A stretch of DNA of 64,000 bases from Geosiphon pyriformis. Taxonomy: Eukaryota > Glomeromycota > Glomeromycetes > Archaeosporales > Geosiphonaceae. The stretch spans positions 378,604 to 442,603 of the forward strand of contig JAAOMT010000295.1 of the NCBI GenBank assembly GCA_016748015.1, read 5' to 3'. Within the stretch, counting starts at the first letter, position 1. Every line of letters begins with the position of its first letter. Under the pieces are notes generated by a model. The model saw only the letters and a program-made list of their open reading frames with translations, searched no databases and was not told the DNA's origin. A program made the translations under genes and the position numbers. Below are positions 1-64,000 of this stretch, piece by piece.

Positions 1-41
1 CACAAATTAGAAACACTCTTCAGCATGGTCTTCTTTCTCAT

Positions 42-617
42 TCAGCTCTTCATTATACCATCCATTTTACTTTTAACTTCCATTGGGTCCAAAATCAAAT
101 TGCCATCAGAAACCAAATGGTCCAAAACCACTTTGCAGAATGGATATTCTAAAACACTATAAATTGTATGGTCTTTATTAACCACAAAATTCTCCATTTT
201 TTTTTCAATAGCTGATCTAATGTCCAACTCCTTGGCTTGCAATGACTCAGCAAGCTTAGAAGCATGATAAGATCTCCTCACACCACAGAGAACAGAACAG
301 ATATGATCCAAATTTGCACCAGAGCTCATAAAATTCCAAACAACAAAAGCTTTGTCACTATTCAGAAAAACCCAGTGTCTTAAAAGAGATTCAAACTGGC
401 TAGAGTTCACCTTGCAAGAAGTCTTAACAATTTTTGAGACCAATATCTCCAAGTTATGCAACTTGAAAGACTCCTTAGTAAACATTCTATTATAACTCTT
501 AAACCATTTCTTCTTGAAAGCTCCATCAGCTGAAAAAATCATTATTTTGCAAACAATATCCCACATAGCATCCAAATCAGAGAATCTTCTGGCTAACCCA
601 AACTTATCTAAAAACAT
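42..617 (-). pseudogene. LINE copy 1 ORF2 fragment, linker before reverse transcriptase
   Basis: A 191-codon stretch in the same frame as the endonuclease segment at 729-1448. It corresponds to the spacer between endonuclease and RT in LINE copy 2 (about 27480-28020). Shared landmarks are a 'DLDAMW' start region, an 'AIEKKMENF' segment and the 'PFCKVVLDHLV' segment. The RT domain itself lies outside the window. A stop separates it from the endonuclease part, so this copy could not make an intact ORF2 protein. Confidence 0.8.
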
Positions 618-728
618 GGCAGCATTGGTTGCAGTAGCATCCTTAAATTCACCTTATTTTACTTTATCTGTATTTTTGACATCAAACTTCCAATGATCCT
701 TATTCACCTGCTTACATAGTGAATTTAA

Positions 729-1448
729 TTAAATATTAAGCAGACCACCCAAACCCACAGAAATGGAAACAGCTTTGTAATTAGTATCAAAGTAGTCCTC
801 AACACTGGCCATACTACCATCTATTACAGCATTGACCAAACTTAAAGAAACAAAAATGTAATTAAGAGCTTTAGTGACATCACGAGAATTGGTCCATGTA
901 GGGATCTTGGCAAATAAACTTCTTCTTAAAGAATTAACTAAACCTAAATCAAAGTACTTCCTAAAACTAACACACTTTTGGGCACTATTTTCATTGAAAT
1001 TACCACCCAAAACTACAAAAAAGGACTTATTGACTACTTTTGCAATGAAAGAGTTGATTTCACCAGCCTGAGAAAACCAAACCACTGAAGAAGCACCAGC
1101 ATAGAGCTCCAAAATTGACACAAATAAATTATTTTTAAAGAGTAACTTGAGGAAGAAAAATTGACCAGAAACTTTGAAAATCTTACACACATGTCTTGCC
1201 AAAAAATTGTTTATAATAATTGCAACACTAGAACCCAAATAACCAGAGTCCAAACCAGAAGTAAAAACCCAGACACCATCAAATTTATTCATAATCCATG
1301 GGTGGATCTTACCCTTTAACTTAGTCTCAATAACAACAGAAATCAAATTATTCATCTCTTTATGCCAATAAATTATATCATCCTGTTTTGTAGGATTATT
1401 CATATCCCTAATATTACACATGGCAATCTTCCAAACTAGACTGGTCAT
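729..1448 (-). pseudogene. LINE copy 1 ORF2 start: APE-type endonuclease
   Basis: The 239-codon reading frame starts at an ATG whose last three bases overlap the ORF1 stop (ATGA at 1445-1448). It has the layout of an apurinic endonuclease-like domain: an N-terminal 'AMCNIRDMNN' strand, the metal-binding 'VIETKL' glutamate motif, 'GGNFNE' (normally GDFN), 'TWTNSRDVTKALNYIFVS', and 'DTNYKAV' (normally D-x-DH). The two Asp-to-Asn differences fit G-to-A decay. The domain nicks target DNA for target-primed reverse transcription. Trp6 is intact here but is a stop in copies 2 and 4. Confidence 0.85.
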
Positions 1449-3066
1449 TGAGAAGGAAAATTGGGAAATACACTACCAGCCAAAATTGAACTATCAAATC
1501 TTGCTGTTAGACTTAGAACTGAAGCAGAAAGTCTTACCAACATGTTTTCCAATTTTTTTACCTTAGGAAAAGCAGAAAAATCCAAAATTACAGCAGTCTT
1601 ACCACTTGTGGCCTTACCCAAGCCCTTTCCCATCACTATATTACCCACCTGATCCTGTAATGGAGGGGTCACCAGCAGCTGACATCCAGGGCTAGACTGG
1701 GAAACTGCCAACATGAATAAGTCTAATCTCTTAGCCAACTCACCAATTTGTCCCACAAGGCTGGTAAGACTGCTCTCCAAAACAGCAAACCTTTTTTCAA
1801 TATCACTCATATCAGGAAGAGTAGGCTTTATCTCCAAAGAGAAGCCAGAATTGACTGAAACATTTCACATAGAGAGAGGAAAAAAGAAAGACCGACCAGC
1901 AATCTTTGTCCAAAAAACCCCACCAAAAGCAACAGAACAAGCAATCAGAGCTGAATACTTGACATAGATGATTGCCAACCTGCTTTTATCCATGTCTGAG
2001 AGAGATTTGTGAAAAGGTTTCCCAAAGGAAAGATTTTCACCTATAGCACAGCCCAAAGATGTATGTTCTATTTTTCCATACTTAACACATTTAGAAAAAC
2101 CCAAGTGAGACCAACGCAGATTCACATCTCTCAAAACTGGAGTAGTTCTTATGACAGCATTCAAGAAATTGGCTGATTCAAAACAAACAACAGCACATCT
2201 GGCCCGAGCATATATAACAGGATAACAATTGATTGCACATGTTTTTTCACTTACAAAACCAATATAATTCCAGATGTTATGAGCAGTTATTTCTATTGGT
2301 AGAGTATAGAGCAGTGTCCTATGTTGATCTCTCATGCCCCATGATTTTTTGTCTTGATCAGCTCTGACCACACACATAGTATCTTTTCCAATCAAGATAG
2401 ACTAACAAGTTGCAACTAAATCAGTCTGTTTACTCTTACTAAATTCAACTACAGCTTTCTGCCACAAACCTACCAACTGTATTTTGATCGACACCATCAC
2501 ACCAAATTCAGATAGTGCAGCATGCACAGCTTCTGTTGATGTTCCAACTGGAATTTTCTTTAATATCACAGCCCAATCTGAATGTTCAGATGATTTTTTG
2601 AGATCAGTGTTCACTAAGATCTTCATCTTTTCAGTTTTTTTGGAAGCCTGCACTAAACTTGATTTAGAAGTGAATGTTGCTCTGATAATTCCAGCAAATT
2701 TTGAGGGGGTAGAGGCCCCTCCAAAACCATTAATTTTTGAAAATAACTTTCTGATTATCACAAGCTTTTCTTGAGTAGATTTCCCAACAACATTGTTCAA
2801 ATTGATGTTTAAAGCATAAGATTTCTTAACAAAAACATTGACCAAGTTCTTCAAAAGGGGAGAAAGGACCACAAATTTGTCTAACAGTATGTTATCATTA
2901 TTATCATTCAAGAAGTTAATTTTCCCTAGTGGTTTTTTCAGCACTTTCTTGATAAGAATTTTTGAACTTTTAAGCATTTGTTCCAAGTTTTTTCCAGTGA
3001 AAGCTCTACCATCTCCATAATCAAAACTGATTTCTTTAACCAAACATTTCTTTTTCATGTTCACAC
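1445..3066 (-). pseudogene. LINE copy 1 ORF1 (RRM-like, CCHC knuckle, coiled coil), main part
   Basis: One reading frame broken by point stops near 2402 (TAG) and 1865. From N to C it holds a basic spacer, a conserved block ending 'SKINGFGGASTPSKF', an RRM-like fold ('DWAVILKKIPVGT' to 'LWQKAVVEF'), a second RRM-like region (about 2100-2395), a degraded zinc knuckle where one Cys is Tyr ('CVKYGKIEHTSLGC'), and a C-terminal heptad-like segment ('LESSLTSLVGQIGELAKRL'). The product would be the nucleic-acid chaperone of the LINE particle. The N-terminal codons are at 13218-13384, past the inserted gypsy element. It ends in the ATGA overlap with ORF2. Confidence 0.85.
3063..3066. repeat. Target-site duplication ACAC, left copy
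   Basis: ACAC at 3063-3066 directly precedes the TGTTAC start of the 5' LTR. The same four bases follow the GTAACA end of the 3' LTR at 13214-13221, specifically 13218-13221. Deleting the element plus one ACAC rejoins LINE ORF1 in frame, which supports both the duplication and its 4-bp length. Confidence 0.85.
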
Positions 3067-3935
3067 TGTTACTCATGAAATTATATTAGCATAATTATTA
3101 GCCAATCAGAAGTAAGCATAGTAAATATGAAATTCCAGGATTCTTCTCAGGAATTGCAGAATTCCAGGAATTTCAGGATTCTCAACAAAGAATTGCAGAA
3201 TTCCAGAATTCCAGGATTCCTCTCAAAGGAATCACAGGATTCCAGGAATTCCAGGATTCCTGTCATAAAGAATTGAGGAATTGAGGAATCTCAATTATGT
3301 ATATATAGCAGTAGTATTAGAAACAGAAAAGACAGAATCGATACCACAGAATTCTTAGCCAAGAAACTAATCATCAAATAAATAATCATTCCATATTTCA
3401 ATTCACTCTCCACTATCAACACTTCATGTTGATAGTAATTGATACTTAACCATGCTGAAACAATAGCTCTTGATCACAGCTATTGATGAGATACTAATAG
3501 ACCAAATTGCCTTGGCTTATTTTCTTTACTTTCCTTACTTTTATTTTTTATTTATTTCATTTTCTTCCATTTTTGATTTTGTTGTTGTATACTAATTGAT
3601 TAAAAGATTAAGCACTGAGTTATTGACGTCAAGAATAGCCTGGTAAAAAACCCAGAAATAAGGGTAGGATTTTATATATATATTATCGAATAGCTTACCA
3701 GAAGGGCACGACTGCCAGACTAAATCCGGCCACCATGCTGAGAAAGAAATTGGGAAAACTCTTGGAAGAATACATCTACTATTAACACTATTTGAATCTC
3801 TGTTCATTATACAAAGGACTCAACCAAACCTTCAGATACTAAATCTTCAGATCAATAGCAATTGTAATTAGCTTTGAACACCAAGTTATGGATTTGTTAT
3901 TTGATTTGACAGCAGAAATAATCACTTGTAACATT
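3067..3935 (+). repeat. 5' LTR of gypsy family A copy 1
   Basis: Begins TGTTACTCAT and ends CTTGTAACA, giving inverted termini TGTTAC/GTAACA. It matches 12350-13217 along its whole length with scattered substitutions and small indels. One is a 9-bp gap soon after the start, where the 3' LTR has extra bases. The visible divergence means the insertion is not recent. Confidence 0.93.
3131..3308 (+). promoter_or_regulatory. LTR U3 array of GAATTCC palindromes plus TATA box
   Basis: Palindromic GGAATTCC/GAATTCCAG units recur at close, irregular spacing from about 3131 to 3270, followed by TATGTATATATAG at 3296-3308. The 3' LTR has the same layout (array about 12421-12540, TATA 12579-12591). Degraded traces remain in the minus-strand family A LTRs near 23870-23935 and 55680-55760. 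The position just upstream of a TATA box suggests activator binding sites for the element promoter; this is an inference. One or more TTCnnGAA arrangements resemble half of a heat-shock element. Confidence 0.55.
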
Positions 3936-3953
3936 TGGTGCTCCCTGTGAGAT
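3936..3953 (+). other. Probable primer-binding site of gypsy family A
   Basis: TTTGGTGCTCCCTGTGAG follows the 5' LTR end directly. A TGG-starting tract at this place is typical of tRNA primer binding in LTR elements. I could not match it to a particular tRNA. Confidence 0.5.
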
Positions 3954-3995
3954 ATAATTCTACAGAGAACCAGCACCAACAACACCAAACCAAAA

Positions 3996-6900
3996 GTGGC
4001 AGAATCAGAAACTATAGGAGCAAACCATTTAGGATTCGTAAAATTTTTATTTCAACACTATTGTCAATACTTGGGATTAAACCACAATCATATATCTGCC
4101 AAATCAGCCTTCAATTTCTATGTCAACAAAAAGATTTCTTCTTTATTAAAAACACCAGTGAATACTGAATCAGCAAGAGAAACTTTCTATAAGGAATTAA
4201 TTCAAAACACCAACCTACTAACAAATCATAATTTCGCATCCATTATCATTGAGATCAACAAAGAAATTGAACATTACACTCAACAAAGATATCTAATTAC
4301 ATACGCTAGTAAAGGCAAGGGAAAATTACAAACACCAGCAGTAATACCCAGAAAAATACAGCCATCTGCTTGGAAGAAACAGAGTTGAATCCCCAAGCAA
4401 CCCATCCTATCACTATATACCTGGAAGTGCCATCAACATATCATCAACAGATGTGTTCCCATCAACTGCGACATCAGCATTTGGACGATTCCCATTCCAA
4501 AATAGACAAAGGAAAACAGAATTGTTAGGACCATACAGCAAATACTTTGAGAGATTTAATTCGCGATCATCAACCCCATTAGGACTTCGATTACCACTGT
4601 CTTCACCAGATTTCAGAATTTCTGATTTGTGGAAAGCAGCGGAATCAGAAAAGAAGGAAGAAAAATCAGAGGATCAAGAATTCACTTACCAGTACCTGAT
4701 CACTGAAAATCCGGAAGTTGAAATCCTGAACATTCAAACTTAGCAACAGTTAAAAAATCCGGAAATCAAAACTCTGAATATTCGAACACCGCCAAATCAA
4801 AGAAATCAAAACCCCGAATTAATTAATCAGCAAAACTTACCTCCAGTAATTATCATTGATCAACCGCCAATTAATCCCGTAGCCAAACCCATACAACAGC
4901 CACTTCAACTACCACTCCAACAGCCAGGACAACAACAACTGCTTCAACAGTCACTACAACCACCTAACTTAGATCCAATGGCCTATGCACCAATCGCAAA
5001 ACTCGACAACTTTACTGGTGAAGAGGGTGATGCTCAAATATGGCTGAACAATATAGAAAAAGCCATTGCAGCCAATGGATGGAATGACACTTGAGCAATG
5101 TAAGCCATTCCCTACTTTTTCAAGAATACCGCCAATTCATGGTATCAGAGCTTGGTTAATAAACCACAAGATTTCAATGCCTTCAAAGCGGAATTTCTAA
5201 GATACTTCAGCAACAATAACAGCATCAATCACCTAGTTAATGCATTCACCACCATAAAACAAGGAGAAACTGAAGCAGTCACCACTTACCTGGGACACTT
5301 CCATCGAAACCTATGCCAAATTCAAACAATTGACACCAATTATTTCACAGCACCACAGATACTCAATCAGTTTATCCATGGCTTGTGCAGCAGCATATTG
5401 CAACATGTATGACCATTGCATCCAGGTACTCTTCAAGACGCAGTTATACACGCCAGAGATTTTGAATCCATTGAGTCAGAGGCTAACCATGCCCAAGCCA
5501 TTAACCTAGTAATGAACGGATTATCTGAATTGGATTCTAAATTGGAGAAGTTCAGTGAATCAATTAATAAGAGATTGGAAGGATACTTAGCTGACAATCA
5601 CGCCATTTATCAGCCTCCACAATGATGCAATAATCAAGAAAATTCTAATTGTGGCCAAAATCAACCACATTCATCTTCATCGACCAATCAATAATGGCAA
5701 CAGGAAATGCATATCTGCCACTATTGTGGTAAACAAGATCATATCCAAATTGACTGTCGCCAGTGTCTAAATAACCAAAGATTGGGAAATCAATATCAAA
5801 ACTCCGATCGCTGGTTCCAAACTCCGAATCATTATCCAAATCAGAATCAAGACCAATATCAAAATAATTACCTGCCCATAACACAGCAACCAATCTATCA
5901 ACCATCAGTATATCAACCTCCGATTCATCAGCTGCAGCCACAAGTAATATATCAACCGCAGCCACAAATTATCTATCAACCCCAACCAATTCAAACACCA
6001 ACCCAGAACTCAGCTCAAATGACATCAGGCAACCCTCGATTCAGAGTCACTCAAAACTGGAGATCGGCGATAGTTGTTCACCAACCGATCCCCAGTTCGC
6101 TAAACCCACTATCAGGATCACACACCCGGAATTTGGATATCAGTCGTGTCCAAAACCCAAATTCTCAACATTATTTAAGTCTCCTAGTTACCCCAGAAAA
6201 CACCACATCTAACAACACAGAATTTAATCAGCACGTACCTACCAACACCATTCCACCAGCAATCATCTCTAGCGACAAATCCCTAGCAGCCATCTTTTCT
6301 TTCAAACTCAAAGAAAATGCACCAATACTGTTATTCAGTAGAGCCACTCTCGAAAAGAAACCCATAACAGCAATGTACACAGATGTCAGAGTTGATGGTC
6401 ACCTCATCAAACTCATCCTAGATAGTAGATCAGCTGGCAGCATAATTACTAAACAACTCATGGAACAATTAGGTCACCGAGTTGATCGAACTGCCAGTGC
6501 CAGAATCATCACAGCCAATGGAGTGACCAAAACTCCCATCGGCGAAATCGACGATTTCCCTTTTGAAGTCAATGGCATAGTGACTTCCATTAAAGTTCTA
6601 GTAATGGAAGCCACTCAATACCAAACTCTCGTTGGTAATAACTGGCTATCTAAAGTCAATGCAACGTTAGACTGAAACATCCAGGAACTCCAGCTAATGT
6701 ATCAGGGCCAACACATATGTGTTCCGGCCACATGTGGCCACTTCAAAACTCCTCTAAGAGAGAAACTATTGATCGAGCTGGAGAAGAAGAAAGAAAAGCC
6801 TACCTGGGAAGCCTACCAAGTATCATGGGCTGACAAAAAACACAATGAGCTGCCACCAATACTCTCTTGGGACAACAACAACAAGGGAAAAGGGAAACAA

Positions 6901-7071
6901 AAAGAAGAACTTACCTGGGAAACCGATGACCTGACATGGACCAACAACGACGAGAGTAAACCGACTTCAAGCTGGGAATGGGAAGAAGACAAAGAAAATA
7001 AAGGGAAAGGAAAAAAAAAAGAGACCACTCAAACCACCACTGCTTATAACACCTACACTATACCACAATGA
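3996..7071 (+). pseudogene. Gypsy family A ORF A: gag, CCHC knuckle and aspartic protease
   Basis: The reading frame runs from ATG 3996 to TGA 7069-7071. It has one probable frameshift near 4375-4390 and point stops at 4741, 5092, 5101, 5410, 5623, 5692 and 6673. The gag core lies at about 4980-5600 ('LDNFTGEEGDAQIWLNN' onward), followed by the zinc knuckle CX2CX4HX4C at 5716-5757. A long Gln/Pro/Tyr-rich linker with repeated 'IYQPQ' units (about 5860-6000) leads to a retropepsin-like domain (about 6370-6675). The protease motif reads LDSRSAG at 6418-6438 where D-S/T-G is expected, so the flap glycine is Arg (GGA to AGA), which should inactivate it. A Glu/Lys/Trp-rich tail ends in an ATGA overlap with the second reading frame. 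Confidence 0.85.
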
Positions 7072-7727
7072 TCTACCTATCGTTGACCCAAGCTATATGC
7101 GTCGATTGTGGCAAGAAATTGTCGTCAATGGGCGCATGCTATGGGAACGATGAGGAATATTCAATGGCAACTAAGTTCTATTGCCGCCCATGCGTCTTTG
7201 AATGCTTTGGAAGACCAAAATAAGTAGGGAAATGGGACAATCAGTCATGCTTAGCTTGTGGAAAGACTCTCTTGGATGAAGGAATGTGGCATAACATTCC
7301 TGGACGAGGAGGAACATGCGACATATCGTGTCAATACACGATTCTAATAAGTGACTGGGTAAAGAAAAGAACCCCAATAGAAGCAGCCTGGAGAAGAGCC
7401 GTACAACAACTGGACAGTTGCCCACATGACGACGATGAAATTTGGCAAATGACACTTGCAAAAATCAAAGGGGTGACACCAGAAGAGATAAAAACGATTA
7501 AAAACAACCTCTCAGAACCTTTAGAGCTTGACTGGAATGCAGAACCCATCATAAACCTCCTGGATCTGGAACAATTCCACGAACATTACCAAGAATTAGC
7601 ACCCACAAGGAAAGAACAAGAACAACAATTAGAACAGTTGAACGCTCGACTATGTCAATACTGCCTAATTCCCTATGACTTCTAGTATTGTAATGAATGT
7701 GACCTTATTTACAATCCACCACCACAC
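7068..7727 (+). pseudogene. Gypsy family A ORF B, N-terminal cysteine-rich module
   Basis: ORF B opens with ATG 7068, which overlaps the ORF A stop. The first 220 codons contain several CxxC pairs: CVDC, CRPC, CLAC, CDISC, CQYC and CNEC, roughly between 7095 and 7715. They are separated by a helical, acidic middle part. This looks like two or more structural zinc sites, perhaps ribbon-like. I do not recognise the family. It lies between protease and dUTPase, where gypsy elements normally have no extra domain. Stops at about 7221 (TAA) and 7683 (TAG) interrupt it. An unusual nucleic-acid-binding domain is possible; its function is unknown. Confidence 0.6.
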
Positions 7728-8567
7728 ATGATCTACACGATCCCGGAAAAGGAAGAACCAATTAGCAGCTGCGCATCAGAATTAGGATTGCCAATTGATC
7801 ACGATTCAAACTTTGACAATGATGGTGACAACAATGATTCAAACTCCGTTCAAAATGGCAATAACAACAACAATGATTCCAACTCAGATACAAACTCCAA
7901 GGTAAACTATGAACAATACATTGCACTACCAGATCTCTCCAAGGAACAAGAGTTGAAATGGTATAGTGACAATGGGGAAGGTATTATGCCAGAATGTGCG
8001 CATGATACTGATGCAAGGTTTAATTTAAGATATCTAGGAAAAGATGCCATCAAATTGGAACCACATTCACACACCTGCATTGATCTGAAAGTAGCACTAG
8101 AAATTCTAGCAACAACCATGGTTCAATTAGCATCTAGAAGTAGTTTAGCGAAAAGAGGGATTAATATAAGAGGAGGAATAATTGATGCGGGATATGTAGA
8201 AAATATCATCGCTATGCTACAAAATGACTCAGAAAAGACCTATGTAATAGAGCCTAATGAAAAGATAGCACAGACAATATTCCTGCCTCTGGTTAGAATA
8301 GCTCAGTTAGTATCAGTGGGAAAGAGGGAGGAATTAGGAATCATGGCAAGAGAAATACAGAGATTTGGATCCACAGGTAGAATAGATGTACCAGTTAACA
8401 TGGCAGAAGAAGAAATTGTTGGCCAAGGAGAAATTATCTCAACTGGTCAAGCTATTTCTATTCCACCATATAGCCAGTACATGTTAGCAATAGAAAAAAA
8501 GAAAAAGGAGCAAAAACAGATGTTTGAAGCGAAGCAACCCTTTGTGAATTGGAAGAGATTGGGTTGA
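7728..8567 (+). pseudogene. Gypsy family A dUTPase domain, degraded
   Basis: After an Asn/Asp-rich linker (residues about 28-60) the five ordered motifs of trimeric dUTPases can be read: motif 1 'DTDARFNL' (about residue 93), motif 2 'RSSLAKRGI' (137), motif 3 'GGIIDAGYVENI' (149), motif 4 'NEKIAQTIF' (177) and motif 5 'REIQRFGSTG' (208). dUTPase hydrolyses dUTP to dUMP and so limits uracil incorporation into new cDNA. Compared with the family, Gly-to-Arg and Asp-to-Asn in motif 1 and Gly-to-Glu/Arg in motifs 3 and 5 each fit one G-to-A change, so this copy is probably inactive. The frame is lost near 8500-8535, in or next to an A-rich run. The reverse complement of this region is still visible in the decayed copy at about 59950-60300. 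Confidence 0.88.
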
Positions 8568-8929
8568 TCAATCTCTACATACCAGCCAAAGGCTATAGCA
8601 GCATAAAAATTCCCATCTACAACAATACTGGCAATGTCATCAGCATACCAGAAGGAACAACCATTGGATATTTAACCACAGAAATAGAAAACCAACCACC
8701 AAACCCCATTCCAGACTTTCCACAACTTTGTGAATATGTTAACATCACATCACAAACAATCTATGGACAAGACAAATATTATTTGCTCCAACCAGAACAA
8801 TTGGAACAAATAAACATGGGAAACTTAGATCCACTCCAATATATGCAGCTCAAGATGTTACTCAACAAGTTCAATGACATCTTTGCCAGCGAAAATGAGT
8901 TTGGCCGAACTGACATCATCCAGCATTAG
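8535..8929 (+). pseudogene. Gypsy family A linker between dUTPase and reverse transcriptase
   Basis: About 130 codons in the frame used by RT. The first part is beta-rich ('LYIPAKGYSSIKIPIYNN', 'IPEGTTIGYLTTEI'). It resembles the spacer that often precedes RT in gypsy polyproteins, with a 'L..LL.KFNDIFA' segment near the end. A TAG at 8927 replaces what is probably a Gln codon just before the RT start. Confidence 0.7.
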
Positions 8930-10189
8930 ATCAAGACTGGAGATGCAATGCCAATTAAACAAAGAGCATACAGAGTGCCGCCAGCCAGCCACGAGATTAT
9001 TCGTCAAGAGATAAACAGAATGCTTGACAACAGGCTAATTCAACCATCAATGAGTCTATGGTCATCACCAGTGGTACTCGTCCATAAGAAAAATAGAAAA
9101 ATCCGGTTTTGTATAGACTACAGGAAACTCAATAGTGTAACTCGTGGAGACAGTTATCCAACTCCATAAATACAGAAATTATTCGATGCTTTTGGTAGGA
9201 ACAAATGGTTCTCCACATTAGATTTGAACAGTGGTTACTGACAAGTAGCCATGAATCCAGCTGACAAAGAGAAGACGGCATTTACTACTAGAGAAGGGAA
9301 TTTTGAATTTGAAGTAATGCCATTCGGCTTAACCAATGCCCCAGCAACTTTCCAACAGCTAATGGAAATTGTTTATACAGGCTTATTGTGGAAATCAGTA
9401 TACTTGGATGACACCAATGTATTCTCAAAGATGTTTGATGATCATCTTCATCATCTTCAACAAGTGTTCAAAAGACTAAGAAGAGCAGGACTGAAGTTAA
9501 ATGCGACAAAGTGCTTCTTTGACAAGACAGAACTCAAATTCTTGGGACACATAATCAGCAAAGACGGCATCAAAATGGATCCAGAGAAAATAGAGATAGT
9601 AAAAAACTTTCCAGTACCGACCAATATAATAGAACTGAAATCATTCTTGAGATTTGCCAGCTACTATTGTCATTTTATCAAGAACTTTTCCAAGATAGCG
9701 CAGCCACTCAATCAACTACAAAACAAAAATGCGAAATATGAATGGACAGAAAGTCAACAAGAAGCTTTTGATATTCTGAGGAAAAAGCTCATCCAAGCTT
9801 CAGTACTAATCTATCCAGATTACAGCAAACCATTCATCATTACCACTAATGCATCCGGCCAAGCATTGGGAGCAGTATTATCTCAGAGAGGACCAGATGG
9901 CAGAGAACATCCAGTAGCATATGCTAGCAAAGATTTAACACCAGCCGAAAAGAACTATGGAACACCGGAACAAGAACACTTAGCAATATACTGGGCTGTC
10001 ATGAAATGGAAAGAATACTTGAGCCAGAAGTTTGAAGTATACACAGATCACAAGGGATTGACATCACTCCAAAAACAAGAATTTGGAGATGGAAGACAGT
10101 CAAGATGGAAAATGGCACTCACACCATACAATTATACTATATATTACAAAAAGGAAAAAGACAATGGAAATGCTAATGGTTTATTGTGA
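8930..10189 (+). pseudogene. Gypsy family A reverse transcriptase and RNase H
   Basis: Classic Ty3/gypsy RT blocks are present: 'QEINRMLDNRLIQPS', 'SPVVLVHKKNRKIRFCIDYR', 'STLDLNSGY', 'MPFGLTNAPATFQ' and the catalytic 'YLDD' at about 9404. They are followed by the thumb and an RNase H with 'YTDHKGL' and 'EQEHLAI'. The first RNase H aspartate is lost: TNASG (near 9844) stands where TDASG is expected, one G-to-A change. Stops at 9167 (Gln position) and 9239 (Trp of 'GYWQVA') sit on normally conserved residues. The frame changes near 10150-10190 before the integrase part. Confidence 0.93.
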
Positions 10190-11520
10190 ATAAGACAAAT
10201 CTAAAAACATTTCAACCCAAAGATATAATAAAACCAGAACAATACCAACAGAAAATACAACAAAAGATGAACATACAAAAATATCAACAATTACAACATT
10301 ATCTAAATACTCAACAGTTCAAGGAGAATTTATCTCATATGGAACGAAGGAGTATCAAACAACAATCAAAATATTTTATCACTCACCAAAATATACTTTA
10401 TTGGAAAAATAGAAGAGATCCAGATCAACCAACCAGAGTAATTACAGAGCCAGAAAAAGAGACAATATTATTTAACATGCACTCAAATCCAATAGCAGGA
10501 CATTTTCACAAAGAAACAACCATAAAAAGAACTAGAAAAAGATACTATTGGCCATCAATGTACCCAGACATCATTCAATATGTTCAAAATTGTGACGCTT
10601 GTCAGCGAAGAGGAGGAACGAGACCCAGTGAACCATTAAGACCAATCAAAGTGGGATAACCATTTGACCATATGGGAATTGATTTAGTTGAACCATTAAC
10701 AATTACCAGCAGAGGAAACAGATACATAGCAGTAGCTATGGACTATCTCACTAAATGGCCAGAGACAAAAGCAATTCAAAGAGCAGATGCAGAATTCATT
10801 GCCGAATTTGTTCATCAGAAGTTGATTTGTCGACATGGATGTCCAAAAGAATTATTGTCAGACCAAGGAACTCATTTTGTGAACAGAACATTAACTGAAT
10901 TGAGCCAAAAATTTGGAATCAAAAGACCATTATTATTACTATACCATCCACAAACCAACGGATTGGTAGAAAGATTTAACAGAACGTTGTGTAAAGCAAT
11001 AGCCAAGCTCAGCCAAGAAAACCAGAACGATTGAGATTTGTTCATACCATCAGTACTATTTGCTTATTGGACAACGAAACAGGATACTACACAAGCAACA
11101 CCATTTAAATTAGTATATGGGAGAATAGCAACGTTACCAGTAGAGAGAGAAATTAATACATATCCAGCTGAACCAATAACAAAGGAAAATTTTCAAAAAA
11201 CATTGCTAAGAAGAACATATGACTTAATGGAAACATTGGAAAACAAACGAAGAAGAGCAGCTGATAATATCCAAAAGTCACAAAAAACACAGAAAGAAAG
11301 ACACAATAGTCAACTATCAGACAAACCAGTTGAATTCAAGATCGGAAACAAAGTATTACTATATTGTACCAAAGTGGAAAAACAATGGAGTGGAAAATTT
11401 AACCCCAAATAGGACGGACCATTTCACATAGAAGAAATTCTAGAAAATGGAACTTACAAATTAAGATTGAATAACAAAATTTTAACCAAAGCAGCACATG
11501 GAAATTGACTAAAACCATAT
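10186..11520 (+). pseudogene. Gypsy family A integrase
   Basis: The HHCC zinc-binding domain (H...H near 10480-10505, CDAC near 10594-10605) is followed by the DDE core: Asp in 'MGIDLVEPL' (about 10678), Asp in 'LLSDQGTHF' (about 10861) and Glu in 'NGLVERFNRTL' (about 10970). The C-terminal part has 'KVLLY' and 'DGPFHIEEIL' segments like other gypsy integrases. No chromodomain is visible. Point stops lie at 10657, 11032, 11410 and 11506; Gln, Trp, Trp and Arg are the likely ancestral residues. The catalytic triad remains legible. Confidence 0.92.
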
Positions 11521-12336
11521 CACAACATCACAATACCATCTACCAGTAATATTCCACAATTAGGAGTACAGAGAATACTAGTCCAACCAGATGAGATTCC
11601 ACGAGATCTGAAACCAATCATTATTATCAACAACAACACGTTAAATTGATCCATCAAAAGAATATATAAAGACATGGTAGATGCGACAGGAAATATCAGA
11701 AAAATGGAAATTACAAACAACATTTACTCACTAACACAACAACTTTTTCAATTAATCCAACACCAGGAAATGGAGATTACAATCAATTAACAAACTATTC
11801 AATATCAAGATACTAGAAAGACATTGCAACTCAGAACACAGAAAAAAACTGAAAATACAGTGGACAAAATTATTGCGAAAGTAAAATTAGCAATAATCAA
11901 AGAATTGACAAAAGAGTTACTATATCAAAAGTTGACTAAAGAAACTTGGAATTGGTGGATACAACAATTTCCATGAAACTATTGTTATTTTTACTTGGGA
12001 CAACACGTAAATATTCAGAATCTATATACGAATAAAACAAAGCGATTATTCGACAAAAGAATACTACAACAATTAGAACATTTTTTGGGAAAGAACAACT
12101 TATCCACACAAGCCCGAGCCATATACCAAATACACACAGCATTTCAGGATAAACCAGAAATATTGCTCAACAGAAAAATGGATATGGTGACTAGTAATCA
12201 ATTGGGAAAAATCACCAATACTCAATTTGAAGAATTACAGACCCAAATAACACAAGTAATTCTCGAAAACAAAATCCAGGAAATACTTCAAGAGGGGGAA
12301 TTACATAAGTTAGATTTCGACAGAGCTCAATATTAA
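11521..12336 (+). pseudogene. Gypsy family A C-terminal extension of unknown function
   Basis: After integrase the same frame continues for about 270 codons to TAA 12334-12336, only 13 bp before the 3' LTR. It is interrupted by three stops at transition-accessible codons. The sequence is polar, Gln/Lys-rich and mostly helical in appearance. Recognisable blocks are 'PIIIINNNT', 'YCYFYLGQHVNIQNLY' and 'LGKITNTQFEELQTQITQVI'. Family B carries a counterpart in the same place (about 62690-63600 minus), with 'PIIIIEQQ', 'YRYFHIGKTLYK' and 'IGKLTELKFQQFSDQIISII'. There are no membrane segments, signal peptide or cysteine pairs that would suggest an envelope protein. I do not recognise the family. 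Confidence 0.7.
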
Positions 12337-12349
12337 AAGGAGGGAATAA
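12334..12349 (+). other. Polypurine tract of gypsy family A
   Basis: TAAAAGGAGGGAATAA, nearly all purine, ends directly at the TGTTAC start of the 3' LTR. This is the expected plus-strand primer site for element replication. It overlaps the stop codon of the last reading frame. Confidence 0.85.
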
Positions 12350-13217
12350 TGTTACTCATAGAAATATAGGAATTATATTAGCATAATTATTAGCCAATCA
12401 GAAGTAAGCATAGTAAATGTGGAATTCCAGAATTCCTCTCAGAAATTGCAGGATTCCAGGAATTTCAGGATTCTCAACGAGAAATTGCAGAATTCCAGAA
12501 TTCCAGAATTCCTCTCAAAGGAATCGCAGAATTCCAGGATTTCTGTCATAAAGAATCGAGGAATTGAGGAATCTCAATTATGTATATATAGCAGTAGTGT
12601 TAGAAACAGAAAAGACAGAATCGATACCACATAATCCTTAGCCAAGAAACTAATCATCAAATAAATAATCATTCCATATTTCAATTCACTCTCCACTATC
12701 AACACTTCATGTTGATAATAATTAATACTTAACCATACTAGAACAATAGCTCTTGATCATGACTATTGATAAGATACTAACGGACCAAATTGCCTTGACT
12801 TATTTTCTTTACTTTCCTTACTTTTATTTTTTATTTATTTTATTTTCTTCTGTTTTTGATTTTGTTATTGTATACTAATTGATTAAAAGATTAAGCGCTG
12901 AATTATTGATGTCAAGGATAGCCTGGTAAAAGACCCAGAAATAAGAGTAGGATTTTATATATATATTATCGGATAGCTTACCAAAAGGGCATGACTGTCA
13001 GACTAAATCCGGCCACCATGTTGAGAAAGAAATTGGGAAAACTCTTGGAAGGATACATCTACTATTAATACCATTTGAATCTCTGTCCATTATACAAAGG
13101 ACTCAACCAAAACCTTCAGATACTAAATCTTCAGATCAATAGCAACTGCAATTAGCTTTAAGCACCAAGTTATGAGTTTGTTATTTGATTTGACAGCAGA
13201 AATAATCACCTGTAACA
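12350..13217 (+). repeat. 3' LTR of gypsy family A copy 1
   Basis: Matches 3067-3935 from TGTTACTCAT to CTGTAACA, with scattered differences. It contains the same GAATTCC array, TATA box and AATAAA-type motif near 12657. It is followed directly by ACAC, the second copy of the target duplication. Confidence 0.93.
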
Positions 13218-13555
13218 ACACTATTAGACTTAGTGGTATCACTGGTTTTAAAACTCCAAGAACGACCATTTAACACCTTAGCAGCAGTGAATTTCCTATT
13301 ACCAATATTATTCTCCAAAGCACCACCTTTCCTCTTCTTTCTAGACTCAACAGACTTAATACCAATATCAGAACCAGGCTCCATAATAAATCTGTTTAAA
13401 ATAACAATACTAAGACCAATAGTGGCTTTGTAATCAAGCAAAAACAGTTTGGATTTATCATATTGAATAATAAAAAAACTTCTTTCAAAAAATATTTTGG
13501 CTTTTTTTTGGAAATTTGGGATGAACAAAAGAAAGAAGTTTTTGTTATTTTTTAA
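13218..13555 (-). mobile_element. 5' end of LINE copy 1 (ORF1 start and 5' UTR hairpin)
   Basis: The ORF1 start codon is ATG at 13384-13382 (protein start 'MEPGSDIGIKSVESRKK'). The frame runs to 13218, where the gypsy element interrupts it after 'TTKSNS'; it resumes at 3066 downward. The 5' UTR holds a perfect 12-bp inverted repeat at 13474-13485 and 13532-13543, also found at the 5' ends of LINE copies 2 and 4. The exact outer end, near 13555, is inferred from those copies. Confidence 0.8.
13474..13543 (-). promoter_or_regulatory. Conserved LINE 5' UTR stem-loop, copy 1
   Basis: Arms AAAAACTTCTTT (13474-13485) and AAAGAAGTTTTT (13532-13543) pair perfectly around a loop of about 46 nt. The same arms occur at 24637-24648/24690-24701 and 44808-44819/44862-44873, while the loops differ. 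The RNA would start with a strong hairpin. Its role is unknown; promoter, translation control or 5'-end processing are possible. Confidence 0.65.
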
Positions 13556-15120
13556 AATTAATATATAAAACATTAAATATTATAATATTTTATTTATATA
13601 ATATACTTATAATATTATTTATTATTTATTATAATATAACTTATATATTAATAATTATTTAAATAATATATTAATAAATATATATATAAAACAAATATTA
13701 ATTTTATATATTAATATAAATATTATAATATTAATACATATTTAAATTTAAATTTTTAAGTTTTATATATTATTTTATAATTTTTATATTAAATTAAATT
13801 TATTTTTTTGGTTTTTATTTTTTAAAATTCTTTTATAAAATATAAATTGATTATTATTTACAAAATTAAGACTAAAAATTTACAATAAAAACAGTTTATA
13901 TAATTTTAATATATAATTAATTATTTTTATTTTATTTAAATAATTTTTAAATGTTTGTTTAAATATATTTATATATATATTTACTTATTGCTTTTTTATA
14001 AAATTTTATTTTAATATTTTGTATTTTTTATATATTATATAATTTGTTAAAATTAATTATAATTAATATTTATTTATACCATAAATATTTAAAAATAAAC
14101 TTTGTATTTATTTTTAAATTAATTAAAGTTTTTTAAATAAACCAAGAATTAAATTAAAATATACTTAATTTAAGCTTTTTAAAAAAACTAAATTAAATTT
14201 TTATATTTATAAAATTTATATTAACAATTACAAAAAAATTAATTAAGTTTATTAAAAAAGCAATTTTTTAATTACAGATTTTATTACATAAAACAAATTT
14301 ATAACTTAAATTTTAATTATTTTTAGTTTGAATTTATAAATTTTATTAACTGTTTTAAAATTAAAAATAATAAAAAAAGTTATAATATTAATATAAACAT
14401 TAAACCAAGCTTAATAAAAACTTTAAAAAACATATTTAATAAATTAAAAATAGTTTACAATTAATAATTATATAATATAAACTTTAATAATTTTAATAAT
14501 AATTATATTTAAAAATTTTTACTGAAATTTTTGTTAATATTTAAATTTAACAAGCTTAAGTTTAAAAACAATATTTAAGAAAACTTAAAAACCAAATTCC
14601 ATATAAAAATGGCTAAAATTATTTTCTAAGTACTATTAAAATCAGTAGTGTTATTTTTGTAATAAAAAATAGGTTTACTTTTGTAATTATTAATGTTTTA
14701 TATTTGAAATTATGTTATTTTATACTATATAGTTGGTATTTAATATATAATTTTAATTTGACTATAATTTTTACAAAAGTTTCTTTACTATTAAACAGTT
14801 TTTTAAGTATTTGATATTTATAAAATTAAGTTTTGATTTATTTCATAAAAAAAGCTAATTTTAGTTTATTTAAAAAACTTAATCTTCTTTGAATTAAATA
14901 TAATAAATAATTCCATTGTTATTAAGTCTATTAGTTGTTTTCAGAAAATAATATACAATCAAATTCTTGTTTTTTAGTACTGGAAAATAAAAAAAGCTGG
15001 TTCCAAATTATAAATGTTATAAATTTAACTTTATATTTTGTAAAAAAATAAGTCATGAATTTTATTTTATCCAAAATTGTAATAATCAAATACGCCATAT
15101 AAAAATAAATGATCAAACAA
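13556..15120. other. Extremely A+T-rich decayed DNA, no gene seen
   Basis: Almost only A and T, with stops in every frame and no legible motif. It probably consists of very old retroelement remains like the recognisable ones elsewhere in the window, but I could not align any part of it. Confidence 0.6.
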
Positions 15121-15457
15121 AATACTAGGGTTAGCTAGACTAAAACGGCAATGTGTTGTTTGGACAGGGTTCCCGTCAATGCCTCCTTTGCTGTATTATG
15201 ATGAGTATACCATATTGATTCGTTTCCCGTGAATATTCCATCGAATTCAGAAAGTTCTTTCTCATTTTTGTTGGAGTACTTTTCCTAGATTGAATTGGTG
15301 CTTCTTGTCTTGAGGTGTTTCTATAGAGCTTTTGGATCCTGTAGGCCAACTGGGTGAATTCTCCCCTTTATTATTTTAATATTGTTTCTTTTGTTACTTC
15401 TTTGAATTCTTGGCTGGTTCTGAATTCCTTCGAGTATTTGATCGATTTTGTTGCCAG

Positions 15458-15571
15458 GGTGATTCAACCGGTCAAGGGTGGTTTGAACCAAGTGTTTTTG
15501 CTTCGGTAATGTTTGACGCGTCTGCTTTGACTGCTATCGTGTTACCAACAAACTGCGGTTTAAAAAATTAA
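15458..15571 (+). CDS. Possible last exon of an unknown plus-strand gene
   Basis: Composition rises to normal at about 15130-15570. After a plausible acceptor (TTGCCAG, ending 15457) a 37-codon frame ends at TAA 15569-15571 with protein-like composition ('GDSTGQGWFEPSVF', 'FDASALTAIVLPTNCG'). It would face ferritin tail to tail with a gap of about 190 bp. I could not define upstream exons or a family. A relic exon is equally possible. Confidence 0.25.
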   Translation, partial: GDSTGQGWFEPSVFASVMFDASALTAIVLPTNCGLKN

Positions 15572-15759
15572 TTAGTGATATGAGAACTTTTACATATTGG
15601 TTTTATTGATGATCTTCGTGATTTTGTTGACAAAATTCATTTCCATTTCCAAATTGATAAGAAAAATTGTAATTCTTAACATTATCATTAATATAGAGTT
15701 CATTTTCGAACAAGTTGGTATAATCCTTCAACTTGTATTGAGTAGAAATAATTTATTAA

Positions 15760-16776
15760 TTATATCCCAGTTCCGCCAACATCAATTTTACCATGTTCCA
15801 ATAAGTTTTGGTCAAAGAGATATAAGCCTAACCCGTCACCTCCAACGCGATTCAAATGGGTAAGCATCTTCGCGAATTCCTCAATTAATTTGACCCTTTC
15901 CAATAGAAATTCCGTTCTGTAAAATTGTGAATTAAGGGATGATGATGAAAGGTTTATTAATCAAGAAACCTGATATCAATTAATTAGTTACCGGATAAAA
16001 TGAACCATTTGATGATCATTATTTCGTACTGCAATTTCATTCAGGTTTAAGAGTGATTTGTTCACATTTTTTTCAAGACCAAGAGAAACCTCTATTAAAA
16101 ATATGCGTAAATTGAAAATAAAGAAATTGGGAATAAATATTTAACAATAAGACAAAAGAACAAATTTAAATGATAAGCTAATTTAAAAACAACAAACCAA
16201 CAGCGTTCTTGGCAGACTGCCACTCACTCTAAAGAAAAATTAATAAGATGATGAAGAATTACCCAAAATTTTGAACAAATTATTATATTACCGGAGGTTG
16301 GGGAATCGCACGCAAAATTACTCGACCACCTCTCATATTTTGGTAAGAGACCAGTTTCTGCGCACGCTTATATTCCTAAGAATTTTATCACCAGTGATGT
16401 AGTTATTAAGATTTGAAGGATAAAGAAAAAATAGCGCCAAGCAGAGCCGATTGTTGTTCATACTACCCGACATACCTCTTCTGCTTGATGGTTGAAAAAT
16501 TTTGCTAGACCCTTTCAAATACAGGAAATGATAGTTTGAATTATTGATCACCTTTTTCCAAAAATTATTTCTTAACGTCAAAGTTCTTGGTCACAACCAA
16601 CTTTGGTTGGTTGTTTATCCACACTTCCAAAAAACACTCACATGCAAAGCAACCCCGTCCCTGCCAAAATAAGCTGCGATACTTCTATAATTCGCCGCGG
16701 CAGTCTGCTCTTCAAATATCTGGTCATTGATATTGTCTTCAGAGACGCTGGCAAAATTTTGTTTAGCAAGAGACAT
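15760..16776 (-). CDS. Ferritin (iron storage), six exons, altered ferroxidase site
   Basis: Exons by descending position: 16776-16642, 16511-16476, 16375-16292, 16228-16202, 16089-15992, 15916-15760. All introns are GT-AG and the spliced product has 178 residues, the usual size of a ferritin subunit. The four-helix bundle shows throughout: 'DQIFEEQTAAANYRSIAAYF', 'GLAKFFNHQAEEEYKRAQKL', 'YQNMRGGRVIL', 'EWQSAKNA', 'LGLEKNVNKSLLNL', 'FIRTEFLLERVKLIEEF' and a C-terminal 'GLYLFDQNLLE'. Ferritin forms a 24-subunit shell that oxidises Fe2+ and stores Fe3+. Against the human H chain, E27, Y34, E61, E62 and E107 equivalents are kept (E23, Y30, E56, E57, E100), but the H65 and Q141 equivalents are Arg (R61, R134). 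No targeting peptide is evident, so it is probably cytosolic. It is on the same strand as the dehydrogenase gene 600 bp upstream. Confidence 0.9.
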
Positions 16777-17378
16777 TTACGTTCTAGTGTTTAGGATATT
16801 TTCAGTTATTGGTAAAGGTAGACTACTTACTATCAGTTCAAAATTTTAAACCTCGAATGTCTACAAACAGACCAAAAAGAATTCTGCATTATCGAATCTG
16901 CCTATTATTTTCCCACCTTTCTGTTTGTAAATAATGATCATATGGTCTAAATCGAATACCCAATTTATCAATGATTGAGTTCAAGACATGCTACAATCTC
17001 CTGAGCGACTGATGAAATTTCATAAATGAAATAAACTCGCAATATTAGCATCACTTCATCTTTAAACAGGACAGAGTTATAATCAATGAATACAGCCAAC
17101 CTGTGAATCTAGGCTATTTTATTTTGTTTTGTTAAGCAACTTGGATAATCATTTTATAGATTTCCTGATGGGAATTTACCACGTGATCGAGAAAGTTATA
17201 TTGTATGATTGATGATTCTCATTGAAAGTTGGTGACTGGGACATGGTTTGAACAAAGCAAGACCCCAGTTACTCTAAAATAAGCATTATATTGATGTCCA
17301 AAAATATTTTTTCTACACTTCCTTTTCATATTATAAATTTTAAAAGCTGAATGCAATACTCTCACAAATAAATCAGAA
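16777..17378. other. Intergenic region between ferritin and the dehydrogenase gene
   Basis: About 600 bp between the ferritin start and the stop of the upstream gene on the same strand. It must hold the ferritin promoter and the 3' UTR of the dehydrogenase gene. Composition is ordinary. I see no iron-responsive-element hairpin upstream of the ferritin ATG and no additional gene. Confidence 0.6.
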
Positions 17379-18837
17379 TCAATATTCGTGAAAACCTTTA
17401 CCCACTTTCATCCCTAACCACCCAGCGTCTACATATTTTTGTAGCAAGACTGCCGGCCTATATTTTGTATCTCCGATTTCCTGATGAAGTACTTTCATAA
17501 TTGCCAGGCAGGTATCTAATCCAATAAAATCAGCTAATCTAAGAGGTCCCATCGGAATGTTGGTTCCAAGTTTCATGGTTGTATCAATATCTTTAGGCGT
17601 AGCGATCCCCTTTTTAATTGATCATAGAATGAAATGGGATCAGTGAACAAAAAATCGATTATATTTCAATACATCATATTTACTTGTTCTAGCACAATGA
17701 CAGCCTCATTGATATATGGTATCAATAAACGATTGGCAATGAAACCTGGGACATCTTGTGATTGTGTACATGTCTTGCCCATAGCTTTTGCGAGAGATTG
17801 TGTTTTTTCAATAGTATCACAAGAAGTGGCTAGACCGGGAATAATCTCTATCAATTCCATCACGGGAACAGGGTTCATAAAATGCATCCCAATTATCTAT
17901 ATATCCCCAATAGATGCAATGATATCAATTCCCAAAAATCAAAAGGAAAGGAGTTCAATTCATGATTTTCAAACGATTAAACTTACATTTTCCGGTCTCT
18001 TAGTGGCAGCTGCGATTTTTGTAATGCTGATACTGCTGGTATTAGTCGCTAAGATAGCATCAGGTTTGACCACTTGGTCAAGCTCGCTGAATACTTTTCG
18101 TTTCAGATCAATGTTTTCAGGGACCGCCTCAATCACAAAATCCAAGCTGGCGAAAGCGGAAATATCATTTGCTGGGTTGATGCGTGATTTAATAGCATTG
18201 GCCTGTTCTCGTCTGATTCGATTCTTTGCAATATCCTTCTCAATTAACGTATCTTTATAAGCCAAGATTCAAATCAGAAAACTGATCATTTTTGAAGAAA
18301 GTTGCTAATTAAGAAATATGAAAATTAACCTAGAAAGGCAAGGCTCTTTTCAATTTGTTTGGGATTAGCATCAAAAATCTTAACGGGCAATTCGGCAACC
18401 TTTGCGGCGACAAAAGCAATCCCTAAACCCTAATTGAAGGTCATTTTGGTTTGATCAAAATATCAAATTAGTTAAGAAAAGATATGATCTTATGTTCATA
18501 AACTTTATACCATTTGACCGGCTCCAATAACTCCAAGTTGATGCACTGCATTGTTCTAAAATTAGTTGTCACAAATAGAGTTTTAAATTTCATAAAAAAT
18601 AAATAACATTCATTTTTTGTGATTACCTCATTTTCTTGACTTTTTGAAGCCGAGGATGAGTTTCTACAGAGGTGAAAGGATGACTTTTATAAAATAGTAG
18701 AATAATAATTAGTTCATTGTAAATTTGAATACAATCGTTTTTTGAAATACCTTACTAATACCAAACTTTAAAGGCGGAAAAGTTTTAAGGTTTCGGGAAA
18801 GTGAAAAGGAGCGAACGCCAAAAGAGCGGGCGATCAT
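17379..18837 (-). CDS. 3-hydroxybutyryl/3-hydroxyacyl-CoA dehydrogenase, mitochondrial, seven exons
   Basis: Exons by descending position: 18837-18751, 18683-18627, 18555-18511, 18429-18330, 18252-17987, 17896-17684, 17609-17379, giving 332 residues with GT-AG introns. The first 29 residues ('[18 protein letters not shown]') are rich in Arg and Ser with no acid, a typical mitochondrial presequence. The NAD-binding '[10 protein letters not shown]' follows (GxGxxG at 59-64). The active-site region has 'NTSSIS' (Ser169) and '[16 protein letters not shown]', with the catalytic pair His190 and Glu202 spaced by twelve residues. The C-terminal domain carries '[11 protein letters not shown]' and '[17 protein letters not shown]'. 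The enzyme oxidises 3-hydroxyacyl-CoA to 3-ketoacyl-CoA, or the reverse, in fatty-acid or butanoate metabolism. The short-chain single-domain form fits length and motifs; chain-length preference cannot be read. The exon 1/2 junction is the least certain. Confidence 0.93.
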
Positions 18838-19842
18838 TGTTGTGTGATGAGAGTTATTGTCTATTTCTCAGCGTGGGAATAGTGATCTATAACAACTATT
18901 ATCCCGTTTGAAAATTGATAGAAGGTCAAATTATTTCTTCAAGGAACAAGACCTTAGGGCGCATAAAGATTTAAATCTTTAAAATTTAGATTAAAAATGA
19001 CATAATTTAAATTAATTGTTTAGAATTTAATGTTTGATTTGATTCTTTAAAAAAATTAAATACAACAAAAAATGTTAAAAATTTTTAATATGTTAATATT
19101 ATTTAAATTTTAAAACAAATTTTACAGTTTTATTGTTTTATCTTAATTAAAATATGTTTATTTAATAAATACAAATTTTTATTAATTATAAAATTAAATA
19201 AGTAAAAAATTAAATTAAATTTATATATTATTAATAAAATAAATAATCTTATAATATTGCTTTATTAAGCATAATTTTTTCATAATTTATTTATATAATA
19301 CATGTACATATTTAAAATAATTTATGTATTTTTTACATATAACTAGTTATTTAAACCAATTAGACATATTTTCAATAATAATCTTTTTTATATAGTTTAA
19401 ATTAATACATAAATTAAATTTAAAAAACTTATTGCTTTTATAAACTCACTAAAAACATTTTAATATATTTATAATGTTTTTATTAAATTTATAAAAAAAC
19501 TCTTTTTTTCTTCTTAATTTTATAATTACAACCAAAATAAAAAATAAAAAATTTTTAAATATTATTTTTTCTATAATAACTAATAAATTTTTAACAAAAA
19601 AAAATTTTTTTGTTATTAAAACAGCTTAACAAAATATTTTAACACCATTTTTTTTAATTATTAATAGTAAAAAGCTGTCTTTAACAGCTTTTAAAATATT
19701 TTTTATTTTTAATTAGTGGTTTTTTTCCAGTTAAAATTTTTTTTAAAAAACACACTAAAATTAATTCTAGTATTGTTTTTTACTTTTTTTAAAAGTCTAA
19801 AAGTTTTTAATAATAAACTAGTTAACAAGCTGGTTTTTTAAA

Positions 19843-19907
<65 letters not shown>

Positions 19908-22900
19908 TTACAAATAATCAAAATGATTAAAAATTTTAAAAAACAATAGTAGTTACTTGTATTTACTATTATTATACTAAACTTTTTGTAATTTTAAATA
20001 AGATTTTCTTAATAATATCTAGTTTTTTTCTTAATATAAATAATAAAAACAATAATATATTCTCCAAAATAAATTAAAATTAATTATTAATTATGTTGTT
20101 AAATATAATGTCTTTTGGAAAATTATTACTAGTTTTAAAAGCAAAATAATTTATTAAATTATCTAATTTTAAAAATTGGGCTAATTAAATAAAAATTAAA
20201 TTAATTTTTTCTTTTTGTTTTTTGGTACTATTACTAATAATGCCTAAAAAATAATTTCTAATTATTAAAAGTTTTTAAATAAGAAATTTTTACTTTAATA
20301 TTTAGTATTATTTTTAAAATTAAATTGGTTTTTGTTAATTTTTTGTTTCATTTATTGTTTGTTTTTATTAAATTTAAATCTGTTTTTAAAGATAATATTA
20401 AGTTGTTTTATATAGATTTTGTTTTTAAGTTTTTTTTAAATACTACTATTAAAATTTTTATTGATAATTTTTTTTAATTATATTTAAGATTACTAAATTT
20501 TTTATGATAACTTCTGTTTTTTTTTTTTTTTTTTATTATATTTTATAATGTTTTTTTTGGCATATTTTTTAATAATATTAAAAATACTTTTGGTGTTTTT
20601 GGTATTATTATTTTAATTAAGTAAAAATTTGCTAATTTATAATAATATATTATTATTTATTTCAAAATTTTTTTTTGCTGTTGTTGTTTTTAATAACTGG
20701 TTTGTATTAATTAAAAAAAATAGTGTTAAAATTTATTTTTTACTTAACTAAAAAGAGATTATTATCTTAAAAAATATTTTTAAAGCTAAATTGGTTTATT
20801 TTTTTTTAATCGTATTGCTTTTAAAATTAGTAATTTAATTTTTTAAGTTGATAATTATATTTGTTTTATTTTTTATTTTTTTAATTCTTATTATTATTCA
20901 TGTTTTGTTGTTTTAATATTTAACTTTTATAAATTTTTAAATTTTGCTATTATAAAAACCAATATTTTATGCAAATATTGTATTGGTAAAAAACTCTTAA
21001 ATATTATTATTGTTACAAATATTAGAGTTTAAATTATTTGTTTACAGATTACAAAATATTATTATTATTATTTCTTAAATTGTTTGTTAAGTTTATTATT
21101 AATTTTAAACTTTTTGTATTATTATTTATTAATAAAAAATCTTATAATAAGATTTTTGTTTTTTTGGCTTTTTTTTTGCTGCTTTTTTTGCTGCTTTAAT
21201 TGTTGTTTTTAAAATTAAATTTAAGTTGAATTCTTTAAAATTTTTGATTTTAAATTTGGCTTTTTTAATTAAATTTATTGTTAAATCAATTAGCTTTTTA
21301 ATTATATTAATATTACTAACTAATAAATCAAGTTAAATTATATTTTTAATTTTGTAATATTTTGGATTTTAAATATAATTCTAAATTTAAATTTTTAATT
21401 TTATAAGTAGTTTGTAATTTTGTAAATAGTTTTTAATTTTAATTTTAATATTTAAAATTTTTTTTAACAATATTAATACTATTGTAATCAAAAACATCTT
21501 AGTATAATTTACTTATAAACAAATATTTGTACATAATTACTAAAGTAAAAAAATATATATATTATAAAAAAATATTTCAAAAAAAATCAAAAATTTTAAC
21601 ATGTCTAATCAAAAACAAATATTAAAACAAGTATCAAGTTTTTCTATACAACTTAATAAAAAAAATAAAAAAAAATAGTAAACCAAAGTTTATAATCTAA
21701 AAAACATATATTAAATAAGAACAACAAATATTACAAGAATATTATAATACTACTTACAACTTTTGTAACAAGTTTTAATATAAAAAATTACCAAAAAAAT
21801 ATGAAAATTATTTAGCAAATTTTTGTTAAAAAGTTTTAACTAATATTTAAGATTTATTTTTTAATTGTTTAATTATTTAAACTATTGATAATAATTTACA
21901 AAAATCACTTAAAATAAATTTAATGATTATTTTGTCTAATTCTAAATATTTAAAAAGTAAATTAAAGTTGTTAATTTCATTGAAAGTATAAAGTTAACTA
22001 AAAAAACCAATAAAATAAATTACATACTTATCAAAGCTTTTGTGGTTTGTAAAATTTTATAGCAGATTATTGAAAATCTATTTTTTATTAAATTTTTTAA
22101 AACACTTTAACCAAAATATATATTATTTTCGAAAGATATTTTATCTGAATAATTTTTGGCTTAAATATTAATAATAATAAATTAGCAAGTTATTAGAAAA
22201 TTAAAAAGTCAAAAAATTTTAATATTGTGTAAATTATTTATTTAGAAGCTTAAACAATAAAAAATTAATATTAATATTACTAATTTTTATTAATTTTTTT
22301 CAGTTTTTTTATTTAAGTTTATAATAAATAAACTAGATAAATCAATTTGAAATATTGTAATTTATATTTTAAATTATTATAAATATATTTAAAGCCTTAA
22401 AAATCTAATAAAAAAAAGCCATATTCAAAATTTATTAACTTAAAAACCAAAATATATAATTAAAACTATTAGATTAAGTAAGTTTTTTACTATATTTATT
22501 AATACAAAGTTAATATATAAGCTGTATAATATATAGTAACTATAAAATACAAGTATATAATTAATATAAGATATATTATATATACAATAAATTTTATTTT
22601 TAAAGACATATATAAAACTTAATTTGTAAATAAAATATTATAATAATTAAACACAATAATTAATTACTTTAAAATAGTTATTAAGCTAATAAAAATACAT
22701 TCTTATTTATTTTTTAAATTAATAATACTTATTATTATATAATAAAAAATTTGGCTAAAAAATTTTAAGTTGAAAAAGTAATTTAAAGCAATAAATTAAA
22801 ACTTAATAATATATTATATATAGCTATACAAATTCAATTTTGTGCTATAAAATTTTTTTGAAAATTATAAATATTAATACTTATTATAATTTTTAAAGTA

Positions 22901-23188
22901 AATTTATTTTTTAATACTTATTTTATATTTTAGATATATTATAACTTTTCAAACCTATTTTTATTTTTTTTTTGAATATTTTAAGAAATTGTGTTTTTTT
23001 TAATGATTGTATATACTATTTTTATCTTATATTCTTTTAAAAAAACAATTGTTAATTTAGAATTTTATAATTGTATATTTTTAAACTATTTTATAAAACT
23101 GGCTTAATTAAATATTATTATTAAAAAATTATTTGTTACAGATTATTGTATATTTTGATAGCAATTATTTATTATATTTAACAAATAT
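18838..23188. other. Dehydrogenase promoter side, then long A+T-rich decayed DNA
   Basis: The first 130 bp or so are ordinary intergenic sequence upstream of the dehydrogenase gene. From about 18960 the DNA is nearly pure A+T with no legible gene. T-rich and A-rich halves alternate, as in the decayed retroelements elsewhere, but I could not align this part to the families in the window. Confidence 0.6.
19848..19908. repeat. (TTA)n microsatellite
   Basis: About twenty uninterrupted TTA/ATT units inside A+T-rich decayed DNA. A similar (TAA)n tract lies at about 45436-45471. Confidence 0.9.
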
Positions 23189-24008
23189 TATTATAGATGA
23201 TTATTTAAATAGTTAAAACAAATAACAAATCTGTAATTTGGTACTAAATTGGTAATTATAATAATAATCTTTAAAAGTTTCGAAATCTGAAAATTTGAAT
23301 TAAGTTTTTTATATAATAAACAAAAATTTATTTATTATTGTCTTCTGTAAATTTTTTTTTAATATAATAGCCAGTTTAATTTAACAGTTATGCTTTTTTG
23401 GTAAGCTATTCTTTAAATTTTTACTCTTGTTTTATAGGTTTTTTATCAAGTTATCTTTAATTTTAAAAACTTAGTGCTTAATTTTTGTTTAATTAATTAG
23501 TAAACACAACAAATAAAATAAAATAAAACAAAAAAAATTAAGAAATTAATATCTTATTAATAGTTATAATCAAAAACTATTGTTTTATAATAATTAAATA
23601 TCAAGTATTATCAACATAAATTGCTAATATAACAAATACTAATAAATAATTTAATTAAGTAATAATGATAATATAAATTAAGAAGTAATTAATGATTTTA
23701 TTAATAAATATATACATTTATTTTAAGTAATAGTAAATTAACTTTTGAAAAAAATAGAAAAAAAAAGATTAAGTTTTTAATTGTTGTTTTTTTTTTTATT
23801 TTTACTGCTATATATATAATTTTTATTATATAAAATTTCTTAAAATTTTTAAATTATTTCTATAGAAGTTTTTGGAATTCTAAAATTCTGTGATTCTTAT
23901 TAAGAATATTTTTAAAATCTTGAAATCTGTAATTTCTTTTTTATTATACTTATTTTTAATTAGCTATTTATTTAATTTATTGTTTTTATTATTATTATAT
24001 AAGTAATA
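23189..24008 (-). repeat. LTR of decayed gypsy family A copy 2
   Basis: Aligns with the reverse complement of the family A LTR over its length. The start TATTATAGATGA stands for TGTTACAGGTGA and the end GTAATA for GTAACA. Landmarks such as 'AAATAACAAA', 'GGTAAGCTA', 'AGTGCTTAAT' and a degraded GAATTCC array near 23870-23935 are kept. Most differences from copy 1 are C-to-T or G-to-A. As the element runs on the minus strand, this is its 3' LTR. Confidence 0.85.
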
Positions 24009-24626
24009 ATATCTCTTTTTTTATTAAGTTCTATTAAAACTACTCAAATTTTTTTCTTAAATTAATTTTATTACTTTTTTTTCTAAAATTGTATTAACAA
24101 TTTTAATTTGTAATTTTTCAAACTAAGTATTAATAATTTTTTTATTAATTAATTGTTATTATGTTTATTATTAAGTATAATAGTATTTTTAAATAATCTT
24201 AAAATTCTGTTTGTAATTAGTAAATTGTTTTTGTATATGTAATTAAATAGTTTTTTTTTACAAATTATTCTATTTGCTATAATATAATTAAATTGAATAT
24301 TTATTTGGTTTTATTTATATATAAATTCTAAATATTTAATTATTTTTTCAAGTGGTAATAGCAAAAGTTTCTAAAAAATTGTTGTGTTTATTGATTTCAA
24401 TTTTTTTTGATTATCTTTTAATATAATATAATTATTATTTAATTTTTTAATATTGTTTTTATTTTATTTTTTATTTTATTTACTATATTTTTAGATTATA
24501 AATGTATTTAGTATTATAAAATGTTTTAGAATTTTTGTTTTTTTTTTGTGTTTTTATATTAGATAATTTATTTATTAATTATAATTTTTATATTCAATTC
24601 TTAATGTTTTATAAGTTAAAATAATT
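24009..24626 (-). mobile_element. Internal end of gypsy family A copy 2
   Basis: Follows the LTR with a degraded purine tract and aligns with 55817-56430, the equivalent part of copy 3. It is the remains of the C-terminal extension, with no open frame left. It is interrupted by LINE copy 2 and resumes at about 31452. Confidence 0.75.
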
Positions 24627-24636
24627 AAAAAAATAA

Positions 24637-24701
24637 AAAAACTTCTTTCTCTCTTACCTCCAAAAACTCCAACGAGTTATTTTCTGAAAAAAGAAGTTTT
24701 T
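24637..24701 (+). promoter_or_regulatory. Conserved LINE 5' UTR stem-loop, copy 2
   Basis: Perfect 12-bp arms at 24637-24648 and 24690-24701 with a 41-nt loop. Arm sequence and place are the same as in copies 1 and 4, although the loop has diverged. Confidence 0.65.
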
Positions 24702-24786
24702 GTTTTTTTTTTGTTAGTATTATATCAACATTTCTTTAACTAATAACTCTTTTGTTGTGGATTTGAAGGCTGCTTTTAGTGGCAGT

Positions 24787-26622
24787 ATGTTAAAGAAAAA
24801 GGTGTCTAAAGGTGCTTTTCATGGTCCTGCTGGTGGTTCTTTTACTCAAAAGAAGAAAGTTATTCTTGGGAATATTAAACATTCTGGCGATGAGCAGAAC
24901 ATCTTTCTGAAGTCTGGTTTTGGTAATAGTGCTTTTTCTGATGTGGAAAGCTTATCTGGTAATGAAAATAACGTTAATATATCTGGTGGTGGTGATGGCT
25001 CTCTTCTGGGTTCAGCTGTTAATATTCCAAAGACAAATAGATTAAGTACTAACATGAATTTTGGCTTCTTTCTCAGTTCCCCCAACTTTGCCATAGATAA
25101 AGAAGTGAAATCTCTTCCATCTCCAATAAAGAAAGCCTCTTTTGATAGCAAATGGGTCAATCCTATTATCATCAAAATTCAAGTGGAGGTGTCTGTCAAA
25201 AAATCTTTTGTCTTAGATATCTATCTTTCAGCTGTTGAAGGCAAATTGGTAATGGCGAAAACTCAATTAATCAGGAAAATTTTTTCAAAAATCAATGGTT
25301 TTGGGGGGGCCACTACTCTCTCAAAATTTGAAGGAATTATCTAATTGACATTTACTTCTGAGGAGAGCATGAGAAAAGCTGCGTTATTGGCCAAAAAAGA
25401 AGGGATCATCATAAACAACGATGTGAGGAAACAAGGGCTTCGTTCAGATTGGGCTGTGGTGATCAAAAAAATTCTCATGAACACACTTAAGGATATAATC
25501 GTCACCGCAGTAGCCAAATTTGGTGAAATTAAATCAATCAAAATTCAACTAATCAGTTTATGGCAAAAGGCTGTAGTGGAATTCGCCAATTCTGATCAAG
25601 CTGCGCAGTTGGCATTAAAATAGTTGTTCTTTATTGGAAAAGACTCAGTTTGTGTGACTATGGCTGTGAAAAATCGTGATACATGGACATTTAGGGATCA
25701 CTTCAGAGCATTTCTGTTTACTTTGTTAGTAGGAACAACTGTACATAATCTTGACACTCTTTTGAATAGGGCAGATGGTAGAACTTGCATTATTAATCAT
25801 TTTTTAGACACTGGTAATAGATTTCACTGTGCTGTGGTCGGCTTTAAATCTGAGAGAGATTTGGATTCCGCCTTTCATACTGAGTCTATTTTTGGTGGTA
25901 TGCAACTCTCTTGGGCTAGATTAAATTTGGTTTAGTGTGAGAGGTGTGGGCCTTTTAGACATTTGGTACTTGAATGTGATGCTCCTGCTAATAATATGCC
26001 ATTATCATCTTTGGCTAAATCTTCTAAAGGTTTTGTTTCTAAGAAAAGACGTCTCCAGCTGGCTAAATTATATCAAAAAAAGAATGTTCTGATCTCTCGC
26101 CTTGTTGCTTTTGGTGGAAAATCCTGGGGCCAAGTAGTCTTAGTGGCAACTTCTCTCTCTCATGGCTTGTCTGTTGGTTCTGGCTTAAGTTTTCTCCTTT
26201 CTTCACATCATGGCTTTGGTGATGTCTCTTTTTTGAATGACCGCTTGGCCTCTTTAGAATGCTTATTAGAGCTTCTTTCTGACCGGGTGTCTACCATCAT
26301 TAGGCATCTTGCCGGTGTTGAACTGGTGCCTCTGGTGTTCTCATCTCTTACTTCTCTTTTCGATGCTTCTGCATCTTCGGCTTTAAGTTTAGACTCAGAT
26401 ATGGTTTTGGATGGTGCTTTGATGTTGTCTGCTCCTCATCTCTCTTCTGCTGCCATTGTTGGTGAGTCTACTTTTGGTTCGAGTAGCTCCAAGGTTCTTA
26501 CTGACAAGGTAAGTGGTTTGGAATCTAAGTTAGCATCCTTGGAAGCTTCTATTGGTTCAGTATTGGCTCATTTGGATAATATGTGCTTTAGTTCAGGTGC
26601 TTCTTTGCTTTCTTCATCTTAA
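24787..26622 (+). pseudogene. LINE copy 2 ORF1 (two RRM-like domains and CCHC knuckle)
   Basis: One frame with stops at 25342 (TAA), 25621 (TAG) and 25933 (TAG). The two TAGs stand where LINE copy 4 has Trp. I chose ATG 24787 because it lines up with the ORF1 start of copy 4. Domains: a basic Ser/Gly-rich N-terminus, a conserved block ending 'SKINGFGGATTLSKF', an RRM-like fold (about 25440-25620, 'DWAVVIKKILMNT', 'LWQKAVVEF'), a second RRM-like fold (25624-25935), then an intact knuckle 'CERCGPFRHLVLEC' (CX2CX4HX4C, 25936-25977). A Ser/Leu-rich tail includes a coiled-coil-like 'LESKLASLEASI'. The product would coat LINE RNA. The stop overlaps the ORF2 start as TAATG (26620-26624). Confidence 0.88.
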
Positions 26623-29600
26623 TGAGTAACCTGGTTTGAAAATTTGCTACATGTAATGTTCAGGGTCTCAATGTTTCTGCAAAGCAAGTGGATATTTTCT
26701 ATTGGCATGTGGATTCTGGCTTTACAATATCTTTTGTAATTGAAACAAAATTAAGATTCTCTGTTGGTTCGTGAATTAAGGATAAATATGAAGGTGTCCA
26801 TATCTTTACTTCTGGGTTGGATGTTGGTTTTCTTAGTGCTGGTGTAGCTGTCATCATGAACAATTCTTTGGTCCATCATGTCTCTAAAGTTGAGAAAGTT
26901 CCTGGCCGAGTTGTTGCTGTACGGCTTTTGTTTAAGAATAAACTTTTGGTTTTTGTTATTGGGTTGTATGCTGGTGCTTCTTCTGGTGTTTGTTTTGGTC
27001 AGGCTTCTGAGGTAAATTCTCTCATTGTTAAGGCTGTTAACTTCAGCACCTTTGTTGTTTTGGATGGGAACTTCAACGAAAATGGATCTGGAAGGAATGC
27101 AAACTTCAGATTCTGTTCGAGTTTGGGTTTGGTTAATTCATTTTCTGGTCATCCTTTGGTTGGGGCTATCACATGAGGTAATTCTAGAGGGGTTGAGAGG
27201 ACTATTGATTTCATTTTTGTTAGTAAAAATTTGGTTTCTGCTGTGGCTGGCCATAGAGTTGGCCCAGTTTCGGACTTTTTCGACACTGATTACAATGCTG
27301 TTATGGCCTTTGTTGGTTTGGGTGGGCTTTTGAATATTCATTTGAATAGCTTGTGCAAGCAGACTAACAAAAATTACTGGAAGTTTAATATCAAGGATGC
27401 AGATGTTAATGGATGGTTTCGTTTCAGGGACTGCTCCTTTGTCATGGTTTTGGGAATGAAAGATAATTTCCTTGCCACTGCTGCTGAACAAGATCTGGAT
27501 GCTATGTGGTCTCTACTGGAAAAGGTGTTGGTAGATTCTGCAGATAAAATTTTTTCTCAGTGTTGGTTCAGTGAATTTCAGTGTTCGAAAAATAAACAAT
27601 CTTCTAAGTTTCTGGGCTTGAAGTTGCTGATTGTCAAAATTGTCAAAAAGTTTGACTTGGCTGATACCTTTGGTTTTAATTGTCTTGTGAGAAAATGGTT
27701 TACATTGGATGCTGACAAGGCTCTCATGTTGATGAATATGGTTCAATTGGATTGGGGGAAGGTTGCTGTTCTTAAGTTCTTGTCAATCATCAAAAAAGAG
27801 TACAAAAAGTCCAAATTGTATGAATTGAAATTAATGCAGGAGGCTTCCATCAGGGAAGCTATTGAAAAGCACATGGAAAAGTTTTGTTCTGACAAGGATA
27901 GCATGATCAGGAGTGTTTTGGATTGGCCCTTTCGAAAGGTTGTATTGGATTATTTAGTCATTGATAATGAGCTTGTTTTGGAGTCTAAGAAGGTAAAATT
28001 GAAAGTTAACAGTATCATGAAAGACTGGACAAGAAGACAGATGGTGCCTTCAGTGTTGTCTGATCTCTGGGCCCATCAGTATGCCCCTTTGGCTTATGTT
28101 AAGGACAATGCTTTTTCTGGTGTTATGAGTACTATCACTTTGAATGAATTGCTTTTGGTTGTTAGTGGTTTGCCTGATGGCAAAGCTGCTGGCTTGTCTG
28201 GCATTCCTAACAAACTTTAGAAATGGGGTGGTGAGAAAGTGATGAAGTGCCTCTTGGTTTTGTTGAATGTGTGTTTGTCTGTTGGTTCAGTACCTGCTTT
28301 ATGGAAGAGGGTCTGGGTCTTAATGATCCCAAAACCTTATGATTGGGATGGAGTTCTGACAAACACTCACCCCATTACTTTGATAGAGATGGCCAGAAAA
28401 ATTCTTTCTAAGATTCTTTCAGATAGGATTTCTTTTATGTGCAGTAAGTTTGGCATTCTCCATGGTGACAATTTCTTGGTATTAAAAAGTACTTCAACAT
28501 AATTTCCTGTTTTTGCTGTTGGATTAGTGGTTGAGAATGCTCTTAAGAAAAATAGAGAACTATGGTTAATTTTGCAGGATATGTACAAGGCATATGATTC
28601 TATTGGTTGGCACCACCTAAGAGCTAGTCTGTGTCATATCAAAATGTACAGCAGGTTTATTGACTTTTTTGGTAGCATTCATGAGAACAGGGTTAATAGG
28701 GTAATAACTGATTTTGGTCTTTCGAGTGGTTATAGGGTGCATGATGGCCTTGATCAGGATGAAGTCTTCTCACCTCTTCTTTGAAGAATTTTTTATGATC
28801 TGCTCTTGTGTGAGGTTAAAAGGCATGAGCATCTGTGTGGTTATCATATTAATACTAAGTTTGTGGCAAGAACTGGCAAAATTGAGAATGGTGGTAGGAT
28901 GTCTTTCTTTTTTGCTGCTGGCACTTTTGTGGATGATACAATTTGGGTTGGGGATTGTCAAGCTTCCATGCAATATGCTTTAAATATCACTAGTGAGTTT
29001 TTTTATATTAATGATATTTCCATAAACAATGAGAAAACAGTGGCTATACCTATTAATCAGGGTGTTAAGGTTGCTACTTTGAGTATAAGTGGTTAGCCAA
29101 TTTCTATTGCTAGGAAGGACAAAGCTCACAGATATTTGGAAATTTTTTTGTTAACTGAAGAGTTGTCCAAACCAAGTTTGGCCAAAGCTCATTCGGATGT
29201 TCATTTTTTTGTCAACAGGATGCTCAAGAAGGTGATCACGGATAAGCAGTTTTCCTATTTGGTGTTGGCTGTTTTGCAGCCTATTGTTAATTATCATATA
29301 CAGTTTAGTTTTGTTTCATCTAGTGTTTGCCACAAGTGAGATGATTTAGTTAGGAAGGGCTTCAGATTTAAGGCACGTCTACTTTGTGACTTTCCTGATG
29401 CTGCTTTGCATCATCCCTCTTTGTATAGTCTAAAATCTTTTGAGCAGGTGCAGTCTGAAGGGAAGATGGCTTTCTTGGTCTCATTTGCTAATGCATCTGG
29501 TGTTCTTGGCTGCTTATTTGAACATAGGTTTTTGGACTTGCAGATTCTAAGTTGGATCTCTTTGAATCTTTTTCAGTATCCTGTCAAGTTGTGTGTTAGT

Positions 29601-31313
29601 CCAGTGAACAATTTTTTAGCAAGTGTTGTGAAAATTTTAATGAATATTGATCTCTCTTTAGTAAACAACCTCCCCAATGCTTTCCATCATTCTGGTCATT
29701 TTCCAATGTTTTCAATTCTTGAGAAGTCTTTGTACTTTGATTCTGTTCGTTCTTTTAAGCATTTTGGTGTTGCTTTCAGCAATCAGCTTTTTGATAAAAA
29801 GGGGTTGTTGTTGGATTGAAAAACTTTTTGTCGTTGGAAGTATTTAGATCCATGGGGCCCTGTGCCTCTTTGGTTTATGGTTGCTTCTAAGTACTTTCTG
29901 GATCAGGGTTTTCTTTCCTTTTGCTTATCTGTTGCTGTTCAATCTGGTGGTTTGAACATTTTGGAGTCTGATGTGTTCTCCTCCGTGCAGGATGGTTTAC
30001 ATGAGATTTGGTCTGGCTGTTTTGAGGCATATACGGATGGGTCTTTAAAAGGAGCTGGATCTGCTGATGTGTCAAGTGGTGTGGCTGCGTATTTTCCAGC
30101 TCTGGGATTGGGTGTTGAAGTCAAAGTTTGTGGTCTTTTGTCCTCTACTATGGTGGAGTTGCAGGCTGTTGCTCTGGCTTTGAAATGTGTTTTCTCATCT
30201 AGTTCTGTGGTGTTGTATCTCGACAGCCAAGCTGCTATTAATGCATGTGTTTCTGAGATGTTGCTTGAAGTTCCGGATTTTTGCAATTGCTGCTGGATCG
30301 AAAGGAAACATGTTTTCGATTTGATTAGGAATAAGGATCTTAGTGTAAGTTGGGTTAAAGTCAAAGGTCATGCTGGTATTCTTGGCAATGTGAAAGCCAA
30401 TAGGTTTGCAGGAGAGGCTGCCTGCTCTTTTTTTGTTTTGCCGATAAGAATATGGAAGTGTTTTTTGGTGGCTGATGATACTGTGGTTTCTGACAATGCC
30501 CATCACTTTGTTAAGGATGTGTTTAGGTCTATTTGTTATGCTCGTTGGGAGGCTGGTCCTGGTCAGGATGTGGTTTCAGCTAACATGTTGGAAGATTTTG
30601 ATTGGGCTGCTTCTGCAAAGATCTGGCATCCTGACTCACACATGGTTGCTGGGTTTACTAGCCACAAGTTGGCAGATCTTCATACATATTTGATAAAGGC
30701 ATTGCATAAGAGATTACCAGTGGCAGTTAGAAAGAGACTGTATAATAGATATTATCCGGGTGTTCAGTGTTTGTTGTGTGGGGAGGTGGAGCTGCCGGAC
30801 CATGTTTTCACTTGTTCACAGAATGTTTATATTCAGAGAGAGATTTTGCTGGAGGCTTCCATGCACTGGGCTTCTTTGGTTGGTGTTCGTGACCTGTCCT
30901 CCTCTTCTGTTCTTCAGTTCCTTAATTCTTGTCATTTGGACATTAGCAGATACTCGGTTTTATGTAAGAGTTTCATGATAAAGGTTTGGTGTGCTGAGAC
31001 AGCAGATGTTTTTGATAATATTAAAAAGGCTTCCTGTGTTGTGGTTGATTTTGTGAGGTTCTTGGTTGAGTTGTATTGATCTAGGGTCTGGTTAGTTAGA
31101 TCTAGATTCAGAGTGGACATGGAAAAGGCTGGCTTGGTTGGTAATAATGGTTTGGTGTTGGGTTTGTCCTGTTGTGTGTCTTCTGTGCTTTCTAATGGTA
31201 TGGTAAGAATGCTTAGCATCACTGAGTCTTTTGCTGTCAGTTTTGGCTGTCTTAGGCCTTGTCTCTTTTTTTCAGATCTGGATGATAAGCCTTGTGTTAA
31301 TATTAATGTGTAG
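26622..31313 (+). pseudogene. LINE copy 2 ORF2: endonuclease, reverse transcriptase, RNase H, Cys-His motif
   Basis: A single 4.7-kb frame with no indel but about ten nonsense codons. Those near 26634, 26772, 27174, 28218, 28782, 29337 and 29817 are Trp in another LINE copy, and 28498 is Gln. The endonuclease spans about 26640-27340 ('DGNFNENGSG', 'NSRGVERTIDFIFVS', 'FFDTDYNAV'). RT spans about 28170-29340 and keeps its catalytic residues ('MYKAYDSIGW', 'FVDDTIW' near 28928). RNase H spans about 30030-30430 ('AYTDGSL', 'MVELQAVAL', 'LYLDSQAAI', 'KGHAGILGN'). Near 30766-30813 is a conserved 'CLLCGEVELPDHVFTC' metal-binding motif. Order and domains fit the I/Tad group of LINEs. The last stop at about 31077 probably replaced Arg; the frame ends at 31313. 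Confidence 0.92.
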
Positions 31314-31451
31314 TGTTGTTTTGTCTGGCCTGAGTGACTAGTCACATGTTGTTGATGTGTAAGTTGCATTTAGTTTGGGTCACTTAATTTGGCTCTATGT
31401 ACTAGATAGCAGTTGGGCTTTACTCATTAAATGCTTATAAAAAATAATAAT

Positions 31452-34315
31452 AATAATTATTGTATTATAAAGTAAATATTATTAGTAATTTCTATTTTTT
31501 TTTGTTATATATACTAAGTTTTAAATAGTTCTAATTGGTTTAATTTATGTATTTGTTTTAATAATTATAATTGGTTTTAAATCTTGTAAAATTTTATCTG
31601 GTTTAACTAGTATTTTTTGTACTTTTAATTATAAAATATTATTGATAAATAATAATATTTAATTGTAATATGATTTAAGTTAATTACTATATACTGTTTT
31701 GGCTAAAATTTTATTGTTTTATCTTAGTTTATATGTGTTATTTTCCAGAATCTTTTTAATGTAAAATAGATTATTTTATTTGAAATTAAACTTTTTATTA
31801 TATTGTTTTTATGTTTTAGTATAATATAAAAATACTTTGTCTCCAATTTTAAATTTAATTGGTTTATTTAGTAGTTAATTATTATATTATTTTTTTTGTG
31901 ATTTTTAAATATTATTAGCTGGTTTTTTGTATTTATTTTCTAGTGTTTCTATTAAGTTATATGTTTTTTATAATATTATGTTTGAATATTTATTTTAATT
32001 AGTAATATTGCTGTTTTATTATAAACCAATTCAAATAATATTGTCTAAATTATATTTTGATTTATTATTTAATAAGTAAATAATACTGAAAATATAAATA
32101 AATTTTATTTATCTTGATTTTTCTGGTTAATCTTAATTATTACTTTATATAATATTCTGTTAAATTTTTTAATTAAGCCATTTATTTGTAAATAATATAA
32201 TAATAAAAGTGGTTTTTTTATTTAAATATCTGATTTAATTTTGTTAAAATTCTATTTACAAAGTGAATTTTTTAATTTAATAATAATTTTTGTAAACATT
32301 TATAGTAAAAAATTAGTTTTTGATACATAAATTTCACTACTGTTTTTGTATTGACTTTTAAATAACTTTAGTTTTTGGTCATTTAGTAAAATAATTTATT
32401 ATTATTACTATATATTTGTTGTTTTTATTAGTAATTATTAGTGGTCTTATTAAGTTAATTCTAATTTAATCAAATAATTATTTTATCTTAATTAGTTTTA
32501 ATAATTTACTAAATTTTGTTTTTCTTTTTTTTTAATAAATATCACAATTTTAAACATATTAAATAATATCTAAATATATAAATAACCAGTAGTATTATTT
32601 TTTAATTCTTTTAATTATAGCTTTTTTGTAAAAATATTCTGTTGTTAATTTTGAGTATATATTAAACAATATTGTTTTTTTTAGTTTTATGACTACTCTA
32701 AGTGATTGGTTTGGTTTTTTTTGTTTTTTTAATATAATATATTTTAGTAAATAATAAAATATTTTGATTATTGTTTTATATTATTTTATTTATTTTGAAA
32801 TAATTTTTTTTAAACTATTAAGTATTAATATAATATTAAAGTTGTTGGTATTTTTGTATATTTATCTTTTAACTTATTTTTGGTATTAAAATGTCTTTAG
32901 ATTTGCCTTATTCTGGATAAACTATCAATTTTTTTTTTATAATATACTATATAATTAAATAGTAATAATTCTATTTTTTATCTTATATAATAGTTGTTTT
33001 CAAATTTTTGCTTCTGAATTAATGTTAATTCTTTGTAATTTGTGTATATATTAAACTTTTAATTTAAGTTTTTTTTCTATTTTATTATAATTTAATAGAT
33101 AGCAAAATATTTTAATATTAAATATTATAATTTTTTTTTATTGAATTTAAATTTTGATTAATATATGCTATTAAATATTCTTGTTTATTGAATTTTTATT
33201 GTAACAATACAACTTTTAATATTTGTTTAAATATATTAGTTGTAATAATAAAAAATTTGTTATAATAAGAATAGATCAATATTAAAGCTTAAATTAACTT
33301 TTTTTTTAATGTATTAAAAGCTTTTTGCTGTTTTTTTGTTCAATTATATGAGATATTTTTTGCTTAAAGCTGGTAAAATAACTGTTATTTTCGAAAAATA
33401 ATAAATAAAACAATAGTAATATTTAGCAAATTCCAGAAATATTCTTAGTTTTGTTAAATTTATTAGTATTAAACAGTTTTTAATTTGTTTGATTTTGTTT
33501 AAATTTGTTTTAATTTTAATTTTATTTATAATATGTTTCAAAAACTTGAATTTGTTTTCTTAAAAAAGTATTTAATAGTATTTAGCTTTAATTTAGCTTT
33601 TTTTAACCTTTTAAACACTTGTTAAAAATGATAAAAATAATTATTAAATATTTTTAAGAATACATTAGTGTTATTTAAATATATTATTATAATATTTTAG
33701 TATAAGCAATTTTTATTAGTTATTAAAAAGTAGCTAGTATATTAATTAAACCAAAAAACATAATATCAAATTTAAAGTTTTTTTTTTGTTAGTTGAATTT
33801 ATGGCTATTTGCCAATAACTATTATTTAAGTTCAATATTAAAAACTATTTTTTTTAACAAAAAATATCAAACAATTTTTGAATGTGTAAAATTGAATAGC
33901 TGTTATTCTAAATAATACTATTGAGTTTTTTGTAATCTATACAAAACTGAATTTTTTTATTCTTTTTCTTAATAAGTATTATTGATAATAATTATAAACT
34001 CATAAATAATTAGATTAGATTATTGTTTAATATTTGGTTGATTTCTTGGTAAATAATTTTATGGCTAATAAGTAATACTCAGTATGCTTTCTGTTTAATT
34101 AATATTATATCTTTTGTTTTTATTTAATGCTAAATAATATTAATTTTTCTAAATTTATTCTTGTTTGCAAAGATATTTATAAAATTGTTAAGCAACAATT
34201 TAATATGTATATATTAAAGTAAGTTCAAATTTTTTAAGTTTATTTGCTTTAATATTTCTGTTTATAATAAATAACATTTTTATTTTTTATAAATAGTTTG
34301 TAATATAATATCTAT
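31452..34315 (-). mobile_element. Internal part of decayed gypsy family A copy 2 (integrase to RT)
   Basis: Continues family A copy 2 beyond LINE copy 2 and aligns with about 56430-59350 of copy 3. The stretch at 31500-31700 matches the reverse complement of 11520-11720 in copy 1. At 33344-33541 a short minus-strand frame still reads like the RT thumb ('TNLNKIKQIKNCLI', 'RIFLEFAKYYYCFI'). Nearly all C and G have been lost. It ends where a family B LTR starts at 34316. Confidence 0.8.
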
Positions 34316-36569
34316 TATTACTGAAGATTTTTGGTTTCTTTTCTTAAATATTGTTAATATTATTTTATTAGTAATTCTTAATTATTAAAAGCTGTTGAAT
34401 CTCTAATAACTGAATTTATTTTTAAATTATCTCTTATAATTTAAATTGCTAAACTTATAAGTAAAATAACCAATTAAGTGTATTTTGGCTGACAATAATA
34501 TTATAATATATTCAAATAATTAGGTTGTTTTGAATGTATATATTGCTGAATTAAGGTTGGTTCTACCAGATTTTTGTAATTATTGTTGGATGAAAAAACA
34601 TAGTATTATAAACACTATTAAGAACAAAAGACTTGGAATGCTTTGGTTTAAGATTAAGGGACATTTGGGTGTTCCGAATAAATACACTAATAAGCTGGCT
34701 GGTTTAGCTTTGTGTTCAAGTTTGGTGCTTTCTGTTCTTGTTAAGAAATATTATGTTAAAGCTGATAGAATGGTAGTATCTGGAAACATTTATTATTTTG
34801 TTCATGATATTTTTAGATTTGTTTATCAGACTTGATAAAAGGTCAAGTTTGGTTTTAATGTTATTGATGCTAATATAATTAAAGATATGAATTAGAATTG
34901 GACTTTTTTGGTTTGGTATTTTGACTTACATATGGCATTTGGCTTTACAAGCAAGTTTACTGCTAATTTATGCTTATATTTTATGAAAGCTTTGCACCAA
35001 CATTTGCCAGTTGTTGTCAGAAAATGCCTGTTTAATAAAAAATATCTTAGTATATTGTGTCTTTATTGCAGTAAGATAGAACTTCCTAATCATTTTTTTA
35101 CATATGTAATAAACTTAGCTGTTTATGTAAAATTACTGGCTTCACATTTGATTTGGTGGGCCTCCATGTCTAGTTTATGCCTATCATTATCTAATATTAT
35201 ACAGATGCTTTCTATATGTGTTTTTAACTTTAAAGTATATACAGCTTTATACAAGAGTTTTGTCTTTAAAAATTGGTATTTAAAGACTTTGTCAGTTTTT
35301 GAATATGCTAAAATTGTGAACAAAATGATCATTAATTTGGTAAAAGATTTGAGTATGGCACATTAAATGGAAGTATGGATGATAAAAGCTAAACATAAGA
35401 TAATTTTAGAGAAAAAAAGTTTAATTGTAAATAATAATTTAATGTCTTTTATTACTTGTGAATTTTTTTTACTGCTTTTTAATAGTGTAGTCAAATTGCT
35501 TGGTATTATGAAAATACATAGTATTTGTTTTGGTTTTTACAAACTTTGTAGTTTTTTTCTGGTATTAATAATACAGTATTTGTTAAAATAAATCTATAAT
35601 GTTGTTCTGATTGGCCTAAGTGGCTGGTTATGTATAGAAAGTATATGATTTGCATTTAGTTTAGATTATTTAGTTTAATGTATTGTGTTAAGTGGCATTT
35701 GAGTTTTACTTGTAAAACATAAATAAAAAAAAAGAATAATCAATTCTATATTAATTATTTTATATAGTTACTTTGTAAAAAAAATTAACTCTTTCTTAAA
35801 AAATTTTTATCTAAAAACTCACTAAAAATATATAATTACTTTGCTATAAAAGTTAACTCTTTTACAGAAATTTTATTTGTAAATTACTCTAATAATTTAT
35901 AATAATAAAAAATATATATAAAATATATATAAAAATATAAAAAAAAGAAATTTGTTAATGAAATTGTTTTTTGTTCAGGCCTAAAATGACTAAAAAATTA
36001 TTGAAATTAATTTCAAAACATAAGTTAAAATTTAAAAAATTTCAATTCATAACTAATTAAAATAAATTATGTTTTTAAAGTATTTAATACTTTATTAATT
36101 TGTACTAAGAGACTTGTTCTAAAGAAAATAATTTTAAAACAAGATATATTTTCTCAAAGAAAAAAACTTTTCTTTTATACAGCTTATTATAGTATTAGTT
36201 TATGAACTTAAACTTTTTTTTTTGCTACAATTTTAACAAACTATAGATATATTTTAGTAAATTATAAATTGTTTTTACAAATTATAATTATTTTGGTGTA
36301 CTATTAAGATATTTTGCAAATTTTTACAAATTTTGGTAAATTTTTAAATATTATAGAGTTTAGAATATTGTATAATTTGATTAATATATTTGATTATATT
36401 GGTGTATTATATAATTTGAATTACTAATTAGATAAGAATATTGTAATAATTTAATTAAATAATAAGTAATAAATAATAAATAAAATAATAATAATATATA
36501 TTAATTACTAATAAAAATTATAAAAATAATTTTATGATTTAATTATTAATTAAAATTCTATTAGTAATA
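34316..36569 (-). repeat. Family B LTR, decayed, with a LINE relic inside
   Basis: 34316-34475 and 35735-36569 together align with the family B LTRs at 60370-61336 and 61716-62686. The start is TATTACTGAAGA (from TGTTACTGGAGG) and the end is GTAATA (from GTAACA). Between them lies the LINE relic 34476-35734. As the element is on the minus strand, this is its 3' LTR. Confidence 0.82.
34476..35734 (+). mobile_element. LINE copy 3, 5'-truncated relic
   Basis: A 1.26-kb 3' piece of the same LINE family: the RNase H second half ('LPDFCNYCWMKKHSI', 'KIKGHLGV'), the Cys-His segment ('CLYCSKIELPNHFFTY', last Cys lost to Tyr) and the C-terminal tail ('HSICFGFYKLCSFF'), all in one frame broken by stops. 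It ends in an A-rich tail. AATAACCAATT (34465-34475) and AATAATCAATT (35735-35745) flank it as an 11-bp target duplication with one C/T mismatch. 5' truncation is normal for LINE insertion. Confidence 0.88.
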
Positions 36570-38078
36570 TAATTTTCTTTTTAAATTAAGTTTTGTCAAA
36601 ATTTAAGTACTATCTATGTTATTTAGATAATAATTCAGAATTATTGAAGTAATTTGGTTTAAAAATTGGTAAAATTTTAGTTTTATAAACTTGCTAATAT
36701 ATTGAATTTTCATTGGTTGGGATATTGAATTTTGTAGAATGTTTTTGCAAATATTAAATAGGTTATAAAATCTAAAAGCTGTTTTGAATTTGTAATAAAC
36801 ATTTGTTAATTTAACTGTTGTCTTGAATTTATTGTATATTTGTTTTTGTGTAGCTTTAAAAGTAAAATTGTTTGTTTTAAGTTTTAATTTCTATTGGTAA
36901 AGTATTTTTCCAATATAAAAATACTAATAAATAAAAGTATATTTATTGTTTTTGTTAAGACATAGTTAAAATTTTTGTTGTATTGTAAAATTTGAGAAAA
37001 TATTAATAGAAATAAACAATAGATTTTTTTTAAAGGTTGTTTTAAAAATTTTGATAAATAACTTCCAAAATAATTTTTTGTGTTTTTTTTATAAGGATAA
37101 TAATTATAAAAACTATTTACTATTGGGATTATAGTTTTTTCTGTATATAATTAATTTGACTTCTATTAATTATTATAAATAGATTAAAAAGTGTTTTTAA
37201 AACTAATATTAATTTTCAAGATATTTGTTAAATGTTTTGAAAAATAATTTTAAAAATTTTTAAAAGTAAAAAAAAAAGAATAAGTAAAAAAAATTATTTT
37301 TGGTATAAAAGTTTTTATATATTTTTGGTTTGAGTATTTTTAAGTAATTATGTTATTGTTTTTGTTTAATATTTTTGTATTATCTTTAAAAAAAATATTA
37401 ATATAATAAATAATTTAAATATTCAAGTTTGGTTGTTTTATTATAACTATTGGTTCTAAGTTTTAGAAAATATTTTTAGAATTAATTAAAAAAGAATATA
37501 TACCAATTTGTAAAATTAATAATTCAAGATTAGTTCTAAAATAATATTGTTTCAATCAATTTTTATGTACAATTTTTGTTAAGATTTGTTATTAAGTTTT
37601 AACTTATATAGTTAATTGTCTAAAACTTTATAAATATAAAATAGTTTATTTTATTTATAATTAAATTTTTTACTTTATTGTTTTTTAGTTTTAATTTTAT
37701 ATAAGAAAACTTTATTTTCAATCTTAAATTTGTTGATGACAAGTGGTAATTTGTTGTTATATTATTTTTTTATTAAGTTTGGAAGTATTTAATATGAATG
37801 ATTATAATTTGTTATTTTTTTTTTAATGTGCTAAAAAGAGTTTAAGCTCTTTGTAAAAAAGTTTTTTAAAAGTTTTTCTTTGTAATTAATTGTATTAGAT
37901 ATGTTTCTATAATAAAATTATTTGATAATATTGGTATTTTTCTATAGATTAAATTAAATAATATGTGTTTTGTTGTATTTTAGTTTAGTGTTCTGTATAT
38001 TAATAATACTAATAGAATAAAAATATCTTATTTTTGTTTAAAATTGGTTGAAATTTTGGTTTATAATTTACATAATAT
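36570..38078 (-). mobile_element. Internal part of decayed gypsy family B element
   Basis: Follows the family B LTR and aligns with 62687-63999 of the better kept element: C-terminal extension, then the end of integrase. No frame is open. It is cut at 38078 by LINE copy 4. I could not find its continuation to the right of 44889. Confidence 0.78.
38067..38078. repeat. Target-site duplication of LINE copy 4, left copy
   Basis: TTTACATAATAT at 38067-38078 is repeated exactly at 44877-44888, on either side of LINE copy 4. A 12-bp duplication is normal for target-primed LINE insertion. The A/T richness of the area lowers the information slightly. Confidence 0.8.
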
Positions 38079-38212
38079 ATATTTTTTTTTATTGTTTAAT
38101 GAGTGCAGCCCAACCACTATCTAGTATATAGATGCAAGCTAAGTGAATCTAACTAAATGTGGCTCACACATTTGCTATATGTGACTAGCCATTCAGGCCA
38201 ATCTAGGCAACA

Positions 38213-41200
38213 CTACACACCTACGTAAACTTTGACATTATCACAAATACCAGAAAAAAAAAGACTAGCCTTATGCAAACCAAAACTGACAGCAAACGCC
38301 TTATCAATCCTAAGAAGATGAACAACTCTACTAGACAAATGTTTAATAGAATCAGCTAAAAGACCAACAGGAATTTCCAAAGCACAGACCAACCCACAAC
38401 ATTCCATGTCCACTCTAAACTTAGCCCTGGTCAACCACAAACCACACCAGTGTTTTTCTGCCAGATGTCAAACAAAATCAGCCACCACCAAAAAAGCCTG
38501 ATTGCAATTCTTAAAATGCACTGTAGCTTCATCGACTTAATCTCTCAGTACAAAGTCTTTACACAGTTGCATATACATCTTTGAATCATGACAACCAGCA
38601 AGCAGAGTACGCAACATAGGAGAGAACGCCGGAGAGCAGCCCACTAGCAATGACTTCCACAAAGCAATCCTGTCCAACAAAATATTAATATGCACAGCTG
38701 TCTTACTTTAACAAGTAAATACATGATCTGACAATTCAACATCACCACACATTAAACAGAGAACCCCAGAATAATATTTATCATACAATCTTTTACGAAC
38801 AGCAATTGGCAACTTCCTATAGACCACTTTTATTAAGTAAGTGCGGAAAACAGTTGAAGCTTGGCTTGTAAAGCCCAACAGCATATGGGAGTCCAGATGT
38901 CAAACTGATGCTGTGCACTTTCAATCAACTTTCACAATCAACTCCTCATCGATCACCACAGAGCCAGGACCAGCCTCTTATTGAGCATGACAGATAGACC
39001 TATAAATATTCCAAACAAAATGTCAAGCATTGTCTGAAACAACTTGACCACAAGCCATGACGTACTTTTCCCGAACACTCATAGGAAGAGACAAATCGGA
39101 ATAAGCAGCATGCCCAGCCAAAGCATTAGCCTTGTTATTGTGAACATCACCTGAATGGTCCTTTATCTTCACCCACCTAACAAAAAAGTCCTTATCCTTG
39201 ATCAACTTGTGAATATAATGCCTCTCCACTCAACACTTGTTCTTGAAATCTGGAGCAATCAAACTCAATTCTGAAACACATGCATTAATAACAGCCTGAC
39301 TATCAATGTTAATAACAGCCAAACACAAAGAAGGAACACATTCTAGTACCAGAGCAATAGCATAAAGCTCAGCCATAGTAGAAGAAAGCAACCTATTGAC
39401 CTTAACACCAATACCCACACCAACATCAAGAAAATAAGCTGCAGCCCTACCCGCAATCTCTGCAGTACCCAAATGAGACAAAGAACCATCAGTATACACT
39501 GTGAAAACATCAGACCAGAATTCATGCAAATGTTCTCGAACAACCAAATATCTTTCTGAATCAGAAAAGCTTGAACCACCAGAGACTGTGGATAAACCAC
39601 TAAGAATGAAATGATGACCATTTATGTACGCAGAAACTTTGGAGTACCACAAGGGTACAGGACCCCTGGAACTTAGTCTCTTCCAATGGCGAAAAGTCCT
39701 CCAACTGAGAACTGATCCATCTTTGCCTAATAATTTGTCACCAAAGGCAACACCAAAATGCTTTAAAGAGAGGACCACACCAAAATAAAAGGAGCTACCC
39801 AAGATTGTTGACACAGGGAAGCAACCAGCACCACAAAAAGCACAAGACAAATTGTTGGCCAGGCATATATCATTGTTTAAAAAAATTCTAACCACACCAG
39901 CGAGAAAATTGTTAGAGAAACTAACCCTCAACTTCACAGGATGTTACAAGAGGTTTAACAGAGCCCACCCTAATATCTGTAGATTTAAAAAACAGTGTTC
40001 AAACAAATGCCCCAGAATACCAGACGCATTTGAAAACCAAACCAATGAAGCCACCTTTCCTTTAGCCTGGATCTGTTCAAAAGTCTTCACGCCATAAAAG
40101 GAGGGATGATGCAAGGCCTCACTGGAAAAATCTCAGGGCAAATTCGCTTTAAATTTGAGACCCTTCCTCAGCATAACATCCCATTTTAAGTAGACACTTT
40201 TAGAAACAAAGCTAAATTGTGTGTGATAACTGACAATAGGTTGCAGAACCAAAGACACCAAGTACACAAATTGTTTGTCTGTCAAAGCTTTCCTGAGAAC
40301 CATATTGGAGAAGAACCTAACATCTGACTGAGCTTTGGCTAAACTGAGTTTAGACAACCCGTCTGTCGACAAAAAAATGCCCAGATATCTATGAGTCTTA
40401 CCCTGTTTGGCAATAGAGATAAATAGTCCATTAATATGCAGAGACACAGCCAAAACCCTTTTGTTGATAAAAATTGCCATAGTCTTTTCACTGTTAATTG
40501 CGATATCATTGATCTCAAAAAATTTGCCTGCAATATCCAAGATACGTTGTGTCGACACTTGACTATTATCAATCCAGATAGTATTATCCACAAAAGCACC
40601 TGTCATCAAGAATGAAGACTGACTACCACTAGACTCAATTCTGCCAGATTTTGCTACAAAGTTGGTATTGATTCTGTAACCATACAAATATTCATAATCC
40701 TTAACCTTGCACAACAAAGGGTCATAAAAAATCCTCCACAAGAGAGGAGAGAAGACCTCCCTTTGATCCAAACCATCCAACACACTGTATCTATCCAAAA
40801 GGCCAAAATCAGTTATCACCCTATTAACTCTGCCTACATGTAAGTTCCTGAAAAACAACACAAATTTGTCACACATTTTGATCCACTTTAAACTGGCCTC
40901 CAACTGCTGCCAACCAACAAAATCATAGGCCTTACGCATATTCTGCAACACCAACCAAACCTCTCTATTTTTTTCCAGAGCATCTTCCATGATCAAACCA
41001 ACAGCGAAAACTGGAAATTGAGTGGATGAACCCTTCAAGACTGAGAAATTGTCACCCCAGAGAACATCAAATCTGGAACAGGCTGAAGAGATACAGTCAG
41101 ACAATAATTTAGAGAGTATCTTTCTGGCTGTCTCAATTAATGCAATGGGCCTTGTATTCATAAGAATACCATCCCATTCATATGGTTTGGGAATCATAGA

Positions 41201-42898
41201 AACCCAAGCTCTTTTCCAAAGAATCAAAACCTCACTGGTATTTATGCAAGAATTCAAGAGACCCAACAAACACCCAAGCATATCATCACCACAATGTTTC
41301 CATAGCTCATTAGAGATACCAGACAGACCAGCCGCTTTGTCATTAGGTAAATCCAAAATTACATTCACCAATTCATTGAAATGGATGTCATTCATGACAT
41401 TAGAGAAGGCATCATTTTTCACATAATCCAAAGGTGCATATTGGTGGGCCCATCTGGAGGGCATCACTGAAGGTGACATACGCTCTCTTGTCCAGTTAAC
41501 CATAATACTGTTGACCCTGCTTTTCACCTCAATTAGATCCAAAACCAGTTCATCGCCTATGACCAAGTGGTCTAACACAACCTTATGAAAAAGCCATTTC
41601 AAAACACTCCTAATCATGTCACCCTTGTTAGAACTGAAATTCTCCATGCGTTTATTGATAGCACTTCGAATTGCCATATTTTTAGCCACTCTGGATTCAT
41701 GATACTTAGACTTTCTATAACACTTCCTAACCTAAGACAGATGCTTGAACACCTCCACTGAATCAGCTCCATTTTGAACCAAGAAATCAAACTTGAAAGC
41801 CTCTTTACAATCGACCAGAAACTATCTCTTGATTAAGCGATCACACTTACACTTATCATCTGTATTCAAACTCTTGATGATCTTAGCCACCAACAATTTA
41901 AGTCCAAAAAACCTCGATGAATGTCTGTTCCTTGAACAGTCAAATTTGTTAAACTAGTGCCTAGAAAATGTAGCATCAGCAGCTCTCACTATAACTCCAC
42001 ACAACACATCTCACATCTCATCCAGGTTATCAAGAACCTTAGCACTCAAAAAACTACCTATGATCAAGGACAGAGCAGCAGACACATTATCCTTAAATCA
42101 TAATCATTTGGAAGGGTCAGCATCTTTAAAGTCAAATTTCCATCTGTCTCTGTTGGCCTGTTTGCAAATACTGTTTAGCTAAGCATCAAAAAGACCCCCC
42201 AGCCCAATTGAAACTGAAATCATCTTATGATCCGTGTTGAAAAACTCCAAAACCATGCCAATGTCCCACTTCATTAGAGCAAAAACTAAGTTTTCACTAA
42301 CAAAAATATAATCAATAACTTTTTTTACACCTCTGGAGTTGCTCCACATAGGTGAACTAGCCAAAGAGTGTCCTTTGAAAGAGTTAACAAGACCCAGATC
42401 CACACATTTTCTAAGACTAGTACTTTTCTTAGTATCTAATTCATTGAAATCCCCACTCAAGATGACAAAAGAGCTTGAGTTGATAGTGCTAGTAATCATG
42501 GAGTTGACAGCAAAAGCCTGGCCAAAACACACACTAGCAGATGCACCTGCATAGATACCCAAGATTGTAACCAAAAGTTTGCCCTTAAACAAGAGCTGAA
42601 TCGAAATCAACTGACCAGAAATCTTATCAATCTTTAAAACATGCTGAATCACTGAAGAGTTCATAATAACAGCCATGCTAGCACCAGAAGAACTTGCATC
42701 AAGACCTGACGTAAAAATGTGAACATCAGGGAATCTATTCATAATTCACAGCTTAATGCCAGATTTCAACTTTGTCTCCATAATGATAGAAATGTCATTA
42801 CCAGAATTTACGTGCCATCTAACTATATCATTCTGTTTGGCAGGAATGTTCACACCTCTCACATTACATGTCACAATTCTTCAAACCAAACTGCTCAT
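38213..42898 (-). pseudogene. LINE copy 4 ORF2: endonuclease, reverse transcriptase, RNase H, C-terminal motif
   Basis: One 4.7-kb frame with point stops. It starts at ATG 42898, overlapping the ORF1 stop as ATGA. The endonuclease lies at about 42180-42890 ('ILSGDFNELD' with the catalytic Asp intact, 'MWSNSRGVKKVIDYIFVS', 'FFNTDHKMI'). RT lies in the 518-codon piece 40133-41689 ('MRKAYDFVGW'; the second catalytic site reads FVDN instead of FVDD, one G-to-A change). RNase H is at about 39020-39500 ('VYTDGSLSHLG', 'MAELYAIAL', 'NIDSQAVI', 'KIKDHSGDVHNNKAN'). The Cys-His region around 38700-38830 has extra stops. The C-terminal part 38213-38440 matches copy 2. Trp6 is a stop, as in copy 2. Confidence 0.92.
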
Positions 42899-44736
42899 TG
42901 AGATAAAAAAGAGACCGCAGAACCTGAGCCAGCACACACCTGATCTAACTTCTTCAATACTGAACAAATCAAAGCTTCGAGAGCCATCAACTTCGACTTC
43001 AAACAGCCCACTTTTGAAGTCAAAATTTTCAAACTACTCGAACCCAAATTAGAGACACCAGAAGAAACCGAAAAGGAAGGAAGAGCTACAGGCTTAGGAT
43101 CATCCAGGACCATATCTGAACCAAATTCCACATTTGCCATAACAAGAATAACCGATGGCTGAGAAGAAAAGGTGAGAGCCATGGGCACCAGGTTTAAATT
43201 GTCAAGTTTGTTTACAATACCTGACACCTTATTTGTGAGAAGTTCCAAAGAACGCTCCAAAAAAGCAAAACGAGTTTCCAAATATGAATTAACAGAAACC
43301 ACAGGAGACGAGTGACCAACCACACCTGAAGCACCAAAAGAAGAGCCAAAACCAGAACCAGAACTGGGGTGAGAACCATCAGATAAAGATACTAGAAAGA
43401 CAACCTGGGCCCAAGATTTGCCACTGAATACAGCCAGTCGAGAAATAGGCACACCCTTTTTTGTATACAGCTTGGCCAACTGGAGGTGGTTCTCATTAGA
43501 GACAACTCTTTTAAATGACTTGGACAGTTTAGTAGAAGCTGAGATCTCAGCATCACACTCTAGAACAGAATGACCAAGTTTCTCATACCGTTTACACCAA
43601 ACGAGGTCCAATCTAGTCCAAAAAAGTTTTACCCCACCAAAAATAGGCTCTGTACAAAATGCAGACTCCAATATCTCATCATTCTCAAAACAAACCACAG
43701 CACAACAAACTCTATTGCCAGTGTCCAAGGACTGATTTATGACACAAGTTTTCTCACCAGCTTCTGACAAGAGATCACCAAGATCATAAGCCATTGTTCC
43801 CACTGGTAAAGTAAACAAAAGTGCTTTATACCAATCCCTAGATGCCCATGTCTCACAATCTCCCACAGCTTTGACTACACGCACCGAATCTTTCCCAATT
43901 AAGAACGACCATTTAGCTGCCAACTGATCTGTCTGACTCGATTCAGCAAACTCCACTACAGCCTTCTGCCACAGCCCAATGAGTTGTACTCGGATCGATA
44001 CCACTTGACCAAACTCGGATACTGCGGCGACAATTATTTCCTTTAGTGTGTCCATGAGAATTTTCTTGATTACTACAGCCCGATCTGAGCAAATTCCTTG
44101 TTTTTTAAGATCGCTGTTTACTATGATGTTATTTTCCCTGGCCAATGATGCGGCTTTCTTTATGCTTTCTGATGAGATAAACGTTGATCAGATAATCTCT
44201 TTAAATTTTGAGGGGGTAGTGGCCCCCCCAAAACTATTGATTGTTGAAAATAATTTCCTGATAACCTGAGTCTTAGCCGTCGCTGATTTCCCCTCCACAG
44301 CAGATAGATTGATGTCCAAAGTGAACAATTTCTTCATAGCAACTTCCACTTGAGACTTAACAATTTTGGGATCCACCCACACCTTTTCCAGAGAGAAAGA
44401 CAAATGGGAAGGAAGAGAAACTTCCTTCTCATCATTCATGTCATAATTAATAGAGCTGAGAGGAGAGCCAACAGTCGCACCATTATTAAAACACTTGGCT
44501 TGAAGCATATTTATTTTGGAATCAGGTATTTTCTCACTTTCGGAAGCTTCTCCATTAGTATCCATGTTATTAAACTGCCCGACCACATGACCAGACTTAC
44601 TACTTTCAAGAGTTGTATCATCACTTGAGAGCTTAGCACCACCGGGAGGTTTCTTAATTTTATGACCTGAACCACCACCAACCGAACCAGTGGTCGAAAC
44701 TCTGGTTAACCTTTTCTTAATACTAGGACCATTCAT
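42895..44736 (-). pseudogene. LINE copy 4 ORF1
   Basis: A frame of 613 codons from ATG 44736 to TGA 42895-42897, broken only by one TGA near 44188. LINE copy 1 has Arg there and copy 2 a TAA. Domains: a Lys/Gly/Ser-rich N-terminus, a conserved 'INSFGGATTPSKF' block, an RRM-like fold ('DRAVVIKKILMDT', 'LWQKAVVEF'), a second RRM-like region with 'FLIGKDSVRVV', and a knuckle with one Cys changed to Tyr ('CKRYEKLGHSVLEC'). A long Ser-rich tail has coiled-coil-like heptads ('LETRFAFLERSLELL'). This is the least damaged ORF1 here, so it is the best template for the family. Confidence 0.9.
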
Positions 44737-44807
44737 AGTGGCAGCTGGACCAACAATGAAAGAGTTTGTTTCTTGTGAAATAGTGGAAAACAGTATATAA
44801 AAAACAG

Positions 44808-44873
44808 AAAAACTTCTTTCAAAATTTTGACTCTTTTTCAGGAATTTGGGATGAAGAAGAAAAAGAAGTTTTT
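44808..44873 (-). promoter_or_regulatory. Conserved LINE 5' UTR stem-loop, copy 4
   Basis: Arms at 44808-44819 and 44862-44873 pair perfectly over 12 bp. The loop shares 'CATCCCAAATT' with copy 1 on the sense strand. The hairpin lies at the very 5' end of the element, next to the target duplication. Confidence 0.65.
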
Positions 44874-44888
44874 TTTTTTACATAATAT

Positions 44889-45432
44889 TTAGTTAAATTG
44901 TTTTATAAGTTAAATAATAATTAAATTTTACTTATTAAATTAATATAAAAAATTATATTTTGTTAAAATATAATTAAAAAATTATTTATAATATATTAAA
45001 ATTTAAAAAATATATTAGTTTTTATTAATTTTAATTTAAACAAAAAATATTAATTTTAATAAATAAAATTTTATTACTATTATTTTTATAAAATTTTTAA
45101 TAAAATTTTTTAAATTAATTGTAAATTTTAATATATAAATTAATATATAATATTTAGTTATACTTGTGTAAATTATATAAATTAGTTAATATTATTAAAC
45201 CAAATTTATAAAATTAAAAATCATTAAAAATTTCATGTGTTATTTATTATAAATTTAAAATTAATATATTTTATTTTGGATTTTTATAATATTTAAATAT
45301 TTAATAATTATTAAATTAAATTATTAATTGCCAAAAAAATATTACATTATATATGTATAATAATAAAATGTATTAAAAATAATAAATTTAAGTTTTTATT
45401 TAATTAAAAATTAATAAAAATAAATAATAACA

Positions 45433-45473
<41 letters not shown>

Positions 45474-46370
45474 CGTATTTACATGATCATTTTTTAATAA
45501 TTTAAACTCTTGTTAAATTTTTAAAAAATTGATTATTATGTTAAAATTGACAATATAATAATTTTGTTTAATTTTAAATTTTTTAATTGAATATATTGAA
45601 TTTATAAAAAAATAATTAACAAGTTTAAATTAATAAAATTAATCATATATTTTTTTTAAAAATATTATAATAATTAAATATACTAATTCAATGTTAAAAT
45701 AATATTTTTGATTTTATAATTTTCAAAATTCAGTATAAATTATTAGTTTTCATTTATGTTAAAACATAAATTAATCTAAAAAATAAATTAATGTAATTTT
45801 TAAAAATTGTGCAAATTTCAATTTGGAAAAGTTTTATAAGTTTTCGTATTTCATAATTTGGGTGTAATTATTTTCTTTTGGTAATTAGTTTCAAGTTTTA
45901 TTGAACTCAATTTTTTTGATAATATATTTAATTAAAAAAAAAGAAAAAGGGACAAGTATTTTAAATTATTATTTTTTTCGTACCTTAAATGACCATAATT
46001 AATGTTAAAAAGAGAATTTAAATAAATTTTAAATAAAAAGTACGCAATCAGTAATTATTGGATATTATTGGGTATCTTTATATTTTGATTTTCGAAATGT
46101 TGTGCAATAAAAATTTGTAAAATGTTACGAAAAATAATAAATGCAATAAATAAACAATTTTTTTTTTAATGTAAAGTTTTAAACAATATATATATATTAA
46201 TGTATATATTAATATAAAGTTATGAAATTTATGCAAAAAAAAAAGTAAAAAAATTTTGAATTAAAACTATTTACATTATCTAGGAATTTTTGCATTTTAG
46301 TTTGTAATTCTCGTTATTAAATGAAAAATACTTAAATTTAAATCGTCATTAATTAATTTTAATTAGGAGC
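44889..46370. other. A+T-rich decayed DNA with (TAA)n tract
   Basis: Almost only A and T with no legible gene. It contains a TAA microsatellite at about 45436-45471. It may continue the decayed family B element cut at 38078, but no alignment could be made. Confidence 0.55.
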
Positions 46371-47253
46371 AGAGGAAAAAATTTAGCTACATTAGGGTTT
46401 GAAGATTAAAGTTGAAAAAATTTTCAATCTATATATCAAATTCTAAAATTTTTGTTTCTAATACTATTTTCAATTTCTCATGCAACAAATTCTAAATGGT
46501 ACTTTTCATTTAATAACTTTCATTCTGTGCGTGCCAAAACGATCTTTGAACTGAATTTTAAAAATTTAAAATTCCGTACATAATGAAATTAATATAATTT
46601 GATCGCTAGAAGATCAACTGTGTAAAAATTAATCCGTGGGAATTCTAAGAATATGCACCATGCTCTTTTACACTTATTTGATCTTCTCAACTTTACCTTA
46701 TATATTATTTTTATAACCATCAAATATATCTGTTTTTATTCCTTTTTTGCTTAACAACCTGTTTTTTTCATCATTGGTGAACCAATGATAAAATTGATGC
46801 TGTTGGTGATTTATTATGATACTGATGTTGATGTTGATGATAATGATGATTTTGGTGGTGCAGAGATTTCACTTGTGTCAATGTTTTTGGTTGAACAAAT
46901 TCTCCTTTGTATCACCATAGCAACAGAAGAAATTCTTTTTTTTTTCCTAATCAGTATTATATAGTAGAACGTGAAATTTTTTTTACACTAAACCTTATTA
47001 AATGTTTTAAAAATTCCCTTCTCGTCATACACATACGGCACTAATCAATCTATTTAATACTTAGTGTACCCCCGAAAAGGTACATGTATTCCCAAATTTA
47101 ATCAAAATATTTCCCTAATTTAGGGTTCATTCTTATCACCCCTTATAACATCCTACCTTTTTCATGTCACACCCCTACTTTTCGTAATTTTATTATAATT
47201 AGCCCACTAATCATTTTATCTTATTTTTCTTCCTCTTTCTTTTTTTTTCCCCC
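46371..47253. other. Upstream region of the HMG-box gene
   Basis: Composition returns to ordinary intergenic values. No coding frame is supported. A GAT-rich stretch near 46800-46860 and pyrimidine-rich tracts near 47220-47255 are visible, the latter just before the probable core promoter. Confidence 0.5.
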
Positions 47254-47278
47254 CCAATAGACTACTATATATTATAAA
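47254..47278 (+). promoter_or_regulatory. Probable core promoter of the HMG-box gene
   Basis: A C-rich run leads into CCAAT at 47254-47258, followed closely by TATATATTATAAA at 47266-47278. Transcription would start near 47300, about 390 bp before the ATG. Spacing and strength are judged by eye only. Confidence 0.45.
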
Positions 47279-47409
47279 CTCGTTCTTTGCTCTGTGAGCA
47301 ATCAACGCACACTTACAACGGCAAGAACAATAAAAGTTATAAAAGAAGTTCTACCACTCGCCACAGAACAAGGAACCACCAATTCAAAGAACGCTTGTAA
47401 AATAAAAGA

Positions 47410-47675
47410 GTAAGTATTAATACGTGACTTCTTGTTTATCTTATCATTTCTTCAATAGGGAGAAATTTAAGGAACTTCATTCCTCTTTCTACTAAAGAAA
47501 TACTTAAACTCCGTAATTTGAGTGGGCAGCACTAGAAAACTAGCTACTTTGTTGTCTTTCTATATTTACTTTCTTGCCAAATAATTAACTCTAGTAAACA
47601 TTTTGAATACCATAACAAAAACAAAGCTAAAAAACATCTATTTCTACCTCTTTCTATTCTTAACCTCACCCTTAG
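47410..47675 (+). other. Probable 5' UTR intron of the HMG-box gene
   Basis: A consensus donor GTAAGT at 47410-47415 and an acceptor CACCCTTAG ending 47675, with a CTTAAC branch-like motif near 47659-47664. No upstream ATG frame needs this exon, so it would be untranslated. Inference from splice signals only. Confidence 0.5.
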
Positions 47676-47687
47676 TCTATATATAAA

Positions 47688-49292
47688 ATGATTTCTATCA
47701 ACAACAACAACAACAACAACAACAACAACCAGTCTATTTACACTAAGCAAGAAAAAGAAGAATCAGTCTGCATGTGGTCGTCTCCTTCCACACCTTCCTG
47801 CTCGGATATGTCCTCCCCTCATTCTCCCATAATAGAATCAAATCCTGACTACGCAGTTTATCACGTGCCAAAAGGATATGATATCGTGTTGGTGCCTAAA
47901 ACAGATGAACCAGCACAAAAAGTTCCTGATTCTTCTTTGATTCCCCCTAACAATTTAAATGATGACTCTTCATCAGACTACGCACATTCCGTGAAAACCG
48001 GCTCTAAACCAATGGATATTCCAAATGCGGTGAAACAATCATCAGATATCGACACATCTTTAGAATTATCTCTAAATAATTCAACCACTACCACTTCGGC
48101 AAGGCTCTCTGCTTATCGAAAACGTAAGGCCGATAAGAACTACATCCCTCGTCCCAAGAATTGTTTCATGGCATATCGCGAGGATGTAAAGGAAAAGTTC
48201 TTAGCAAAGAACCCCGGTATGAATAATAAGATTGTGTCGGTACTAGCAGCTCAAATGTGGAATAACGAACCAGAGGACGTTAAAGAGTATTGGCGTGAAC
48301 GAGCCAAGCAACTCAAGGTTGAACATAAACTAAAATATCCTGATTACAAATTTAAACCTCAAAAGAAGAAACAAAACATTAAGACTCCAGGTGGTAACAA
48401 GGGTCCTACTAAAACAATCAGGAAAAAACCCCTCGGTTCCGATAAACAACTTGTATTCACTGAAGGTTACACAACACAAATTATGTGCGATAGTGATGAT
48501 GGAAAACTAATGTATCCAATTCAATTGGAAGTTTCTGACGATCATGAAGACATTTACATACAACATTTACACAAAAAGGCTTTATTCGGTCATTATAGAG
48601 CCTCATCAGTGGAATCTGCCAGTTCTTGGACCAGTGACTCCACAGCATCAACCCCTTTGCTATCACCATTCGTCGGTTCTCCCGCTTCGTATTCGCCTCC
48701 AACTTTCCAATTCGGTAATCAATTGACACGTTCTCAATCGGCTTTACGTTATGAAGCTGGAAACGTTTCACCCATACAAGAGAGTTCACCTAGTATCATG
48801 TATGCGCAAAATTTATCTTCGCAACAATTCATGATCAATGAAGTTGATCAACTGAATCATATGTACAATATGATGGATGTCAACGCTCATGCTACCTTAC
48901 CTGTGGTTGATGATGGCTTTGTTCTTGACTCTTCATCTTCTTATGATGAATCGTCTTTAAGAACAACCACCCCTTTCATGAATCGACCCCTTTCCTGCTC
49001 CCCGTCTCCACCGGAAATGTCTACAACCGATTATGATTTAATGGCAATGGGTCATTTTGCCTCTACAATTCCCCAAGGGCAAGGCTTCTACGTTGATTAT
49101 GAAGGTTCTATTGATCCTTATTCAAATTTCAACTCCTCTTTTGACCTCTCCTCCCACGACAGTGCTTCATCTCTTGCAGCGCATTACGCTTTTGCTCTTG
49201 AAACCCCTCGTCGGAATTCTCAACAACTTTTAACCGAATTCCAAAATGGTCTTAGACAGCAAGCGATGATGTTACAAGGATTGTTGGATTAA
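47688..49292 (+). CDS. HMG-box (MATA_HMG type) transcription factor, 534 residues
   Basis: An intact, apparently intronless frame. After an N-terminal run of ten Asn, encoded by an AAC repeat, come about 140 residues rich in Ser, Pro and acids. The HMG box is at residues 155-222: 'RPKNCFMAYREDV' opens helix 1, 'NNKIVSVLAAQMWNN' is helix 2 and 'YWRERAKQLKVEHKLKYPDY' helix 3. Basic 'KFKPQKKK' follows. This is the sequence-specific MATA/Sox-like subtype that bends DNA, as in fungal mating-type and Ste11-like regulators. The C-terminal 300 residues are Ser/Pro/Thr-rich and probably activating. It is a nuclear regulator. Whether it belongs to a sex locus cannot be decided: no RNA helicase or sugar transporter gene flanks it here, and these fungi have many MATA_HMG paralogues. 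Confidence 0.93.
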   Translation: MISINNNNNNNNNNQSIYTKQEKEESVCMWSSPSTPSCSDMSSPHSPIIESNPDYAVYHVPKGYDIVLVPKTDEPAQKVPDSSLIPPNNLNDDSSSDYAHSVKTGSKPMDIPNAVKQSSDIDTSLELSLNNSTTTTSARLSAYRKRKADKNYIPRPKNCFMAYREDVKEKFLAKNPGMNNKIVSVLAAQMWNNEPEDVKEYWRERAKQLKVEHKLKYPDYKFKPQKKKQNIKTPGGNKGPTKTIRKKPLGSDKQLVFTEGYTTQIMCDSDDGKLMYPIQLEVSDDHEDIYIQHLHKKALFGHYRASSVESASSWTSDSTASTPLLSPFVGSPASYSPPTFQFGNQLTRSQSALRYEAGNVSPIQESSPSIMYAQNLSSQQFMINEVDQLNHMYNMMDVNAHATLPVVDDGFVLDSSSSYDESSLRTTTPFMNRPLSCSPSPPEMSTTDYDLMAMGHFASTIPQGQGFYVDYEGSIDPYSNFNSSFDLSSHDSASSLAAHYAFALETPRRNSQQLLTEFQNGLRQQAMMLQGLLD

Positions 49293-49659
49293 ATCATCAT
49301 CTTTTAAAGAGTGGATCAAAAAATATCTATCTTTCCTATTTCATTGTCTGTTTCACCATTTATTTCGTTTTTGTAACGGGATTTGTTGTATATTCGCAAA
49401 GATTGCTTTTGTGCGGACCTCTATTTCCGGTCTTGACCTTTTCACCGGGTCCTCGGACACTAAAAAACTCTTTTTTGTCTTTCTTCCAAACACTACGACT
49501 TTTCTTGTATTTTTTTTCTAAATTTTAACTCATCACTCCCAAAATATATATACTCGACATCACTGTGTTTATAAAATTCCCATTTCACTTTATACATAGA
49601 CATCTTGCATTTTCATAGAATTATATATCATAGAGTTTCCAAGGCCTAAAGGAAGCATG

Positions 49660-49665
49660 AATAAA
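49660..49665 (+). terminator. Possible polyadenylation signal of the HMG-box gene
   Basis: AATAAA about 370 bp after the stop codon, in a T-rich 3' region. The true 3' end cannot be fixed by sequence alone. Confidence 0.4.
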
Positions 49666-52600
49666 TGAAAATGGCACTCTTTCTGGTACCTTTTCGTTTA
49701 ATTACTCTTCAGTTGGAGCTTGGTTCATATAGACTGCCACCTTGTATATTTTTTCTGATTCCTTTTTCTTTTGTTTTCATTTTCAAATATAGACCGGCAG
49801 AAACTTTGGTTTGTCACTTTATCTCGATCTTCCCTGATGTTGGGATGAATGAAAAACCATTTGTTGTATATTTCCTTCTTGCATATTTCACTTTTTTTAT
49901 ATTTCTTGCATGTCTTTCTCATCAAAAGACCAAAAAATTGTCAAAAATATATATCTTACCACATTCACTATATCCCTTATCACCTAGCTTCTTCATTGAC
50001 TATCAATTCCATTTAGCCTCCATCATTTCTATTATTTCAGCTCTATCATCAAATATTTCGTCGTTTCGCTTCAAAAGCTAGTGTCATTTTGGTTACCTTA
50101 AGTTATATTTATCTATATTTATCCTATCAAGACCTATATACGAAGCTGAATCAATTCATATCCCTCCGCTTCATGCCACCATCAATTTCCAATTTTTGCT
50201 CAGCTTCACTTGATTGACTTTTTATGTTAAACTTTTCCTCATAGTTAATTGTTTTCGTTTCATTATGAGAGATTTAACGCATCATGAATAGTTACCTATT
50301 CGAGCTCTCGCGTCATCAATTCATTATGCTTATTGTCAAAACAAAACTTTTAACTATCATTTGCGTAAAAGATTTCATCAAAACTCATTCATTCCCACTG
50401 CCTTTCGCAAAAATCCTCGATCGCCCATGTATTCGATAATGAAATCGAAACTCTCATACTGGGTGGACCTCGGACTATTCATCTTTGCATCCCCAGCCCA
50501 TTGTAAATTTCCCATCATCATTCTCATTCTCGTCCTCATCCTCTTCATATACCAACACATTTTACTTACATGATTCACCCTTATCTCACCTTAGTACAAT
50601 CTTCTCCCAGACAGTGTACCGTTTTTCTTTGACAAAATTTGGCAAAGAATTACAGTATACATCTTTTCTTTTTTTCTTTTTTTGGCTTTTCTTGGGATTT
50701 GTTGTAGTTGATGTTCTTTAGTTGTCTCACGTTTGTTTGTATTTTCGTAGGCACTCACCATCACTGTTTTTTCACTTGATTTTTCACTTTCTGAGTTCTT
50801 CATCTCTGAACCAGACAAAAAACAGCAAAAAAAAAAACTTTTTCTTTCTTAACGATTTTTTTGTTTTTGGTCGTTTGTCGATTTTTTTCTTTGAATGTCT
50901 CGTTACTTACCAAGTGATGATGGTATTTCTGCAAACACAAAACATAAAATGCAAAAAAAAAATAAAAATTTTGAGATTTTTTTTTAAAAAAAGATAGTGC
51001 ACGGAAATTATGAGCTTGTAGAACGAGATTAAAATTGATCTGCGATTAATAATTGGAACTTTGTGTCCCTGTTTATCATTTTATTGATCCTAAAAAAGAT
51101 CGTGGATTGAATTATTTTCACCATTTTTTTTCTTTCTAATTATTGATCTTATTTCAAAATAGATGTTGAAGATTCGGCGACCGCCGTGGTGTACCCCACA
51201 AAAACTTTTTCGTCCAAGTTTTCGCAACATGATGCAACCAGACTTGTTACTTTTATTAATCATCACCTTATAATATGATAATACGCCAAAAGCAATTTGT
51301 TTTAAGAACCATGTTCGATGACGACAAAGACGACAATGTGAATCGATGATTAATAACCCTCCACATATGCTTTAGTGTGTTTTCAAGTGGAATAGTGGTA
51401 GTGTAGTTGTGTGTCCATTTGATTTAATGATAAATATGGCCTTTGGATCATGTATCAAGTTGAGCCTGTTGGTAACCTGATTTCGACCCAGTTTTTCGTA
51501 TCATTCTTGAAATGTGAAACCATTCTATATTTGAAAATGCCGTTAGTGTCACCGTGTGCTTTTGCATACAGACGAATTACAATCTAGGTTTTTGGCATAA
51601 CCAGTAGCTAGAGTCGTGGTATACTTTCTCCGTTTTTTTGTGAATTTGTTGTGGTAAGACAAATTTTTTTGATAATTGTAAGTCTGGGTGACGAGATGAT
51701 GAGATTTTTTTAAGGGATTGTTGTGTGGGGATTGACTGTTTTGTTTGTGTGTGGAGAATCTCCCTTCGTCAATCTTTGAGTGATTATTTGAGCATTTACA
51801 CCATTGTCACTACGATGTGGGGAAGCAGATGAACGTGATTTTAAAATGGAAATAAAAGAATTCAGGGAGCCTTTTGATCAGGTATAATTCAACCCAAGCT
51901 AATAAATTTTTGATGTTTTTGTCGCGATAGGAATGGTTACCAGGACGATCAATCATCTTTTTAAAAACTGGGCTAAGATGTTAAAAGAGATTAGTCAACT
52001 TATTGTCAGATATGATTGGATCAAAACAGGCTAACCTTCTTCATTAGATAATATTTGTTTTAGGCTGTTCGGTAACTAGGGATCCTAGGATTCCAAAAGG
52101 TTGTGTTTCAAAATGAAAAAATCTAGACTTATTGGAGAGGGCAAGGTGATTGATGACCTTCACATTTTCAAGATTAAATTTATCATATGAAAACATTTTT
52201 GCAAATATTATAATTATTATTATTATTATTTTAAATGCAATTGTAATTTCCCTTTACAATTAATTAGAATTTTAATTTATGCTAAATTAAAAAATTCTCG
52301 TGTAATATAGAAAAAATAGTGGGCACATTTTGTCGTAATATTCTTTCTTTGTTAGGTGAACTTTCCAAGAATAAAATACGGAATTATTTGTGAGGGAATT
52401 GAATGTTTTTCACGCAAGAAAAGGGCTGGGCGAGAAACAGCTTTTATAAAACGGCCGAGGGCTAATGCATTTTTCGAAGCTCAACGAAAGGTTCAGGAAG
52501 CAAATGGCTCCTGATAAATATTTGTATCTATTCTTATCTTTAAATATAGTGCGCATGGGCAAGCACAAATAGAGAATGAAAAGGTAGCAGTCCTCACAGT

Positions 52601-53380
52601 AATCCCAAGTATGCATTCCTTTTTATCATAGTTATTTCTTTACGATCATGTCCTTATGCTAAACCATTGATTCATTTATATGCTGTCATAAGTCTACCTT
52701 TTATGGAACGTCGTCCATCACCTATTTGAGACAGATATCAACAGGTTTGACCAATTGGCCACAGACATCATCAAGAGCGAATCCAATCTCAACTCCTCCG
52801 CGTCAGTTTAATAGAAATATAAAATAATATCCTGTGCGTCGGATTGAGGATGTCTTGAATTTACTCGTGGATAAACTCAAACAACCATGTTCCAAAATCC
52901 CCAAACGTCATCTATACTTGGTAAGTAATCCGACATCTTTCGTTTTTTCAACAATTCTATTTTAATAACAACACCATCATCCCCATCACATAGGAAACCA
53001 GTGACTTTACATTTGGATAAGATTTTTAGATACCAAAATCTGAATGCGAGCTGATTGAAACTGACAACTTTAGCCGCTACATGTTAGTATCGCAACCCGG
53101 GAGAAAATTCCAGGATGAAGGAGAAAGATTATCATACCAAAGCAGTAACAGATTTCATTGATGTAATGAGGGTGGCCTGAGCTCAGCAGATTCGGCTTAA
53201 GACGAAATGCGCCAATATGGCCCTCCTTCACTTCCAGTTAATGAGGTCCTTGGCTTGATTCCCATGCCATTCTTCTCAATAAAGGTGATATGGAATGTGT
53301 ATTAGCTTTTAATCCTGATAATAATTCCAATATTGGCTGTGATATCCTTTATACCCTAACCAATAAAAGCTAAAACCCAG
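49666..53380. other. Gene-poor region of ordinary composition
   Basis: 3.7 kb of T-rich but not decayed DNA. Frames at 49665-50081 and 50361-51000 are long only because the strand is pyrimidine-rich; their products are hydrophobic and low in complexity. At about 52730-53340 composition is more coding-like, with short frames (for instance around 53200-53280) that could be exons or relics. I could not chain them into a gene or name a family. Confidence 0.5.
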
Positions 53381-55002
53381 AAAGTTTAGGAAAAAATATG
53401 TTGACTTAGTTTTTTGTATGTTCAAAATAAAAATCTTTTTACAAAAGTTTAAATGTAATATTTAAAAGTACAGGTTTTTTATTTTTGAAAATAGTTTATA
53501 TAATATAAATAAATTCAATCTGTAAATTAATTGCAATATAGATAATAATAATTTAATAATATATAATAAAAATTAAATTTTTATTATATAAATGTAAATT
53601 AATTAAAAAAATATATTTATAAAATATACATAAATAAATATTTAATTATTTGATATCATGCTTTTTAAAAATTTAATTTAATTTAAATCTTAAATTTAAG
53701 AATTTAAAATTTTATGTTCAAAAATTAAAAAATATTTTTTAAAAATTGATATTAAGTATTTTAACAAATAAAAATAGCATTTTAATAATATAATGTTTAA
53801 TTATTTGTTATATTCACAATTTTATTTTTATTAACAATAGTAATTTTAAACTTTTATATAAAATAATATATTTAATAAATCTAAAATTTACTTTTAAATA
53901 TTTAATAATTTAAATTTTCAATTTTTATTTATTTCTTAAATAAGTATAATTTAATTATTACATATTTTTAATTATTGTTTAATTAATTTCAATTATATAT
54001 TTTAAATTTTAAATTATAATTTAATTATTTTTACAATTTAATTTAATTAAAAAATATATTTTAAAAATTTTATCAATAATATTAAAAATATTTTAAATTA
54101 AAATTTTCAAAAAATTTAAATACTTTTATTATTATACATAATATAATTTAATTATTACACAACTTAACTATTGTATATTAATTATAAATTATATATATAC
54201 TATATATAAATTAAAATAAAAATTAAAAAAATTAAAAAAGTTTTAATGCTTTATATTTAAATTAATAAATTAATAAAAATTTTAATATTATTTTAAGTAT
54301 TTATTTTATGTGGTTTTTTGTAATTTTTTTTTAATTAATTTTACTTGTAAAATTTAAATATTGTTTAGTATAACATATTAAACTAAATAATATAAACTAA
54401 AAATAAATTATATATTTACTACATATAACTAATTATTTAGATTAGTTAAAACAACATTAATTTCTTATATAAACATTAATACTATTATTAATATTAGAAA
54501 TAAATAGACATAAAACACATATGCCAAAATTTACACTTAAAGCTTTAATAATATCAAGTAATTTAATCATACCTTTTAACAATACATTCAAAAAACCATC
54601 AATAAAAAAAGATACTAAACTATTTAATAAAATTAAATTTTTTTTATAATTATATAATGCTTAGAGTATATAAACCAAATTTTATTTTTATAAGCCAAAG
54701 CTAAACTATAAACAAAGTTTGTAATTTTATTAACAATTTTGAGGTCTTCAAAAACAAAAAAAATTTCAGAAACCAAGTTTTAAAAACAAAATTCTGGTAT
54801 AAGATAATATAAACTACAAAATTTGACAAACATAATAACAACAATTAAAACACAAAATAAAAACCAGCATAAACCAAAAAAAAATTCTCATATAGTAGTC
54901 TAAAAAATCAATAAAATACTAAAAATAACAGAGTCTAATAAACATAAAAATAAATAATCGGAAATTTTAACTTTACTATATAAGAAATACAAAACACTAT
55001 AA
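53381..55002. other. A+T-rich decayed DNA, no gene seen
   Basis: Sharp onset of almost pure A+T near 53390. No motif is legible. It probably consists of older element remains next to family A copy 3. Confidence 0.55.
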
Positions 55003-55816
55003 TATTATAAATAATTATTTGGAATATTAATACAAATAACAAACTTATAACTTAATGCTTAATAGTTATTAATAATAATAATTTCTGAAGATTTTAAAGT
55101 TTGAAGATTTTAGTTAAGTCTATTATATAATAAACAAAAATTTAATTAATGGTTTTTTCTGTGAATTTTTTTCTTTAATATAATAGTTAGTTTATTCTGA
55201 TAATTGTGCTTTTTTAATAAGCTATTCTTAAATTTTTACTTTTGTTTTCAGGTTTTTTATTAAATTATTCTTAACATCAAATATTTAGTGCTTAATTTCT
55301 TTAATTAATTAGTAAACAACAAAAAAAATAAAATAAAATAAAATAAAAAAATAAGAAAAAAAATAAGAAATTAGTATTTTGTCAATAGTTATAATTAAAA
55401 ACTATTGGTTTAGTGTAGTTAAGTATTGAATTCTATTAATATAAAGTGTTAATAATATTAATAGATTAATATTTCTTTAATTAAGTAATAATAACATAGA
55501 TTTGGGTGATAATAAATATTTTATTAATATAAATATAATTTCACTTTAAGTTATAAAAAACTATTTTTTGAAGAAAAAAGTATTGTTGTTCTAAACTGAA
55601 TTGTCTGTTTTTTTTTGCTTTTAACATTCTCATTATATATACATAATTTGTATTATACAAAATTTTTTGAAATTCTTTAATTTCTTGAAAAAAATTCTGG
55701 AATTCTGCAATTCTGCAATTTCTTAAAAGAAATTCTGAAATTTCTCTTTTTATTATGCTTATTTCTAATTGGTTATTTTATCTATTTATTATAATTTTTA
55801 ATTTCTATAAGTAATA
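55003..55816 (-). repeat. LTR of gypsy family A copy 3
   Basis: Aligns with the reverse complement of the family A LTR. TATTATAAATAA stands for TGTTACAGGTGA at the start, and the end GTAATA is followed by TTATTTTCTTCTTTTAATATT, the pyrimidine complement of the purine tract. The degraded GAATTCC array lies at about 55680-55760. It is the 3' LTR of a minus-strand element. Confidence 0.87.
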
Positions 55817-58416
55817 TTATTTTCTTCTTTTAATATTAAATTTTATTGAGATTTTCTAAATTTTTCTCTTAAATTAGCTCTAAAACTTTTTTCTTAAAAA
55901 TTGCTTTGTAATTTTGGTCTGCAATTCTTTAAATTGAGCATTAATTAAATTTTCCAGTTGATTAATAGTTATTGTACTTATTTCTAAGTGTAACAGTATT
56001 TTTGGCTGGTCCTAAAATCTTATTTGTAATTAGTAAATAATTTTTATATATATAGATAAATTGGTTTTTCTCATAATTTGTTCAATTTATTATACTATAG
56101 TTAGATTAAACATCTTTTTGGTCTTATTTATATATAAGTTTTGAATATTTAATTTCTGTTTTAATTAATAGTAACAAAAGTTCTTAAGAATTTGTTGTGT
56201 CTATTGATTTCAATTTTTTAAAACAAATTCTTTATTTGGTATTAATATTTTTGGAGTTTCCAATGTTTTTTCTACTTTTTCCATTATTTTGTCTATTGAA
56301 TTTTCAAAAGTATAATATCTGAAATATTGTTCTTTACTTTGAGATCTTTGAGTTACTTTTTTGTTTTTATATTGTATTGTTTGTTTGTTAATAGTAACTT
56401 CGAAACTTAATTTCTAATGTTGAATAAGTTGTAAAAGCTGTTGTATAAGTAAGTGAATGTTGTTAATAATTTCTATTTTTATTATTGTTTTTATTATGTG
56501 TATTGGTTCTTTATATACTGTTTTAATCAATCAATTTAATGTATTTGTTTTAATAATTATAATTGGTTTCAGATTTTATGAAATCTTATTTGATTTGACT
56601 AGTATTTATTGTACTCTCAATTGTAGAATATTATTGATAAATAATAATACTATATTGTGATATAGTTTTAGTTAATTATTATGTACTACTTTGGTTAAGA
56701 TTTTATTGTTTTATCTTAACTTATATGTTCTATTTTCCAAAATTTTTTCAATATAAAATGAATTATTCCATTTGGAATCAAATTTTCTATTTCATTGTTA
56801 GTATAATATAAGAGTACTTTGTTTTCAATTCTAAATTTAGCTAATTTATCTATTAACTGATTATTATGTCATTCTTTTTGTTTTTTTGTAACTTTTATAT
56901 ATTATTAACTGCTTTTTGCTTTTTGTTTTTTAGAGTTTCCATTAAGTTATATGTTTTTCTTAGCAATGTTTTTTGCAAATTGTCTTTTGTTATTGGTTTA
57001 GCTAAATATGTATTGATTTCTATCTTAACTGGTAATGTTACTGTTCTATTATAGATTAGTTTAAATAGTATTGTTTATGTAATATTTTGCTTTATTGTTT
57101 GATAAGCAAATAATACTAATAATATAAATAAATCTCATTTGTCCTGGTTTTTTTGGCTGATCTTGACTATTGCTTTATACAATATTTTGTTGAATTTTTC
57201 AACTAAACTATTGGTCTGTGAATAATATGATAATAATAATAGTCTTTTAATTTTAAATCTCTGACTTAATTTTGTTAATGTTTTGTTTACAAAGTAGGTT
57301 TCTTGGTCTGATAAAATTTTTTTTGAATATCTATGTTAACAAATCAAATCTTGGTATATAAATTTGGCTACAAATTCTGTATTTGCTCTTTGAATTATTT
57401 TAGCTTCTGGCCATTTTGTAAGATAGTTTATAACTACTGCTATATATTTGTTGCTTTTATTAATTATTGTCAATTATTTGATTAAGTTAATACTAATTTG
57501 ATTAAATAGTTGTCCTACTTTGATTGATTTTAATGGTTTACTGAGTTTTGTTTCTTTTTTTTTTTAACAAGCATTACAACTTTGAATATATTGAATAATA
57601 TTTGGATATATTAATAACTAATAATATTTTTTCCTAATTTTTTCTATAATTGCTTCTTTATAAAAATGTTCTGTAGTTAAATCTGAATATATGTTAAACA
57701 GTATTGTTTTTTTTCTGGTTTTGTAATTACTTTAAGTGGTTGGTTTAAATTTTTTCTGTTTTTTTAATATATTATATTTTGGTAAGTGATAAAATATTTT
57801 GATTGTTGTTTTATGTTATTTTGTTTTTTTTAAGATGATTTCTCCTTGAACTGTTGAATATCAATATAATATTGAAGTTGTATTTTTGTGTGTTTATTTT
57901 TTGTTATATTTTTGGATTGAAATGCTTTTAAATTTGTCTTATTCATAACAATCTATCAGCATTTCAATTTTTTTTTCTCTTTTTATAATGTTCTGTATAA
58001 TTAAACAGTAAAAGTTATATTTTTTATTTGACATGACAATTGTCTCTATATTCTTGCTTTTGAATTGATGTCAATTCTTTGTAATTAGTATATACCTCAA
58101 ACTTCTGACTCAAGTATTTTTTCTATTTTATAACAATCTAATAAATAGCTAAATGTTCTAATGTTAGAGTTTCATAATTCTTTTCAGCTAAACTTAAATT
58201 TCAGCTAACATATATCATTGAATATTCTTATTTATCTGCTTTTTTTTGTGACAATATAGCTCTTAATGCTTGGCTTAATGTGTTAATAGTAATAATAAAT
58301 GATTTGTTATAATCTGAATAAATTAATACTTAAGTTTAAATAAGCTTTTTTTTTAGTATATTGAAAGCTTTTTGTTGGTTTTCAGTCTATTTTTATTTAA
58401 TGTTTTTAGCTTGGAG

Positions 58417-58743
58417 CTAATAAAGTGGTTGAGCCAGTTTGAAAAAGTTTTGAATAAAATGGTAATAGTATCCAACAAATTCCAAGAATGCTCTTAGCTC
58501 TGTTAAGTTTATTGGTACTAAAAAATTCTTAATTATTTTGATTTTGTTTAAATCTGTTTTAATGTTATCTTTGCTTATAACATGTCCCAAAAACTTGAAC
58601 TCAGTTTTTACAAAGAAATACTTGGTAGCATTCAACTTTAATCCTGCTTTTTTTAGCCTTTCAAATACTTGTTGGAGATAATAGAAGTAATCATCAAATG
58701 TTTTGGAAAATATGTTGGTATTATCTAAATAGACTATTATCAA
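58417..58743 (-). pseudogene. Reverse transcriptase fragment of gypsy family A copy 3
   Basis: A 108-codon open piece that aligns residue by residue with 9400-9720 of copy 1: 'YLDNTNIFSKTFDDY', 'GLKLNATKYFF', 'FKFLGHVISKD', 'LEFVGYYYHFIQNF'. The RT active site reads YLDN instead of YLDD, one G-to-A change in the second aspartate. Confidence 0.9.
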
Positions 58744-59949
58744 TTTCCATAATAGTCTAATATAAACAATTTCTATTAATTATTGAAAAGTAACTGGAGT
58801 ATTAATTAAGCCAAAAAACATAATATTGAATTCAAAGTTTTTTTCTCTGGTAATAAACACTGTCTTTTTATTGTCAGCTGAATTCATGGCTACTTGCTAG
58901 TAATTATTGTCTAAGTTCAATGTAGAAAACCATTTTTTTTCTCCAAAAACATTAAATAGTTCTTGAATTTGTGGAGTTAGATAGTTGTTTTTATAAATAA
59001 TACTATTAAGTTTTCTGTAATTCACACAAAAACGGATTTTTCCATTTTTTTTCTAAACAAGTACTACTAATAATAATTATAGACTTATTAATAGTTAAAT
59101 TAACTCTTTGTCTAATATTTAATTGATTTTTTAACAAATAATTTTATAATTGGCAAATAGTACTTAATATATTTTTTGTTTTATTAACATTATATTTTTG
59201 GTTTTAATCTGGTGTTAAATAATATTAGTTCTGCCAAATTTGTTTTCACTTGTAAAAATGTCAGTAAAATTGTTAAGTAACAACTTAAATTGCATATATT
59301 GAAATGAGTCTAAGTTTTCCAAGTTTATTTTTTCTAATTGTTCTGGTTATAACAAATAATATTTTTTTTATTTGTAAATTGTTTGTAATATAATGTTTAC
59401 ATATTTACAAAATTGTAAAAAATCTGAAATGGTAGTTGGTATTTGATTCTTAACTTTGGTACTTAAGTATCTAATAGTAGTTCTGCTTGATATTTTAATT
59501 GGATCTGTATATTAAGATTTTGATGTGTTTATAATTCTTGGCTAATATGTAAAAATTAGTAATAGCAATCTCTCTTAATTTACAAATAGTAAATTTTACT
59601 TCAAAAATCTAAAGTTAATCTCTTACTTTCCTTTCTATGACTAATATATACTAGTTATATAGTAGGATAAAAATTGATTGATTAGTGAAAATAATTTTTC
59701 TCTGATTAATTATTTTCTTTTCCACCATATTGACAAATATTTTTATTCTACTTATAAATCCAAATCTATTTATTTTTTTTGCTGTAATTTCTAACTTTTT
59801 TCTTATTTTTACTAGAAATAAAAATATTGTTTGTGCTATTTTTTTATTTAGTTTAATAATATATGTTTTTTTTTAATTTGTTTTGTAGTATTGCAATGAT
59901 ATTTTCTACATATTTTACATCAATTATTTCTTTTTTAATATTGATTTTT

Positions 59950-60300
59950 TTTTACTAAACTAAATCTAGACATTAATTAAACTATTATTGTTGCTGAAAT
60001 TTCTAGTGCTATTTTTAAATCTATATTGGTGCACAAATAAGATTCCAATCTAATGGCAGTTTTTTCTAAGTATCTGATATTAAATTTTGTATTAGTATTA
60101 TGCATTCATTCTAACATAATACTCTCATTATTATTGTCAAACTATTTAAGTTTCTGCTCTTTTGAAAAATCTAAAAATGTGATATATTATTTGAAGTTTT
60201 TATCAGAGTTTGAATTGTTATTATTGTTATTGCTATTGTAAACAGAGTTAGAACCATTGTTGTCATTATTATTAGAGTCTAAATTAAGATTAAATTTCAA
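59950..60300 (-). pseudogene. dUTPase N-terminal relic of gypsy family A copy 3
   Basis: The antisense translation of this stretch matches the antisense of the dUTPase region in copy 1 (about 7907-8119) over some 45 residues. So dUTPase was present in the common ancestor of both copies. A long ATT-like run at about 60219-60240 corresponds to the Asn-rich linker. No sense-strand frame is open. Confidence 0.7.
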
Positions 60301-60365
60301 TTTTAATTCCAATTCCAAAACACAACTGTTAATTGGTTTTTTTTTTAGAGATTAAATAATTATAT

Positions 60366-60369
60366 ACAG
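60366..60369. repeat. Target duplication ACAG of the solo family B LTR, left copy
   Basis: ACAG at 60366-60369 is repeated at 61337-61340, directly outside the solo LTR. It marks the empty site in the family A internal sequence. Confidence 0.75.
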
Positions 60370-61336
60370 TATTACTAGAGGTTTTTGGTCTCTTTTTTTG
60401 AATGTTATTAATGTCTGTTTGTTGTGAATTTATAACTAAAGGAAGTAGTTAAACCTCTGATAACTGAATTTATCTTCAAATTATCTCTTATAATTTGAAC
60501 TGCTGGGCTTATAAGTGAAATAACCAATTCCATACCAGTTATTTTATGTAGTTATATTCTAGTAAATATTAACTTTTTCTTAGGAATTGCTTGTCTAGAA
60601 GCTCACTAAAAATATGTAGTTACTTTGCTGTAAAAATCAATTCTTTTACAGGAATCTTGTTTGTAAGCTACCCTAATAATTATAATAAGAAAAGAGAAAA
60701 AAATAAAAAATATATAAAAAAAATAGAATTGTGTCTAAAAAAACGTTTTCTATTCAGGCCTGGAGTCATTAACAGATTACTGAAATTGGTAGCTAATTAA
60801 TTTCAAAATGTTAGTTGTGTTGAAAAAATTCCAAGTATAATAATTAAGGATTTGGTTTTTGAATATTTAATTTTTATTTGATTTTGTAAGGATGTAAAAA
60901 ATGATTGGTTTTAATTAAAATATTTAAAAATAAGATAAGATACTATAATAAAATACATTTTTTTAAAGAAAAAAGCTTTTTTTATACAACTTGTTGTAGT
61001 ATTAGTTTTTAAATTTGCATTTTTTTCTTTGTTACAATTTTGGTAAACTAAAGATACATTTTGGCAAACTACAAGTTATTTCTACAAACTATTAATTATT
61101 TCGGCCAATTTCTGCTAATTTCGGCGAATTTTTGAATATTAAATGGTTCAAGGTATTGTGTAGTTTGATCATCTTAATTTTTATGGTACAAATCGAATTA
61201 TTAATTGAATAATAATATTTAATAATTTGATTAAATAATAAGTGATAATTGAAATAATAATAATATATACTAATTAATAATAAGAATTATGAGAGTAATT
61301 TTATGCTAATTAATAGCTAAAATTCTACTGATAACA
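60370..61336 (-). repeat. Solo LTR of gypsy family B
   Basis: A 967-bp copy of the LTR at 61716-62686, ending in ATAACA (from GTAACA) and starting TATTAC (from TGTTAC). It is flanked by a 4-bp ACAG duplication and sits inside family A internal sequence that continues in register on both sides. Recombination between two LTRs of an inserted element explains it. Confidence 0.85.
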
Positions 61337-61715
61337 ACAGTAGTGGATTGTAAATGAGGTCACAATCATTACAATATTTGAAGTCACTAAAAATTAAACA
61401 ATGTTTATAAAATCTAGTATTTAATTGTTTTAAATGCTGCTCTTGTTTTTCTTAACTAGGTGCTAAATCTTGGTAGTATTCATAAAATTGTTTTAAATTA
61501 TTCAGAATATTAATAAATACATCTAAATTGGAAATAAAAATAGTTTCAACAGGTTCTAATAAGTATTTTTAATTGCTAATATTTTGCTAGGTAAAATGTT
61601 TTCAACTTTGACATTTGCTATTCTCCAGATCTTATTTTTGTTATATAGATAACCATTTAAGCATAAAAGCACTCAGTTTTATATAATGTTAAAAAACATT
61701 CCTTGGCTTATCCAG
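61337..61715 (-). mobile_element. Continuation of gypsy family A copy 3 (Cys-rich/dUTPase junction)
   Basis: The first 200 bp align clearly with the reverse complement of about 7500-7720 in copy 1 ('GGATTGTAAATGAGGTCACA' there reads almost the same). The rest is weaker but shows similar spacing down to 'AACATTCCTTGGCTTATCCAG'. It ends where a family B element is inserted. Confidence 0.75.
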
Positions 61716-62686
61716 TGTTACTGGAGGTTTTTGGTTTCTTTTCTTAAATGTTGTAAATGTCTGTTAGTTACAAATTTACGTTTTCTAGAAGTAGTTGAAC
61801 CTCTAGTAACTGAATTTATCTTCAAATTATCTCCTATAATTTGAACTGCTGGGCTTATAAGTGGAATGCCAATTCCTTGCCAGTTACTTTATGTAGTTAC
61901 ATTGTAGTAAATGTCAACTCTTTCCCAGGAATTGCTTGTCTGGAAGCTCACTAAAAATGTGTAGTTACTTTGCTGTGAAAGTCAACTCTTCTACAGAAAT
62001 CTCGTCTGTAGGCTACCCTAATGATTGTAATAAAAAAAGAAAAGAAATATAAAAAAAATATAAAAGAAATAAGATTTTATCAAGAGAAACGTTTTCTATC
62101 CAGACCTGGAGTCACTAACAGTTTATTGAAATTGGTAGCTAATCAATTTCAAAACGTTAGTTGTGTTGAGGGAATTTCAAGTGTAATAATTTAAGAATTT
62201 GGTTTTTGAATATTTAATTTTTATTTGATTTTGTAAAAGGTAATTTGTTTCAATTAAGATATCTAAAGTAAGATACTATAGTAAGATACTATGAGAAGAT
62301 ACATTTCCTTGAAAAGAGAAGCTCTTCTTTTATACAACTTGTTGTAGTACTAGTCTTTGAACTTGCACTTTTCTCTTTGCTACAATTTGGGTGAACTAAA
62401 GATACATTTTGGCGAATTTACAAGTTATTTTACTGAACTATTGATTATTTTGGCGAATTTTCATTAATTTCGGCGAATTTTGACTATGTTAAAAGGTTCA
62501 GGGTATTGTGTAATTTGATTATCTTAATTTCTAGAGTACAAATTGGATTATTGATTGAGTAATAATATTTGATAATTTGATTAAATAATAAGTAATAATC
62601 GAATTAATAATAATGTATGCTAATTAATAATAGGAATTATAAGGGTAATTTTATGCTAATTAATAGCTAAAATTCTACTGGTAACA
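61716..62686 (-). repeat. 3' LTR of gypsy family B element
   Basis: 971 bp from TGTTACTGGAGG to CTGGTAACA. Terminal TGTTAC/GTAACA is shared with family A, but the body is different. It is the best kept of three family B LTRs here (others at 34316-36569 and 60370-61336). Confidence 0.88.
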
Positions 62687-64000
62687 TAATCTTCTCCTTA
62701 AGACTGAGCTCCATCAAAGTCCAAGCACTATCTGTAATGTTAAGATAGTGGTCCAAGATAATTGAAATAATTTGGTCTGAAAATTGTTGAAATTTCAGTT
62801 CTGTGAGTTTTCCAATGTATTGAACTTTCATTGGTTGGAGTATTGGATTTTGTAAGACGTTTTCACAAGTGGTAAATAAATCATAGAGTCTAAAAGCTGC
62901 TCTAAGTTTGTAGTGAGTGTTTGTTGATCCAGCTGCTGTCTTAAATTCATTGTGAATTTGTTTTTGTATAGCCTCAGGAGTGATTTTGGTTGCTTTAAGT
63001 TTTAGTTTTCATTTGTAAAGTGTTTTTCCAATATGAAAATATCTATATATAAGAGTATGGTCATTGTTCTGTTCATTAAGACATAGTAAAAGTTTCTGTT
63101 AAATTGTAGCATTTGGTGGAATGTCAATAGAGGCAATTAAAAGGTTTTCTTTCAGTGCTTGCTTCAAAAGTTCTGGTAACCTCTTTTCAAAATAACCTCT
63201 TGTTTTTCTTCTATAGGGGTGGTAATTCTGAGAATTATTTACTATTGGGGCTGTGATTTCTTTTGAATGTAATTAATTTGACTTCCATTAATCGTTATGA
63301 ATAAGTCAGAAAGTGTTTTCAAAGCTAACATTAATTTTGGGATATTTGTTGAATATTTCGGGAAATAATCATGATAAAATTGACTAATTAATGAAAAAGA
63401 AGAATAAAAAAAATTATTTTTGGATATGGGGTTTTATTTGTTTTTGGGTTTGTGTGTTTTTGTAATTTATTTATTATTTTTGTCTTTGTGTGTTATTAAA
63501 AAGATTATTGTAAAATTATATTGAATTTAAGTGTTCAAGTTTGGCTGTTGTTCTATTATAATTATTGGTTCTAAATTTCGGAGAATATCTTCAGGTTTAA
63601 TTAAAGGGGAATGTGTACCAATTTGTGGAATTAATGGTTCAGAATTGTTTCTCAAGTAATAGTGTTTCAATTTATCTCCATGTGCAACTTTTGCTAGTAT
63701 TTTGTTATCAAGTTTTAACTTGTATGATCCATTGCCTAGAATTTTGTAAATATAAAATGGTCCATTCCATTTGTTTTCAAATTTTTCACTCCATTGTTTT
63801 TCAGTCTTAGTTCTGTGTAAGAAAACTTTATTTTCAACTTTAAATTCGTTGGTTATGAGTGGTAGTTTGTTGTCATGTCTTTCTTTTTGTTGAGCTTGAA
63901 AATGTTCAATATGAGTTGCTGCTGTCTTTTTTTTTCCTTCCAGTGTACTAAGAAGAGTGTAGGCCCTTCTTTGGAGTGTTTTTTAAAAGTTTTTTTCATT
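62676..64000 (-). pseudogene. Family B integrase C-terminus and conserved extension
   Basis: Minus-strand reading from 64000: an integrase tail with 'EFKVENKVFLHRTK', 'KWNGPFYIYKILGNGSYKL' and 'AHGDKLKHYY', like copy 1 of family A. Then come 'LRNLEPIIIIEQQ', a damaged stretch with stops (about 63240-63540), and an extension with 'NYHPYRRKTRGYFEKRL', 'IYRYFHIGKTLYK' and 'IGKLTELKFQQFSDQI'. It ends at a stop just inside the LTR. Stops inside fit Gln and Trp positions. The extension is homologous to 11521-12336; its function is unknown. Confidence 0.75.
62687..64000 (-). mobile_element. Gypsy family B element, internal part, cut by the window edge
   Basis: Starts next to the LTR with a purine tract on the minus strand (AAGGAGAAGATTA). 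The internal sequence carries the C-terminal extension and, near 63570-64000, the end of integrase. RT and the 5' LTR lie outside. The relic at 36570-38078 is a second, older copy of the same part. Confidence 0.85.

Follow-up and report, generated by a model that had tools for sequence, protein, structure and literature searches.

Why would a fungal retrotransposon carry a dUTPase, and where could this enzyme have come from? The question arises from a stretch of 64,000 nucleotides of the Geosiphon pyriformis genome (hereafter, the window), in which an initial annotation had proposed a dUTPase with its five motifs in order, encoded by a Ty3/gypsy element between protease (PR) and reverse transcriptase (RT) and preceded by a Cys-rich module—an arrangement regarded as novel at that point. 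In betaretroviruses, dUTPase is located together with PR, and it lies between RNase H and integrase (IN) in non-primate lentiviruses. Retroviral dUTPases (of beta- and lentiviruses as well as HERV) belong to the same enzyme family and, according to the account in PMC4531489, are presumed to keep uracil out of the cDNA.

A dUTPase domain within a decayed Ty3/gypsy element

The window element displays the composition of a Ty3/gypsy (Metaviridae) retrotransposon, with LTRs, gag, PR, RT–RNase H and IN in order (Table 1). The Pfam domains follow each other as gag capsid, aspartic protease, dUTPase, RT, RNase H and integrase, such that dUTPase sits between PR and RT, the layout of elements of the PosPlaTy3-5 type. 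Pfam scans of the N-terminal gag region (from 3951), the linker ORF at 8528-8929 and ORF3 returned no match, and no chromodomain was matched in the window ORFs scanned, all of them outside 11035-11976. The ORF3 sequence was matched in loci L011, L016, L017 and L024 (family B) and in L022, L025 and L026 (family C), with many of the remaining loci masked or cut at this position.

Table 1. Features of the window element, its older copy and the deletion-form copies
Feature	Coordinates	Strand	Evidence or remark
5' LTR	3067..3933	+	ends TGTTAC...GTAACA; BLASTN against 3' LTR
3' LTR	12350..13217	+	BLASTN against 5' LTR and LTR pair comparison
Target duplication ACAC, 4 bases	left 3063..3066, right 13218-13221		flanking sequence; weak evidence at 4 bases alone
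N-terminal gag region, two overlapping frames	3951..4743	+	weak alignment (25-30% identity) with family B loci
gag capsid domain PF03732	5104..5412	+	Pfam, E=4.9e-12
Aspartic protease PF13975	6382..6651	+	Pfam, E=1.2e-9; residues 230-319 of ORF 5695-6675
Cys-rich module, three pairs of CxxC-type motifs	7095..7730	+	alignable to families B and C
dUTPase domain, motifs 1-5	7983..8381	+	Pfam PF00692, motifs, predicted fold
dUTPase–RT linker	8384..8926	+	matched in other families; frame change near 8530-8567
Reverse transcriptase and RNase H	8936..10189	+	alignment 8936-10177 with 2 stops; PF00078 and PF17917 in ORF 9242-10189
Integrase: H2C2 zinc finger PF17921, core PF00665, C-terminal part	10177..11412	+	Pfam and alignment
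ORF3, 3' of integrase	11977..12336	+	matched in 7 of 20 other loci
Second, older copy: Cys module, dUTPase (60198-59594), RT, IN, ORF3	55904..61562	-	14 stops in aligned RT stretch
Deletion-form copies	L018 4768-3929 (-); L019 4853-5692; L020 5181-4318 (-)		family B

The match to the dUTPase profile PF00692 covered residues 100-215 of the ORF at 7686-8567 (E=4.3e-13; 49.6 bits against a cut-off of 22). All five motifs could indeed be located, within 7995-8381; motifs 1, 3 and 5 deviate in the window copy, which has both the Asp and the Tyr of motif 3, and most copies of the related families B and C (see below) are canonical. Moreover, AlphaFold2 predicted an all-beta dUTPase fold with a pLDDT of 84, comprising a core of residues 12-127 and a motif 5 arm modeled without confidence. 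A first alignment (A3) yielded a pLDDT of 45 and no dUTPase fold, which we put down to the ragged alignment of gene-model fragments, and the value of 84 was obtained with a second, cleaner alignment.

PR, dUTPase and RT of the window copy are distributed over three frames with stops in between, and the Cys-rich module is interrupted by stops at 7221-7223 and 7683-7685. Such a fragmented state is what a chance similarity or a frame artefact might produce; set against the significant profile match, the predicted dUTPase fold and the recurrence of the domain at no fewer than 300 places in the genome, we reject this explanation and grant it virtually no probability. The copy itself is dead. Its LTRs are identical at 793 of 856 positions with 10 gaps (BLASTN) and, over 858 sites, differ by 54 transitions and a single transversion (K2P 0.0685); hence, the element is not young, and its decay consists almost entirely of transitions. 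Among 44 LTR transitions with unchanged neighbours, 6 fell on 11 CpG sites, 16 on 56 CpC sites, 12 on 95 CpA sites and 10 on 91 CpT sites—a context that suggests a decay driven by deamination.

Other features were recorded in the surroundings. Large ORFs of another element type, at 24718-31079 (+) and 44877-39230 (-), are perhaps non-LTR retrotransposons, with an RNase H match (PF00075) in 29820-31076 and an RT match (PF00078, just below the cut-off) in 40136-41731. The gypsy element may have inserted into a copy of one of these, with minus-strand ORFs on either side at 2402-3085 and 13181-13579. An open frame of 538 codons at 47676-49292 (+) contains an HMG box (PF00505, E=1.5e-17) and is likely a host gene. 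A direct repeat of 991 bases, 84% identical (60363-61336 and 61709-62686), spans part of the second element copy and the sequence next to it. A third relic, at 34315-31800 (-), retains pieces of linker, RT and integrase; tblastn found no dUTPase upstream of it.

An abundant lineage with a single open frame in less decayed copies

To place the window element in its genomic context, we examined the G. pyriformis assembly (124.7 Mb, 406 contigs) with two types of query. In the PF00692 search, the best 150 of 3181 candidates were scored and all 150 exceeded the cut-off; this list had a floor of 76 bits, thereby excluding family A, to which the window copy belongs. With the window dUTPase as query, the best 150 of 4386 candidates were scored and showed 77-100% identity. 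The two lists have no place in common, and the genome consequently contains at least 300 dUTPase places. All 17 proteins that matched the dUTPase of protein P0001 (35-92% identity over the aligned part) likewise came from G. pyriformis.

Twenty loci were then read over approximately 10 kb apiece, with masked parts in 17. Fourteen were assigned to family B, exemplified by L012, and the other six to family C, exemplified by L027; L013 and L018 harbour additional family A copies beside the targeted one. Gag, PR, Cys module and dUTPase occurred in that order in every locus, and RT was seen downstream of dUTPase in 13, being masked in four (L010, L013, L021 and L026) and missing in three (L018, L019 and L020). 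Hence, neither the betaretroviral nor the lentiviral arrangement was found in the window or the 20 loci, where dUTPase lies downstream of PR and, wherever RT is seen, upstream of it. In P0001 (from L011), a single frame of 1433 residues runs from gag through dUTPase and linker, and in P0139 (from L012) one of 1307 residues extends from PR through RNase H. Since PR, dUTPase and RT share one frame in less decayed copies, the separate frame in which dUTPase precedes RT in the window—remarked upon initially—is a product of decay. The remainder of the original proposal held up well: the enzyme, its place between PR and RT and the upstream Cys-rich module recur throughout the lineage, the very old second copy was confirmed to carry dUTPase, and the domain is a trait of the lineage rather than a capture by a single copy.

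The three loci lacking RT have a common structure. In each of them, 847 bases running from dUTPase into the linker are followed by an identical joint to sequence found ca. 3.5 kb downstream in the full-length locus L016 (4369), with a 9-base overlap at the joint (839-847). RT, RNase H and integrase were lost, and gag, PR, Cys module and dUTPase were kept. As a single joint is found at three places, the deleted, non-autonomous form must have multiplied after the loss; RT and integrase for its copying presumably came from full-length relatives. It accounts for three of the 14 family B loci, a sample chosen by dUTPase score.

Conservation of the dUTPase and its proposed function

Motif conservation was tallied at 67 distinct dUTPase places (3 of family A, 27 of B and 37 of C), leaving aside L010, which is cut short, and the second copy of the window; these places were drawn from both ends of the dUTPase-score ranking, and conserved copies are over-represented among them. 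The Asp of motif 3 was present in 2/3 copies of family A, 26/27 of B and 31/37 of C, the Tyr of motif 3 in all 67, and motif 4 read KIAQ in each of the 64 copies of families B and C. At 14 of the 67 places, the domain is interrupted by a stop.

Mean Nei–Gojobori-type (NG) dN/dS was 0.13 between two family C subclades, comprising 15 and 22 copies, and 0.27 and 0.46 within them, calculated, as in the following test, for dUTPase alone. A McDonald–Kreitman-like (MK-like) count between these subclades at a threshold of 80% gave 12 nonsynonymous (N) and 29 synonymous (S) near-fixed differences vs. 187 N and 137 S polymorphic ones (P=0.0007); the outcome varied with the threshold (P=1e-5 at 70%, and 0.14 at both 90% and 100%, where counts are small). 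Families B and C leaned in the opposite direction (near-fixed N65/S31 vs. polymorphic N225/S164, P=0.08), which we put down to synonymous saturation at a dS of 1.6. Taken as sequence evidence, these comparisons argue for purifying selection on dUTPase over the life of the lineage, with MK-like support that is threshold-dependent. The elements represent an old, abundant and selected dUTPase family in Geosiphon.

We consider it likely that the domain is an element-encoded dUTPase that forms part of a fused Gag-Pol and, in active members, hydrolyses dUTP in the vicinity of the RNA undergoing reverse transcription. The enzyme would be translated within a polyprotein of gag, PR, Cys module, dUTPase, RT and RNase H, from which the element protease would presumably cut it out. 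Active members would then most likely convert dUTP to dUMP close to the template, and uracil would be kept from the new cDNA, by analogy with the role proposed for retroviral dUTPases. This reading draws directly on where the domain sits, on the open frames that fuse it to its neighbours in relatives, on the conservation of its catalytic motifs, on its predicted fold, on purifying selection and on the separation from the host dUTPase described below; we further infer trimer formation, presence in particles and a benefit to the element. Counted against it are the existence of a host dUTPase (L076), the 14 of 67 domains with a stop, the threshold dependence of the MK-like result, the opposite lean of the count between families B and C and the bias of the motif tallies towards conserved copies. 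Alternatively, the domain could have been retained for a purpose other than its enzymatic activity, for instance in folding, in a trimer-driven Pol assembly or in a regulatory contact, with catalysis being incidental. Its position in the middle of a polyprotein and beside the Cys-rich module would fit such a task, as would the host enzyme and the retention of dUTPase, along with gag and PR, in a multiplied deletion form devoid of RT and integrase. However, the active-site residues are conserved in most family B and C copies as well as in the metagenomic elements with dUTPase between PR and RT, and we deem a purely non-enzymatic role rather unlikely.

The element enzyme is distinct from the host dUTPase

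An initial impression that G. pyriformis lacks a dUTPase gene of its own, gained with yeast DUT1 as query (32-37% identity among the best 150 of 2929 candidates), was overturned by locus L076 on contig C262, which encodes the host cellular enzyme—a standard eukaryotic dUTPase in several exon-like pieces. When the genome was searched with a motif 3 pattern of the cellular type, two matches were obtained, one in this host gene and one in an element copy (L077).

A dUTPase tree of 25 sequences included 17 from elements with the PR–RT position (12 from Geosiphon and five metagenomic). These 17, together with the long lentiviral branch, were set apart from the host, yeast and human enzymes and from 3lqw and 3c2t (split 89/97); the 17 on their own were united at 76/89, which is not strong. 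Given the very long branch and odd composition of the lentiviral dUTPase 1dut, we claim no kinship between it and the element side. Two further metagenomic dUTPases, located 3' of RNase H (P0231 and P0249), grouped with the cellular enzymes. An element profile scored the five metagenomic PR–RT sequences at 202-226 bits and the two after RNase H at 77-83, and a cellular profile scored them at 97-108 and 197-199 bits, respectively—a description rather than a test, as both profiles were built from the scored sequences themselves. In the alignment, all 17 element dUTPases lack one residue between motifs 2 and 3 and are extended in the stretch that follows motif 4; a Gly preceding the Tyr of motif 3 and a Lys in motif 4 occur in most of them.

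These results bear on whether the element recently captured the dUTPase of its host. Host and element enzymes do have a fold family and motifs in common, yet L076 is an ordinary gene in exon-like pieces, the element enzymes are separated from it in the tree and none of the four element features occurs in the host protein. We therefore rejected a fresh capture once the host gene had been found and placed, and regard it as highly improbable.

Diversity of nucleotide-cleaning enzymes among RT relatives

With the RT of P0139 as query, the best 120 of 7007 proteins were examined as relatives of the Geosiphon elements. Seven of these 120 contained PF00692 and three a NUDIX domain (PF00293). In five metagenomic proteins (P0188, P0199, P0200, P0208 and P0238), a dUTPase of the type found in Geosiphon elements lies upstream of RT, with a Pfam-detected PR ahead of it in P0199, P0200 and P0208. 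Two metagenomic Ty3/gypsy proteins, P0231 and P0249, carry a cellular-type dUTPase directly 3' of RNase H, a place known from non-primate lentiviruses. Finally, P0198, P0226 and P0258, also metagenomic Ty3/gypsy proteins, have a NUDIX hydrolase N-terminal to the protease; the NUDIX box is intact in all three, and in P0258 a zinc knuckle lies ahead of it.

An RT tree of 132 rows (13 from Geosiphon and 119 of the 120 relatives, with P0166 dropped as too short) recovered the Geosiphon rows as a single group (96) adjoined by P0231 and P0249 (91), and these two again adjoined Geosiphon in a tree of 53 rows (95/92). The proteins closest to the Geosiphon elements by RT thus bear another kind of dUTPase at another place. 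The remaining dUTPase carriers stood elsewhere, among rows without PF00692. A single clade of all carriers with the PR–RT position was split in the best tree; forcing it was not rejected (p-AU 0.127), so that one gain with losses and exchange between elements are both possible. Three proteins of Rhizophagus clarus (P0220, P0246 and P0256) fell into the same larger RT clade without PF00692, and the NUDIX carriers were placed near two R. clarus proteins. Within the NUDIX clade, P0247 starts inside the expected NUDIX region and P0255 after it; their lack of the domain probably reflects the start of a fragment, and fragmentary sequence may likewise lie behind other metagenomic proteins without dUTPase.

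PR and RT were both matched in 74 of the 120 relatives, three of them with a reversed order of parts. The PR–RT distance among 63 relatives with neither dUTPase nor NUDIX was 122-213 residues in 53 and 243-373 in 10; it amounted to 181-187 in the three NUDIX carriers and to 299-348 in the four dUTPase carriers measured, as opposed to 665 in P0139. Eight relatives with 311-373 residues and no dUTPase had no Pfam domain above the cut-off in this stretch. Most of the extra length in Geosiphon is taken up by the Cys-rich module, for which an alignment of 8 rows covering families A, B and C shows ca. 200 residues with three CxxC-type pairs. A profile of the module matched only P0238 among the 120 relatives (last Cys pair, E=1.7e-13). 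Searches with the module gave nothing significant in Pfam (best E 0.089-0.11, and no hit for the third of the proteins scanned) or among PDB sequences (best E 0.26). From the CxxC pairs, one might guess that it binds zinc.

Three places are hence occupied by such enzymes among these elements: the one ahead of PR by NUDIX, the one separating PR from RT by element-type dUTPase, and the one following RNase H by cellular-type dUTPase. Tentatively, and with somewhat more doubt than conviction, we propose that one Ty3/gypsy clade, with members in Geosiphon, R. clarus and metagenomes, repeatedly acquired nucleotide-pool-cleaning enzymes at places that match or neighbour those of retroviral dUTPases.

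Relation to known dUTPase-bearing elements

The PR–dUTPase–RT layout, taken to be new at the outset, has in fact been published for a fungus and for rotifers. In PosPlaTy3-5 of Postia placenta, dUTPase is described as lying between PR and RT (PMC2864245); like the window element, it is a fungal Ty3/gypsy retrotransposon with this layout. The same source refers to earlier reports from Phanerochaete and Tuber of elements that carry dUTPase, puts the enzyme at either the beginning or the end of Pol in other Postia families and proposes acquisition from different sources. These elements, from basidio- and ascomycete hosts, are termed chromodomain-containing there, and the passages on them in PMC2864245 do not mention a Cys-rich module. 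The rotifer LTR elements Juno, Vesta and TelKA likewise have dUTPase between PR and RT in the account of PMC5408684; compared by layout, they have the same dUTPase place as the window element, with an extra zinc knuckle after dUTPase in Juno, but differ in their animal hosts and varied ORF3 genes. The metagenomic carriers have a dUTPase of the Geosiphon element type, a shorter PR–RT stretch and, in P0238, the last Cys pair.

Further links between such enzymes and retroelements come from a metavirus with dUTPase that served as a proxy for the PNMA ancestor (PMC11011659) and from Entomophthora muscae, in which PF00692 is enriched together with retroviral domains (PMC11105155), each as outlined in the respective source. 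Nine of 14 members of the fungal NUDIX subfamily K have retrotransposon-related domains (PMC12210691), a retroelement link like that of P0198, P0226 and P0258; the relevant part of that source does not state element type, domain order or a connection with dUTPase. A literature search by title and abstract found no report on dUTPase-bearing Ty3/gypsy elements in Geosiphon or AM fungi, and no description of the Geosiphon lineage, of a Cys module of ca. 200 residues or of the dUTPase and NUDIX variety among the RT relatives. What deserves attention is the lineage, with its Cys-rich module, its deletion form that kept the enzyme and the variety of enzymes among its relatives, the layout as such being already known.

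Implications for reverse transcription in fungal hosts

A selected dUTPase in retroelements outside vertebrates suggests that reverse transcription in general has to cope with uracil in cDNA, and not just that of lentiviruses in non-dividing cells. If such enzymes were indeed taken up repeatedly, reverse transcription in these hosts would be limited time and again by the quality of the nucleotide pool. An RT clade in which dUTPases of two kinds occupy two places and NUDIX a third, and in which many members have none of them, would offer a natural experiment on the conditions that make such enzymes worth carrying. As a conjecture, host dUTPase may be low in the long-lived hyphae and spores of Geosiphon and AM fungi.
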